A stretch of 64,000 bases of DNA from Heterobasidion occidentale. Taxonomy: Eukaryota > Basidiomycota > Agaricomycetes > Russulales > Bondarzewiaceae. Both the position numbers and the translations under genes were made by a program. Below the pieces are notes generated by a model that had not been told where the DNA came from, did no database searches, and worked only from the letters and a program-made list of their open reading frames with translations. Position 1 is the first letter of the stretch. Every line of letters begins with the position of its first letter. The stretch is from the NCBI GenBank assembly GCA_039111635.1, contig JBCAQO010000009.1, forward strand, positions 1,302,001-1,366,000. Reading direction: 5' to 3'. Below, in pieces: positions 1 to 64,000 of this stretch.

Positions 1-1381
1 TGGGAAGTGGTAATTTTATCTTATTGTCAAGGTCTAACAGGTGTTTGGGTGTCCCACTTTGAATCCCCAGTTTTACAGGGTTGTTTCCACATTAGGGGGC
101 TCTATTGTGACGTAATAGATAGTAGACACACTCCACTAAACTGCCAAAGTAGCAGAAAACATACATCCCAAATGATGTAAAACTACCAAAGGCTTGGTCC
201 GCAATAACCATAAAATAGTTACCATCTAGAATAACCAATGACCCTCGGATTGTGGATGTATTCTGGTAGGTTGTGGACTTCAAGCATCTACAACTATGGA
301 ACCCTGCTAACTAGGTTAAGATGCTTTCATATTTCATTTGCCTTATAGTAAAAGAATATGGGGTTGACACGGTTCAATTCTGTGCGAGGGGTTTGGGGAC
401 ATAGAAGAGCAAGCATCTCTTCATAGCATGTCCATTCTACCCTTGAAGTCCAAAGCAAGAGATTCCACTTCAAGGGCCAGTTGGAAGGCAGCTAGGACAT
501 GTGCCTTGGATTCAAGTCAACACCTCGGGAATAGAGAAGAGCAGGCCACTCTTTGTCTTGGGACCTATTTACCTAACATTTGAGATGACAGTAAACTATT
601 GTCCCTCTGTTATAGGGATCATAATCTTCTAAATTCCTGACTGAAGGATTTAGGAGATTAGTTTGCAATGATATTAAACTACCGCCTCTTCAAGCATAGG
701 GGTCATGAGTGGTGACTTTGAACCATTAAAGTTGTCACTTAGTCCGAAATGACCTTAAACTACCTTACCCTAGAGGATTAAATCTATCAAGGCTTGGAAG
801 GTTTAAGCTAGACAATAGCAGATGTCCTCCATAATGTTCAACTGGGCTGCTTTTTATTTATAGGGTTATGAGCCGTGTCAAAATAGGCTCAGTAGAACCT
901 TCACATGAAGTAGGACCTGGTCTAGGGCTCTATGTGCATCACTGAAGAATGTTCCGGCATATAGAAAAGTCTACTGTCTTGGTTTACAGGTACTCTATGT
1001 TGGCGATAGATCATAACGGGTCTACAAGGACCTAGGGATAAACTAGCAGCCGTCCATAAACAACAAGAAACTAGATGGTGTCTGCAAAGACAATAAATCT
1101 ATGAAATTTCTGGCACAACATTTAAACTACCATCAAGAGGACATACCTTACAGCGACCCCACATATTACCATCTGTGTGAACAATAGTCTATTCAACAAC
1201 AAGGTTGACAAAGTCTATTCACAAGTCTATTAGACACAGGATCTTGTCATTGGAGACAAGCAGAGCCAACTGCATTAACAAGGCCTCTATAGAGGTTTAG
1301 ACTCCCTTGGCTATGGAAACCTCTAATAGAATGAAGATCCAAAGTCTATTTGCTCAAATCCTTATTTTGTGTGCAATATGC

Positions 1382-2472
1382 TGATATGCTAGAGATGTCT
1401 CTAAGTGCTGAGCACAACACCAAAACAACCTCTAGAGTAGGGGGTGCTGGAGCTAGTATCTAATATACAAGGAATTGTTAGTAACAACTTTAGAAAGCAA
1501 GGGCACACTGAGGAGCGACAAGGAGTGTGAGATTATAATGCCTGGACAGTTTTAGAACTGTGCCGAACACCAACTAAATGTTTGGTCAGTCATGTCAGGA
1601 AATTGTTTGGTACCAAAAAAGGTAGTGCTGCAACCAACAACTACGCACTTCAAGAGCCACATGAGACTCTGATAATATATGAGGGAGGATGGGAGGTGCA
1701 AGCAAAGAGACAAGTATGAACATGAACAAGGCTGAACGACAAGGATGACAAGTTTTCAGAAGTTGACAAAGATGATTTTGGTGGTTAAGACGAGTGAAAT
1801 TGAGCTCTAAACTGTGGGGTGTGAAAGCTGGTCTATTCCAGAGTCATATGTAGGTTTTTATAGTAAATGGAGCCTCTAAGTAAATTATTGAATGAAAAAT
1901 GAGAGTAAGTGCCAAACAGGCACCAAAAACTAGTGAGCAGTGAAGATAAGAAGGCAGAGGAAATGTGCATATGGGTTCCAAAGGTGATAAGGTAAAAGTC
2001 AATCAACAATGACAAAATCCTGAATATTTGGTATCCATCATCCAAGTGTAAGTAGCAAGAATGGGTGCTAAAAAGCCAATAAAAAGAAAGAAATAGTAAA
2101 TGTGTGCATTGGGTGGCCAAACAATGGTGCAAGATTTTGTTTGACCAAACATGTGGAAGTTGGGAAGATAAGAGATAACGACTGACTGGGTATGGATAAC
2201 ATTGGCCAAACAGGCTGTCTGATCCTGATCCCATAATAAAACATTGTAAGGCTCCTTCACTGACTCCTATGTGGTCATGGTAAGCTTGTGATGTGTGCAC
2301 AAACTGACCGAAGTGCTGCTGAATGTTCTTTGGTGGCTTGTAGTCATTCAAATAGGAACCAACTATGTTTGGTATAAATTAGTGTCTTTGGTACTTGTCT
2401 AGAGTTGTTTGGTCTCTCCTAAAAGCTTCCTAAATACCTTCCTTGGACCCCAGAGTAGATGCATGCTCATGA
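1382..2472 (-). repeat. Decayed solo LTR of family Gy1
   Basis: Read on the minus strand this matches the LTR of the intact Gy1 element over its whole length. It starts like TGATGAGCATGCA (here TCATGAGCATGCA, ending at 2472), has the TATA region and the segment around ATAAACCAGC, and ends in CTAGCATATCA at 1382. No Gy1 internal sequence is attached. I found no clear target duplication, so decay or rearrangement after insertion is likely. It interrupts the Gy2-family tail. Confidence 0.8.
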
Positions 2473-3175
2473 ACATAGTGTGAAGCTACATGCTCACTAC
2501 TATGTGAAAAACAAACTCTGAACGTTCACCAAATCTTTGACAAGGACAGGCCATTGTATGTGGCTGACAGGTCCTTGGATCTCCAAATCTTTCCGGTTCC
2601 AAAACAAGTTGCAGAAGTCTATTCTCAATGGGTTGCCAGGCCTAAGCATTTGTAAAGCAATCAACCTGCATATACCCGGGAACCCCTTCGACACTCAAAA
2701 ATTATGAGGATGAACTATCCTAGAAACACTGAAGCATGGCCTTCAGCATTTGAAAGAAGCACAACCATGGGCAAACACACACACACACCAATGAGTTCCT
2801 AATCATCATGAAATCATTTGCTTGTGACACCTTTCTGTATGCCACACTAGAGTTAGACTCATTTAACAAACGGAAGCAAGAAGTCCTGCTTTAAGGGTCA
2901 TGTTGATGCCTCGCAACAAAATGTTCCGATGAAGGAAGACATTGGTAAGGGATAGCTTGGAACCCCATTGCCTCTGTATCAAACACAGTCAACAGAGAAG
3001 GAAAACTTCTAGGTGATCAAACAACATAGGTCGGTCTTCACCATAGAAAATGCAGTCATATTGAAGAGTTGCATTCCGATACTTGAAAAACAGAAAGCAA
3101 ATTGTACGTGAAATGACAATGAAATCTATAAGATGTGGGTGTCCCCTCAGGAGCTAGGACTTAGGAAGGGGATAT

Positions 3176-3746
3176 TGATGTGACTTGACTTACCGGGGCC
3201 TTTCAGCCAGTTTATTCTGATCATTGGCACAACATATACTAGGCGGCTCCACCATGGAGCATACATCAAGGTATTTGGCATGTCCTTGGAAGCCAACCAT
3301 CCAATGGATCACTCAGCATTGGAAAAGAATATACAAATGGGTAAAGGGCACAAGAACAGCGTAGCCAACAGGCTCAGGCATACAGGGATTCACATGCCAT
3401 CCAATATTGGATTAGACAATATCAATGGGCACAAGAGTAGGCATTAACAGAGAGCAGCGGCTGATGGATAACTGAGAGCAGATACTTGGAACATTCCAGA
3501 ATCTATTCCCACATAATATGTAAGGCCCATGGAATAGGCCAAGGATCTTTAGTCTATTCTCTTCATAGATCGGTATTTTTGTATACCAACCTTTGTTCTT
3601 CTACAGTCCTCATATTGTAAACTCTACACACTACCCTCCTATATTAAATCCCTAATATAGTTGAGACTTCCATCACTACTCAGTTTAGTGCGCAACCTAG
3701 GGAAAAACCTGTTACTCTTGGGTTATTGAACGAGCAATTCATAACA
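3176..3746 (+). repeat. Decayed 3' LTR of the Gy2-family copy
   Basis: Matches the Gy2 LTR (reverse complement of 19284-19918) with many transitions and a net loss of about 65 bp. It begins TGATGTGACTTG where the intact LTR has TGTTATGACTTG, keeps the putative transcription start motif AGTCTATTCT near 3553, and ends GAGCAATTCATAACA. A purine tract (GGAAGGGGATAT) lies just upstream, as expected for a 3' LTR. Confidence 0.82.
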
Positions 3747-4702
3747 CTACTTACATGTCACTTATGAACACTTACATTTCCCTTTTCTTCTCCAGCCACT
3801 TTCACATGTTTTTCTCATCTATCTTAAAAGCCCCTACATCCTTGCACTCTTCCCTCAGCTTTTTTTCCCCCCTTGTCTTCTTGCTTTAGTCTAATAATCA
3901 AAACCCTGAGTTCAGACTTATCATACACATGATCCGTTTGAGTGTTTAGTGGCATGACACTCTTTTATAAACATTTAGAGCTTTTCTCATGATAAATAAG
4001 GCTAACCAATATTTTGGGCAATTCTTTTACTGCAATATATACTATTTGCAATAACTTTTAAGATGCTGAAGCAGATGCAGACACAATGTGATGTAAAATT
4101 TTGAACAGTTTCTATACTGAGGCTAAATACTAGTCAAAATGTCACAATAATAGTGAGTATGTTAGAGATCAACTGACCATATGATGTATAAAAAGTGGTA
4201 TGAACTAGTAAATGGTACCAAAATCAATAAGCAGCTAGTGCCAGAATATAATCTTTTAAGGCAAAATAGACTTTATAATCATGTTGAAGAAGATCAAAAA
4301 TATGTAAAAACATACTTTTAAAAGGATTTCTATGGAAAAAAGTAGCCAAATTTTTAGAGCTAAAATACTATAAATTGCAATTTTTTGAAAGATTAGCTTG
4401 TGGTTTTTTGCTTAAAAGATGCTCAAAATGTTTGTCTACTCAATACATATCTATTTCAGTAATTTTGAAAGCCATAACAGATAATTCACCAAACTTGTCA
4501 ACTTTGCTTGTTAAGCACTATATACACAACTTTTTTGATTATATGCTTTATATAAATATCTTTACATTGCTCATTTATAAACATCTAGGTATGTTTTTGA
4601 ATGCTCTCTTATTTGTATTAATTTGTGGACTATATATATTATTCATAAGAATTTCTGTTACTTGTAGGGGATTTATTTTTGCTTTTTAGCTAGCACCCTA
4701 AT
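3747..4702. other. AT-rich stretch without recognisable gene
   Basis: Very AT-rich sequence with no recognisable coding motif, RNA gene or repeat shared with the rest of the window. A 104-codon open frame at 4375-4689 has the composition expected of AT-rich noise and is not annotated. Confidence 0.6.
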
Positions 4703-5545
4703 TGATAATATACTAGAGTTGTCTCTAAGTGCTAGGTATAGCACGAAAATCTCCTCTAAGGTAAGGTAAGCAAGAGCTAGTATCCAATACACAAGGCATT
4801 ATTAGTAAGGCTCTTGGAAATAAAAAGCACACTGAGGGCATGATAGAGAATAAGGATTAATGTGTCCAAGTAGTTTAGGACATGACCAATGATTGACCAA
4901 ACAATCAATTACTCTTTGGCAAGTGTGTAGCCAAACTAGAATAACAAGATAGTGCTGTAACCAACAAATGAGTGCTTCAAGAATCACAATAGGGTTCTGA
5001 CAGAGTATGGAATGCAAAGGCTTGAGGAATAACAAATAAGCAATCAAGGAGACAACCAAAAAGATAAGATACAAATACAAGTGAGGCTCAAATAGTGACA
5101 AAATGAGATTGGAGATATGTTTTGATAACTTACAAGAGTGCAAGTGAGCTCTGAAAGCTGGTTTATTCTAGAGTTATTTGTAGATTTTTATAGTAAAAAA
5201 AAACTCTAAGTGAAACATTAGATCCAGTAAGTATTGAAAATAAGAAGCAAAAAGTATTATTTATATAGGTCAAAAAGATGATTAAGTAAAAGTCTAACAA
5301 AGAATGATAAAATCCTGAACAATTAGTGTTCAATGTCCCAAGTATAAGTAATAAAGGTGTGCATTAAGAACCAATAAGGAAGAGTGTGGAATGAACATGC
5401 ATATAGCAAAACCAAGCAATGGTGGAAAATAGTGTCTGACCAAATATGTGGAAATCAAAGGAATAAGAGATAAGGACTGACTATAAGGTAGATAATGCAA
5501 GCAGATTTCTAATGAGAACCCTGAATAGTATAAGCTAGACACAAC
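4703..5545 (-). repeat. Truncated, decayed Gy1-family LTR
   Basis: The minus strand matches the Gy1 LTR from its 3' end (the segment with CTAGTATATTATCA at 4703) through the region around TAAACCAGC and the TATA box (near 5185-5200). Similarity fades near 5545, so the first 250 or so bases of the LTR are missing. It ends about 25 bp before the copia A LTR at 5569. It is older looking than the Gy1 LTRs at 21134 and 31228. Confidence 0.65.
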
Positions 5546-5568
5546 AAGCACGGTCTATCTCATAATCA

Positions 5569-5864
5569 TGTTGAAATAGGCAAGTTTTGGACTGCAGGGT
5601 AAAACAGAACACTCAGTCTTGTCTGTGAGAACTATAATGTATTCAAGAGCCTAACCTGCAGGGTAAAACAGAACACTACAGTGGCTATCAGCTTCTGGAA
5701 TAATAGTATATATTTATCATGAATTTCTGACCTCAGTCTTGTCTGTGAAAACTAAGGGAAAAGAAAGAGCGGGCAGGAAAAAACTTCCCTCTGATCCGCT
5801 TGTCACATGACCACCCCACCCAGCAGGTGGTGTTGACGCATGCAGAAGCCCTTTACTTCCAACA
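5569..5864 (-). repeat. 3' LTR of copia A
   Basis: 296 bp, beginning TGTTGGAAGT on the minus strand (at 5864) and ending TTTCAACA (at 5569), so it has TG...CA ends. The copy at 61802-62097 is exactly the same length in opposite orientation, which fixes both ends. It contains an internal duplicated segment around CTGCAGGGTAAAACAGAACA (near 5591 and 5657). Confidence 0.82.
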
Positions 5865-5871
5865 TGCCCAC

Positions 5872-7400
5872 TCAACCAACACATTGTAGACCCATCTCTT
5901 TTGCAAAGCGCTTGTGCTTTTTGCATGCTCGTGACTTGGTCAGGATGTTGGCTATCTGGTCCCCAGTTGGTACGTACCTCAGCTTCAACTCTCTGTCCTC
6001 TACCTTCTCCTGCAGAAAGTGGTGTTGTATGGCAATGTGTTTTGTCTGTGCATGGTACACAGGGTTCTCCACGACAGCCATCACTGAGTGGTAGGCCCCC
6101 GGCAAGGTGAGCTGATTTCCCCAAGTTGTGTGCACAGCCACACTAACTCTTTTGCTACATGCGCTCTTGTGACATACTCAGCTTTGGTGCTTGACAACAT
6201 GGTTGAGCTTTGTTTCTTTGAACTCTAGCTAATGGCCCCGTTGGCAATCTTAAAGACAAAACCAGAGACGGAACATTGGTCGTTGACGTTTCTGGCCTAG
6301 TCAGTGTCTACAAAACTGGTGAGTTCAGTTTTTGAGCTGCCCTGATAGGTCAGCTTCATCCTGGACATCCCACGTAGGTATCTCAGCATGTATGTGAGCG
6401 CGCGCAGTGCTTCTTCCACGAGTGCCAAGGAGAATTGGCTAAGGGTCCCAACCACAAACACTAGGTCCGGCTGGATTCCCAACATCGTCCACATGATGGA
6501 TCCAAGGATCTGCTGATAGGTGCATGTATCAACTTTGAGACTCTCAGCACGTACCAAGCACTGGTTCACTAGCATCAGCATGACCATAGGCCGCACATCT
6601 TGCTGCTCAAACTTTGAGAGCATCTCTTTGATGTACCACTCTTGTGACAGTGAGATACATCCCGTTCCTCTGTCCCTTTCTATATGTATTCCCAGGACCC
6701 AGCTTGCCTCTCCCAGGTCCGTGATGCTGAAGGATTTCCTCAGCAGGGTTTTGAGTTCCTCTAGGTCTGCAAGATCCTTTAAGGTGAGCACCATGTTGTC
6801 AACATATATCACTATCAAGGTGAGTTTGTTGTTCTCCACCTTATAGAACAGACAGGGATTGGAGGCACAGGCTCAAAAGCCTAGTGACTTGATTTTCTTG
6901 CGGATGCGCTTGTACCACACATGCACCACTTGTTTGAGACCATAGAGCAATTTCTGCAGCCTCCAGACAATCCCCTCTCTAGACTTGAAGCCCTCAGGAG
7001 GTTCTAAGAAGATCTCCTCATTAAGAACCCCATTCAGGTAAGCAGTTTTAATATCCAGCTAGCAAACTTTGAGGTCCATCTTAGCAGCTAATGCAAGGAT
7101 GGTCCATAGGGTGGTGAATTTGACAACGGGCACAAACTTCTTGTTGTAGTCGATTCCCTTGATCTGGGTGAAGCCCTTGGCTACTAGCCGGGCCTTGTAT
7201 TTCTTGATCTCCCCATCCGGCCCTTGTTTGACCCTCAAGACCCACTTGCTCCCTACAACCTTTCTCCCGCATGGCCGCTCCACTTCCTTGAAGACCTCTA
7301 TCTCTTCAAGGGAGCTCATTTCCACCTGATAGGCTGCAAGCCATTCAGTTGTGTCTCCGCTGGCCATATCGGCTGCAAAAGTAGGTGGGTTTTTGCTTTT
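5872..7400 (-). pseudogene. pol: copia A reverse transcriptase/RNase H remains
   Basis: Minus-strand frames give the copia RT start (motif GSKWVLRVKQGPDGEIKKYK with ARLVAKGFTQ, near 7150-7240), the palm (IVIYVDNMVL near 6790-6815) and the RNase H end (HIAIQHHFLQ, then YVPTGDQIANILTK, near 5910-6040). The catalytic box reads YVDN where active elements have YVDD, a loss of one metal-binding aspartate. At least three frame changes or stops separate the pieces, including near 6842-7058 and 6141-6297. The element cannot encode its own polymerase. Confidence 0.85.
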
Positions 7401-7499
7401 ATCACTGCATGCAAAGTTGGTGACCTCGGGTGCATTGTCAAAGTCTTCATCATCCGAGTCTTCGATCTCCTCAAGCTCTGGAGGTTTCTCCTCAACGGG

Positions 7500-8960
7500 C
7501 TTGACTCATACAGATTGGGCCCTTGAGTTGGGGAGTTTGCCCTTGCAGGCATGCAACGTGATCTTGTAGCACGTGTCATTGTTGTGTATGGGTGTGCTTC
7601 TCTTCTGGATGGAGCGGCGCAGTCCTACTGCCAGCTTGGGGCACCTGAGGGTGTTCCTGGCCTTGCCGCTTGCCATTTCCAAGGTTTGAGATGTGTGAAT
7701 GATGGGGTGACTAACGGCTTCTTTCTCCATTTGGGCAGGTCTTTGTTTCCCTTCCCTGCCTGATTCCTTGCTTATCAGTCCTGGGTGAATCTCCACACGA
7801 CGTTGCGCAACTCAATGTTGCACCTACTGGGATGGTGAACAAGGCAGTACGCTTGCCGGTTTGGAAGGTAGCCTATCAGCAAGCACTTGAGCAACCTGGT
7901 ATTAAGTTTACGGCACTGTGCCTTCAGGATCAGCACGTGGGATCTGCAGCCAAAGACCCTGAGATGAGCAACATTTGGTTTGTTTCTAGACCAAGCTTCC
8001 TCTGGTGTGATGTCCCCCTTTAGGGATCATGTTGGGCTAACATTGTGCACTAGGGCCACATATTTAACTGCATCATAGCAGTAGGACTTTGGGAGGCCGG
8101 TGTCCTTCAGTATGGCCCTCGCGTTCTCAACAAAGGTGTGGTTCATACGCTCAGACACTCCGTCATGCTCAGGAGTCTCAGCGGTGGGCACCTCATGTAG
8201 TACTCTCTTGGATTTCAGGTAGGTCTGCATTGTTTCCCCAGAGTACTTGCCTCCAGCATCTGAACAAAGTGCCACGGAGCATTGACCAGTCTCAATATCT
8301 GCGCGGGTGACAAAATCCCAGTAATGTGTTTTAACTTCACTCTTGTGACGGAGTCTATTGATGACAACTTGGTGTGTCGCATCGTCAATCTAGGTTACAA
8401 AGTAGTTGTACCCTTGGTGGGAGGTGGTCTGGAACGGCCTGCACACATTGGAGTGGATTCATTGGAGGGGCTGCGTCACGTGGACTTTGGCCTGCTTTGT
8501 GATTGGCTTCTAAGTTTGCTTGCCCACAAGGCATGGTTTGCAGACCCGGTCCGGGTGAGTCTTTCCTGTTATTTCCATCCCTTCAACCATTCCCTTTCTC
8601 ACCATCCTTTGAACTGAGTCTACGGATATGTGGCCCAGGCACCAGTGCCATGTGTGTGCATCAGCTCTAGAGATCTTGGATCAGGAGGTGGTTGCCATGT
8701 GTGCCAATTCCGAGTCAGAGTCTGATGGTAGGTTGTCTAGTGGTGCCGTAGTGTGGGACACGTAGGTGCGTTCTGGAGGTATAGTCTTGCACCTCAAGAT
8801 GTACAAATTTCCTTTCTGGTGCCTCTTACAGGTGAGTAACCCTTCCTAGTTTTGGATCATGTAATTATTGTTTATGAAATGAACATGTGCTTGGTGATGT
8901 GCAAGCTAGGGTACTGATATAAGGTTTCCATAGAGTTTGGGAACGTACAAGACGTTCTAA
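7500..8960 (-). pseudogene. pol: copia A integrase remains
   Basis: The 8027-8275 frame reads CSDAGGKYSGE followed by TPEHDGVSERMNHTFVENAR, the second aspartate and the glutamate regions of the copia integrase core (catalytic D-D-E). Downstream, 7800-8030 holds the C-terminal integrase segment (EEAWSRNKPNVAHLRVFGC). 8300-8960 covers the zinc-binding and early core parts in broken frames. The RT linker follows at 7500-7800. Frameshifts and stops make it inactive. Confidence 0.75.
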
Positions 8961-8969
8961 AGCATGATA

Positions 8970-10030
8970 CAGCTCTAGCGGCTGGCGGCGCACATTTTGA
9001 TGAGGATCTGGCCAACACCAATGGCTTTGATGAAGGAATTGTTGCCAAGCCAGACATGGTGTGGTATGGCTAGGTCACGGTACGTGTGGAACCAGTTTTG
9101 CTCCGAGCTCATTGACCGGGTTGCTCCAGAGTCAACCATCCAATAATTTGACAGGTCCCCAATTCTCGGCGAGTCCCCCTGTGCTACGAACATATGGATT
9201 GGTTTGTTGTCACGCGCCATATTGGCCTTTTCACTCCCTCTGGTGGGTTTCTCTCCCTTGCCCTCTGCAACCTTTGCCACATACTTGCAGCACTCCTCCC
9301 TTGTGTGACTGGTGAAACGGCAGTGCTTACAGTAAGGTTTCTCTTTGTCCTTTGCCTTGTTTTGCTTGATTCCCTTCACAGATGACGACAATGGCTTTGG
9401 GCCATTTGATTTGTTGGCTGAGCTGAACGTGCGGGCTGCAAAGGCAAAAGTCTGTGCCAATTTGCAGCAGCGCTGTTCTTCCTGGAGCACTTGCGAGGTG
9501 AGCATCTCGAGGGTGAGTTTGTTGGTCTAGGAAGTGAGGATGATGCGGAGTGTGTTGTAGGATGGGGGAAGAGACAGGATGATGGCTACTGCAATGAGTT
9601 TGTCCTTGGGTTTATGGCCAAGGGAGTGTAGGGTGTGCACAACACACCACATCATGTTGATTTGCGGTTCGAGCGGTGAGTCGTCCATGAGGGTACTGAA
9701 AAACAGCTCACTAATTAGGTATGCCACCTTTTGCTCGCCCTTCCCTTCATAGCGGATGTGTAGAAGCTCCCAGGCGGTACGGGCCAATGTCGCATACATA
9801 ATAGTGTTCAGGGGCTCGTCCTTCAAGGTAAGTGTGATCTGCGTGCTCGCTTCTCTGTCCCTCACCTTCCATTCTTTGTACTGATCCAATGCTTCCGTAG
9901 GCACTTTTCCCTCACGGTCTACCACGTCCCAAAGGCCTTGGATTTCTAGTACCTTTTGGATATGGAATCTCTATGACAGGAAGTTGTTCCCATCGTCCTT
10001 GAGGGGGGAGATATCGTACAGGCGTTGATG
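8970..10030 (-). pseudogene. gag: copia A gag and protease remains
   Basis: Reading down from 10030 the minus strand gives LKDDGNNFLS, then a UBN2/Gag-like domain (9527-9925, with ITLTLKDEPLNTIMYATLAR). In another frame (8975-9505) follow a CCHC zinc knuckle (CKHCRFTSHTREECC) and the aspartic protease site (WMVDSGATRSM). The knuckle binds element RNA in the particle; the protease cuts the polyprotein. A stop after the knuckle-less gag frame at 9527 and an internal stop near 9970 break the reading frame. Confidence 0.82.
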
Positions 10031-10035
10031 CCGTA

Positions 10036-11915
10036 AGAGCAAGAGCAATTTGCAAGACTTCCACTTCATATTTGCTCCAGAGGACCTAATTTGGAGCAAG
10101 ATAGTGTTTTATGGCAGCGGCAGTGAGCAGCTGGTTGATTGAGGCTATCCATAACACCACTTTGTCTAGAAGTATGCATGCAGGTGTCAGATACGAGGCT
10201 TCCACGTGCGTCTCAACATGATCTCATCATTTCTTCAGAATGTCTACAATTCCTTGAGATTCAGGTCCAAAGACAGTCTTCCCTCCTTCGTCTGCCGCAT
10301 GCTGCTTCCTAAGTCCTTGTCGAGTTTTGTTCAACAATGATGGGACACAAATGTTGTAGCAAGGCGCTGTAGGTTTCATAGAACTGGCGATCAAATTGAT
10401 CCTTTGGGTGCTAAGAACTGAATGTATGCACTGGCCTGTGGGTTATCATAGATCTCACGTAGAACCTTCCTTTGACAGTTGGTTGCTTGTAAGAAGTGGT
10501 AAAGACCCTCCATAGGGTCAAGATGATCAATCAGCACCTGAGTGCATAGTGGAAGGTCGTTGTTGCCAGAGCACCGACGTTAGTCTCTTCTGTGTGCCTT
10601 GGCCTAAGCCTTGCTTTCCTTCTTTGGCACAGGTGTCTGCTTTTTCTTTGTGTGCTTGGATTTGCAGTGGGCTATAAATGTCTGCAAAAGTGAGATCATG
10701 TAGGTGGCGGATTTGCAAAGCAAGATAGCAATGCCCTTCCTGTTTGGGCCCTTTGCAGCCTGTCCTGTGCATTGGATGAAACTCAAAAGTTTCTCAGGCA
10801 GCTTTCATTGCATAATAATGTCTATATCAGGAATGTTGCATTTCGAAGGCAATGTCAGTAAAGGATTAATAAGCGGATGCTGGGCTTACTATTTCCGCAG
10901 CATCCCTGCAAACCATGATTCTGATCCTCCCCTTGTGAAACTCTTGCATTGCCTGTGTCCGGTATGCATGGCTGTGTACGGCATTGTAAGGGCAAATGAA
11001 TCTATGCCAATTGTTTGGAAGCATGCTCCAGAGGTGATCAATGATCTCTGAACCAGTTCTGATGTTGTCAGTATATATCTATATCTTCTGAATATGTTGT
11101 CATGGGGTTGTGTATGATGAGGACTACAATTGAGATGTTGTGGCAGTCATTTCCAATGTTGTGATGCAAAAAATTTGACCTTGAAAACTGTAGCTTCTCA
11201 ATAATGTCCGGTGTGACGCACCAAGTAAGTTATGTGGAGAACGTGATAAAGGGGGCATTTCAAGGTAGAAACACACGGATAGAGCCCAAACTGGCATACT
11301 TCTTGCAAAAAAGTGCTCCTCAGTGTGATATATAGCGAGCTTCATTGATGATCACAGAATAGACCTTGGAGGCAAATTTTTGGCTGTGAAGGACCTAGTT
11401 GGTAAAGCGCCGTGACAATAGCATTTTGGGGAAATAAGCACAATTTGGTATTTTTCTTTGATGATTTCCTATTAAAGATTAAAAGACCTGGTCATTTTGT
11501 AGGAATAGTCATGAATAGATTGCCTAGCTTACATGCATGATCAATGCATCTTGTGTGTGTGCTGCTTACTGCGATAGCAGCAATGCCATATTTTTGACAA
11601 AAAGTGTTTACCTAGACAACATCGGTCAGAATGAAAATGTGATTGAAACATATTGATTACCATTTTGTCATGGAGTCTAATTAGGGGTGAGACCGTAATG
11701 ATCACACATCCCCAATTTCTTGAGAGTGCGTATGGTCCTGCCGCTATGGCCATTTTGCCCATCCTTATGGCTGCTTGATGGAGTGCATTTCAATGTTCTT
11801 CCTGGGCTTAGATAAGCTCTACTTGAAATGGTTGTAGCTTGTTTCCTCCAAACTGCTCTTTCAAGGTGAAGTGCAGGTGTTCCACCTCGTTGGCAGACAT
11901 TATGTGAGCAACTTC
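10036..11915 (-). pseudogene. RecQ-like DNA helicase pseudogene, locus 1
   Basis: Scattered minus-strand frames follow the order of a RecQ-type superfamily 2 helicase. A likely start reads MSANEVEHLHF (about 11906), then EQFGGNKLQPFQVELI and a Walker A relic RMGKMAIAAG (11736-11762, with K-M where K-T is expected). The region after motif II gives SLGSIRVFLP near 11270. Motif VI is a relic of Q-R-x-G-R-x-x-R-x (QAAKGPNRKGIAILL, near 10740). Then come a C-terminal GLYHFLQATNCQRKVLREIY (near 10500) and a tail near 10060-10190. Many stops and frameshifts. It is homologous to the pseudogene at 51995-53230, and both sit head to head with a DUF6589-type gene. The family unwinds DNA with ATP; this copy cannot. 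Confidence 0.7.
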
Positions 11916-12341
11916 TGCAAGAGGCCTGATGCTTCAACATTTTTGGTGTGTCCATCCAGGCTTCTCTTTACCTTGACATGTAGAATCTGCTTGTGATGCT
12001 ATATAGTGGGAGGTGCAGCACAAGAGAGGATGAGCAAGAAAAGGAGATGCCCAAGTCTATTATCATCCACTCACGTGACCACCTTGATCTACCATATCCC
12101 CTTCGCAGATAGTTGCTCGACTCCTCAATGGCAGATTTCTCTTTCTCACTACTTCCCCCTTCCTCGCCTCTTGCCAAGCTTTTGTCTTCACCCCATCTGT
12201 ACCCTTGGCCAACCAAGTATTTGCGCAGCAATGCTTAGTCAATTTAATGGCATGCATGAGCTTGAAAGGAGGATGTGCGTCTCAACAGAAGGACTTATGG
12301 GGAGCAGATAGCAGCAACACGGTGTTCTCTACTCATCTCCT
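11916..12341. promoter_or_regulatory. Divergent intergenic region, locus 1
   Basis: About 430 bp between the RecQ-like start on the minus strand and the first DUF6589-type frame on the plus strand. Both genes must have been transcribed from here or from small upstream exons in it. No TATA box or intron border is convincing. Confidence 0.35.
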
Positions 12342-14477
12342 ATGCACACCAAGCACAATTTCATGTGGAAGGCACATTGCCGCCGACTAGAGACCCTAGA
12401 TCACCAACGGAAAGAGAGTCAAAATGAAGCAAAAAAAAGGGACAAGGAGGAGGAACAGTGCATGTTGCTCGCTCTCCACATGCTTGAGGAGCACACACTA
12501 ACCTTGGCCAACTATGCCTTCAACCTGGAGAAATGTACTTGTGAATGGTGATGGACCCAACAGTTCTTGAGAATCGATGTTGTGCTTAGAGTATTAGACA
12601 GTTAGATATCAACTTAGAACTCACCAACTGTGTATATGATGGTCATCAGGTGGGCAACCAAAGTAGTCTAAGGCATCGTTGGGCATGAAGCGGCTGCAAT
12701 CACCAAGAATAGAGCACTACACATCTCAAATGAAGAGTTTGACAAGGCCTTTGGTCATAGCTTGAGTGGTCAATTGGCTCCCATTGTTGAGAGTCACTGT
12801 CTGACAATGATGACACTCCTGCAACAGGTAGCAACTATTGAGCATCAGCAAAGAGAGATGCTAGAGAAGCGACGAGCTTACAAGTGCTTCATGAGTGTCT
12901 TTGTGATGTCACACATTCAATTATTGACGGAGCCCCCCCTAGCTTGTGGCTACCACTGCCATATTCTTGCTAGAAGAACAAAGTCAGAAAAACATTATCT
13001 CCAGCACATAACTACATCAACCAAAACTGTCAGAAAGGACGACTGCAGACCATCATGGTGAAATGCAAGCACTTGCCTTGGCTACTAAACAACTTCTGCG
13101 CCGTCAGTACCCTGGAAATCTAGAGCCACTTTCTGAGTCCATGTGGCACCACGCACGCAACCTCGCAGGAAGCGCACTGTTTATGGTGATTTATGACAAT
13201 GTTAACTGGGTTTAAAAGGCGATGTTGCAAGTGCTCGGTCAAATAAGTGAGGTCTTCCCTAATGTTCCTAGTCAGTCATCTCAATGAGTAGGGCACAGAC
13301 TCTTAGGAAAATGGTACCTGTGCAACACTTATTCCATTGTTCCAAGCCAACAAAGGAGATCTTGACATATGCGAGCTCAATAAAGCATTCAAGCATGCAC
13401 CTCCACTATTGTTGGACAACTTTTTGCTTTGGTCCAATGAGCATGACTTCATGTGCCAGTGCTTGATTCATACTATGCTCTCCATCATTGTTCACCATGG
13501 AGGCAAGAGATTTTGACGCTTTCTGTCATCTTTGCAACAAGATGTGCCGGTGTCAGAATACAAGATAGAACTCCACAAGATAGAAGTTTACCCATTGCCC
13601 ACCATGAATATCAATGAATTGTCAACCTTTGGGAATGCAGAGGTCATCAACACAATCTTGAAGGAGCTACACATTGACACGGAGAGCCCCACCTTCTAGA
13701 GAGAGATTAAGCTTATTGCAGGAGACCAGTTGTCTCTGGCGCGGTTGAGGTTGGTCAGTGCCATTTGAGTGGGGAACAAAGATGGTGCTAATGTGCTTCA
13801 ATAGATGCTCTTCACACCTGGACTCTTTCACTACAAAATTGCAGGCATGCACAGGACTCTACCTACTCACTTTGGCCAACCAAACTATCTTCTCTCCAAC
13901 CCAGATTCTCACATAGCACACAACATGATCCTCAAATGTAAGTCCATCGTGGCTATCTTGCTTCCGCCATTCCACACCTGTCAAGATCTAATCTTTGTAT
14001 CACTACATGTGCAAGTTCTCCACTGCTTGTTACTAGTTGCAGACAAGGTATTGCTTAACAATTATGCTGAGCAGATGTCATGGGCAAGCTTGAAGTCCAA
14101 CGTAGCAACCATTGTTGACCAGTACACCAGTGGACATGCGGTCCATCATTTACGACAAAAACACCTAGTGTACAGAGAAGGACGTAGGGAGATAGTGTAC
14201 AAAAATGCCATCCTATTCCTTTGCAACGTGTTGTATCTGCAAGAGTTTTTGGAAACCATCATGCTGCATTGGACCTCACTAACGACATCAACAAACTTAT
14301 AGGGAGCCTTGCACACTACAGGGTGTACACTGAACAGCGAGGCCACTACTTTGATGAAGACAATAACGGCCCGCTTAAAGAGTTCAACAACATGTTCTTG
14401 ATATTACAGCGCCATCACCGTGTCAAGCGACTAGTTCGTGCACCTGATAGATTTGCTGTTCCAGTGTCCAATGACAG
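12342..14477 (+). pseudogene. DUF6589-type gene, locus 1, 5' part
   Basis: A charged helical N-terminal segment (12342-12551, rich in E, K and Q) is followed by broken frames matching the gene at 53690-56738. Landmarks are FMVIYDNVNWV near 13180, LIAGDQLSLARL near 13710, LFTPGLFHYKIAGMH (13808-13852) and YKNAILFLCNVLYLQEF (14198-14250). A deletion of roughly 500 bp relative to locus 2 follows, then LTNDINKLIGSLAHYRVYTE (14278-14337). I assign it from memory to the fungal DUF6589 family, whose function is unknown to me. The gene is cut at 14477 by copia B and resumes at 42092; its last exon is at 42189-42385. Confidence 0.68.
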
Positions 14478-15008
14478 TGTTGAGCGCAGTGACAATGAAG
14501 CGACTGGCACAGAGAGAGTGCCAAAAAGAAGCTCTATAATGACAGGACTGTGGTCCAGAGGGTAAGAGTCTGAAGTAGATACAAAGAACAGAAGGAAGCG
14601 CACCTGTGGTCCAGAGGGTAAGAGTCTGAAGAAAGAATTGCCCTTGGACCACGGGTATTTAAGCTACAGAGAACAATAAGAAACAAAATAGGAAGGTATG
14701 ACATCAACGAGTCACTACAGGTGGTCCACCTTGTGGAGCAGTCAACAGCTCCACCTGAAGGTCGGTCCGGAGTGTCAATGACATCACACAGGACCGCCGC
14801 CGCCAGCTAACCCGGTGAAACAACTGAAACAAAGTGAGACAAGGTGGAAACAAAGTGAGACAGTCCAAAAGGAGAAAGAAAGCAATATACCTACTCTGTG
14901 AGTGGCTGTAGGGCCACTCCCAGCTGCAGAGGTGAGTAATCAATGAGTCCCAAAGGTGGCACAAATGTAGCATGAGTGCCACATCAACCAGAACGGCCAC
15001 AAACAACA
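14478..15008 (-). repeat. 3' LTR of copia B
   Basis: 531 bp with TG...CA ends (TGTTGTTTGTGG on the minus strand at 15008, ending GCTCAACA at 14478). It matches LTRs at 41557-42086 and 46803-47333. It contains a direct internal repeat (core GGTCCAGAGGGTAAGAGTCT) at about 14551 and 14608. A short purine tract (CAGAAGGGTG) precedes it on the element strand at 15009-15018. Confidence 0.92.
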
Positions 15009-15051
15009 CACCCTTCTGATTGCACGCCTCTAGAGCATCCATAACACCCTC

Positions 15052-18000
15052 CTAATGCGCCAGATCCTCTAGTCCCATCAAGCTGCAGCAAATCTTCACC
15101 TTCTCAGGTGGAACTGCCTTTGTCAGAATGTCCGCAGCGTTCTTTGCAGTAGGAACATAGGCTAGAGCAATCACACCAGCCTCCACCTGGTCCCTGAGCC
15201 AAAAAAAACGAAGATCGAGATGCTTCATGCGCCCATGGTGCTCTGGATTCCTGCTAACTCTGACAGCGGACTGGTTATTGATGCAGAGAATCGACGGCTC
15301 AGACAGGGAGTAGCCAAGTTCAGTGAGCAAATTGCGCATCTAGATGATCTCCCGGCCCGCATCAACGGCAGCAATGAATTCCGCCTCTGTGGTGGACTGT
15401 GCAATGAGTCTCTGAAGCTTGGAGCTCCAGCTGATTGCTCCAGAGCTAATGCGCAACACATATCCACTGGTGGACCGTCCGTTGTCCGGGTTGCCTGCAT
15501 GATCAGCATCACAGAACGAGGTGAAGAGCTCCTTGGACTCAGTGGGGCCATAGACAGGTCGATAATCCAGGATGCCTCTCAGATAGCGAAACAAATGCTT
15601 CACAGCCTTCCAGTGCGCAATCCCAGGATTCGAGTTGAAACGGCATAGGACAGAGACCGTGTGGGCGATGTTAGGACGAGTGGCGAGTGCAAGGAACAAT
15701 AGGGAACCAACAGCAGAGATGTAGGGAACCTTCTTCATGTACTCCTTGTCCTCAGTTGATGCAGGAGCCATGGAGATGGAGAGATTGGTGCCAGGGGTTG
15801 AGTTGGCCTGTCCGTAACGCTCCAGCATGTCTAGGATGTACTGGCGCTGGAAGAGCATCAGGAGACAATTAGCACGATCTCTGGCAATCTCTATCCCAAG
15901 AAGAGCCGTGGTGGGTCCCAAATCGTGAAGCTTGAACGACCTAGAGAGCTCAACGACAAGATCATTAAGCAGGGACAAGGAATTCAACGCAAAAGTGCAG
16001 TCATCCACAAAGACAGGCAGAATGACCTTGACCTGATTCTTGGCATAGACATGGATGCTGTTGTCAGAGTAGATCACCTTGAATCCCATGCACTCCAGTG
16101 CCGCCTTGAGTTTCTTGTACCACAGCCAACTCACCTGCTTCAGCCCATACAAGCCCTTCATCAAGCGACACACCATCTCAGGTCCTCCCTGCTCAAATCC
16201 TTCAGGCTGCTCCATGTACACCACAGTGTCCAGATCGCCATTGATAAACGCATGGGAGATGTCCACAGAGCGCAGGTGAAAGTCCTTGAGGGCAGAGAGA
16301 GCAAGGATCGCACGAATGGCTGCAAACTTTGCTGTGGGGGCAAATGTCTTGAAATAATCAAACCCAGGGCGCTGACTGAAGCCCTTGGCGACGAGACGCG
16401 CCTTGTAGCGTTCGACAGAGCCATCCGTGTTGTGCTTCACCTTGAAAACCCAACGAGAACCGATCGCCTTGCAGCCCTCAGGCAGTGGAACAATGTCCCA
16501 TGTGCGATTCCAAGCATGAGCCTCCATCTCTTTCTCTGCCGCCTTCTGCCACTCATCTGCATCAGGGCGCCTCATTGCCTGACAATACGTCGACGGCTCA
16601 GCCTTTTCAGCACCAGAGGTGAACAGGGCACGCTCAACTTCAGCCAGAAATGTGTCCTCAACAATGGGTTCCATTTCTGCATCTCCAGAAGCATCAGGGG
16701 CGTCCTTAGTGGCGTCCGAATGAGCATCATCGTCTCCAGGCAGCGTCCTCAGCTTCCACCATTTCCCAGGAGCGCGACGAGTGCGAGTAGAGCATCGAGT
16801 AACAGATGGACCTGGTTTAGGGGTGGCAGAGCGATTTCTAGAGCGTGTTCTGAGAGCAGGAGCTGGTGCTGGAATGACAGGAGGGGGAGCATCAGGAGGG
16901 ACAACAACAGGAGCAAGAGGTGGAGGAGGTGCTGGGTCTGCCACAGGATGATCCTGATCGATGGGAGCGTCTTCCAGGTGACCAGCAGGAGGAGGAGCAT
17001 CTGCTTCCCCCCCCAGAATCGGCACCGGATCAACATCTGCATCCCAAAGACTGAACAGAGATGAAGGAAGAGGGGTGGCAGACTGGGTGTTAGCATCAAA
17101 GTTGCGATTCCCAGGAAAGAATCGCTCATCAAAGTCTGCCCTTTCCGAAATAATGACCTTCCGAGTCGCAGGATTGTAGAACTTCCACGCCTTGTAGCCG
17201 TCAGGGTACCCAATAAACACGCACTTCTCCATATGCGATCCAAATCCATCCCTTTTGTCCCTCTGCACATGCACATAAGCCAAGCAGCCCCAGACCTGCA
17301 AGTGTGAAACATCCGGCTTTTTCCCATGGACCATCTCAAAGGGTGTCTTGCCCCTCAGGATAGACGTCCAGAGTCGATTCCAGACGTGCACATAAGTGGC
17401 CAGAGCCTCGCCCCAGAAAACAAGCGGCAAATGCGATTCAGAGAGCATTGCGGTGAGGGCCTCCATGATGGTGCGATTGGCACGCTCTGCCACGCCGTTC
17501 TGCTGTGGCCGATTGCGTGCTGTGTGCCTCCTAGTGATCCCATGCTCCAAACAAAATGAGTCCCAGGCATTGGACATATACTCTCCTTCCTTGTCATTCT
17601 GCAAAGCCAAAATGTGCTGTCCAGTCAGATTCTCCACATAGGCCTTGTAGTGCTTGAAAGCCTCAAACACGTTGCTTTTCAAGTGCAGGACATAGACCAC
17701 TTTGAGCTTGGTAAACATATCAATGAAGGTGATCCAGTAGCGCATTCCAGAGTGAGTAGCAACAGGGAGAGGACCATGGAGATCAGAGTGGACGAGTTCA
17801 AGCGGTTTGGAGGTCACAGAGCCAGTGGAGGGGAAGGGGTGAGCGTGCATCTTGCCAGAGAGACAAGGCTCGCACACAGGGTCAGGCTGCACGTCCGAAT
17901 TGAGCTGTAGACCAGTAACAAGACGTTCCTTGACCATCTTCTGCACTCCAGCATGGTGGTGGTGGCAGAGACGACAATGCCACAGGGACAAATCAAGAGG

Positions 18001-19283
18001 GAGAGTAGAAGCGGCACCAGCAGACTGCAAAACAACGGTGGAGGTGGTCCCTTGGAGATAAGCGTTGTTGGAACCATCAGGAACGACCGCCATAAACCAC
18101 ACTGCACCGTCCCGGGAGAAATACATCGAAGATCCTTCCATTAGCACAGAGAAGTGCTTGTGCTGAGTCAAATACAGCACAGACAGGAGATTACAGCCAA
18201 GATCAGGGACATGCAGGACGTTTGAGAACTCCACAGACTGCGCCCTCTTGCCTCCAATGACCGGATTGAACACCACAGTTCCAACACCAGCAGAGTAGAT
18301 GACAGACGAGTCTGCAAGACAAATGGGGACGACGAAGGGACGATAGTTGTGAAGCCAGTGGCGATGGGGTGTCATATGAGAGGTCGCACCTGTGTCCACG
18401 TTCCAATCAAGGTCAGTGACGAGTGAGGGGGCTGTGGACAAAGGGAATGGAGCAGGGGAACGGAAACTTGCATTGCCTGCAAACTGCATCGGACCAGAGG
18501 CTTCAGGGGCCTGAACCGAGTGGGCCTGCTGTGGCTTGGACTTCTTCAGCTCTTCATTGATCCTCTTGAAGCACCTGTCATCAGTGTGGCCAGTGGCACC
18601 GCAGAACTCGCACTTGTACTGCTTCCTGGGTGGCCTAGAACGTCTGTAGGAGGTGGAGGAAGAGGAGGAGGATGAAGGAAAGGATGCCACAAGGGCCTGT
18701 GCAGAGTCTGTGGCATCAGATCAACGTGCACAATTCAAATCCTCGCGCCTGAACGCGTCCTTGAGCTTGGAGCGAGACAAGACGTCCATGAGACTGAGGG
18801 AGGAGCGGAAGGTGTCAAACTCGGAGGGGAGAGACCACAAGAGCGCCATGCAAGTCAGCTCCTTGTCCTGCTTCTTGAGATCAAAGCCAGAGCTGCGAAG
18901 GTTCCTCAGGATGCGCATAGACTTGTCCACACGATGAATGAGGGACTGGAGGGACTCATCGTTGCGCTTCTTGATTGAAAAGAGGTCCTCCATCGCGTTG
19001 AAACGCAATCCAGCAGACTTCTTGTTGAACTGCTTCTCCAATGTGGTCCAAATTGTGATGAGGTTGTCCTCAATGCCATCCAAGACACCTCTGAACTGCT
19101 CCTCAACTGAAAGTAAGAGCGCACCAGCAGCCTTCTGAGCATTCCTCTTCCACTCTGCCACCTCCCTTGCCTCAGCAGGCTTCTCCTTTGTGCCAACAGA
19201 GGCTGTCTCATCACCAGAGACCAGAAGCCACAGGCCTTTGAGATGAAGCCAGGCCTTGATCTCCTTGGACCAGGAAGGATAGT
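15052..19283 (-). pseudogene. gag-pol: copia B gag-pol polyprotein, main segment
   Basis: One minus-strand frame carries the whole polyprotein from gag residue about 20 to the end, broken only by two stops: TGA near 18721 (from CGA) and TAG at 15340-15342 (probably from TGG). Domains in order: UBN2-like gag (18721-19278), CCHC knuckle (CEFCGATGHTDDRC, near 18600), protease (WNVDTGATSHM, near 18390), integrase zinc site and core (HSDLHGP, then LQNDKEGEY where SDNGGEY is usual, then QQNGVAERANRT), RT with FVDD (near 16010), and RNase H (SFCDADHAGN, near 15510). The remaining 57 nt of gag, including ATG, lie at 41306-41362 beyond the Gy2 insertion. The altered integrase aspartate region (N-D-K-E-G) may also reduce activity. 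Confidence 0.93.
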
Positions 19284-19918
19284 TGTTACGAACTGCTCGT
19301 TCGATAACCCAAGAGTAACAGGTTCTTCCCTAAGTCGCACGATGGACTGAGTGGTGAGGACGGTCTCGACTGTATCAAGCAATGATACAGGAAGAATTTA
19401 ATGATTATTCTACCGTAGGAAGACGGTAGGGAACGAAGGTGTTCGTATAGGAAGATACGAACAAACGAAGGTTGGTATGTGAAGATACCAAAGAACGAAA
19501 GAGAATAGACTGAAGATCCTCAGCCTATTCTATGGGCCTTATATACTGTATAGGGTCTAGGGTAAGAGTCCGTATGCTTCTCCGGGTATCCATTCCAGGA
19601 GAGCTGTGGTCGCCGTCTTTCTCAGCCAGCGCCTACTCTTGTACTTCTCCAGTCGCACCTATCCATCCTGGTGCGACGAGGTGCTTACCCATAAGCCTTA
19701 AGCCCATGGCATGTGAATGCCTGTCTTATCAATCCGCTGCATCATTTACCCTTCCCATATATCCTATACCGATGTCTTGAAGAACCATCGGTACGGCCGG
19801 ACCATAAGGACATGCCGAATACCTTGGTGTACGCTCCGTAGTGGAGCCGCCTAGCATGTGATGCTTGATCCATCGGATAGACCAGCCCCGACGGGCTCCG
19901 ATCGGTCAAGTCATAACA
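19284..19918 (-). repeat. 3' LTR of Gy2
   Basis: 635 bp, TGTTATGACTTG at 19918 to GTTCGTAACA at 19284 on the minus strand. It is preceded on the element strand by the polypurine tract at 19919-19935. It carries the same TATA box (19537-19545) and start-site motif (19502-19511) as the 5' LTR. Confidence 0.95.
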
Positions 19919-19935
19919 TTACCCCCTTTCTAGGT
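19919..19935 (-). other. Gy2 polypurine tract
   Basis: On the minus strand the sequence just before the 3' LTR reads CCTAGAAAGGGGGTAA, a purine run of the kind that primes plus-strand DNA synthesis. The decayed Gy2 copy has GGAAGGGGATAT at the same place (3163-3175). Confidence 0.75.
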
Positions 19936-21133
19936 CCCAACTCCTGAGGGGACTACTCGCCTCCGCGAGCCTCATCATCTTTCCGCCAGCAATTTGTTTC
20001 TTGACCCATAAAACCAGATGCAACTTCTGGTATGACTTCGTTTTCTGGGGCGAAGACCGACCTACGTCATTTACAACGCCTAGGAGTTTTCCATCTCCGT
20101 TGAGCTGTTTGATTTGAAGTCCTGCGGTATCGCCACAATACCGTGTTTCTCCCCGGTGTTCTTCCTTCACCGTCACATTTTGATGCGAGGCAATCCCTTG
20201 AGTCAAAAGGCGACTCCTCGAAGCAGGACTCCCTGCTTATGGTCAAAGAAAGTGATGGTGCGAATGATTTATGGATGAGTTAGAAACTCGTCTGTGGATG
20301 GGTGTGTGTCGTTCTTCTTTCAAAATGCCGAAGGCCATGCTTCAGTGTTTCCAGGATAGACCTTTATCTCTGTGATCTCCGGTATCGAGGGGGACTCCAG
20401 GTGTGTGGGTTGATCGCTTTACTAAGGCTTAGGCCCACCAACCTATCAAGAGTAGACAGCTCTTGACTTGTTTTGAGTCCGGCAAGACCCCTTTGAAGAT
20501 CCCTAACTCTGTCAGCCCCATACGGTGGCCCGTCCTGGTTAGAGATTGGTGTTCGTCCAGAGTTTGTTTGTCACATGGGAGCGAGCATGCAGCCGCACTC
20601 CGTGTATTGAACACGAGGTAAGGATTTTGAAGAATAGACTTTGAACCCCATGGCTTCTTGAGTAAACCATGGTATCCACCTTGACGGTAATTATTTGGGG
20701 TCAGCGTAAGGTATGTCCTGGTAGTTTAACGTCGTGCCGGACGTCCGTAGTTTTGCGTCTTTGCAGACGTACTCTAGTTTATCCTTAAGTCTTCACGGAA
20801 TGAGGCTAGTTTATACATAAGTCGTTGCGGACTGCCCTGCTAGTTTACGCCAAGGTCGTTGCGGACCTATCCATCTTCCGACGTAGGAGTACCCGTAAAC
20901 AAGATGGAAGACCTTTTCTGCGTGCCGGAACATTCATTGGTGATGCGCATAGAGTCCTAGACCAAGTACAGCCGTCTTGACAGGGTTCCTACTGAGGCAA
21001 GATGGTGACGGTTTATACTATATCAAACCGTATAACTTATAGAGTTGCGAGAATAGACTTGAGAGCCTATTTTGACGCAACTCACATGGCCCTGTGAATG
21101 AAGGGCTGCTCAGTTTATCGTCATGAAGGACGG
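19936..21133 (-). repeat. Gy2 noncoding tail with stem-loop motifs, 3' part
   Basis: No coding frame holds up here. The plus-strand reading contains repeated units of the form AGTTTA, 1-8 bases, GTC, 6 bases, GAC, at about 20722, 20748, 20775, 20807, 20841 and 21111. The unit at 20722 can form a perfect 5-bp stem (20729-20733 with 20740-20744). The units continue beyond the Gy1 insertion at 32306-33480. Confidence 0.72.
21130..21133. other. Gy1 target duplication, left copy (ACGG)
   Basis: ACGG flanks Gy1 on the left and again at 32306-32309. The fifth base differs (G before the left copy, A at the LTR end on the right), so the duplication is four bases, or five with one change. Confidence 0.65.
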
Positions 21134-21731
21134 TGATGAGCATGCACCCGCGCTAGGGTCCGAGGGAGGTATTTGGGAAGCTTTGGGGAGATACCGAACA
21201 GCGCTAGACGAATACCGAAGACGCCGACTCGCACCGAACACGGTCGGTCCCTACCCGACCGACCGCAAGCCACCAAAGGACGTTCGGCAGCACTTGGGTC
21301 AGTTCGCTTACACTTCACATACTTACCATAACCGCACAGGAGTGTTACAATAGGTGTTTACGAGATCGGAGCCAGTATTCCGGGTCGGCCGATGTGCTCC
21401 GTGAGTCGGTCGCTCCTTATCGCTTATCTTCCCGACTTCCACATGGTCGGTCAAAGGTGATCTTGCACCATTACTTGGCCACCCTGGTCGTACGTTACTT
21501 CCTTCCTATTTTCATTGGTTCTCCAACGCCTGTTCCTGCTACCTACGCTCGGGCGACGGATCCCGAACGGTCGGGATTTCGCCATCGCTGATTAACTTTT
21601 ACCTTATCACCTTCGGAACCCATATGGACATCTCACCTACCTTCTTATCTTCTCTGTTCGCTAGGGCTTGGCGCCCAGTCGACATCTACTCTCATTTCTT
21701 GTTCAATATCTTACTTAGGGGCTCTGTTTAC

Positions 21732-21738
21732 TATAAAA
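21732..21738 (+). promoter_or_regulatory. Gy1 LTR TATA box
   Basis: TATAAAA, also at 31825-31831 in the 3' LTR and recognisable in the decayed copies. Transcription would start about 30 bp downstream, near 21762-21770, defining the start of R. Confidence 0.55.
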
Positions 21739-22002
21739 ACCTACATACAACTCTGGAATAAACCAGCTTTCGCACCCCACAGTTCAGAGCTCATTCGCAC
21801 TCGTCTCAACCATCAAAATCGTCTTCGTCGACTCCCGAAAACTTGTCATCCTCGTCGTTCGGCCTTGTTCGCGTTCGTACTCGTCTCTTCGCTCGTATCC
21901 CTCGTCCTCCCTCGTATATTGTCAGGGTCCTGTGTGGCTCTTGAAGCACGTAGTTGTCGGTCGCGACACTACTTTCTCGTTACCGACCGAATCCCCGACT
22001 TG

Positions 22003-22024
22003 ACCGACCGAACGTTCGGTCGGT
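22003..22024. promoter_or_regulatory. 22-bp perfect palindrome in the Gy1 LTR
   Basis: An 11+11 inverted repeat centred on AAC/GTT with arms built from ACCGACC and GGTCGGT. The same sequence is at 32097-32118 in the 3' LTR. Its perfect dyad suggests a dimeric protein binding site or a structured U5 RNA hairpin; no binding protein is known to me. Confidence 0.6.
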
Positions 22025-22214
22025 GTTCGACGCAGTCCCGAAACCGTTCGGGCGCTATAATCTCACACTCCTCGCTGCTTCTCAGTACGCCATCGATTTC
22101 TAAAGTCATCACTAACAATTCCTTGTGTATTAGATACTAGCTCCAGCACCCCCTGCATTAGAGGTTGTTTTGGTGTTGTGCTCGGCACTTAGAGCCACCT
22201 CTAGCATATTATTT

Positions 22215-22230
22215 TGGAGCCCACCGCGAG
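22215..22230 (+). other. Gy1 primer binding site
   Basis: TGGAGCCCACCGCGAG begins three bases after the 5' LTR. TGG complements the CCA tail of a tRNA and the following bases would pair with its acceptor and T-arm side. The tRNA is not identified. Confidence 0.65.
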
Positions 22231-22715
22231 GGGTTAGTATTCAAAATTACCTCAAGGAATCTACGTCGCTCGTCCCGACCAACAGCGGAGCGCGAAGAAC
22301 GACAAACAGTTATCGATAGCTTCAATACTCAGGAAACCTCTGCCGACCGAAGTCTGTTCGGAGACGCCGATATAGTCCCAGAACATTTATCCCACCATCA
22401 CTACCTTGATCTCGAATCCTCACCATCGCTCTCGCCGCCACCCGACTCCACTTTCTTCTTAACCCCACCTTCGTCGCCAAACCGATCGCTACTCCCGCCG
22501 ATTTCCCCCATCCTCGACCTTGCACTCTTAGAACAATCCCCCCGTCTCCTATCCCATCTCTCCACGACTCCATTTCTCCGTTAATCCCACGCAGCCCCGT
22601 CTTCTGGACGCCGACCATCCGACCGACTTCACTAGAACGCTCCTTCGAACCAGCGACTCCATCCCCGATCACCTTAGCAAATAATACCTTCTCCCCCACC
22701 TTTGACTTTCTCACT

Positions 22716-24961
22716 ATGGCAACCCCATCCATGCCCGCTCGTGGAGACCGAACGGCCCGACCTTTGACCCCCATCAACCCCGCGAACTGAGACGATATTT
22801 CTCCGATCTGGACTTCCACTTCGTTCGGTCTGCGGTAGTGGACGAACAAGAAAGGAAGAAACACGCTTGCCGATTCCTAGATGTCGACACCTGTGAGCTT
22901 TGGGAATCGCTCACCACTTTCACCGACACCACAAAGACATTCAAGGACTTCTGCGAAGAGGTCTACAGGCTGTACCCCGGATCGGAGGAAGAGCGCAAAT
23001 GGTCGGTATCGGATATGGACAAGCTAGTCGGCGAAACGAGCAGGGTTGGCATCTTGTCTCTCAGCGAGCTTGGCGACTATCATCGGCGATTCCTGGCGAT
23101 CACGGTATTCCTCCTCAGCAAGGCACGAATCTCGGTAGCCGAACAGGGACGCGCCTTCGCTAGAGGATTCCAACCGGAGCTATGGGCAAGAATCTCTCAG
23201 CGCCTACAACTCAAGTTCCCCGATCATTTCCCAGACGACCCATATAATCTCCAGGACATTCACGACGCGGCCCGATTCGTCTTGCACGGCACCACGTCCG
23301 CCTACAGCACTACCTCTACCGACATCTCTCGAGCAGCCCCCACCGCGCCGCCCACCAATGCAATCAAGGCCGAAGACCTGGCGACCATGTTCGAACGGCT
23401 CACAGACACCTTCGTCAAGGCCATTGCAGCTCAAGGGACGTCCAGGCCAGCCGATCGACCATCCCGACAACCAGGACAAGGCGGCGATAACTGCATGTTC
23501 TGCGGCAGTCCCGAACACTTCATGCGCGCCTGTCCCGAGGTCACCGAATACATTCGGATCGGCAAATGCAAGAGGAATATCGAGGGGAAGGTTGTATTGT
23601 CAAGTGGGGCATTCGTACCCAGAGAAATCACGGGTGGTAACCTGAAGGACCGAGTTGATGAGTGGCATCGCAGGAATCCAGGCCAGTTGGCGACCGGACA
23701 GATGATGTTTACGGTAAACGCGGCGCCGACTCACCCGATGACGATAGCCTCCCGTCACGATTCACCCTCATTACTGGACGTCACCCCGACTTACCAACTC
23801 ACCGATGTCCAGCGAATCGCGAGCCTCGAACGCGAACTGTTCGCGCTCCGAACGCGGGGCGCAAGGGCACGCGAAATAGCGCAGACAGGACGTTCGGCAC
23901 CTACCCCTTCACCGGTCGCCGAACGACGAGCGAGGACTGAAACTCCCGAACCCGAACCCCGACCGACCACCCCGACTCAGCGACCGCCCCCGGTACCAGC
24001 CAAGGACGATGCTCCGATCCACCCATATGCCAAAGCCCAAGACGCCACCTATGCACCGCCACACGAACGCAACATGGGAGCCCCGACAAAGATAACCTCG
24101 GCAAAGAAGGACGCTCCGGCCTACAAGACCACGGCGCCGATCTACGATGAGAAGGTAGCAGCCGAGGTCTACAACAGGGCGATGGCCACTCAGGTGACGC
24201 TTACCCAGCGCGAACTACTCTCCCTCTCCGCCGAAGTCCGTTCGCAGGTCAGGGAAGCCACGTCGGCACGCCGATCGCCTGTCAAAGACGCCAGCAATGT
24301 TCGGACCTTCTACCAAGATGCCGATCTACCCTACGCCATCGACGACCTTGAACCACCGACTCGACCGACCGTCTCCTCATTCGTCAACGTCCTGCACCAA
24401 CCGGAAACACCTCCGCCTGGCGCAATCATCATCCCCGACATGTACGAAACGTATCTGAAGAATCTACAGCCCGGTCAGGTTCCTCAGCCGTTGATAGTTG
24501 CTAAAGAATCGTCTGCCCTAAGGTCTATTGTTCCCCTCGTCGATCATCAGCAGGAAGTCGAATGCGTCATCGATCCGGGTTCACAAGTCATCGCCATGTC
24601 GGAAGGCATTTGCAACGAACTGGCGCTCATCTACAACCCCGAAATCGTCCTCAATATGCAGTCGGCGAATGGCGAAATCGACCGATCCTTGGGCCTGGCA
24701 CGCAACGTTCCGTTCCTCATCGGCGACATCACCCTGTACCTCCAAGTCCACATCATTCGGAACCCCGCCTACGACGTTCTCCTCGGTCGGCCCTTCGACA
24801 TCCTCACCGAAAGTATCGTCAAAAATTATTCAAACGAAGACCAGACGATCACCATCAGCGACCCGAACACGGGACGACGAGCCACCATTCCGACGATCAG
24901 ACGAGGACCCCCTCGAGTTCTTCACCGAAGACAAGCGGGTTTTCGCGACTCGATGAATTGA
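22716..24961 (+). pseudogene. gag: Gy1 gag and protease
   Basis: The main open frame (22838-24961) begins inside the protein. Upstream, ATG at 22716 or 22731 joins it if one base is missing in the T-run near 22768, because RELRRYFSDLDFHF continues directly into it. A helical capsid-like domain (ELWESLTTFTDTTKTF to about 23300), a CCHC knuckle (CMFCGSPEHFMRAC, 23493-23534) and a proline-rich linker follow. Then comes an aspartic protease with VIDPGSQVIAMS (near 24570) and VLLGRPFDI (near 24778). The active site reads DPGS where DSG or DTG is usual. Protease continues into pol through another frame change near 24905. Confidence 0.88.
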
Positions 24962-27900
24962 TCCGAGATCAAGGAGAAGTTGCACTGATCATTTCCACCA
25001 ATCATGATACCCCCAATTTCCCACTTATTGAAGCGTCCTCAGATTTTCATTCTCCATTTCCCTCTCGTCGCGACCTCTGTCTCAAGTACATTATGGCCTC
25101 CGATTTGGGGCCCGAAAATCATCTCAAAAACAATCTCGATTCCGATATGTCGTCCTTATTTTCCTCAGTCGTCCCCGGTTCTTTCCATTCCACTAATATC
25201 GCCGACCCGGTCGCCATCTTCGCCGCCAAGCGCAAGTACAAACCAGTTGCACAGAAAACACGACCAGTCTTGGCCGACCTCCCCGAAAAGTTCCGAATCG
25301 TTCGGAACATCCTCGGTGACCCTCTCGCTACCCTTCCGACGCTGACGCCGAACCCCCCACCATTCACACCGACCGGTAGATATACAGCCGAACGACGCGA
25401 CCTCATCGACAAAGTCCACTCGGACGACTTCCTTTGGCCGGCCGAACGACAGCTCATGCACCATTTCATGTGTCTACAAGAGATGGGATTTGCTTGGGAT
25501 GATTCGGAACGCGGACGTTTCCGCGAGGACTTCTTCCCACAGTCAATATGCCAGTAGTCGAACACAAGCCCTGGGTTCAGCGCAACATCCCGATTCCACC
25601 AGGCATCTACGACGAAGTGTGCCGACTTATCAAAACCAAGATCGCCGCTGGAGTCTATGAGCTGTCAAATTCTTCCTACCGATCGCGCTGGTTTACGGTC
25701 GTCAAGAAGACAAATAGCACCTCCACTGGCACTAAACTCCGAATCGTTCACAGCCTCGAACCCCTGAATGCAGTCACCATCCAGCATTCAGGTGTGCCCC
25801 CATATACCGATCAGATCGCTGAACAGTTTGCAGCTCGCGCTTGCGGCGGCATTCTGGATCTCTATGTCGGATACGACGAACGAGGGCTCGCCGAATCATC
25901 TCGCGACTTTACCACATTCCAGACCCCGTTCGGTGCCCACCGACTCGTCACCCTACCCATGGGATGGACAAATTCGGTCCCGATCTTCCACGACGACGTC
26001 ACCCACATCCTCCAGCCAGAGATCCCAGACACCACCATTCCTTTCATCGACGATGTCCCGATTCGGGGCCCACCGAACCGATACGAACTTCCGAACGGCG
26101 GCTTTGAGACGCACCCCAACAACTCCGGCATACGACAGTTTGTGTGGGAGCACTTTCAAGGCCTCAATCGGGTGGTTCAGCGGATGAAGTACAGCGGAGG
26201 AACATTTTCGGGACACAAGGCGACACTCTGCGCGACCAAAATCACGGTGGTCGGCCATCGCTGCACGTACGAAGGAAGATTGCCTGACGAGTCTAGGGTA
26301 GAGTCAATTATGAAGTGGGGACCTTGCCGGGATCTCTCAGATGTTCGGGCATTTTTAGGAACGATCGGTGTCGTTCGGATCTTCATTCGGAATTTTGCAC
26401 ACAGAGCGCACGCACTGACAATGTTAACGCGCAAAGATTTCCCGTTCGTGTTCGGCCCAGACCAGATAGCGGCCCAGGACGACCTCCGGTCGGCGCTTCT
26501 CGAATCGCCAGCCCTTCGGCCGATCGACTATAGTTCGGCGGCCAACGTCATCCTTGCCGTCGATACCTCACAAATCGCGGTCGGCTTCCACCTCTGTCAA
26601 TGCGCACTCGACAATCCACGGGTTCGGTACTATGCCCGATTTGGTTCCATCACCCTTAACGACCGCGAATCGCGATTCTCCCAACCCAAGCTCGAACTCT
26701 ACGGACTCTTCCGCGCCCTCCGATCGCTCAAAATGTACCTCATCGGCGTTCGGAACCTGATAGTCGAAGTAGACGCACACTACATCAAGGGCATGCTCAC
26801 TAACCCGGATCTCGAACCCAGCGCTAGCATCAATCGGTGGATCGTCTCCATCCTCACCTTCCATTTCACACTTGTCCACGTCCCCGGCACCTCCACGGCC
26901 CCGATGGTCTCTCTCGACGACCACTCACCCTCCGATCGACCCGCACCCGAAGACGACTTTGACGACTGGATCGACAATCTCTACGGCTTCCTCCATCAGA
27001 TCAACAACACGTTCCCCACCTCCATCTCAACCTCGACAACCGCCATCTTCACCTCCTCACTCATAGGCGACCTCCCGACCGATACCGAGTCCGACGACGA
27101 AGGCCCGACCATCGACTATTCAGATATCCCAAGATCGCAAAAAGCTTTGGAAGCCGAAGAACGCCTTTGGTTGGTCCGCGACTGGCACCGAACATTGGTT
27201 CGGCCCCCTTCTCTCTCCGACTCCGAATATGCGACTTTTCTGCGATATTGCACTGAGTTCTTCATCACAGCCGACAAGCTATGGAGAAAAGACTCGCACG
27301 GTCGACACAAGATCGTTGCAGCCCCCTCTAGTCGGATCACAATTCTCACTGCCACCCACGATGACGTTGCTCACAAGGGATTCTACGCCACGACCGCCTT
27401 GGTCGCCGAACGCTTCTGGTGGCCGCACATGAGGCAAGATATTTCCTGGTTTGTTCGGACATGTCACCTTTGCCAGATTCGCCAGACTCGCAACGTCCTC
27501 ATTCCCCCGACCGTCGCTACGCCTGCACCACTCTTCGCGAAGATGTATATGGACACCATGCACATGCCAACCGCCGGCGGTTCAAGTACCTCGTTCAAGG
27601 TCGCTGTTCGGTATCACACTACCCCGAATTCCGCATGCTGCGACGCGAAACAAGCTCAGCTCTTGCCGACTGGATATTCGAGGATATCCTGTGCCGGTGG
27701 GGAACACTGGTAGAGATCGTCTCCGACAATGGACCAGCATTCGTCAAGGCGCTCGACCAGCTAGCAAAGAAGTACCACGTTCGGCACATCCGCATTTCGG
27801 GCTACAATTCCCGCGCCAACGGCATCGCCGAACGACCTCACTTCGATGTTCGGCAGGCTCTGTTCAAGGCCGTGGATGGAGACCAGGCCAAGTGGAATCG

Positions 27901-28584
27901 TGCAGCTCATTTCGTATTCTGGGCTGATCGCATTACTGTTCGGCGTCGAATGGGCTGTTCCCCATATTTCGCAGCTACCGGCACCCATCCCCTCCTGCCA
28001 CTCGACATTGCCGAAGCCACCTATCTTCTACCACCACCGACCACAACCCTCAGCACCACCGACCTCATTGCTCGACGTGCCATCGCTTTGCAGAAACGCC
28101 GATCGGACCTCGCCCACCTTCGCAGCTCGGTAGTCGGCGCCCGTGTCCAGGCCGCCATCCGATTCGAACAACAGCATTCGGCCACCCTTCGCGACTTCAA
28201 TTTCCACCGAGGCTCACTCGTCCTGATGCGCAACACAGCCATAGAAAAGCGCTCAATCGGAAGATGCGACCACGGTACTTGGGACCATTGCTGGTGATTT
28301 CTAGGAACCGAGGGGGAGCGTATATTTTGGCCGAACTTGACGGATCGGTCTTTGATCGGCCAGTGGCAGCATTCCGCATTATTCCTTACTTTGCTCGCAG
28401 GTCGCTGAAGCTCGCCGACCTTGAAGCCCTCCTCGACATCTCACAAGCACGCCTTCGGGCCATGGAAGAATCCCGATCGAGCGACAACGACGCTGAAGAC
28501 GACAATGCCGACGAGGAGGATACCGACACCAGCTCCATCCGATCATCAGAAGACGACGATGTGGCTTCGGCGACTTCCGACTAG
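24905..28584 (+). pseudogene. pol: Gy1 pol: RT, RNase H, integrase
   Basis: Three overlapping frames form one polyprotein. Frame 1 (to 25557) leads into RT. Frame 2 (25548-27713) has RT with FIDDVPIRG (near 26043, the catalytic DD), RNase H (VILAVDTSQIAVGFH near 26550) and the integrase zinc site (CHLCQIR). Frame 3 (from about 27600 to 28297) has the integrase core with VSDNGPAF and GIAERPHFD. A last frame (28264-28584) continues with MRPRYLGPLLVISRN and an acidic tail ending TAG at 28584. The joins near 25545, 27600 and 28250 look like single-base indels because protein similarity runs straight across them. Confidence 0.88.
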
Positions 28585-28618
28585 ACCCACCCCCCACCCT
28601 TCGCTCTCTTCGGTCGGT

Positions 28619-28653
28619 GACTGAGGACAGTCACGATTTCAGTAGGGAGGAGG
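28619..28653 (+). repeat. Internal copy of the Gy1 polypurine-tract region
   Basis: The stretch from GACTGAGGACAGTCA through TTCAGTAGGGAGGA is repeated almost exactly at 31193-31226, just before the 3' LTR. The internal copy lies 35 bp after the pol stop and bounds the antisense-gene cassette on its left. Confidence 0.85.
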
Positions 28654-29066
28654 ATGCACAGATATACCCATTCCTTACTCCAATTCATTCGTCACAGACA
28701 AGGACTGACGCCCGATTATTTCCGCATCTCTTAGTACTTTTGCCGCCGACCGATCGCCGACCGAATAGTCGGCACTCATTTTCCCCATCACTCCTTCAAC
28801 TACCAAGTCGCATTGAAGACTTCTTCCGATTTTGCGCAAAACCATAGGGTTTTATGCCTGTGATGATCTACTGAGGCTTCCCCTAAATATCCCAATTTAT
28901 TTTCTTCATTTCTACCAAACACTTCACTTACAAATATATCTTCACACAGTCATTTCGCCAACCAACCGCCCGAACAGCGCTTCATATCTTCGCATGGTCG
29001 TTACTGTAGACTCTGGACAAGTTCTATTTTACATTTTACATTCTTCTACATTAAAAGTTCTAAAAA

Positions 29067-30760
29067 TCAGTCATCGGGCACGAAGTCACCCGACACCGAC
29101 ATTTCAGAATCATCGGCCTCCGACGAATCCTCGACCAGGACAACGTCCGAAGGCACGGAAGGACCCGACCGAGCCTCAAGGGCCTCCAACTCGACCCTCC
29201 ACATTGTAATCGACCGGGCCAAGAAGGCGCGCGATCCCTCAGCCACAGCAATCCGATATCTGATCTCAGACGCGACACCACGGGCAACGGACGGCGATAG
29301 GCGAGAAAGCTCGGGGGAAGGGGCGGCGGTAGCGGTCGGGCGAGTAGAGCGACTGGAGCGAGAGGGGACAGGAAGGTGCTGGGTGATAGTCGGAAGGCGC
29401 TTGACCGGCTTCCTGCTCCGAACGGCTGCACAATGATGAGCTCAACTATCAGGATCTCCCGACGACCACTCACCTTTTGACTGGGCGATACTCTCGCCAG
29501 CCGACCGCTCAGGGACCAGTACCTCCACCTTGCGCTTCTTCGTCGGCCGCTCATTCTCCACCGACTTCTCCCCCGACTTCGCCTTCGCCTTCGCTTTCCC
29601 CTTCTCCTTCGGCGTCCACCCAGGCTGGAAGCTACACCCCTTGCGCTCTTCGGCGCACTTAAGGCATGAGACCTGGCCCGGTCGGGTGTAGCACCGAGGG
29701 GCAACCGTGGCGAACTCGGTCGCGCACCGATGGCAAGCGTACTCGGCCTGGAAGAGGAAGTGTCAGCAAGCAACAGAGGCGGCAAAAGGGAGGGGACTTA
29801 CAAGAACGTCACCAGGCAACAGGCCCGGAGGATCCTGCAGCAGCTTCCCGGCTCCGTTCCGCTCTACAGGGGACCGAACGGTCGACATTCGGCCCGTTCC
29901 AGGACCGAGCGGGAGGACCACCCGACCTTCGGTCGGTGTTCGCTGCCGAGCGAACTCAACGATGACGGCCGGCGCGGAAGAGACGGCCCACGGCGCCGCT
30001 GCTTTCCCTTCAAATCAGCCGAAGGAGTAGGAGGGTCGGGTCCACTCTCATGCGATCCATGGCCTCCAGTCGTGGAAGCGAGGTCGGCGTCGGCAGGAAG
30101 AGGATCGAGAAGGGAGAGAGAAGCGGCGGGAGCGGGAGAGGAGGAAGGAAGAGAGGGAGAAGGCCAGCGGACTCTGCCTCCAGCACGGCCAATTGTCGGT
30201 TCCCCTCGTCCGGATCAACTGACCCACTAAACATAGCCTCCACCAAGGCCTCCTGACGCCGCTGACGATCTTCTTCAGCAAACCGATGGGCAGCGGCAGC
30301 CTGCGCCTCTCGTGCTTCATCGGCCTCACGTTCGGCAGCAGCCACCCGCGCAACCTCTTCAGCTAAAGCCTGTTGGTCGGCGGCTTGTCGTTGTTGGAGT
30401 GTCGCAAAGTGGGCCGCTCGCTGCGGCAGAATACGCGTTCCCCAGACCAGCCAGTCGTCCGTGGCCATATGATCGAGGCCACGCTCGGCCTCTGCGATCC
30501 AGGCGGCGAGTTCGGGCACGTCTTGCCCACGCGCCGAACGGTCGAAAACAGCCTGAAAAGACGTCAGCAGCCAGCAGCAACAAACGAAAAAGGCCGACTT
30601 ACCACTCGTTTGGCGAACCCCTGCGCCCAGGCCTCGTAATCCTCGTACTCGGCGGCGCCGTCGGGAAGGGAGAGCATGTACTCCCGAGCTTGGTTTTGAG
30701 GACAGAAAGGATGGAGGACATGCTGGGAAGGCCGAAAGGGTTCGGACGAGGAGATGAAGC
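29067..30760 (-). pseudogene. Spliced antisense gene with Cys6 cluster, carried by Gy1
   Basis: On the strand opposite to gag-pol, four exons join with consensus splice sites: introns at 30553-30602, 29748-29801 and 29426-29473 (50, 54 and 48 nt; donors GTAAGT, GTAAGT, GTGAGT). The protein has an acidic region (SLPDGAAEYEDYEAWAQGF), a long coiled coil (from AVFDRSARGQDV through QQRQAADQQALAEEVARV, near 30280-30550) and a serine/proline-rich linker. Then come six cysteines spaced C-x2-C-x10-C-x8-C-x2-C-x6-C (29630-29735), a basic TKKRKV motif like the SV40 nuclear signal (near 29525), and an acidic C-terminus ending TGA at 29067. Two frame changes (near 30150 and 30010) break it, and the start is unresolved. 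A nuclear nucleic-acid-binding or regulatory role is inference. A TATA-like AAAATATAT lies near 31025 on this strand. Confidence 0.72.
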
Positions 30761-31192
30761 GGCAGGAGTGGCGATGAGTGACTTAGTCGCTGGAGAATCA
30801 ACGATCGGCAGGTGATTATGGTCACCTGACAAAGCCCCGTGCCACTGCGCTCGGCACAGACCGCGATACGCGCCACCGGCTCTTTGCCGACACGCTCTCA
30901 CACCAGCGTCCAGTTGGGCACTCTAGGTCTCAGCCACTTCCTCACCTAATCAGTTGCCACGCACAGGACCTTGCCGACTCAGCCCCGGTCTCTCTTGCAC
31001 GCCGACCCGGTCCTTTCTACGATATATTTTGCCGATTATTCACCACAGCCACATCTCCCACGCCTCCGCTCCATTTTCCACGCCACAGCTATTCTTTCAC
31101 GCCATCGCTTGTTGCCGACTCTTTCCCACATCCACGCCTCCGCTCCATTTTCCACGCCACTTTTCCGCTCCAACTCATAGCCACCAACCACT

Positions 31193-31226
31193 GACTGAGG
31201 ACAGTCAGGATTTCAGTAGGGAGAGA
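31193..31226 (+). other. Gy1 polypurine tract next to the 3' LTR
   Basis: AGTAGGGAGAGAA directly precedes the 3' LTR at 31228. The surrounding 34 bp are a near-copy of 28619-28653. Confidence 0.75.
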
Positions 31227-31227
31227 A

Positions 31228-32305
31228 TGATGAGCATGCACCCGCGCTAGGGTCCGAGGGAGGTATTTGGGAAGCTTTGGGGAGATACCGAACAGCGCTA
31301 GACGAATACCGAAGACGCCGACTCCGCACCGAACACGGTCGGTCCCTACCCGACCGACCGCAAGCCACCAAAGACGTTCGGCAGCACTTGGGTCAGTTCG
31401 CTTACACTTCACATACTTACCATAACCGACCAGGAGTGTTACAATAGGTGTTACGAGATCGGAGCCAGTATTCCGGGTCGGCCGATGTGCTCCGTGAGTC
31501 GGTCGCTCCTTATCGCTTATCTTCCCGACTTCCACATGGTCGGTCAAAGGTTGCTCTTGCACCATTACTTGGCCACCCTGGTCGTACGTTACTTCCTTCC
31601 TATTTTCATTGGTTCCAACGCCTGTTCTGGCTAACCTACGCTCCGGGCGACGGATCCCGAACGGTCGGGATTTCGCCATCGCTGATTAACTTTTACCTTA
31701 TCACCTTCGGAACCATATGGACATCTCACCTACCTTCTTCTCTTCTCTGTTCGCTAGGGCTTGGCGCCCAGTCGACATCTACTCTCATTTCTTGTTCAAT
31801 ATCTTACTTAGGGGCTCTGTTTACTATAAAAACCTACATACAACTCTGGAATAAACCAGCTTTCGCACCCCACAGTTCAGAGCTCATTCGCACTCGTCTC
31901 AACCATCAAAATCGTCTTCGTCGACTCCCGAAAAACTTGTCATCCTCGTCGTTCGGCCTTGTTCGCGTTCGTACTCGTCTCTTCGCTCGTATCCCTCGTC
32001 CTCCCTCGTATATTGTCAGGGTCCTGTGTGGCTCTTGAAGCACGTAGTTGTCGGTCGCGACACTACTTTCTCGTTACCGACCGAATCCCCGACTTGACCG
32101 ACCGAACGTTCGGTCGGTGTTCGACGCAGTCCCGAAACCGTTCGGGCGCTATAATCTCACACTCCTCGCTGCTTCTCAGTACGCCATCGATTTCTAAAGT
32201 CATCACTAACAATTCCTTGTGTATTAGATACTAGCTCCAGCACCCCCTGCATTAGAGGTTGTTTTGGTGTTGTGCTCGGCACTTAGAGCCACCTCTAGCA
32301 TATCA
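31228..32305 (+). repeat. 3' LTR of Gy1
   Basis: 1078 bp, TGATGAGC to CATATCA, followed by the ACGG duplication at 32306-32309. It holds the TATA box (31825-31831) and the palindrome (32097-32118). Confidence 0.93.
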
Positions 32306-32309
32306 ACGG

Positions 32310-33560
32310 CAACTAGTTTATAGTCATTGCAGACGTCCGCTATCGCCTGGCTTGAACCTCCCGAGCCTCGATAGATTTAATCCTCCGGGGTGAGGGTAGT
32401 TTAAGGTCATTTTGGACTAGTTGGTGACCAAGGTCGTGGTCATCAACCACATCTCCTATACGTGAAGGAGTAAATAGTTTATCGTCATTGCGGACTAGAT
32501 CAACATTGTGGCTTCAACAACGATGTCAATCGACATCTCCTGTGCCGAAAGGAGCGGTAGTTTAACGTCTTCGCGGACGTTGGCCCTGCAAAGGAAAGGG
32601 CAATCCCAGTTTACCGTCATGGAGGACGTCCTAAACCCGAGGCACGATCCCAGTTGCCTCTTGACTGGCCCTTGAAGCGGAATCCTTGCTTCTGACTTCA
32701 AGGGTAGAATGGGCGCACCATGGAGTAGTTGTGGTCCTGTTGGATGGCTGACAACCCGCCCCATGTCCCCAAACCCCTCGCACGGAATTGAACCGTGTCG
32801 ACCCCATATTAATTTTCTGTAAGGCGTATGGAATATGGACGCCTTGACCTAGTCAGCAGGGTTCTGCAATGGTGGAGGCCCTCCCTTCCACCATCTGCCA
32901 GAATACAACCATGCTCCAAGGGTCCTCGGTAGCTTTAACGTCGTTCCGGACGGTAACTAGTTTATAGTCATTGCGGACCAAGCCTTTCGTAGTTTTACAT
33001 TGTTGCGGATGTATTTGTCCTATTTGGTTACTTAGTGGAGTGCGACCACTAAATCAACCGCATCGCAGATAGGCCCCCTAATGCGGAAAACGACCCTGTA
33101 AAACTGGAGATCCAAAGTGGGACGTCCAAGACACCTGTCAGACCTTGACAGCGAGGTAGGGTCCACCGTTCCCCAACAGTGAACATGCAACACGATTTCC
33201 CGCCAATATTCTTGCATCATTCATAGCCTCTCGGTCGCGCCACATGATCAAGAAGCCGGCATATCAGTACCAGTTATTTGTTGAATCCAAGGGACCTCCT
33301 GATGCGGAAAGGGTCCTGTAAAACTGGGGATCCAAGCGGGACACCCGATTCGCTTGTCAGAATACCTCTTGACAACGAGAGTGTGAGATGCTTGTCCTTC
33401 CAGACCGGAGGGTTGAAACGCGCATGGCCAGGTACTTCCCCTGCCTTCTTATCTTTTCACAGTTTAACGTCATGCAGGACGTTCCTTCGGTGTCCTGTGC
33501 GTGAAACCGGTACCTGTGGTGCGGAGGGTCCTTTCCTCTCCATCACCCCTTTGAGACAAG
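32310..33560 (-). repeat. Gy2 noncoding tail with stem-loop motifs, 5' part
   Basis: Continuation of the tail beyond Gy1. Motif units occur at about 32314, 32397, 32475, 32558, 32607, 32930, 32957, 32989 and 33460. The unit at 32558 forms a perfect 5-bp stem (32565-32569 with 32576-32580) around a TTCGCG loop. No protein frame is supported. The same sequence, decayed, forms 1-1381. Confidence 0.75.
32781..32845 (-). other. tRNA T-arm-like hairpin and second stem-loop in Gy2 tail
   Basis: On the minus strand CACGG-TTCAATT-CCGTG (32781-32797) has the stem size and 7-base loop of a tRNA T-arm and fits the Pol III B-box pattern GGTTCRANNCC. Just upstream on that strand is a perfect 7-bp stem (AAGGCGT with ACGCCTT, 32821-32845). 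No full tRNA fold is evident. The first hairpin survives in the decayed copy at 368-384 with one change. Confidence 0.45.
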
Positions 33561-33580
33561 GGGTTCCTTAACTCCCTTGT

Positions 33581-34960
33581 CTAATATCCTCCGCCAATGT
33601 CCCCGAAATCTCCGTATCCCTCGTCGGGTCGGTAGTATGGGTCGGCATCGTCGTAATTCCCATTATCGACCTCATGCCATACGTCTAATTCGGCTCGGGT
33701 CCAGGCAGCAGTTCGCTGAGCTGGTCGCTGGCGGACTTGAGTTCGTCTGCCAAAGTGAGGATGCGTTCCCTCAGGTCGATTATCTCGAGGACGGTTTGGA
33801 GCCAGCGAATCTCTTGGTCGAGTTCTTCTAAGACTGTCTCGGCCAGGTTCGGGTGTCGCTCTTGTCCTCGGGTTTCCTCGTCTCTCGTTCCTCCTGTACC
33901 TTGGAGGATGCTCCTCATTGCTGCCTCCGGCGTCCTGCCCAGTGGATTGTCCTGTCGATACGGGAGGAAAGGCCTCTCGATCTCGCCGTGCCTGTCGTTG
34001 TACCGTGGTCCAGACATATTCTGTCTGGACAGCGGCGTCTTGACTGATTGGCGCTGGCACGGTCCTGCTGGCTTCATCGTCCTCAGGCTGGACGCGGAAT
34101 GGATCAATCCAAACGGGCTGGGGGTGAGGAGAGGATACTGGATCCGTGCTTGAGATGAGGGCAGGTAGGAGCTCCAGGTTGATGAAGGAGGAGAATTCGT
34201 CGGGGTGGATGAGTAGGGCGTACGCCCCATTATTTCCTCTGGCATACCAGGAGGCTGCTCGGTGATCATCGGCATAGGCCAAAAGCCTGACCTGGTCGCT
34301 TGCGTCTGCAAGGCGCCTGGGAACGTCACTGTTCTCGCTCCCTGGTTGCCCTGCGAAATAATTAGCGAGCCTCTGTAAGGCTAGCGCCGTGGCCATCTGT
34401 ATTACCGCCAAGATTGTGGTGCGCTGGAGCAGCGCATCCCCTAATCCTTCCAATTCTCGGGGGTGCAGATCTCCACCACCGACAGGGGATCCTCTGGTCC
34501 TGGCAGCCGATGCACTAGTCGCTGCTGATTCGCGTATACCTGCCTCAGTAATTGTAGGTGTTGCCAAACTTGCATGGTTTCTTTGTCCTCTGCTACTTCT
34601 CGTCTCCGGTCTTGCGTTTCCTTGAGCCAACGCTGTTGACGGTTGCGGAGGCGTTGGCTGAGAAGGTCTTCCTTCTTCTTGACGTCTCTCATCGTGCTCG
34701 TCATGAGTTCCCTCAATCCGAGATGAGGCTCGTAGTTCCGCTCGATCTTCGGTGGTGAGCGTGGGGAGACGGGTGGAGACTGGTACGGAAACTCCCTCCG
34801 AAGACGCTGGGTGGCCACCTTGGCCAGGTCGTCCAGTGTCGGGGTTGGCCACGGCCAAAATGATGTCTGGTGAGGGATTCCTTGATGGTGAAGAGGTAGT
34901 TCCTTCATAGATGAGCATAGCACGTCCTGGGGAATAATCAAGAGAGGAGTGGTCGGACAT
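33581..34960 (-). CDS. Gy2 third ORF (459 aa), unknown function
   Basis: An intact open frame on the element strand, starting 60 bp after the pol stop, in the position where some Ty3/gypsy elements carry an extra gene. No signal peptide or membrane segment is visible, so it is not envelope-like. The first 170 residues are polar and disordered (start MSDHSSLDYSPGRAMLIYEG). Residues of about 175-270 form a likely helical domain (TTILAVIQMATALALQRLAN to SSFINLELLPALIS). An arginine-rich segment follows (RRNERRGNPRTRATPE), then an acidic, tyrosine-rich end (YDDADPYYRPDEGYG). The basic stretch suggests nucleic-acid binding, but this is inference. It is the only long Gy2 frame without a stop, in contrast to gag and pol. 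Confidence 0.75.
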   Translation of the reverse strand: MSDHSSLDYSPGRAMLIYEGTTSSPSRNPSPDIILAVANPDTGRPGQGGHPASSEGVSVPVSTRLPTLTTEDRAELRASSRIEGTHDEHDERRQEEGRPSQPTPPQPSTALAQGNARPETRSSRGQRNHASLATPTITEAGIRESAATSASAARTRGSPVGGGDLHPRELEGLGDALLQRTTILAVIQMATALALQRLANYFAGQPGSENSDVPRRLADASDQVRLLAYADDHRAASWYARGNNGAYALLIHPDEFSSFINLELLPALISSTDPVSSPHPQPVWIDPFRVQPEDDEASRTVPAPISQDAAVQTEYVWTTVQRQARRDREAFPPVSTGQSTGQDAGGSNEEHPPRYRRNERRGNPRTRATPEPGRDSLRRTRPRDSLAPNRPRDNRPEGTHPHFGRRTQVRQRPAQRTAAWTRAELDVWHEVDNGNYDDADPYYRPDEGYGDFGDIGGGY

Positions 34961-35020
34961 GGACTGGGGAGGATATCCTTGCTTTCGATAAAGGAGAGTC
35001 GCTCTCCTTTATATACCCCT

Positions 35021-38000
35021 TCACAACTTAATCACCGTTGGTCGGGGCTTGTTGGAATAGCTTTCGTGAAATTCACGAAGCGCCTCATCGGCCGAGTCCT
35101 TGAGGAGGGCAAAGGGTTCCCAAGTGTTATCCGCTTCGGAGTATCCGACCCACTTGACGAGGTATTTGGTTCCTCGTCCTTGGCACCTTGAATCTAGAAT
35201 GGTCTCCACTTTGTAGTGTTCTTCTTCATTCAAGATTTCTGGTGCTGGTCTGGGAAAGTTCTCTCCATGGGCCTCTGTCTCATGATATTTGGTGAGCACA
35301 GAGGCGTGAAATACCGGATGTATTTTCCATGTTTCAGGTATTTTCAGCCAATAAGCCAGGGGCCCAATTCTTTCAGTCACTTGGAAAGGACCATAACGCC
35401 TTGGTGCCAGTTTGAACTTCGGATGAGTCGTCCGAATATGTGTTCCTTCTAACCAAACTTGGGTTCCTACTTCCCACTGCGGAAGTTTCCGGTGTAGGTC
35501 CCGGTCTTTGGCGTGCTACGCTGCTATCTGTAGGCTGGCAGCTGCGTCTTCTTGGACTTCCTTGATTAGCTGTAAGCGTTCAGTTACTGCGGGCACCTTG
35601 GTCTCCAGCGCTGAGTCCACCGAATATGGCGGGTTAAATCCATAGAGAACTTCAAACGGCGATTTCCCTGTAGCGGAGTGTCTTCGGGTGTTGTGGGAGA
35701 ATTCTGCGAAGGGGATCAAGTCCACCCAGTCATCTTGGTGGTAATTGCAGAATACGCGCAGGAATTGCTCGATCTCTTGATTAACCCGTTCTGTTTCTCC
35801 GTCTGTCTGGGGGTGATAAGCCGTGCTGAGGGCCAGAGTGATTCCTAAGCCCTTTCATAGTTCTCGCGTGAATTTTGCCGCAAACTGAGGTCCTCTGTCG
35901 GATACCACTTTGGTTGGTAGACCGTAACGTTTGAACACGTTATCTTGGAAGAGCGTCGTGGTTGGTTGTTCGGTTTTTTCTTTTTGGCTGTGATTGTTTT
36001 CTTGCACGGAGTTATGACTATTCCTTTCGACAGGCCCTGATCTACCACCACATTTATCGAATCGTACCCTCTGCTTTCCGGGAGGTCTGTTACGAAGTCG
36101 GTAGAGATAAAACACCAAGGGACGTTTGTAGTTTCCAGTGGGTGGATTGGATGATGGGTCTTGTGAGGAAGGTTCTTGGTTGACTGGCAAACCGCGCATC
36201 CATCTACATATTGATGGATGAACTTGGTCATACTCGACCACCAGTAATGACGTTGTACCAATTCTAAGGTTTTCGCTCGTCCTGGGTGTCCTGTAGCCAT
36301 AGTGTCATGGTGTGCTTTGACAATTGTTCGCCGGAGGAGATCGTCTCTTGGGACGCATATGTAACCGTCTCGTCTTGTGATACCGTCTTCGTGTGTCCAT
36401 TTCCCTAAGAGACCTTTCATTGCTTTTGGTCCTTTGTCCAAAAGCTTCTTGAGGGAAACCTCTACTAGCAAGTCATGTCCGGAGTGCGACTGTCGAATAA
36501 GGGAGAGGATGTCCGAGGATACGATTTCTGTTGCCTTAACGTGTATGCTTTCGCTGGAATCTACCAGAGTTTTGCTAGACTCGGTAAAAAGTCTGGATGG
36601 GAGCAGAGTCTGTGCCTTGTTATCAGATTCCACCCCCTCACTAAGGTCTGGACGCCTGGACAGAGCATCAGCGTGGTTAGTCGTTCCAGCTTTATAGCTG
36701 AGCTGGAAGTCAAATCTGGACAAGAACAGACTCCAGCGCGCTTGTCGCCTTGATAGGTCTCGCGCCGTCTGAAAGTGTTCCAGGTTCTTGTGGTCTGTCC
36801 ATATCTCAAAGGGATGTCTAGCGCCTTCGAGGTAATGTTTCCAATGTTCCAGCGCCTTGATGATTGCAAGGAGTTCGCGATCATGTACGTCGTAGTTCCT
36901 TTCGGGCGGTGAAAACGAGCCCGAAAGATATGCCACCGGGTGCCAGTCGTTATCAGGTCCTTCCTGTAAGAGGACTGCACCATATGCGGAGAGGGAGGCG
37001 TCGGTGACAAGCCGGTATAGACGCATTGGGTCGGGGTATATTAGGACGGGTTGACTGATGAAGGCTTTCTTTAATCGATCAAAAGCCTGTTGGCAACTCG
37101 TCGTCCAGTCCCATTTCGTGTCCTTCTTGGTGAGGTCATGCAGGGGTCGCGCGATTAAGGAGAACTTATCAATGAATCGCTGGTAGAAATTCCCTAGACC
37201 TAAGAAGGAGCGGATGTCGCGGACTGTGCGAGGGATGTGCCATTCCTGGATTGCTTCAACCTTCGAATCTTCCATGGCGACGTGATCTTTTGAAATCGTG
37301 TATCCCAAGTAGTTCAGCTTTTCCTTGTGGAACTCACATTTCTCTGGTTTGAGATACAGATCATTGTCGCGTAGGATTTGGAGAACTCGTCGTACGATTA
37401 CGACGTGTTCTGCCGTGGTCCTTGTGAAGATGAGGATGTCATCCATATATACCGCAATCTTCCGGGCTAAGATGAGTTCTTGAAAGATCATGTTCATCAT
37501 GGCCTGGAAGGTCCCTGGGGAATTGCACAGCCCAAAGAACATTACCGTGGGTTCAAACAGTCCTAGGGGTGTTACAAACGCTGCCTTGGACTCGTCCCCC
37601 TCTTTGATGCGCACATTGTTATACCCCCACCGAACATCCAATTTCGAGAATACCGTTGCTCCTCGAATAATATCCAAGAGTTCTTGGATCAGAGGCAGGG
37701 GGGTGACGTCTCAAATGGTGTGTTTATTAAGGTGGCAATAATCCTGTACCAGGCGTAATTTTCCATCCTTCTTGTTTATGAAGAAGAAGGAGGCCGCGCT
37801 AGGTGCCGTTGACCGACGTATTGTCCCTCTAGAAAGGTGCTCCTTGACAAATTTTCCTAGCTCGTCATGTTTATCTGGGCTCAAGGGAAATATCCTTGGA
37901 GCCTGGGGTTTAAACGATGGTTTGAGATTTATCGCATGGTCCCAGATAGTATGTTTGGGGAGTCGTTGCGATCGCCTCTCGCTAAAAATGTTGAGGTAGG

Positions 38001-38892
38001 AATGATATTCTGACGGCACGCGGTCCTTCAGATCGGTCGTGTCGATTTCCTCCTCTAGGTCTTCGTCAAAGCTAGCGAACCCCGAGGGTTCTGGAGCCAC
38101 CTTCCTGATGACGGGTTCTTCTCCGCTATCCGTAGCGGAGGAGTTAGACGATATTTGCGCCTTCTCGGCGACTTTTCTTGGAGTTTTGCCCTGAGCGTCC
38201 TTTTCCAAAGTTTGCAGGTGTTCCTTCCCTTCGGCTTTTCGTTCCTCGAGCCACTTCCGAGCCTTGTCCTGTAGGGAGTTATGCTCGAGCGTTTCCAAAA
38301 GCCAGGATTTCCATTTCTTCGCTGGAACTTGGCGCCATTGTTCTTTAGTCCAAGTCCACGAAGGCCCTACCGGCCCAGAGACAAGATGCGGTTTCATCCG
38401 CTGATGAACCTTGTTGCCGCGTAGTTTTGCTAGCCATGTCTTCTTGGTAGGCTCTTCCCTTGCCTTAGTAAAACCGTATGGTTGTTGGCAGTCTGCGGGG
38501 CATCGATCGAAGTGTACCTCACGGCGCCTCCACCCAATGGAGGGGTCATGGTATTTCAGCCAATCTGTTCCTAGGAGCATGTCGTCTTTCCCTAGATTGG
38601 TGATAAACATCTGGACGCTATCAGTGTGGTATCTCCCCCGTCTGTCCTTGACGGTGAGATTCGCATCTAAGCCTCGTTGAATGAGGCCTGCCTTGTTGAC
38701 GGTGTCATCGACATTACGAACGCGGATAAGGCGGTTTAACGGGTAGGTTGGCAGGTTGTGCTTTCGTACCCACTTTTTGTTCACCAAAATCCCTTCGCAG
38801 GCTGAGTCGATGGCAGCTCTGGCTCCAGCGCTTCTTCCTTGAGTTGTCAATCGCACGTCAAGTCGAATGGGGGTAATGATGTGGCTGCTCAT
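35021..38892 (-). pseudogene. pol: Gy2 pol: protease, RT, RNase H, integrase, chromodomain
   Basis: Starting at ATG 38892: a protease-like domain (AAIDSACEGIL, with LLGTDWLKYH), RT (KDGKLRLVQDYCHLNK, then TGA at 37711 where CGA is likely, then YMDDILIF near 37446), RNase H (VTDASLSAYGAVL, near 37015) and the integrase zinc site (HHDTMATGHPGR, CAVCQ). The core has STDFVTDLP, a frameshift near 35975, VVSDRGPQF, a TGA near 35866 and PQTDGETERVNQ. TAG near 35516 follows, and finally a chromodomain (YKVETILDSRCQGRGTKYL, then VKWVGYSEADNTWEPF, 35090-35210). The chromodomain places it among chromoviruses, which use it to target histone-marked chromatin. Most lesions are C-to-T nonsense changes. Confidence 0.92.
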
Positions 38893-38969
38893 TGCTCCGA
38901 TTCGAATACATGACGGGGAATCGTACTCGGGTTTTCTTGACCCCCTCTCTTCGGCTGGTGAAGGAGAGG

Positions 38970-40568
38970 TCAGGAAAAATCCACTGTTAGATCCGTCAAC
39001 ATCTGCTTGGCCCTTTCTTTCCCTACTTCTCTGAAGAGCGCTCGGACGCCATTAATATCACGGACGGGTCCGTTGCTTCGTCGTCCGTTAGGTGGTACGT
39101 AGCGCTCTCCATCGCTCTGGTGTGATCCTCCGCTCCTTGTGGGAGGGTCCTGACGTTCCATCGGATGACTAGGTTGTGATACCCAATCGTGGTGGCCATG
39201 AGAACTCCCCTCCTCCAATCCTCTATGTAGTCCCGCATCGTCTCCCAGCAGGGATTCTTGATCGTCTTCATCCTCCAAATCTGTAGCGCGAGTTCTTCTA
39301 CCTCTTCCACGCATCGGTCTGCGCGGATTTCCTCAAGCAGGGGGAACACCTCTACGAGGGGAAGGAAATTTATTTGCCCAGTGTCCCTCTTTTCCACAGT
39401 TAAAACAATGGGTAGGGGGCTTGCCGTCACGGGTGCGCTTCTGACGAGCAGCATCTCTCTTTCGAGAGGCGTCAATATCCATGTCAACCACTTGGTTGTT
39501 CATTCTGCGAGGTGCGGTGGTAGAGTTGTAGCGGAGAGCGGGTTGGTGGTGAAAACGATTGAGGAAATCGCTTCGGAATGAGGTGGAGTTGGCGAGGATC
39601 GCCTTTTGAGCACTTCGGGCTCTCAGCCGTCCGTCTATTTCACAGGCGGTATTGATCCAGTCTTGGATTGTATCGTTCGGTGATGTTTCCTTGTCATAGA
39701 TCTTGTCCATGACCCTTGGGTCGAGCCCTCTCTGGAAGTAAGGAACTTGTTCCTTGTCGGTAATGTCGGCATCGGCGGCTATAAGGGCGAACTGATTGGA
39801 ATATTCGTCCACCGTCATCTTCCCTTGAGAGAAGGACATAAGAGCGCTTCGGGCCTTGTCCGTAAGGTTTGTTTCCTTGAATTGAAGCCTAAACTTGACA
39901 AGGAAATCGGCCCAAGTCCCAAGGTCTTGAGGCGGCTCTGCCCCAACTGTCTTCTTTAGGAAATTTTCTGCCCATATGCCGGCCGTTCCGTATCTCATGC
40001 ACGAGAGAGCAAGGGAAACCTTGTCTTCATCCATCCTGTACCGGTCTGATTCCACTGTGAAAAGGAGGAGGCAGTTCACGATAAATTTCTGTGATCATGT
40101 CCTATCCCCGTCGAAATTATCGGGGAGTCTGAGCTTGCCCCTTCCAGATGATACTGTCATAGGGGGAGCTGTAATATCTGCCATACTGTTATTATGTTCG
40201 ATGGCTCGGGTATTGATCGGTGTTTGAATATCCGAGGATTTGGACTCGGATGTTCCTTCTTCTTCCTCCGATGTATCCGGGATTTCCGGTTTGGGGTTCC
40301 TATACTGGGGTGGTTCTACCCAGTCTTCTGCTGTTTCGTCCCAAGCCCACTCAGCTTCTGTTCCGTCTTCTCTTGTGAAGAAATATCGTCCTTCTCGGTA
40401 TGAGCAGTTATCAAAGTTTGGAGGGGCTAATCGATTGGTGTCGGAGTAATACCAATGGTTTCCCCTTTGATGGATAGGACAATTATCTTGTCGGAGTTGG
40501 TTGTAGGTTTGTCTAGTGCCTGGTGGATATCCTAGGCCTAGGTCTTGCTCCAGGGTGTGTGAAGTCAC
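38970..40568 (-). pseudogene. gag: Gy2 gag
   Basis: ATG at 40568, about 100 bp after the 5' LTR. The first 157 residues are acidic and aromatic. A TGA interrupts at 40095, inside the start of the capsid-like domain (LRLPDNFDGDRT/SQKFIVNCLLLF). The frame then continues to 39333 with Retrotrans_gag features (DLGTWADFLVKFRLQFKETN) and a zinc knuckle HCFNCGKEGHWANKF. The last knuckle cysteine is replaced by phenylalanine. A frame change near 39320 leads to a charged C-terminal piece (to 38970). Gag would form the particle and bind element RNA. Confidence 0.85.
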
Positions 40569-40658
40569 ACTCTTTGGTGGGGGTCTATGCCACCGATGAG
40601 GGTTGTGAGAAAGAGTGTGGCAGCAAGCAAGGTGTGGTGCAAGGTAGGGGCAAAAGCG

Positions 40659-40668
40659 AGTCTATTCT
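40659..40668 (-). other. Gy2 self-priming binding site
   Basis: On the minus strand AGAATAGACT lies two bases after the 5' LTR. Its exact complement, AGTCTATTCT, sits at the predicted 5' end of the transcript inside the LTR (40889-40898), 34 bp after a TATA box. This is the layout used by Tf1, where the 5' end of the RNA folds back as primer. Confidence 0.6.
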
Positions 40669-40670
40669 AG

Positions 40671-41305
40671 TGTTACAAACTGCTCGTTCGATAACCCAAG
40701 AGTAACAGGTTCTTCCCTAAGTCGCACGATGGACTGAGTGGTGAGGACGGTCTCGACTGTATCAAGCAATGATACAGGAAGAATTTAATGATTATTCTAC
40801 CGTAGGAAGACGGTAGGGAACGAAGGTGTTCGTATAGGAAGATACGAACAAACGAAGGTTGGTATGTGAAGATACCAAAGAACGAAAGAGAATAGACTGA
40901 AGATCCTCAGCCTATTCTATGGGCCTTATATACTGTATAGGGTCTAGGGTAAGAGTCCGTATGCTTCTCCGGGTATCCATTCCAGGAGAGCTGTGGTCGC
41001 CGTCTTTCTCAGCCAGCGCCTACTCTTGTACTTCTCCAGTCGCACCTATCCATCCTGGTGCGACGAGGTGCTTACCCATAAGCCTTAAGCCCATGGCATG
41101 TGAATGCCTGTCTTATCAATCCGCTGCATCATTTACCCTTCCCATATATCCTATACCGATGTCTTGAAGAACCATCGGTACGGCCGGACCATAAGGACAT
41201 GCCGAATACCTTGGTGTACGCTCCGTAGTGGAGCCGCCTAGCATGTGATGCTTGATCCATCGGATAGACCAGCCCCGACGGGCTCCGATCAGTCAAGTCA
41301 TAACA
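40671..41305 (-). repeat. 5' LTR of Gy2
   Basis: 635 bp, TG...CA, differing from the 3' LTR only at two CpG sites, which are TpG here on the element strand. It is followed by the duplicated target ATAGT (41306-41310). Confidence 0.95.
40889..40932 (-). promoter_or_regulatory. Gy2 promoter: TATA box and predicted start
   Basis: On the minus strand TATATAAGG (40924-40932) is followed 34 bp later by AGTCTATTCT (40889-40898), the predicted RNA 5' end. The same pair is in the 3' LTR (19537-19545 and 19502-19511) and is retained in the decayed LTR at 3176-3746. Confidence 0.55.
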
Positions 41306-41362
41306 ATAGTTGCGATTATTGAGAGGGGAAACGAAAGGGAGAGCAAATGAGGGGTCAGACAT
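41306..41362 (-). pseudogene. gag: copia B gag, first 19 codons
   Basis: ATG at 41360-41362 reads MSDPSFALPF and stays open to the Gy2 junction at 41306. Across the target duplication it continues in the same frame into 19283 and below, so Gy2 landed inside the gag coding sequence. Confidence 0.88.
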
Positions 41363-41544
41363 GGTGTGGCACGAGTGGCACGAGCAGGGAAAGGTGTTGG
41401 AAGCGATGTGGGACGATAGGAAAGGGAGGGAAAGCAATGGGGAAGATGTGGCAGCAGAGAGGTTTGGCCAGAAAGGTGTGGCACAGCAGATGGGAGACCA
41501 GAAAGTGTCGATAAAACGATGTAGAGCAAAGTCACTAGAGCGTA

Positions 41545-41556
41545 GGGCCCATAACC
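41545..41556 (-). other. copia B primer binding site (half-tRNA type)
   Basis: On the minus strand GGTTATGGGCCC begins directly after the 5' LTR. It complements the anticodon stem-loop of eukaryotic initiator methionine tRNA (GGGCCCAUAACC), the internal site used by Drosophila copia, not the 3' end of the tRNA. Confidence 0.7.
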
Positions 41557-42086
41557 TGTTGAGCGCAGTGACAATGAAGCGACTGGCACAGAGAGAGTGC
41601 CAAAAAGAAGCTCTATAACGACAGGACTGTGGTCCAGAGGGTAAGAGTCTAAGTAGATACAAAGAAGAGAAGGGAGCGCACCTGTGGTCTAGAGGGTAAG
41701 AGTCTGAGGAAATAATCGCCCTCGGAACACGGGTATTTAAGCTACAGAGAACAATAAGAAACAAAAAAAGAAGACATGATATTCACGGGTCATTACAGGT
41801 GGTCCACCTTATGGAGCGGTCAAAGGCTCCACCTGGAGGTCGGTCTGGATTGTCAATGACATCACACAGGACCGCCTCAGCCAGCTAACACGGTAAAACA
41901 ACTAAAACAAAGTGAGACAAGGTGAAAACAAAATGAGACAGTCCAAAAAGAGAAAGAAAGCAATATACCTACTCTGTGAGTGGCTGTAGGGCCACTCCCA
42001 GCTACAGAGGCGAGTAATCAATGAGTCCAAAATGTGGCACGTATGTGGCACTAATGCCACATTAACTAGAACGGCCACAAACAACA
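41557..42086 (-). repeat. 5' LTR of copia B
   Basis: 530 bp with the same ends as 14478-15008, followed by the flank GGCAG. It differs from the 3' LTR by many substitutions and a few short indels. Confidence 0.92.
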
Positions 42087-42091
42087 GGCAG

Positions 42092-42385
42092 GACCATGGA
42101 CCAGCATGTCTCCAGTATGTCCACCTTTGTTAAACTGTATATAAGACTCATTGTTATCATCTTACTGAAGTCAACAACTCTTTTGCAGCCGTCGACAACA
42201 AAAACAGTGACAACAGTGACAATCACGGCAGTATGTGTGGTCACGCAAGCCTTCGGGCAAATCTGCAATTAATTAGCATTGAAGATGTTGCCCTCGACAT
42301 AGACTCGTATTTAGATATAGAAGATAAGGAACGCAAGTTTGAAGATTGGGAAGGTCAGGATTCTTTAGGGAATCAGTCTGATTAA
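42092..42385 (+). pseudogene. DUF6589-type gene, locus 1, last exon
   Basis: After copia B the interrupted gene resumes. A short coding remnant and a probable intron (donor GTATGT near 42112, acceptor TTTTGCAG ending 42188) lead into a final exon of 65 codons ending TAA at 42383-42385. Its acidic product (ISIEDVALDIDSYLDIEDKE) aligns in position and character with the last exon at 56488-56738 of locus 2, also after a short intron. It is 27.6 kb from the rest of its gene. Confidence 0.6.
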
Positions 42386-42389
42386 TTTG

Positions 42390-44239
42390 GATATACAAAA
42401 TATGTATGCAAATTAAGTAATATAGATGAATGGAGGCATGGCAAGGCAAAGAGAGAGGGGACAGTACTCTGTGGGTGTCTGTGTCTGAGCCTATGCATAT
42501 TTGCATTTTTTTCATATGCCTTAGGGACATTAGTGTTGTTTGCAATCTTATAGTATATCAGCCTCTTATATAAAATAAAACTTATTATATTGCCTTGCAT
42601 AAAAAATGTATTCTTTAAGTTCTTCAAAATCATCTTGGCCCTTTAGTGTTGGCAATATGATAAAGAAGAGTTTTAGTAAGAGTGATAACTGCAAAAGCCT
42701 AATTGTTATTCTCTATATATGCTATCATTTTCTTTTTTTCTTCAATAGTAGAAGTTTTAGAGTTTTTTACAATGGGCATTTTGGATTTCTTAAGTATGTA
42801 AAGCTATAGTCTATTGAGAATAAACACAGCCTTAACAGCAATTCTCTAGGTATTCTAGTTAGAACCATTCTTAAGTTTTTGAACAAAAGACAGTGAGAAG
42901 AGTGAAATTAATAAGCTTAGATTGGAAAAAGTAATAGAGGACTTAGGAGTGCAAAGTGCAAGAGTAGAATGCAAGAATTGGTAATGTCAATAGCAAAAGA
43001 GTAATAAAGCAGATGGTAAGCAAACAATAAAGATATCAAATGAGTTTGTGATAACATAGCCATGACAGTAAATAAGATAAAGATTGCAAAAAATGATATG
43101 TAACACAGAGCAATAAAAATCAAGTTTAAGTGTTTAGGTCAGGTATATTCAAATAAACAAACAATAATACTGACTAGGCAATCTATGCTAGTGTTATCTG
43201 TAAGACAAGTTTTAAAGATAAGAAAGTAAAAATGATAAGCATGGTGAAGTGTCTTAAAGTTACAGGTGGAAGAAAGGCACAAGGTTCATATTATTAAATG
43301 AGCAGTCAAATATAACTTAATATTAAAAAAAAAGCTACATTTAAATGCCTATTATACAAGCAGTCAAATATCTAGGTAGTAATTAAGTAAGTAAAGCACA
43401 AGGCATAAAGGCATAATAAGGACTTATAACTTAGTAGTAAAACAAAAAAATAAATTGTAAAATAAGAAGAGAAGCCTTATAAAAGAGCTTTGAAATAAGA
43501 CTCAATAATAGGATAGAGTGCCAAAGATACTAGCTCTTGCTAAGAATAATTGGCTCATAACCAAATGATATTGTACTATTAAAGAATATTTGGCATAATT
43601 TGGTCAGTCTTAAACATCATTCACATGCTCATAGTCATCATACAAAAGTCAGTAAAAAGGCATTACATTGTTTTATGATGACCTTAGTATCAAATGGCTA
43701 ATCAGCCCTAGTAAAAACCCTGGCTAGTTGGACTTAGCACACTTGCCAATAAGTATCAGACATAGAGCTTGCTATGGAGTGATATAAAAATAGCTCTTTA
43801 CTAGATTGCTTTTTCCTGTCATTCTATTAGTATTAATTGCTGTGTAATGTCATCATACCAGATTTACTATTAATGATTGTGCTACTACTTGCTATATTGT
43901 GGATCCTTTGGTACTTCAAATAGATCATACTTTCTATTATTATCTAGCAATATGCAAGACTATCATTTGGAGAGCTATTGCTCACTAGCACATAGCTTTT
44001 TGGGTACCCTTTTCCTTATCTATCAGAACTAGTATGGTATATTAGCACATAGCATGGCCTAGCAATGTATGATTCCCAATCTACCGCCATATTTGCAGAA
44101 ACCACAATTGTTCATCAATTTACCTTGAAGTAGCTTAGCTCCCTCCTGTTTGTGCTGCTTTCTGTGAATGAATTGCATGCATTAGCACATTAAAGACATA
44201 CCACACAAATGAGAGAATATATACTATTGCTTTTGCTTT
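42390..44239. other. AT-rich stretch without recognisable gene
   Basis: Low-complexity AT-rich sequence; no protein frame, RNA gene or LTR could be supported. TATA-like patches (for example near 43480 and 43785) may be remains of LTRs too decayed to assign. Confidence 0.55.
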
Positions 44240-45826
44240 TTTTTTGAGGAGTGATGTATTTATGTAGCTACTAACAATTAGTTCAGCACTACATATATCT
44301 CCATAGCAAAATCACTCCTTTTGAGATAAAATTGGCCAAGGAAAAATATATTTATATATACACTTTGTTCCAAATAGTGTGGGGCTTAGGGTTTATGGAG
44401 GGGCCTCTTTCTGAACTTCATGCATACCAATACCCACTAAAACATCCAGCTGGTTGAGCTAGTCAATGTGTTCTCTGTTGTAGTTTTTTATCATTTGGTT
44501 CCAGGTCACATGGACCGCTTGTTTTATTTTTTCCATCTATTTAGTTTTGTCACTATTACACAGTCTGCTTGAAACCTGCAATTTATGGCTGACAGACATC
44601 TTTTTTTGACCAAGTTGGGTGAGTGTTGTTTCTCTTGGATTACTTGTTCACATCTTAAAACCTATATCAGGTAGGTGCCTTTTGATATCATTATTTGTAG
44701 CAAGTGTGATTTTCCTTTGTTTTTCTTAATGGGTGCATCTCCATTCTCATCTATCTGTGCTAGCTAGGCTGTTTGTAGCAGGCTGTAGCCCAGTGCCGTG
44801 CCTAATTTTATCTGCGGCCATTCCCTCTCGTCATGAGGCCACAGCTTGCTTAGAGTGTTCCATACCACTTGCCTTGTTTTGTTTGTGCACTTATTCAGAA
44901 TGTGATCAAGGTCCTTGTTTGGGTATTTGTAGTCAGGGCACCTTGCTCTGTGTTTGTGCTGAGGTATCTTATCCTAAGACTGTCCTATATAGTATATATC
45001 GTGCATGACATTGAAGGTAGATTGTCATATTTTAAGGCTAATATCCTTCTTTTGACAGTCTTTCCACATTGTTTCATTTATCTTTAGAGCTCTAGTGACT
45101 TGTTTAATCACATATTGTGTCATGTCTAGTCTTATTACAGTTGATCTCCTCTGTTCTAGGGTATTCTATTGTTGGTTCATCACCTCTTAGTATGCTATTG
45201 ATTGTGTGATTGTGGTAAGCTCCACTCCTTGTAAGTCAAACTTTGGTGGTACTGTCAGGTCTATATCATCTGCTGTCCTTTTTCTAGATCCCTCTTTAGC
45301 AAGAAAGTCTGCTTTTTTGTTCCCTACTTCACTGGAGTGACTCTTTATCTAGACAAAAGAGGTGGGTACTAATCTAATCCATAGTTGGTGCACTGTTACT
45401 TTGAAGAGGTCTGAATTGTCAATTCCTATCCACCTGCAGTCCTCCCAATTGCAGAGATATTTTGTAAGTTGGTCTATAATGTATTGGGAGTCAGTCTTGA
45501 TTTGCAGGAGGGTGCAGTATAGGGTTTTTTTTAGTGCTGCTAGGATGACGGTGAGTTTTCCTGCTTGATTTGATTGTCTCATATCAGAGAGTTTTATTGC
45601 TTGCTTTTTTGGGTGGCCATCTCTTATCTATACTCCGGCCCTACTCATTGTATTGGCTTTTTTATTATTCATGCAGGAGCCATCGGTGTACACCGTAAGT
45701 GCTTCCTCTGCTACTGTTATACCTCATTGTGTATTTGCTAGTCTGTGGGCCGGGTGGTCCAAGTGGTTTATTGATTGGGTGGATATTCAGAATCTGTCTG
45801 CTAAGTTGGTATGTAGCATCACTGAC

Positions 45827-45952
45827 AGATCAAAAATTATCTCACCCTTCTTTTGTCTTCTTACTATATTGCTCTTTCTATTCTTCTGTAGATCAAAAAT
45901 TATCTCACCCTTCTTTGGTCTTCTTACTATATTGCTCTTTCTATTCTTCTGT
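45827..45952. repeat. 63-bp tandem duplication
   Basis: Two head-to-tail copies (45827-45889, 45890-45952) beginning AGATCAAAAATTATCTCACC and differing at one base. They lie in the decayed LINE. The length is a multiple of three but the host frame is already broken. Confidence 0.9.
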
Positions 45953-46802
45953 GGGTAAGTATCAGGTCATTGTGAGGTGGAGTGGTTTTTAGGTTAAATT
46001 TTGGCCTTAGGTCCTGTAGAATTTTGTAGGTGGTTTTGCAGCACCTATGCAGGTTTGGGCAGCCCAGTCATCTGTCATTCTTGCAAGGGTCACATGCACA
46101 TGTTCACTGTGGGTGGTGCTTCCTTGTGCCTAGGTTTGGTTGTTCAAATCATTGGGCTAGCTTCATCATGTCAACTACATAGGTAAGTTTGTGGTTCACT
46201 AGCAAGCATTTGCTTTTCCTCTTCCTGTATTGTTTTGGTGTTAGCCTTATATGGTGCTATGCAGGCATTTGTGATTTTAGCTCATTAGATAGTTTCAGTG
46301 CTGCAAACCTTGTGTTGTACTTTCTTATGATATGCAGCATGTTTAGGAGGTATTTGGGAAGCTGTTTTGCTCTGCTCCCTTACATAAGTATTTCCCAGTT
46401 TTGTAGAAACACATTGACCCTTTCTAGATTGCTTATTTTGGGTAGGATCATTCTATTAATTAGTATGTTGGCTATGAAGGCTTACTTGGGCCTCTTGTTG
46501 GTGATATTCAGATATGTTTTAAGCCACATTATTTGTATTGCATTGTTCCTCGCTGGTATATTTAGCAGGTTGATACCTCCCTTCACATGTGGGCACATCA
46601 GTTGTTCTAGGCTTATTCTTAGTGTGTTCTTGTCCCATAAGAATTTTCTTGTTATACTTTGTAGTGCTTTTTTATTCCTAGTAGTATGCCTTGTACTTTT
46701 GTGAGGTATTGTGTGGTGCTGCCAATCACTATTTTTACTATCAGTCACTTTTTATAGTGTTGGGTTTCTATGTTTCCATCGGTCTAGTTGAGTTCTTATT
46801 TT

Positions 46803-47333
46803 TGTTGAGTGCAGTGACAACGAAGCGACTGGCACAGAGAGAGTGCCAAAAAGAAGCTCTATAACGACAGGACTGTGGTCCAGAGGGTAAGAGTCTAAAG
46901 TAGATACAACGAACAGAAGGGAGCGCACCTGTGGTCCAGAGGGTAAGAGTCTAAAGAAAGAATCGCCCTCGGACCACGGGTATTTAAGCTACACAGAACA
47001 ATAAGAAACGAAAAAGGAAGGTATGACATCAACGAGTCATTACAGGTGGTCCACCTTACAAAGCAGTCAAAAGCTCCACCTGGAGGTCAGTCCGGAGTAT
47101 CAGTGACATCACACAGGACCGCCTTAGCCGGCTAACCCGGTGAAACAACTGAAACAAAGTGAGACAAGGTGGAAACAAAGTGAGACAGTCCAAAAGGAGA
47201 AAGAAAGCAATATACCCGCTCTGGGAGTGGCTCTAGGGCCGCTCTCAGCTGCAGAGGCGAGTAATCAATGAGTCCCAAAGGTGGCACGCATGTGGCACTC
47301 ATGCCACATCAACCAGAACGGCCACAAACAACA
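46803..47333 (-). repeat. Solo LTR of copia B
   Basis: 531 bp matching both copia B LTRs, with a perfect 5-bp target duplication ATTTT (46798-46802, 47334-47338). It splits the LINE reverse transcriptase between PILDKI and the connection region. It probably arose by recombination between the two LTRs of a full insertion. Confidence 0.93.
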
Positions 47334-49099
47334 ATTTTGTCTAGTATTGGTTTTCAGAGAGCAGTGTCATCTACTTGGTTCCCTGTCTATGCACCTAGCA
47401 GTCTAATCGCTTGCCTATCACATGCTATTCAAATGTCTTGGTTGAGTGGGGTTTCTTCTGGGTGTAGTTTGTGGGTTATTTGCACTTGTGTCCAGTGTGC
47501 AAGGGATCTTTTAGGTATGATTTCTATTTTTGATATGTTGAACTTTGCTCCTAATGCATCGCACCACTTTTCTAGGACTACTACTTTTAGGTCTTCATAT
47601 TTGTCCGATTCCTTCAAGTATATAGTGGTGTCATTCGCAAATAGATTGATCATTGACCCTGTGGGCTGAACCCTTCAGTGCCGGGCTTTTGTGTATTGGT
47701 AAGTGTCTCTTCGAGCTTTATCCCTAACCTTGTTATGTCACTAATCATTTTGGTGTTGTTTATCATGTGTAAGGGCCAGGTCTAATGTCCCCTTCCTATC
47801 TTTGGTATGTCTGTGTGTGAAAACCTTACTAAGACCATGTTATGGTCAGTTAGGATATTTGATGGACCTGACTTCCATTGGAATAGGTTGTGCTGGTGTT
47901 TTGCTTCTGCGTATATTCTGTCCAATTGCGACAAAGACCCTGAGTGTGCACAGAAGGTAAATTGTCTTTTTGTTAGAAAGATATGTCTTCATTCTACAAG
48001 TTAAGCAACATTCTTATGTCTTGTAGAGCAGACACTACTTTTTTATCATCAAGTCTTGCCAGTGCTTTGTCTATTGCATTCTTAACAATATTAAAGCTTC
48101 CCAACATGATATCTGGTTTAATTCAAAAGATGGCCAGTTATTCACTTATGTGGTTTTAGAAACGTAAGTGCTCATTGTGGTCATTTAGGGCATATATATT
48201 TAATAGTGTTATCTTGCTTATTCTGTGCCAGTTGATGATGATCACTATCACTCATCCTGGTACTAGTGTTTGTACCTTCATGTTATTGGTATTAATTATT
48301 TCTCTGTTGAGTATGAAGGCAATGCATCCCATGTTTATACATGGGCTTGAGTTGAAGAATTTTATTTGTCTACTGTGTATTTTGTGTATTTCCTCCAGGT
48401 GGTCCTCTTGCAGGTATGTTTCCTGGAGGGCTAGGATGCCAATGTAATTGCTCTTTAGCATGACCGTTACTTCTGTCCATTTAAATATCATATTGGTGCC
48501 AAGTGTTGTTGAGGCTCTGCCCTTCATGTTCAGTGTCAGGAGTATGATATTCACATGGGTATTTCTCTTACTGTGTAGAGTGTTGCTAGGGTGGTTGTTT
48601 AAGTTGTGGATTGTCTATGAGTTTTTGTGTAATGGTATGCTGTTAGTGTGGCTCCACTACCGTTTTTCTATTGCACCTCATTTAGGGGGTCCCTGGCAGC
48701 TAACAGGAGTCTCCCTCTGTGCTCAAAGAGGCTCAGATCATTGCTAGAAAAAATGCCCGTTGTAAGATTTGTGATGTTTTTGAGAAAAGCAGTTACATTT
48801 CCTGCCTATGTACAACTATTTGTGGACTCGTTTGATGTACCAACTTGCTCGGGTGGACTTGTCAAGAATTGGCTCTAGTTTTGTGCTTGTGTCAGTGATC
48901 TGGAGCTAAATGTTTGACTTGAGGCTCTTGCTGCGGCTTGTCTAGACCTCAATAGGTTTCCACCTAGTTCTTTTACTAGATGTAAGGGTGGGTGCAAACT
49001 TTCCTGTCTTGCTAATGCAGTTAGTATATTTGGGAAAGCACCTTTGGGATTATGCCATTGTTGTTACCCTGCATGTCGATATTAGCTCTTCAGCAGGTG

Positions 49100-51973
49100 T
49101 ATTGCATTGCAGTTTTCTGTCTCAAGTTTAGAGACTGACACTTTCATGTTAGCATTGCATGGGTTTCATATGCACCATCTACTTTTATTGTATCATATAG
49201 GTTTGGGATAGTCACAAATGAGTGGGAGTGTGTATCATTCAAAGTTATGAAAGAAACAAATTTTACATCCGTGAGGCAGTCCTTTGTCATTAGATCCCTC
49301 TGCCTCTGCCCATTGTGTTGACTCTGCATTTAAAGAAAGATCCTCCCTATATACATTAGATCAATGTGGGCATGTCATGCCAGTGCTATGGTCCCTTCTA
49401 TCCCGAGAGGTTCAGGAATAGGCATAATCTATGCAGATGGTCTATTGTGTGGCATATATTGCAGTGGAGGTTCTCTAGGACCGTGCTGATGCTGTTCATG
49501 TGGGAGGTGTAGGTGATCCTGATAAGAAACTCTCATACTTTATACCGGTAGATACCTTCTCATAAGACAGGTCTATCTGCTAGAATTGTGAACCTTGTCA
49601 TGAGCACTCCCCTGGTGCCTTTGGTGTCCACACGCTCGACCTTAAGAGAATTGATAATTTTGTTGATATTCTCCTTAGTGATGAGGTTGAGGGTCTCAGC
49701 TGTGATCCTGATGATTTTGGCGAGCTTATTGAGGGTATTTTCTCTCGTCCAGTGGTCACGGACCATCTCTAGGGCTATGTTGGTGTCTATTGTTGTAAAT
49801 TCTCCTAGTGCAAAGAGGTGGAGTGGGATGGTGGGGTTGAGAGAGATCACATGAAAGGTGATCTTCTCTGTCAACCAAATTTTGTGGTCAAGCATGGTCA
49901 TGACAGCTTCAGTGGTGAGTTTGTAAACTAAAAACATATTGGGGAGGTCATATGCCAAGGTTGCTTGGTAAGATCTCACTGGGTGGTGACATTCATTGTA
50001 TCAACTCTAGTGGCTTTTTGGACTATATTTTGGATCAGCTCTGCTGTGGTGCTATGGTTGGTGGGGTTCCGAGCTTTGTTTTCAAAAAGAATAGCTAGGA
50101 ATCTTAGAGTCTAGTTTTTTTCCCACTCGGTGATCTAGTTAGCATTAATGTTGTTGAGATGAGCTATGGGATGAGAATAGTGTATGGCCAGAACAAAGCC
50201 AGGCATAAAGGGAGAGCCTAGCGTTGGTTTCATGTCTTTGGCGGGCATAGCTACCATAGCATGTGTGGACGCTGATGAGCATGGGTATGCTCTAGGCACC
50301 AATATCCCACTTTTCACAGCTTTTCAGTATTCTTTGGCCGTTTGGCATACTTAGAACTGACTGATCCCAATCTGTTTGGTGCTGTTAGCCATTTGTCAGA
50401 TGCCGACTTTGCATTTAGAATTCTGTACAGTTATTTAGAGCTGTTCACAGCCATCCTATGCATCTATCAGTACTCCCAGCATTAGGGGCTTTCTGCAGAC
50501 TGTCACGGCCGATTGCCAATTAGTTTGGTACATTTCACATTTTTGACATACCTGACCGTTTTTGGCATCCTGAATTGGAGGTAGCCGAACACTTTGTTGG
50601 CTTGGAACAGATCTGCCTTTCCATCTCTGATCGTTCTTATGCTTCCTGTTGACTTCTCCTTCCTTATCTTTGAAGCTCCCAAGTTTCTGACTGGTTTACC
50701 CATATAGCATGTGATTCTTGTCTCTAGGTCCATGTGCACTCACTTTGGCAATCTCCCCACTTATTTAGACTTTAGAGCTATGGCTTCTTATCTTTTATTG
50801 TTCCCATCATCACTCTTTTATCTTCTTTACCTTGACAGCTCTTGGCATGCATTTCAAAGTACTCTATGCCCCTGCTAATCTCCCAATCTTGTACCTGTTT
50901 GGACTTACTATAAAAAGGCACCTATAGCCTTCGCAATACAACAGCTTTAGCTTCCCCTTGTTTAGATTCTATCTGTGCACTTGTATCCATGAGACTTTGA
51001 GCCTTTGCCTTCCGATCCTCATTCGTGTTTTGCCCCTTTGTTTGTATTGTTGCATTTGATCGCAGCCCTCCATCAGAGCCCTCGTTGTCTTGCTCTCTTC
51101 CTCTCATCTAGTTTGTCATCCTCTGCCAGTGTCCAGTGTGGCCTTGCACCTATTCCCTTTTTTTTGTGTACCAATCAAATCCTGATTGCATGTCGGCCAG
51201 CCGAAGATACTATTTTTACACTCCAAACACTTTCAGTGCCTTGTTGGTTGTGGCACAACTAACAGTTCCCTGCACTCCGGAATCAGCTTCTGCCTACTTA
51301 CGCTTGTAGGGGTGTTTCTTGGGTGTGTTTCACACTCAGAGACATCACTAGCGTATCAATGCCATGGAGATATAAGAGAGAAGATGGGATCCCATGAGTG
51401 CGGTATGGATTGGCTAAGAGTAGAAGGAGATTTTCGACTTGGTATGTGGTGTTTCTGGATTTGGCATGGTCTCAATCATTTAGATGTCTATGTCATTTGT
51501 GGGGTCTGCTTCCTGGCTAGAGGGAAGGGGGTTGTTGACTGGGTGGTCTGAGTTAGAGACTGTTTCATCCAAGATGTTCAGGGTGTTGTCCATATTTTTG
51601 ACATCCATAGTCTGGGTATCAGTTGCCTCTACTATTATGTCTTTGTCCATGGCTTCAGTTGTATTTTTGGTAGTGGGCTTTGTGATCTGATTTTGTGTCT
51701 GCAGACTTTGTGGCCAGACTACAATGTGATTGCCTAATCTTTGGCTTTCCTCCCTTGATTATTTCCTCCTATTCATCCTCTGTGGTTTAGTAGTTAGTTG
51801 TAGAGTTGTGGGCTGTGCCTTTAAGCTGTACCTTTGTCCATGCCATCCACTAGCTTTTGTTTCTTGAGTCAGGCTATTTTCGTTGATTCTGTTAGACCGG
51901 TAAGGACTTTTTTCCTATTGGTGGTAACTAACTTTTTAGGGGATTCCCTTGGCACCTGGGTATTTTTGGACAT
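49100..51973 (-). pseudogene. LINE ORF1 remains
   Basis: A likely start is ATG at 51971-51973 (MSKNTQVPRES, then a lysine-rich run). Further down come a segment with FVLAIHYSHPIAHLNN (near 50160) and a long helical frame (49560-49979, with EFTTIDTNIALEMVRDHWTR). The zinc knuckle C-x2-C-x4-H-x4-C reads CNICHTIDHLHRLC, near 49430-49475. ORF1 proteins of Tad-type LINEs bind element RNA. The frame is broken many times and may be interrupted by an LTR-like segment at 50330-51264. Confidence 0.6.
50330..51264 (+). repeat. Possible LTR-like insertion
   Basis: A noncoding block within LINE ORF1 with LTR-like architecture: TGTCACGGCC at 50501, a TATA-like CTATAAAAAGG near 50910, a pyrimidine-rich leader, and a possible end CACAACTAACA at 51264. 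No second copy, primer site or target duplication was found, so the borders and even the nature of the block are uncertain. Confidence 0.3.
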
Positions 51974-51994
51974 CATTGTTGATAGTATTAGTGT

Positions 51995-53230
51995 TGGGTG
52001 TGGGTAGGTTTTGTCCATTCAGACATTGTGTAGTTGTCTTTTTCATTAGGGGGTTCTGGTGCATCATACCTGTAGCATCCATGCAGACTAAGATGCGTAT
52101 GTTCCCCCTTCAGAACTTCTCCATTGCCTCCATGCGGTAGTGGTTTGTGTGGATGACATTGTAGGGCCAATTGACTCCATGTAAGTACAGAATGAGTGTA
52201 CGTAGGTGGTTGATTATCTCTGCACCGACGGAGATATTGTCTGCATACATCCATGTTTTCTTGATCTCTGCTGTGTTGGAGATTTCTTCCGGAATAATGA
52301 AGTTGAGGTCAGAATATGAAATCATTGTATTGTGAATTGCTCGGACAACCAGGGAGACATTTGGTTGATTATTCTCAATATTCAGGTATAGGAAGGAAGA
52401 GTGGGTAAATTTCAACTTTTTAATGATGTCTCACATGACTCGTTGGGTGAAAGAGACAGAAAGGGCAATGAATGGGGTTTCTTGAAGGAGAAACACCTAG
52501 ATAGATCCAATGCTCACATATTTCTTACAGAATAGTGCGCCCCAGTATGAGATGTAGTAGGCATTGTCAACAACAATTAAGTACACACACAAGGCTCATT
52601 CATGAGCACAGAGGACATTGTTGACAAAGCGGCGTGATAATAATATCTCCGGAAAGATCAGAACAATCTGGAACTTGCCCCTAACAATGTTCTAGAAAAA
52701 AAACAGTAATGAGAAACATGATGGTTGTCTCAGACTAATCACCAACATGCATTAGCTCTTGCATACACCCACAGTGCATGCTGTTAACCACCACCGCCGA
52801 TACACCATATTCCTCCTAAAAAGTTTTGACCTGTGCATCCATGGTCAGAATTATAAGAAAACCCTGGATAAGATAAGAACAGGGAGGCTTATTATTTTGT
52901 TTTGAAGCCCAATTAGGGGCAATATCATAAATGTGACATGACCTTGATTTTTCTCAAGCATGTATAGACTTGCTGCAATTGCGGTCTTGCCCATGCCTAT
53001 TGCAGCCTAACAGATACTGTCTTGGTGTTTCCCTTGTGCTTGTATTAAGTTGACCTAGAAGTTGTGAGGCTCTCTCCCACCCAACTGAGTCTTTAAGCGA
53101 GCTTGCAGGTCATCTATCTCTAATAACAACATACATCTAGGCAGCATCACTAGAAGTCTTTGAGCGCAATTTTTGGCCTTGTGTGCCATTTTGCAGAGGT
53201 GGGGCTTCATGAGGGGCTTGGTGGGATTAG
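51995..53230 (-). pseudogene. RecQ-like DNA helicase pseudogene, locus 2
   Basis: Minus-strand frames give TQLGGREPHNFQVNLIQAQ (near 53080), a good Walker A (AIGMGKTAIAAS, 52975-53007), motif Ia (FMILPLIGLQNK) and the motif II/aromatic-loop relic VVDNAYYISYWGALF near 52560, where RecQ proteins have DEAHCISxWG. Further down come FIIPEEISNTAEIKKTW (near 52290) and a motif V relic (CMDATGMM near 52070). The C-terminal third is missing because the LINE begins near 51990. Several stops. It is divergent from the DUF6589-type gene at 53690, as at locus 1. Confidence 0.72.
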
Positions 53231-53689
53231 GCATAGCTGGAATGGTTGAGTGAGCAGAGAAACTGGCTAGGGAAGGTTTTGCATTGAGGCTAGATAGTGT
53301 ACCTTTTTGAATTCACGTGGACCTGCCACAAGTGAGTGCCTTCCATGTTTAAATTTGCCTTCTTGTCCCATTATGTTCAAAGTGACCTCGCTTGCCATGG
53401 AAGCCTCCAATAAAACTTTGCTGCCCCCGTTGTTGCCTCCCAACCAGTTATCCTTGTCTTTTTCACTATTGGCACATTGTTCAAAATAATCCCCTAGACA
53501 CGCATACCTCCTGGTTCCCCTGGTGCGCGGCTAGCTATAGGGAGGAGACAGCAGTGATCAGGAAGTCTTGCTGTCTTCTCTAATATGAAACAAAACTGAT
53601 TCCTGATGCAAGGCACAGAATGCTTGCTAGAGAACCCTAGAAAAGAAACAACTCAATAGTGCAGAGCAGAGAAGGTGGGCACTGTAAGA
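53231..53689. promoter_or_regulatory. Divergent intergenic region, locus 2
   Basis: About 460 bp between the RecQ-like and DUF6589-type pseudogenes, the same arrangement and similar length as 11916-12341. No promoter element is convincing. Confidence 0.3.
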
Positions 53690-56600
53690 CACACTCAATA
53701 ACCTAGAGAGTCATGCACTCACTTTCGGAGATCTAGCCATGTTTGTATTCAATCTGGCCAACTTGTTGCGAGGATAGAGGTGGGCATACTTTTTCTGTAA
53801 GCCAGATCAGGTCACCAGCATCCTCAACTCTTGGAAATCCAAGCACAACTTACCGACAGCACGCAAGATTGTACAGGAATGGGCCACAAGAGCGACCCTT
53901 GAACTTGTGTCAGAGGAGGTAGCTAATATCACAAAGGTTGGGGCTCTTTGTATTACAGAGTGATAGTTCGATGCAATGCTGGCACTTGGCCTAAATTTTG
54001 AGAGGTTGGCAGACACAGTGGAGGAGCATTGCCCCACAATCATGTCCATCCTATAGAGTATCAACACTACGGAGTGTCAGCAGAAGAAGTTGCAACCAAA
54101 GAAACAAGATCACAAACACTTTGTGAGCTCTCAATCTGATTACCTTGTTTTCTTTGTGATTTGTTGAGTCTGCCCACAGCTGGCCACAATAGGCACTGTG
54201 ATCCTTCTAGGAAAGCGAAGTCAGAGAAATGCATATATATGGCACATAATGGGACTTTACCTATATTCCACGGAGGCCTCAAGGCAACAAATTACTGCCC
54301 TAAACCATCTTGGACTTAGCATGAGCTACACCACACTAACTGGACGAGGGCACAAGAATGATCATCTCGTTGGAAAACCAGCGACAACATCAGAAGAATT
54401 GTCTGCTGGCCTACATGTAGATGCTGGAACACCTCACATACATACCCTCTTAGTGCCAAAAGTGCCAGTATTCCAAGACTCTTGGCCAGGCACTCTTGAG
54501 CTCCTGTCCTAGTCCATGCACTATGCAGCATGCCAGACGGCCACCACTCGGCCCTTTATGATAGTGTATGACAATATTAATTGGGTACACAAGGCCGCAG
54601 TGCAGGTTGTGGGTCACATTGGTAAGACACTCAGGGTATCCTGTAACAAAAGATGAGCCTGCTGATGCATTAGTAAAAAAGATACTCAAGAGCATAGGAC
54701 ATGCGTGACTCTCATTCCTCTCTTTGATGCATGCCCCAACACTCTGAAGTCAGCCAATCTAGACAATGTGTTTGACAATGCCCTCTTCTGACTCTTGATG
54801 ACATTGTCCTCAATTGCGAGGAGACCAAATTCTTCCAACACTGTCTCGTCCACACAGTGCTTGCAATTGCCATACATCATGGCAGACCTAAGCTTCAACG
54901 GTTCAGGAAAGAGCTACAAGAAGAGGAACCAAAGTCAGTGCATAAGATTTAGCTCCATAAAACAGACATGTACCCCTTCCTGCCATAAATATTAACAAAG
55001 CCTCTATCTCGGACAATGCAAAAGTGGTTGACGTGCTTTTGAGAGAGCTCAAGCAAGACCCAGCACTGCCTGCATTTGTGAGCAAGATCAAGTTCCTGGC
55101 CGGGGATCAGCTCTCTGTTGCGCAACTAAGATCTATGGGGGCATGTCGTGTAAAAAACAAAGAAGAAGCTGTGGCGCTTCAATGGGTGCTCTTTGCCCCT
55201 AGGCTCTTCCATTACAAGATGGCCGCTACCCATGGTTTCATGCTCACTCACCTCGGATAGGCAAACCATCTCATCACTAACCCTACCTCCCTCACAGTAC
55301 ATGACACCATTCATGAATGAAAACTCATTGTGGCCATATCTCTTCCATCATTCCGCACTTGCTACAATCTTATCTTCATATTGCTATACTCACATGTCCT
55401 GCACTGCCTCCTTTTTGTAACAGGGTTGAGCTCTTTACCGGAATATGTAGAGGAATTGTTGTGGGAGACACTAAAGTCACATACAGTGACTGTTGTCCAG
55501 CGCTTTACCAACAACCTCACTGTGCATCATCTGTGACAACAATGGACTGATAAAGGATCTACTGGAGGTGACATAGTTTTTAAGAACACACTTTTGTTTC
55601 TACATAATGCACTATACTTACAGGAATTCACAGAGGCTATCAAGACTGGGAATTCTGGCTAGGTCCTCAATGTACTTCAAATCTGGGGGCTGAGCTTCTA
55701 CAGCAACAGGCACTCGAAATATGCTTTTGAGATCTTGTACCTCGTGCATAACATGACGCACATCTGGCCACCATCTCTTGTGTAAGTACTGCATGCTCTG
55801 CCACCATTCTGTTGCTAAATCCATCACAGAAAAGTTGTTCTCAACAACTGGCTTGTAAATCCTACTGGAAAGACTCAAGGTCGGCATGAGATAGATTTGT
55901 TACAAGAACATTACAATTTCTAGATTAAGGTAAGGTTTTTTGACATGTAATCTCACACTTTCACAAACACAACTCTCTCTAGGATCACTATCAGGCACAT
56001 GGCAGTGGAGCCTCCTGGGATTGGCTCGAAATGATTGCACCTTATGTGGAAATCCTACGGTGTCTTGTGACTGACGTTCATTCATCATTAGGTGCTCAGC
56101 AAGGCAATTGGCATGCTGAACCTGATCTCACAGAACACATTGACGAGCTCATAAAAGACATTGACGGGCTCATGTGCAATTTGGCTCATCAAAAGATATA
56201 CATCGAACAACAGAGTCGCATTTTTGATGAAGATGACCTACCTGCTCCAGACGTGATAGTTGATGGTTATGCTTCCCTTTCCTGGAGAGGAACTATACCC
56301 TTAAAACAATTCAACAAAACATTTGCAACACTGCAGTGCTGCCACCATGTCAGCCCCCTCGTTGGTGGTACACCTTCCATTTCTAAGCCCAACAATGCCA
56401 CAACCTTACAGTCCAATGTGATCTTTGAACAACCAGGTACATATTCAGTTTCATAACCACTGTAGCATCTAACGTACAATTATCTAGACAGTGCTGGCAC
56501 ATATTTGTTGCCAGACAAAAGCAATATCATGGATGCGGACTCTAATACTGACAGCAAAAGTAACAACAACCTCAATAAGAACAACTTTCTCAATGTAGGG

Positions 56601-56738
56601 CTTCTCCTAGAGTTAGATATTAGAGGGGTGGAGGAAGTTGCCCCCAACATGAACCTATATGATGGTTTCGAGAGTTCAGACACCAAGGATATTAAGGAGA
56701 TTGGGTCCTTGGATCTCACTTTTGATGACTCTAAATAA
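53690..56738 (+). pseudogene. DUF6589-type gene, locus 2
   Basis: Plus-strand pieces in order: ARKIVQEWATRATLELVSEE (near 53850), STEASRQQITALNHLGLSMS (near 54270), RPFMIVYDNINWVHKAAVQV (near 54555), KIKFLAGDQLSVAQLRSMG (55087-55143), APRLFHYKMAATHGFMLTHL (55196-55255) and FKNTLLFLHNALYLQEF (near 55580). Next are VVLNNWLVNPTGKTQ with EIDLLQEHYNF (near 55830-55920), LTEHIDELIKDIDGLMCNLA (near 56125) and an intron at 56437-56487. The acidic last exon ends TAA near 56738. The combination VLNNWLVNPTG...DLLQEH matches my memory of the fungal DUF6589 family; its function is unknown to me. Several stops, one copy per locus. Confidence 0.7.
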
Positions 56739-57999
56739 ATTTGTTAATAATATGGCCCTGTAATGCATAATGAAGTGTATATTAGTGGTTTCAAGAGGAA
56801 TTCAGACTGAGAATGTTGAGGTCAGATCAGTCAAAGCTTGAGTGGCTGAGAAAACAAGCAAAATTTTGCTAAGTCAATTTACACATTTGGCGGGCCCCAC
56901 CAAAACCACAACCAGTGAGCCCAGCCAGTCTTTCATGGAGCCCTTGTTGGAGCATAGCAGAGCAGTAGAATTAGAAAAGATTGGCTGTGTCTGAGCCTAC
57001 ATCAGCATGCTGAAAAAAAGTACCTAATCTGCCAAATAGAGTTTGGTTGAGTCAAACACATATAGCACAATATAGCACCTATTGAGAACATATTGCACCT
57101 GTCTTGTCCAGCTTCACCATATCCTTAAGCAATTATGAACTCTCCTAAGAACCTAGAGAGTTACCGAGTCCTCCTCGAACGTGCCCTTAATTTTCTACGT
57201 TGAGATATAATTCAAAAGTGAGGAAATGACCATTGAGTAGGCATGTGCAATAGTACTGATGCTATATCACTTGCTGTGGATCAAGATATCTTGCACCTGG
57301 TGGCATTCTCAATACCTAAACAACAGAGATGCAATATTTCAAGGTGTTTGACTCTAACAAAGCTGAGATGAAATCTCTGAAGGATAATATTCTCAGGGAG
57401 GAGATTGGCAGATTAGCAAAGATGAGGGAAGATCACAGTAGTCAGTCTACTATTAAACAAGAAGAGACTATGATCTCCAAATCCTTCCGTAAGTTCTATG
57501 TCTTTGTTCCTTGTGTGGATTAACATTGGGCTGTGCATGAATTGGTAAGCAGACAACAGAAAAGGCTGCACACAACTCTTAGCTGTTTAAGTATACGTTG
57601 AGCAGGAATACAGTAGTGTGAGTAGGGCCCTATTAGAGGTGAAGCAGTGCATGAAAGGCATTTGAGATGATTTGTTGCAAGTCTTCGCAATACCACCATC
57701 GCCCATTCCAATATTCTAGAAGATCTAATTCTCGTCCTAAAATACCAATGTCACCAGGTTAGCAGGGTCAATTGCTGCTGTTAAAAAGGTCAGCAACCAC
57801 TCTCAGAGAGAATAAAAGTCACATATAGACTGCTAAAATAAAGGTCATATATTTCACATAATTGTATTAGGATTTACTTTAAAACATAGATGACAAAGCT
57901 CCTTGTATACATTACAGTAATGACACATAGGCAAAATTTGGACTATGTACATTCTATTTTCACTCCTCCATCATCTTCTCCACCAGTACTGTGCTATCC
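56739..57999. other. Intergenic AT-rich stretch
   Basis: Between the DUF6589-type pseudogene and the transposase pseudogene. No gene supported; a 64-codon plus-strand frame at 57329 has no recognisable feature. Confidence 0.5.
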
Positions 58000-60900
58000 A
58001 TTGAGACAATATTGAGCCCCAATTTCTCTACAAAAAATACCTTGTCTTGGTAGAGGCTATAGGTATAGTATGTGTGACCATTGCAATCCTCACCAGTATG
58101 CATTTCACGTTGATCACTGCAAGGCCAGCATTGCCTTTATGCAAGCAGCAGAGGACTGTATTTGAGAAAGATTCTATTAGTATAAAATAAAACCTGACTA
58201 TGGCAAAACAAGTGGCACCTTGGTAAGATATATAGGCACACATGATAGCATTATAATTGGATGTCAGATTCAAGGACAGATGCACAAGGCACAGAAGAGC
58301 ACATTACCTTCACATTGCAAGCAATTCTCAACCTGTCCAAAGGCTTCAGGCTTTCTTTTTACAACAAATGTGTGATTTTTCTATTGGGCAAGCAAAGTCA
58401 TGCCCACCTCTGTACCTTTAGATTCCATTACTCCTCTTGGAAAGCCTGATCCTTATAAATATACGACGCTACACAACATACCCCTCCTGCTTTTCAAAGG
58501 TACTCTCTGATGAGGTTGGCCTTACATGGAAGTACTGAGCACACTCATGAATCTTGCATCTGATAAAAATAAAGTTCTCTCTCACATCTAGAGCCCCATG
58601 CAGGAGTTTCTTGAGGTTGTTGTTGAGATCCAGAATCATTGTCTTTAGAGCATTAACTTGTGCTAGCCAGACAATACACTGTGAGAAATTTGCATATGAC
58701 ATAGAGTGCTGTTTTACCTAACTAACCAAGGTTGCTGATCATGTGTTTCATCATAAACTGTGTCATGTAGCCAGGTGGTCCATAATATGTGACCTGGCGT
58801 GCAAGATGACACAAGGCATGCATACTCTGACAACAAAAGTGGAGACAACTTATATGATACTGATAATACAGCAATTTAAAGTCCTCCAAGAATTCCACAA
58901 GCAGCCAATGAGCTTGTCTCAGCTCAGTCTGAGAAATGTGACGCTTGTGCACAATGCAAATGCCAGCAACCAGCTTGCAAAAGTGTTCCTAATAGATGTT
59001 AGGAAGAGTCCCATAAAGAAGTGTTGATGCAAGCCCATATATCTATGTGAGATGCTCTACTACCTTGTACCTACTGTTGATCTTTTCAGCTGAGTTATAA
59101 GGTAGGCAGTCAAAGTTTCTGGGCAGGTATAGGATGGCTACTGTGACGGCTTTACCGTAAATCTGCCATACTATATGGTCTCTAAAGACTATGAAACTCC
59201 ACAAATCACAACTGTCAAAGGTGCTGTAATTAAGAGTTGCATGGAGCAAGCTGACAAGCAGATTGGCCAAGTTTAAGGAGGCTAGGTGCATAAAATCTGT
59301 AGAAAAAAGAGTAGGGATGTGAAGGTAATGTCTCACATCCAAATCTCTAAAAAAATAGGCTTGCAAATTCCTATTTGGAGTCAACAAGCATGGTATACTG
59401 TGGTGTTGCAGGATTCCAAGACAAATTTTAGATTGGATATATACCTGTAAGAGGTATTGCATTAAGTTCAGACTCAGACATACAGTGGCATAAAGATATC
59501 TCTGCTCTATTTCCTTGGCCAAAGAAACCACCATCGTCCTCAGATCATAGTCAGAGTGATTGGAAAAAGGAAAATCCAAATTGAGAGGCATGAGACAAGC
59601 TAGATAACACTAGGCTCTACCCAGCTTGTACTCTTTCTGGGGACAATATAGGCAATAACTGTAAGCCCTATGATGCCCCACACTACCAAATATTATGGCT
59701 ATGGCCAGGCTATTGGCTATTGCAAGTGCAAGAAAGGGGGACAAATCAATGACAGTGTTTTTGAGGGCATTCCAATATCACATGCCTTCATGCTAGACTG
59801 CCAACAAGTGATACATACTTGAAAAGATGGATGAATTCAGATTCTTTGGCTTTGAAGGACCAGGTATGAAACCACCTAGCAAGACATATTTTTTCTTATA
59901 TTGTATGTCTAGAAAATGGTCCAAGAGAACTCACAAGTATATCCAGTAGCCCAATCCCTTGTTATAATACAAATGTGCACTGTCTATAGGAATATGAGCA
60001 ATGAGTCATGCTTGTTGATATGCTCATTCTTAACCACCTCAAGGAAATTGCTGTCATCCCAGACATTATGGAAGTCTGCAAGAGCACCAGTCTTGTCAAT
60101 TTCTAAGATTGCCAATAATACGTGGCCTTAGAATCCTCCTCTGTTTGCCACACCACCTAAAATTATGGGCCAAGCATGATTGTATGAAACTTCTTACAAG
60201 AAGTGTTTGAGGCAGGCTTGAGAGAGTTGTAGCAAGCCTTGTGACATAACAGATATGCTATAAGGACCTTAAAGGGCCCTGTGAATGCTACACATAAATT
60301 AATGCACATGTGATGTACAATAAGCACAACACTGCTCAATTTGGTGACAGCGTTGAATTTGATCAAATAAGATGATGACAATGGCAGGACAATACCGCTG
60401 GAGGGCTGCACAAATGTTAGTATATGTCTGCTGTGAAGCATTGCTTATGGCAAGGTATACATCAAGAGAGAGTCACAGGATAGGATTGTTTAGATCAGGT
60501 GGTCCTATCAGGCCAGAGTCTCAATCTTGCAGGGTTTGAACAAGCAACAAAGGAATGTTGCCATTCCTCAATATTGCTAAACAGAGCTCCTTTATAAACT
60601 CTTTTGTGATTGGTATGTCCTCAATGAACAAGGGTGAATTCTTGGCAGTGATGTTTGCTTTGTCATTGTCAAGTGCACCCTCAGATATCCCATTATGAGT
60701 GAAGCAGTGTCCTGTAATTGTGTAGCTTGCAGACATCCAGCATCTAGATTAACACCGTCAAGAGTCTCATTAGTAGTTCCACCCTCACTTCTGTCATGTA
60801 CTCTTGTCACCTCAATCAGTGGGTCTGTGATAAGCTAGAGTATATGTTGTCAGTAGAGCATTCTATACAATTAGAAAATAGCTATAACAGCTAACCTGAA

Positions 60901-61170
60901 TCATAGAGAAATAGGGAGCACGCATAGTATCTAATGCTCCATCATCTATAGTGGAGGTAGGCGAGTCTAGCCCAAAGGTTTCACTAGTGTGCATTGCACA
61001 AACAGCACCTATAGACTGGGTAATTTGGCATAGAGTAGATTCATTAGTGTTGTTCATAAGGTGCCACTAAAAGCTTGTAGATGGAAAACTTCTTCTGCTT
61101 GCCTATCTAGGAGCTGTGAGAGTGATGTTGGCAAAAGAGGAAGAGGCTATACTAGCATAGAGGCTGCAAG
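58000..61170 (-). pseudogene. CACTA-like (Tnp2-type) transposase pseudogene
   Basis: Minus-strand frames follow a large fungal transposase of the CMC/CACTA type. An N-terminal segment reads AVCAMHTSETFGLDSPTSTI (near 60985). A zinc-like segment near 60250-60330 follows (CVAFTGPFKVLIAYLLCHKA). Catalytic-core relics include GALADFHNVWDDS near 60070. FFRDLDVRHYLHIPTLFSTD, FMHLASLNL lies near 59270-59370. A DUF4218-like C-terminal part has YYQYHISCLHFCCQSMHALC and HLARQVTYYGPP near 58780-58870. A further tail to about 58030 is seen. Introns probably occur. It is broken by many stops. The family assignment is from memory; KDZ-type transposases are the alternative. Confidence 0.58.
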
Positions 61171-61801
61171 CATCATTTTAGCAGACATAGGAAGATGACT
61201 TGTAATCTGGTGATATGCATAAAGTATTGTTAGTATGAACATAAGAGTGAAACAAGCAGGATTGTTATCTATTTGGCTATACCGTCTGTGAGTTGGCCAC
61301 TATTTGCTCTCCTATGAGTGCTGCTGGAATCCTGTATAAGTTCTCTAGACAAAAGCGCTACCACAAAGTTTTCAAACAAGATAGAGGCTACTACACACCT
61401 GTCACATTGATAGAGCACATGTTGGGTATTTGTCCTCTAACTGCATTCTAGCCAATGACTGCCACACTATTGGAGACAATTATAGTAGTATTGTCTATTG
61501 AGGGCACACAGCATGCTTGGATGTACTTGGGATTTATAAGAGACAACACAAGACTTACAAGGAGCTGATCAAGAAGAAGACACAATGAAGCAGAGAAAGA
61601 CTATGTGTGGTGCACACATAGTTGAGGGCATCATGTGATGGTCCTCACACAAACTTGTTCAGTCAGATTGAGCCTTCTTTTGAAAGGGTGAGTGGGGCAG
61701 GTGCATAAGAACAAGGGCCTGATTGTTGTGAAGATTGGCTTTGTTAAGAGGAATTTAGATATATTGTTCATTATTACTAGCTTATACTAGATAAGCTGAT
61801 T
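61171..61801. other. AT-rich stretch without recognisable gene
   Basis: Upstream of the transposase pseudogene. No coding frame or terminal inverted repeat could be recognised. Confidence 0.5.
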
Positions 61802-62097
61802 TGTTAGAAGTGAAGGGCTCCTGCATGCATCAACGCCACTTGCTGGGTGAGGCAGTCATATGACGAGCAGATCAGAGGGAAGTTTTTTCTTGCCTACTCT
61901 TTCTTTTCCCTCAGTTCTCACAGACGAGACTGAGGTTAGTAATTTACAATAAATACATACTATTATTCCAGAAGCTGATAGCCACTGTAGTGTTCTGTTT
62001 TACTCTGCAGGTTAGGCTCTTGAATACATTATAGTTCTCACAGACAAGACTGAGTGTTCCGTTTAACCCTGCAGTCCAAAACTTGCCTGTTTCAACA
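61802..62097 (+). repeat. Solo LTR of copia A
   Basis: 296 bp, TGTTAGAAGTGA to TTTCAACA, matching 5569-5864 in opposite orientation. GATT flanks it on both sides (61798-61801, 62098-62101), a probable target duplication of at least four bases. The 10 bases after it (GATTATGAGA) also follow the other copy. Confidence 0.82.
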
Positions 62098-62714
62098 GAT
62101 TATGAGACTTGTTGGTCTCTACTAAAATATAGACACCACTCGTAAGATCCAGAACTCACCCAATAATCTGAAACACCCCAATGCCATTGACCCGCTCTCC
62201 GTCAATAGCGCCGCTTGCCGGCAAGGCACCAACATTTCTTTCAAGACCCGCTACAAGCCCTCCGCCAGTCAGGTGTCTAACCACCTGCTCTACTATCATA
62301 TGACATGTTGTCTGACAGACTAGCCCAACCACCGAGAAGAGCCTCCCCTCACTAAAAAAGAGCCACTCCGCCAGCAACTGATCTTCCTCTTGGTGTAACT
62401 GTCTACTCATTGAACCAGCAGCCTATCCCTTCAACTCCATGCGCATTTGTGTCCGTCATGAGTACACATGGGGAGCCTCCTTTCATTATTGTTAGATAGA
62501 AGAAGACCATCACGTACCTCCACATCATTGAGAGACTCTCAAAGATCATTTTCTTAGACTCTTTAAAAATAAGGCAGACAACAACCCCGACTTTTTATGA
62601 AGAGCCCAAAGATGATCCATCATCTTTATCCATTGGAGTTTATAGTTACACAATATAGCATAACTATAGCCTAGGGATTCCTTTATGCATTGGTGCATAT
62701 GATAGGTCTCTGCC
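62098..62714. other. Unassigned stretch, locally GC-richer
   Basis: 62150-62420 is richer in GC than its surroundings and has an 84-codon minus-strand frame (62156-62410) with no motif I recognise. It may be the remains of an element leader or a gene fragment. The rest is AT-rich. Confidence 0.4.
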
Positions 62715-62985
62715 CTAACAGGCCCTCCCTGCTCAAATCCCTCAGGCTACTTTATGTAAACCACAATGTCTAGATTATCATTAATAAATGCACAAGAATT
62801 GTCTGCAAGATACAGGATCATAGAACTTCCACACCTTGTATTCATCAAGGTAACCAATAAAGATTTTTTTTTGCATATGAGACCCAAATCCATCTCTCTT
62901 GTTCCTTTGCACATGCACATAAGCAAGACAGCCCCAGACCCACAAATATTTGACAGGAAAATGTAAATACCTTGGATGTCACCTA
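62715..62985 (-). pseudogene. Internally deleted copia B-family fragment
   Basis: 62718-62796 matches copia B RT (16180-16258) and 62800-62980 matches its integrase (17164-17320), joined with the intervening 0.9 kb missing. The order on the minus strand is kept, so this is a deletion derivative. It is heavily decayed, with no LTR attached. Confidence 0.72.
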
Positions 62986-63004
62986 GCATGGGTCACACAA
63001 TACA

Positions 63005-63610
63005 AGGGCATACAACAAGTACAACATGATTGTGTTTCAAGAACTGTACATAGATTTTCTAGGAAACACTAGAGCCTAACACAATTGGCACATGCTATAT
63101 CCTACAACATATCTCTTACTAAACAAGCCTAAGTGCTCAGTGCTACTAATCCACTCCAACTTGCTTTCCTGCTTGTGTCATCAAATAGATCTCCCTTCTA
63201 ACAATATTACAGTGGTCCAATTTATGAGTAATTTTGGTGTCCTCACCTTGTTTGATATCTAAAATGACTACAATCACTGTTGCACCTTGACCATCCTAGG
63301 CAATTTCTGTCAACAGACAGGTGATGTTATCCTCCCCTCAGTAGATGTCTACATGATATGGCTAGGGGACTTCAATTGTCATCATCCTTTCTGGGATCAT
63401 GCCGAGGACACATGCCTCTTTATGAATGATGCAACAGAGGAAGTCAACTATCTGCTCCATACCTTAGCTAATCTCAATCTATGCCATGTACCTGCAGGTT
63501 CTCACCAACACTAGGAAATTTGACAAGCATCTTAATGCCAATGCTCTCCAGCATGGTGCAGTTTCCTATCCTCAAAAACTCAAGTATCTATAGCATCTTG
63601 AACATCTTTG
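63005..63610 (+). pseudogene. LINE endonuclease fragment, second family
   Basis: Plus-strand frames give YNMIVFQEPYIDFLGNTRA (63024-63080), VVQFMSNFGVLTLFDI (near 63210-63260) and MIWLGDFNCHHPFWDHAEDT (63355-63414). These are the metal-binding glutamate and the GDFN region of an exonuclease-endonuclease-phosphatase domain from a jockey/CR1-like LINE. It is on the opposite strand to, and different in sequence from, the Tad-like LINE. No RT follows within the window; similarity ends near 63610. Confidence 0.7.
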
Positions 63611-63689
63611 TGGACAAGAACCCTTGTTAGTACTAATGTTAATCTATGTATGCAAGAAAATTACCATCATCTATTGTGAAACCAGTATT

Positions 63690-63765
63690 GATGTGATTGC
63701 ATACCGTCGTTGTAATTACATGCTGTAATTGCATGTGATAATTGTACATGGTGATTGCATGCTAT
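63690..63765. repeat. Short degenerate tandem repeat
   Basis: About five imperfect units built on GTAATTGCATG or GTGATTGCATG, each roughly 14-18 bp. The rest of the window (63766-64000) holds nothing I can identify. Confidence 0.6.
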
Positions 63766-64000
63766 TTGTTATACTATCTCTTCAGTGTAGGGTGTAGATG
63801 GAGTACAGAGTGCAGGTGGAAGGAATTTATATGCCAAGAAAAAGGAAAAACAAATACTGTCAAAAAGAACAGGAAATTTGGTCTTAGCAAGCCACTAGCA
63901 AACCTTGATGAAGGATCACTTATTGTTTGTACACCAATTCTGTGACTTGTATGATGGACTACAAGTATTTGCCTGTGAGATGATATAGTCTGCAGATAGT

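What the first reader, a model, noticed from the sequence alone, without database searches (positions are those of the whole stretch)
28585..31227. Spliced antisense gene inside an LTR retrotransposon encoding a Cys6-cluster, NLS and coiled-coil protein
Seen: opposite to gag-pol, between pol and the 3' LTR of Gy1, three consensus introns of 48-54 nt join exons into one product. Its cysteines are spaced C-x2-C-x10-C-x8-C-x2-C-x6-C, close to the fungal Zn2Cys6 pattern but with a longer first loop. TKKRKV follows, with a coiled coil upstream and an acidic tail. Known: most gypsy elements have nothing here, while some retroviruses use antisense nuclear regulators (for example HBZ of HTLV-1). Inference: the element carries its own nuclear regulator, silencing suppressor or targeting factor.
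Basis: partly seen in the sequence, partly recalled or inferred. Interest (0 to 1): 0.88.

Follow-up and report, generated by a model that had tools for sequence, protein, structure and literature searches.

The report
Swappable antisense gene inside fungal retrotransposon
A jumping element, probably of a wood-rotting fungus, carries a conserved, intron-containing gene on its opposite strand, and near-identical elements carry very different versions of it, as if the gene were a swappable part.

Summary
The antisense gene is real. It has four exons (start 30721, stop 29067, minus strand) between pol and the 3' LTR of a Gypsy-type element (21134-32303). The window copy is frame-broken, but 10 of 23 cassette copies examined in the same genome are open end to end (494-519 aa). 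Splice sites, six cysteines and a basic motif are largely kept across types only 67-74% identical, with dN/dS about 0.17-0.20. Homologues were found only in Heterobasidion irregulare plus three short unnamed contigs. Pfam shows no Zn2Cys6 domain; a nuclear role is inferred from sequence.

New here: the gene behaves as an exchangeable module. Elements 97-99% identical in pol carry cassettes differing at about 30% of sites (dS 0.8-1.0 against 0.02-0.10 in pol). Backbone and cassette trees conflict (AU p = 3e-6). H. irregulare has the same types, and chimeras. Two copies of a hairpin-plus-polypurine motif bracket the segment.

Antisense genes at this position are known in plant Grande/RIRE2/Retand and in Botrytis Boty (brtn), so this is a new variant of a known kind. 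Most likely it encodes a nuclear accessory regulator, shuffled by template switching. Function and expression are untested.

The parts
21134..22209 (+). 5' LTR
   Evidence: Aligned with 31228-32303: 1065 of 1071 ungapped positions identical, 10 gap columns
22838..28584 (+). gag-pol region, in several shifted frames in this copy
   Evidence: ORFs; DUF4100, sub-threshold aspartic protease, RNase H, integrase zinc-binding and sub-threshold rve matches; no RVT_1 match listed
28617..28652 (+). hairpin-polypurine motif, copy 1 (just after pol)
   Evidence: GTGACTG-AGGA-CAGTCAC-GATTTCAG-TAGGGAGGAG
28950..30400 (-). exchangeable cassette (approximate limits, type A versus type B)
   Evidence: Identity profile; L001 versus L006 417/1378 differences inside, 20/989 and 14/733 outside
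29067..29425 (-). antisense gene exon 4, C-terminal helix and acidic tail, stop codon 29067-29069
29426..29473 (-). intron 3 (48 nt)
   Evidence: GT..AG in 20 of 23 copies; L012, L022 and L023 lack it in the alignment
29474..29747 (-). exon 3: Cys6 cluster (29634-29735) and TKKRKV (29526-29543)
   Evidence: 34 matches in own genome
29748..29801 (-). intron 2 (54 nt)
   Evidence: GT..AG in 22 of 23 copies, not in L022
29802..30552 (-). exon 2: conserved N-terminal region, long helix (about 30229-30471), Pro/Ser linker; frame-shifted in this copy
30553..30602 (-). intron 1 (50 nt)
   Evidence: GT..AG in 23 of 23 copies; L022 has one extra base in the donor
30603..30721 (-). exon 1 with start codon at 30721; one base shorter here, in L012 and in L022 than in the other 20 copies
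30809..30828 (.). dyad CAGGTGA-N6-TCACCTG upstream of the antisense start; possible regulatory site, weak evidence
   Evidence: Exact-arm scan found it in 22 of loci L001-L030; not in L013-L015 (deletion), L021, L025-L027, L030
31191..31227 (+). hairpin-polypurine motif, copy 2 (the PPT next to the 3' LTR)
   Evidence: CTGACTG-AGGA-CAGTCAG-GATTTCAG-TAGGGAGAGAA; outermost stem pair changed on both sides relative to copy 1
31228..32303 (+). 3' LTR

Best explanation
The Gypsy-type family of this fungus, most likely a Heterobasidion, carries an accessory gene with its own introns on the strand opposite gag-pol, between pol and the 3' LTR. SHOWN by sequence: the gene is protein-coding and under purifying selection; its splice sites, six cysteines and basic motif are kept in the open copies; it exists in deeply diverged types that have moved between near-identical element backbones. 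INFERRED: the product enters the nucleus (KKRKV/KRRKV), folds its cysteines around metal, self-associates through the long helix, and binds nucleic acid to regulate transcription, RNA fate or silencing of the element. Types are shuffled by template switching during reverse transcription; the internal second polypurine motif may help by giving the cassette region its own plus-strand segment. Antisense orientation explains why the introns survive: they are not introns in the sense RNA that is copied.
For: Own-genome copies (39 DNA matches); splice sites; 10 open reading frames among 23 copies; dN 0.15-0.18, dS 0.76-1.03, omega 0.17-0.20 in 9 of 10 pairs, and 0.15 in the close pair L013-L017; third-position excess, e.g. 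74/62/191 differences by codon position for L002-L007. Cassette versus backbone; pol dS 0.02-0.10 among L002, L007 and L019 against cassette dS 0.76-1.03 for the same pairs. Tree conflict: type B is not one clade on the backbone (AU p 3.3e-6) but is one clade, 100/100, on the cassette. Types and chimeras in H. irregulare proteins. Motif duplication. Long helix, residues 68-148, confident (pLDDT block means 86-93) from about residue 91. A more distant copy in L062 reads C-x2-C-x8-C-x9-C-x2-C-x6-C. Recombination within a retrotransposon family is documented for Onsen (PMC5668417, abstract).
Against: No transcript evidence was available. No fold or family match supports DNA binding. The nuclear signal is a motif call, and it varies (KKHKV in L048; KRRRV in P0004). 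12 of 23 copies have broken frames. Some H. irregulare predicted proteins lose cysteines: one each in P0002 and P0010, more in P0012, P0014 and P0016, which lack part of the segment; copy L034 has lost three. The dyad is missing in L013-L015, whose ORFs are open. Five of ten pairs had undefined dS in the 35-residue Cys segment, so that segment alone is not a strong omega test. The clearest mosaic, L006, is itself truncated or rearranged upstream of integrase (L067) and has a broken antisense frame.
Confidence: 0.6

Rival explanations
1. The product serves the replication cycle in the nucleus rather than transcription: export of genomic RNA, nuclear entry of the integration complex, or choice of insertion site.
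For: The same basic motif, Cys cluster and helix would fit. Precedent: CERV of C. elegans Cer1 is needed for nuclear export of genomic RNA (PMC10309623, title and start of abstract in a search listing only). The plant review suggests retroviral-accessory-like roles (PMC7264820).
Against: Nothing here distinguishes it from a transcriptional regulator. Pol is nearly identical across three types compared, so no partner change in pol follows the type.
Confidence: 0.25
2. The antisense RNA, not the protein, is the working part: it pairs with element RNA and feeds silencing or copy-number control.
For: Antisense transcripts with such roles are discussed for other elements (PMC7264820). The gene would give RNA complementary to the 3' part of the genomic RNA.
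Against: omega 0.17-0.20, exon lengths in frame in the open copies, and kept cysteines and splice sites demand a protein. Cassette types at about 70% identity would pair poorly with each other.
Confidence: 0.08
3. The cassette simply evolves faster than the backbone, without exchange.
For: A change of constraint after pol could raise divergence locally.
Against: Synonymous divergence is about 8- to 50-fold that of pol for the same three pairs. L006 has a type B cassette on a type A backbone. H. irregulare has chimeric proteins.
Confidence: 0.03
4. A captured host gene or passenger that happens to be conserved by recent copying.
For: No homologues outside the genus in the searches apart from three unnamed contigs, so the origin is unknown.
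Against: Purifying selection between types with dS near 1; by coordinates, the 11 best cassette matches (L001-L011) each lie about 1-2 kb downstream of an integrase match; no separate host locus was recognised, though the search gives lower bounds.
Confidence: 0.04

Closest known systems
Antisense additional ORFs (aORF-3R) of plant Grande, RIRE2, Retand and PvRetro13
   Same: Position between pol and 3' LTR, antisense, in most copies, family-wide conservation, nuclear product reported for Grande GENE23 (PMC7264820, main text read; PMC11963269, abstract, discussion and passages)
   Different: No TRP28 or SMC match in Pfam; no direct sequence comparison made. The word intron does not occur in the main text of either paper, and the parts read describe no exchange of diverged versions between near-identical backbones.
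brtn antisense gene of Boty-like elements, Botrytis cinerea
   Same: Fungal Gypsy element with an additional antisense gene (Zhao et al. 2011, seen only as cited in PMC7264820, PMC8365987 and PMC4227169)
   Different: The paper itself was not read; no sequence comparison was made. Boty gag-pol carries a chromodomain (PMC4227169 passage); the Pfam scan of this element's pol pieces listed none.
HBZ/APH antisense nuclear proteins of deltaretroviruses
   Same: Antisense nuclear proteins of retroviruses (PMC11963269 passage)
   Different: Analogy only; no similarity tested; here the start lies in an internal segment, and no LTR promoter is shown.
env swapping in endogenous retroviruses
   Same: Module downstream of pol exchanged between related backbones (PMC10536682, abstract)
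   Different: The module here is antisense, has introns, and gave no envelope match.
Fungal Zn2Cys6 regulators
   Same: Six cysteines, basic motif, helix for self-association (recalled pattern)
   Different: Longer gap between second and third cysteine, order of helix and cluster reversed relative to the usual layout (recalled), no HMM match.

Membership tests
Antisense additional gene of LTR retrotransposons (aORF-3R) | Gene between pol and 3' LTR, antisense to gag-pol | tested here: met
Antisense additional gene of LTR retrotransposons (aORF-3R) | Present in many copies with coding constraint | tested here: met
Antisense additional gene of LTR retrotransposons (aORF-3R) | Transcribed antisense from its own promoter | not testable with these tools
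   No RNA data
Fungal Zn2Cys6 (Zn_clus) regulators | Match to the Zn_clus profile | tested here: not met
   No such match up to E = 1 (HMMER filters drop most weak matches)
Fungal Zn2Cys6 (Zn_clus) regulators | Cysteine spacing C-x2-C-x6-C-...-C-x2-C-x6..8-C (recalled) | tested here: not met
   Gap between second and third cysteine is x10 here, x8 in L062; the six cysteines themselves are kept in 12 of 13 exon 3 copies
Fungal Zn2Cys6 (Zn_clus) regulators | Binuclear zinc fold | tested here: inconclusive
   Model mean pLDDT 45.0
Retand antisense proteins (TRP28) | Transposase_28 domain | tested here: not met
   Not among Pfam matches
brtn of Boty | Sequence homology to brtn | not tested
   Sequence not in hand

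The most novel reading that the evidence does not exclude
A spliced antisense nuclear regulator works as an exchangeable identity module of a retrotransposon population. Balancing or frequency-dependent selection, through element-against-element repression or escape from host silencing, keeps deeply diverged types alive across species, while the duplicated hairpin-polypurine motif on both sides gives the segment its own plus-strand DNA start and so makes swapping easy.
Probability: 0.2. Interest if true: 0.85.

Novelty: new variant of a known kind. Interest (0 to 1): 0.62.

Why it matters
Antisense accessory genes of LTR retrotransposons are known, but their function is open (PMC7264820, PMC11963269). 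Here a family offers something not described in the parts of those papers that I read: several diverged, constrained types on near-identical backbones in one genome. That makes comparative tests possible: which element copies does each type act on, and what does it recognise? It would also add an unusual example of an intron-bearing gene carried stably by an RNA-copied element, and a retrotransposon counterpart of env swapping.

Tried and rejected
Structure: two AlphaFold jobs; in the full protein (mean pLDDT 44.5) only the long helix and a short helix after it are confident, and exon 3 alone is unreliable (45.0), so no fold search was run. Families: Pfam gave only DUF2855 at E 0.16; NCBIfam only weak matches, best E 0.015; PDB nothing usable. 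Rfam: no match in 21000-32400; no tRNA in the window. Homologue searches (all three allowed) reached 20 H. irregulare clusters and 3 short unnamed ENA contigs; the tool finds only relatives sharing short exact words, and it scored only the 7996 candidates sharing most words, so wider distribution is not excluded. Dyad upstream of the start: a 7-base perfect dyad in some 500 bases is not far from chance by my own estimate (no call), the scan demanded exact arms so their constancy is by construction, and it is absent in L013-L015; it is listed only as a possibility. RNA folding of the hairpin motif: z -1.66 and -0.07, so energies give little support; one stem pair changed on both sides between the two motif copies is the main hint, and L025-L027, L062 and L063 carry a mismatch in the stem. 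Distant sister family (integrase about 35%, L061): no convincing cassette homologue (best tblastn hits E 0.17 and weaker in the part of the output shown) and sequence shared with its other copies ends about 0.5 kb after pol, but its LTRs were not found, so absence of an antisense gene there is not proven. A first alignment had seven minus-strand loci in the wrong orientation; it was redone. Rows dropped: L067, the stretch upstream of L006, does not align to pol (about 50%) and was left out of the pol comparison; L012, L016, L022 and L023 were left out of the trees. In one search, L012 and L016 run into unrelated sequence on the pol side. The codon statistics were printed for 5 of the 8 open copies aligned.

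Full report
WHAT IS THERE. The window lies in an unnamed 45-Mb, 159-contig genome. An LTR element occupies 21134-32303; its LTRs agree at 1065 of 1071 ungapped positions, with 10 gap columns, so the insertion looks young. gag-pol runs on the plus strand to 28584 and is split over several frames in this copy; it is Gypsy-type by domain order (protease, RNase H, integrase; RVT_1 itself was not matched in the pieces scanned). On the minus strand, between pol and the 3' LTR, lies a four-exon gene: ATG 30721, exons 30721-30603, 30552-29802, 29747-29474 and 29425-29067, introns of 50, 54 and 48 nt with GTAAGT or GTGAGT donors. But this copy cannot make the product: exon 1 is one base short, exon 2 is shifted, and the spliced reading stops after 102 codons.

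IT IS A REAL GENE. The own genome gives 39 DNA matches. I aligned 23 of the loci. Intron 1 has GT..AG in 23 of 23, intron 2 in 22 of 23, intron 3 in 20 of 23; the three misses of intron 3 lack it in the alignment. Introns 2 and 3 differ between types in sequence and length while their splice sites stay; intron 1 is shared almost unchanged by types A and B. Ten of 23 copies are open from start to stop: L002, L007, L008, L013, L014, L015, L019 and L020 and L017 and L018 (stop seen). L016 contains a run of N; the other 12 are broken. Between representative open copies dN is 0.15-0.18 and dS 0.76-1.03, omega 0.17-0.20, in nine of ten pairs; the tenth, L013-L017, is close (dS 0.18, omega 0.15) (NG86). 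Residues 1-100 of types A and B are nearly identical (dS 0.06), because they lie outside the exchanged part. Differences concentrate at third positions, e.g. 74, 62 and 191 for L002-L007 over 487 codons. The six cysteines are present in all seven segments and in 12 of the 13 exon 3 copies; L034, a broken copy, lost three. Among H. irregulare predicted proteins P0002 and P0010 lack one each, and P0012, P0014 and P0016 lack part of the segment. A more distant copy, L062, keeps six cysteines as C-x2-C-x8-C-x9-C-x2-C-x6-C and a matching exon 2 region with stops in it, and L063 keeps exon 1 with a consensus intron at the matching place.

DISTRIBUTION. The 5.8-billion-protein search found 23 clusters at E up to 1e-3: 20 named H. 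irregulare TC 32-1 hypothetical proteins and 3 short unnamed contigs; two region searches at E up to 1 added none. The window genome is therefore probably a Heterobasidion; it was not identified directly. No domain family matched the protein convincingly.

THE GENE IS SWAPPED BETWEEN ELEMENTS. Compared with the window copy in 200-nt steps, copies of other types that are mostly 84-100% identical from the end of pol to 28,900 drop to 60-76% from about 28,900 to 30,300 (type B has one step at 86-87%, 29,700-29,900), stand at 75-84% in 30,300-30,500, and return to 84-100% at 30,500-30,700; the 5' flank and LTR stay at about 86-100%, lower for L021 (72-88%). For L001 and L006: 20 differences in 989 before, 417 in 1378 inside, 14 in 733 after, 33 in 867 in the LTR. 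For pol 25548-27410, dS is 0.02 (L002-L019), 0.09 (L002-L007) and 0.10 (L007-L019); for the antisense gene of the same pairs it is 1.03, 0.76 and 0.82. On 19 rows, the cassette tree gives each of the four types with two or more rows as one clade (100/100), while on the backbone L006 with a type B cassette falls among type A backbones (100/98) and type B as one clade is rejected, AU p 3.3e-6; holding the backbone groups together on the cassette is rejected too, p 1.9e-4 and 1.7e-70. For type CD the backbone test did not reject (p 0.26), and type A is one side of a branch there, weakly (56/92). Synonymous divergence this deep inside and this shallow outside means older ancestry of the cassette, hence exchange rather than fast evolution. 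L006 is itself truncated or rearranged upstream of integrase, so its mosaic rests on the 989 sites next to the cassette; the contrast among L002, L007 and L019 does not depend on it. I compared 11 H. irregulare proteins in blocks with types A-E: they resemble single types at about 85-100% in many blocks and are partly chimeric. P0003 is D/C-like to about residue 235 and B-like from 291; P0012 is D-like and then identical to E in its last block; P0007 and P0008 match no type closely in residues 1-175 (73-85%) and then type D (89-100%). Types thus predate the split of the two genomes, or have passed between them.

BRACKETING MOTIF. The segment TGACTG-AGGA-CAGTCA-n-GATTTCAGTAGGGA stands twice: at 28617 directly after pol and at 31191 as the polypurine tract next to the 3' LTR. 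Of loci L001-L030, 20 show both copies in the scan, 9 show one (some do not span both places, and L015 has lost copy 1) and L030 none; shortened cassettes L056 and L057 have both. In L062 the scan found copy 1, and BLAST hits link both places to the window motif. The outermost stem pair is G-C in copy 1 and C-G in copy 2, which hints that pairing matters, although folding energies are unremarkable and L025-L027, L062 and L063 carry a mismatch in a stem. An internal polypurine tract would start plus-strand DNA at the border of the cassette region; that it is used, and that this helps exchange, is inference.

HOW IT MOST LIKELY WORKS. Shown: coding, constrained, intron-bearing by layout, exchanged. 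Inferred: nuclear by its basic motif, metal-bound by its cysteines, self-associating by its helix (81 residues in the model, block pLDDT 86-93 from about residue 91 and lower before it; a single helix is not excluded), acting on nucleic acid to regulate the element. I put a transcription or silencing role ahead of a replication-cycle role; nothing here separates them. The antisense layout protects introns from loss through the RNA intermediate.

WHAT IS KNOWN. Antisense genes at this place are described in plant elements, with a nuclear product and own promoter for Grande (PMC7264820, main text read), in nearly all recent Retand clusters (PMC11963269, abstract, discussion and passages), and as brtn in Boty (seen only as cited). 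Pairwise recombination among members of a family is documented for Onsen (PMC5668417, abstract) and env swapping for retroviruses (PMC10536682, abstract). Searches aimed at a basidiomycete or spliced antisense case showed no such case in the titles and abstract starts listed; most listed papers were not opened, and only the open library is covered. I therefore class it as a new variant of a known kind, with the exchange of diverged types as the surprising part.

Noticed in passing
window 19280-19921 and 40668-41308: LTRs (638 of 642 alignment columns identical) flanking minus-strand ORFs with RT, RNase H, integrase H2C2 and a chromodomain: another Gypsy element, with the element of the finding apparently nested inside it.
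   Followed up: partly
window 33581-34960, minus strand: 459-aa ORF downstream of the pol and chromodomain ORFs of the outer element, same strand, no Pfam match up to E = 0.1: a possible additional gene of that element too.
   Followed up: no
window 30809-30828: Perfect dyad CAGGTGA-N6-TCACCTG upstream of the antisense start, with differing spacers; exact arms in 22 of loci L001-L030.
   Followed up: partly
window 1382-2085, minus strand: Stretches about 79-81% similar to the LTR of this element, perhaps a related solo LTR or older element.
   Followed up: no
window 14478-14872, 41556-41950, 46803-47197: Three copies of a roughly 400-nt repeat, unidentified.
   Followed up: no
L061 (G000:C2:1770600-1774600): Distant sister family: the search lists a 1333-aa frame at its integrase match, with one TGA inside the match; no convincing cassette homologue, and about 0.5 kb of sequence shared with its other copies after pol.
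   Followed up: partly
window 22838-24958: gag-side ORF matches DUF4100 above its cut-off (31.2 bits against 27.9).
   Followed up: no
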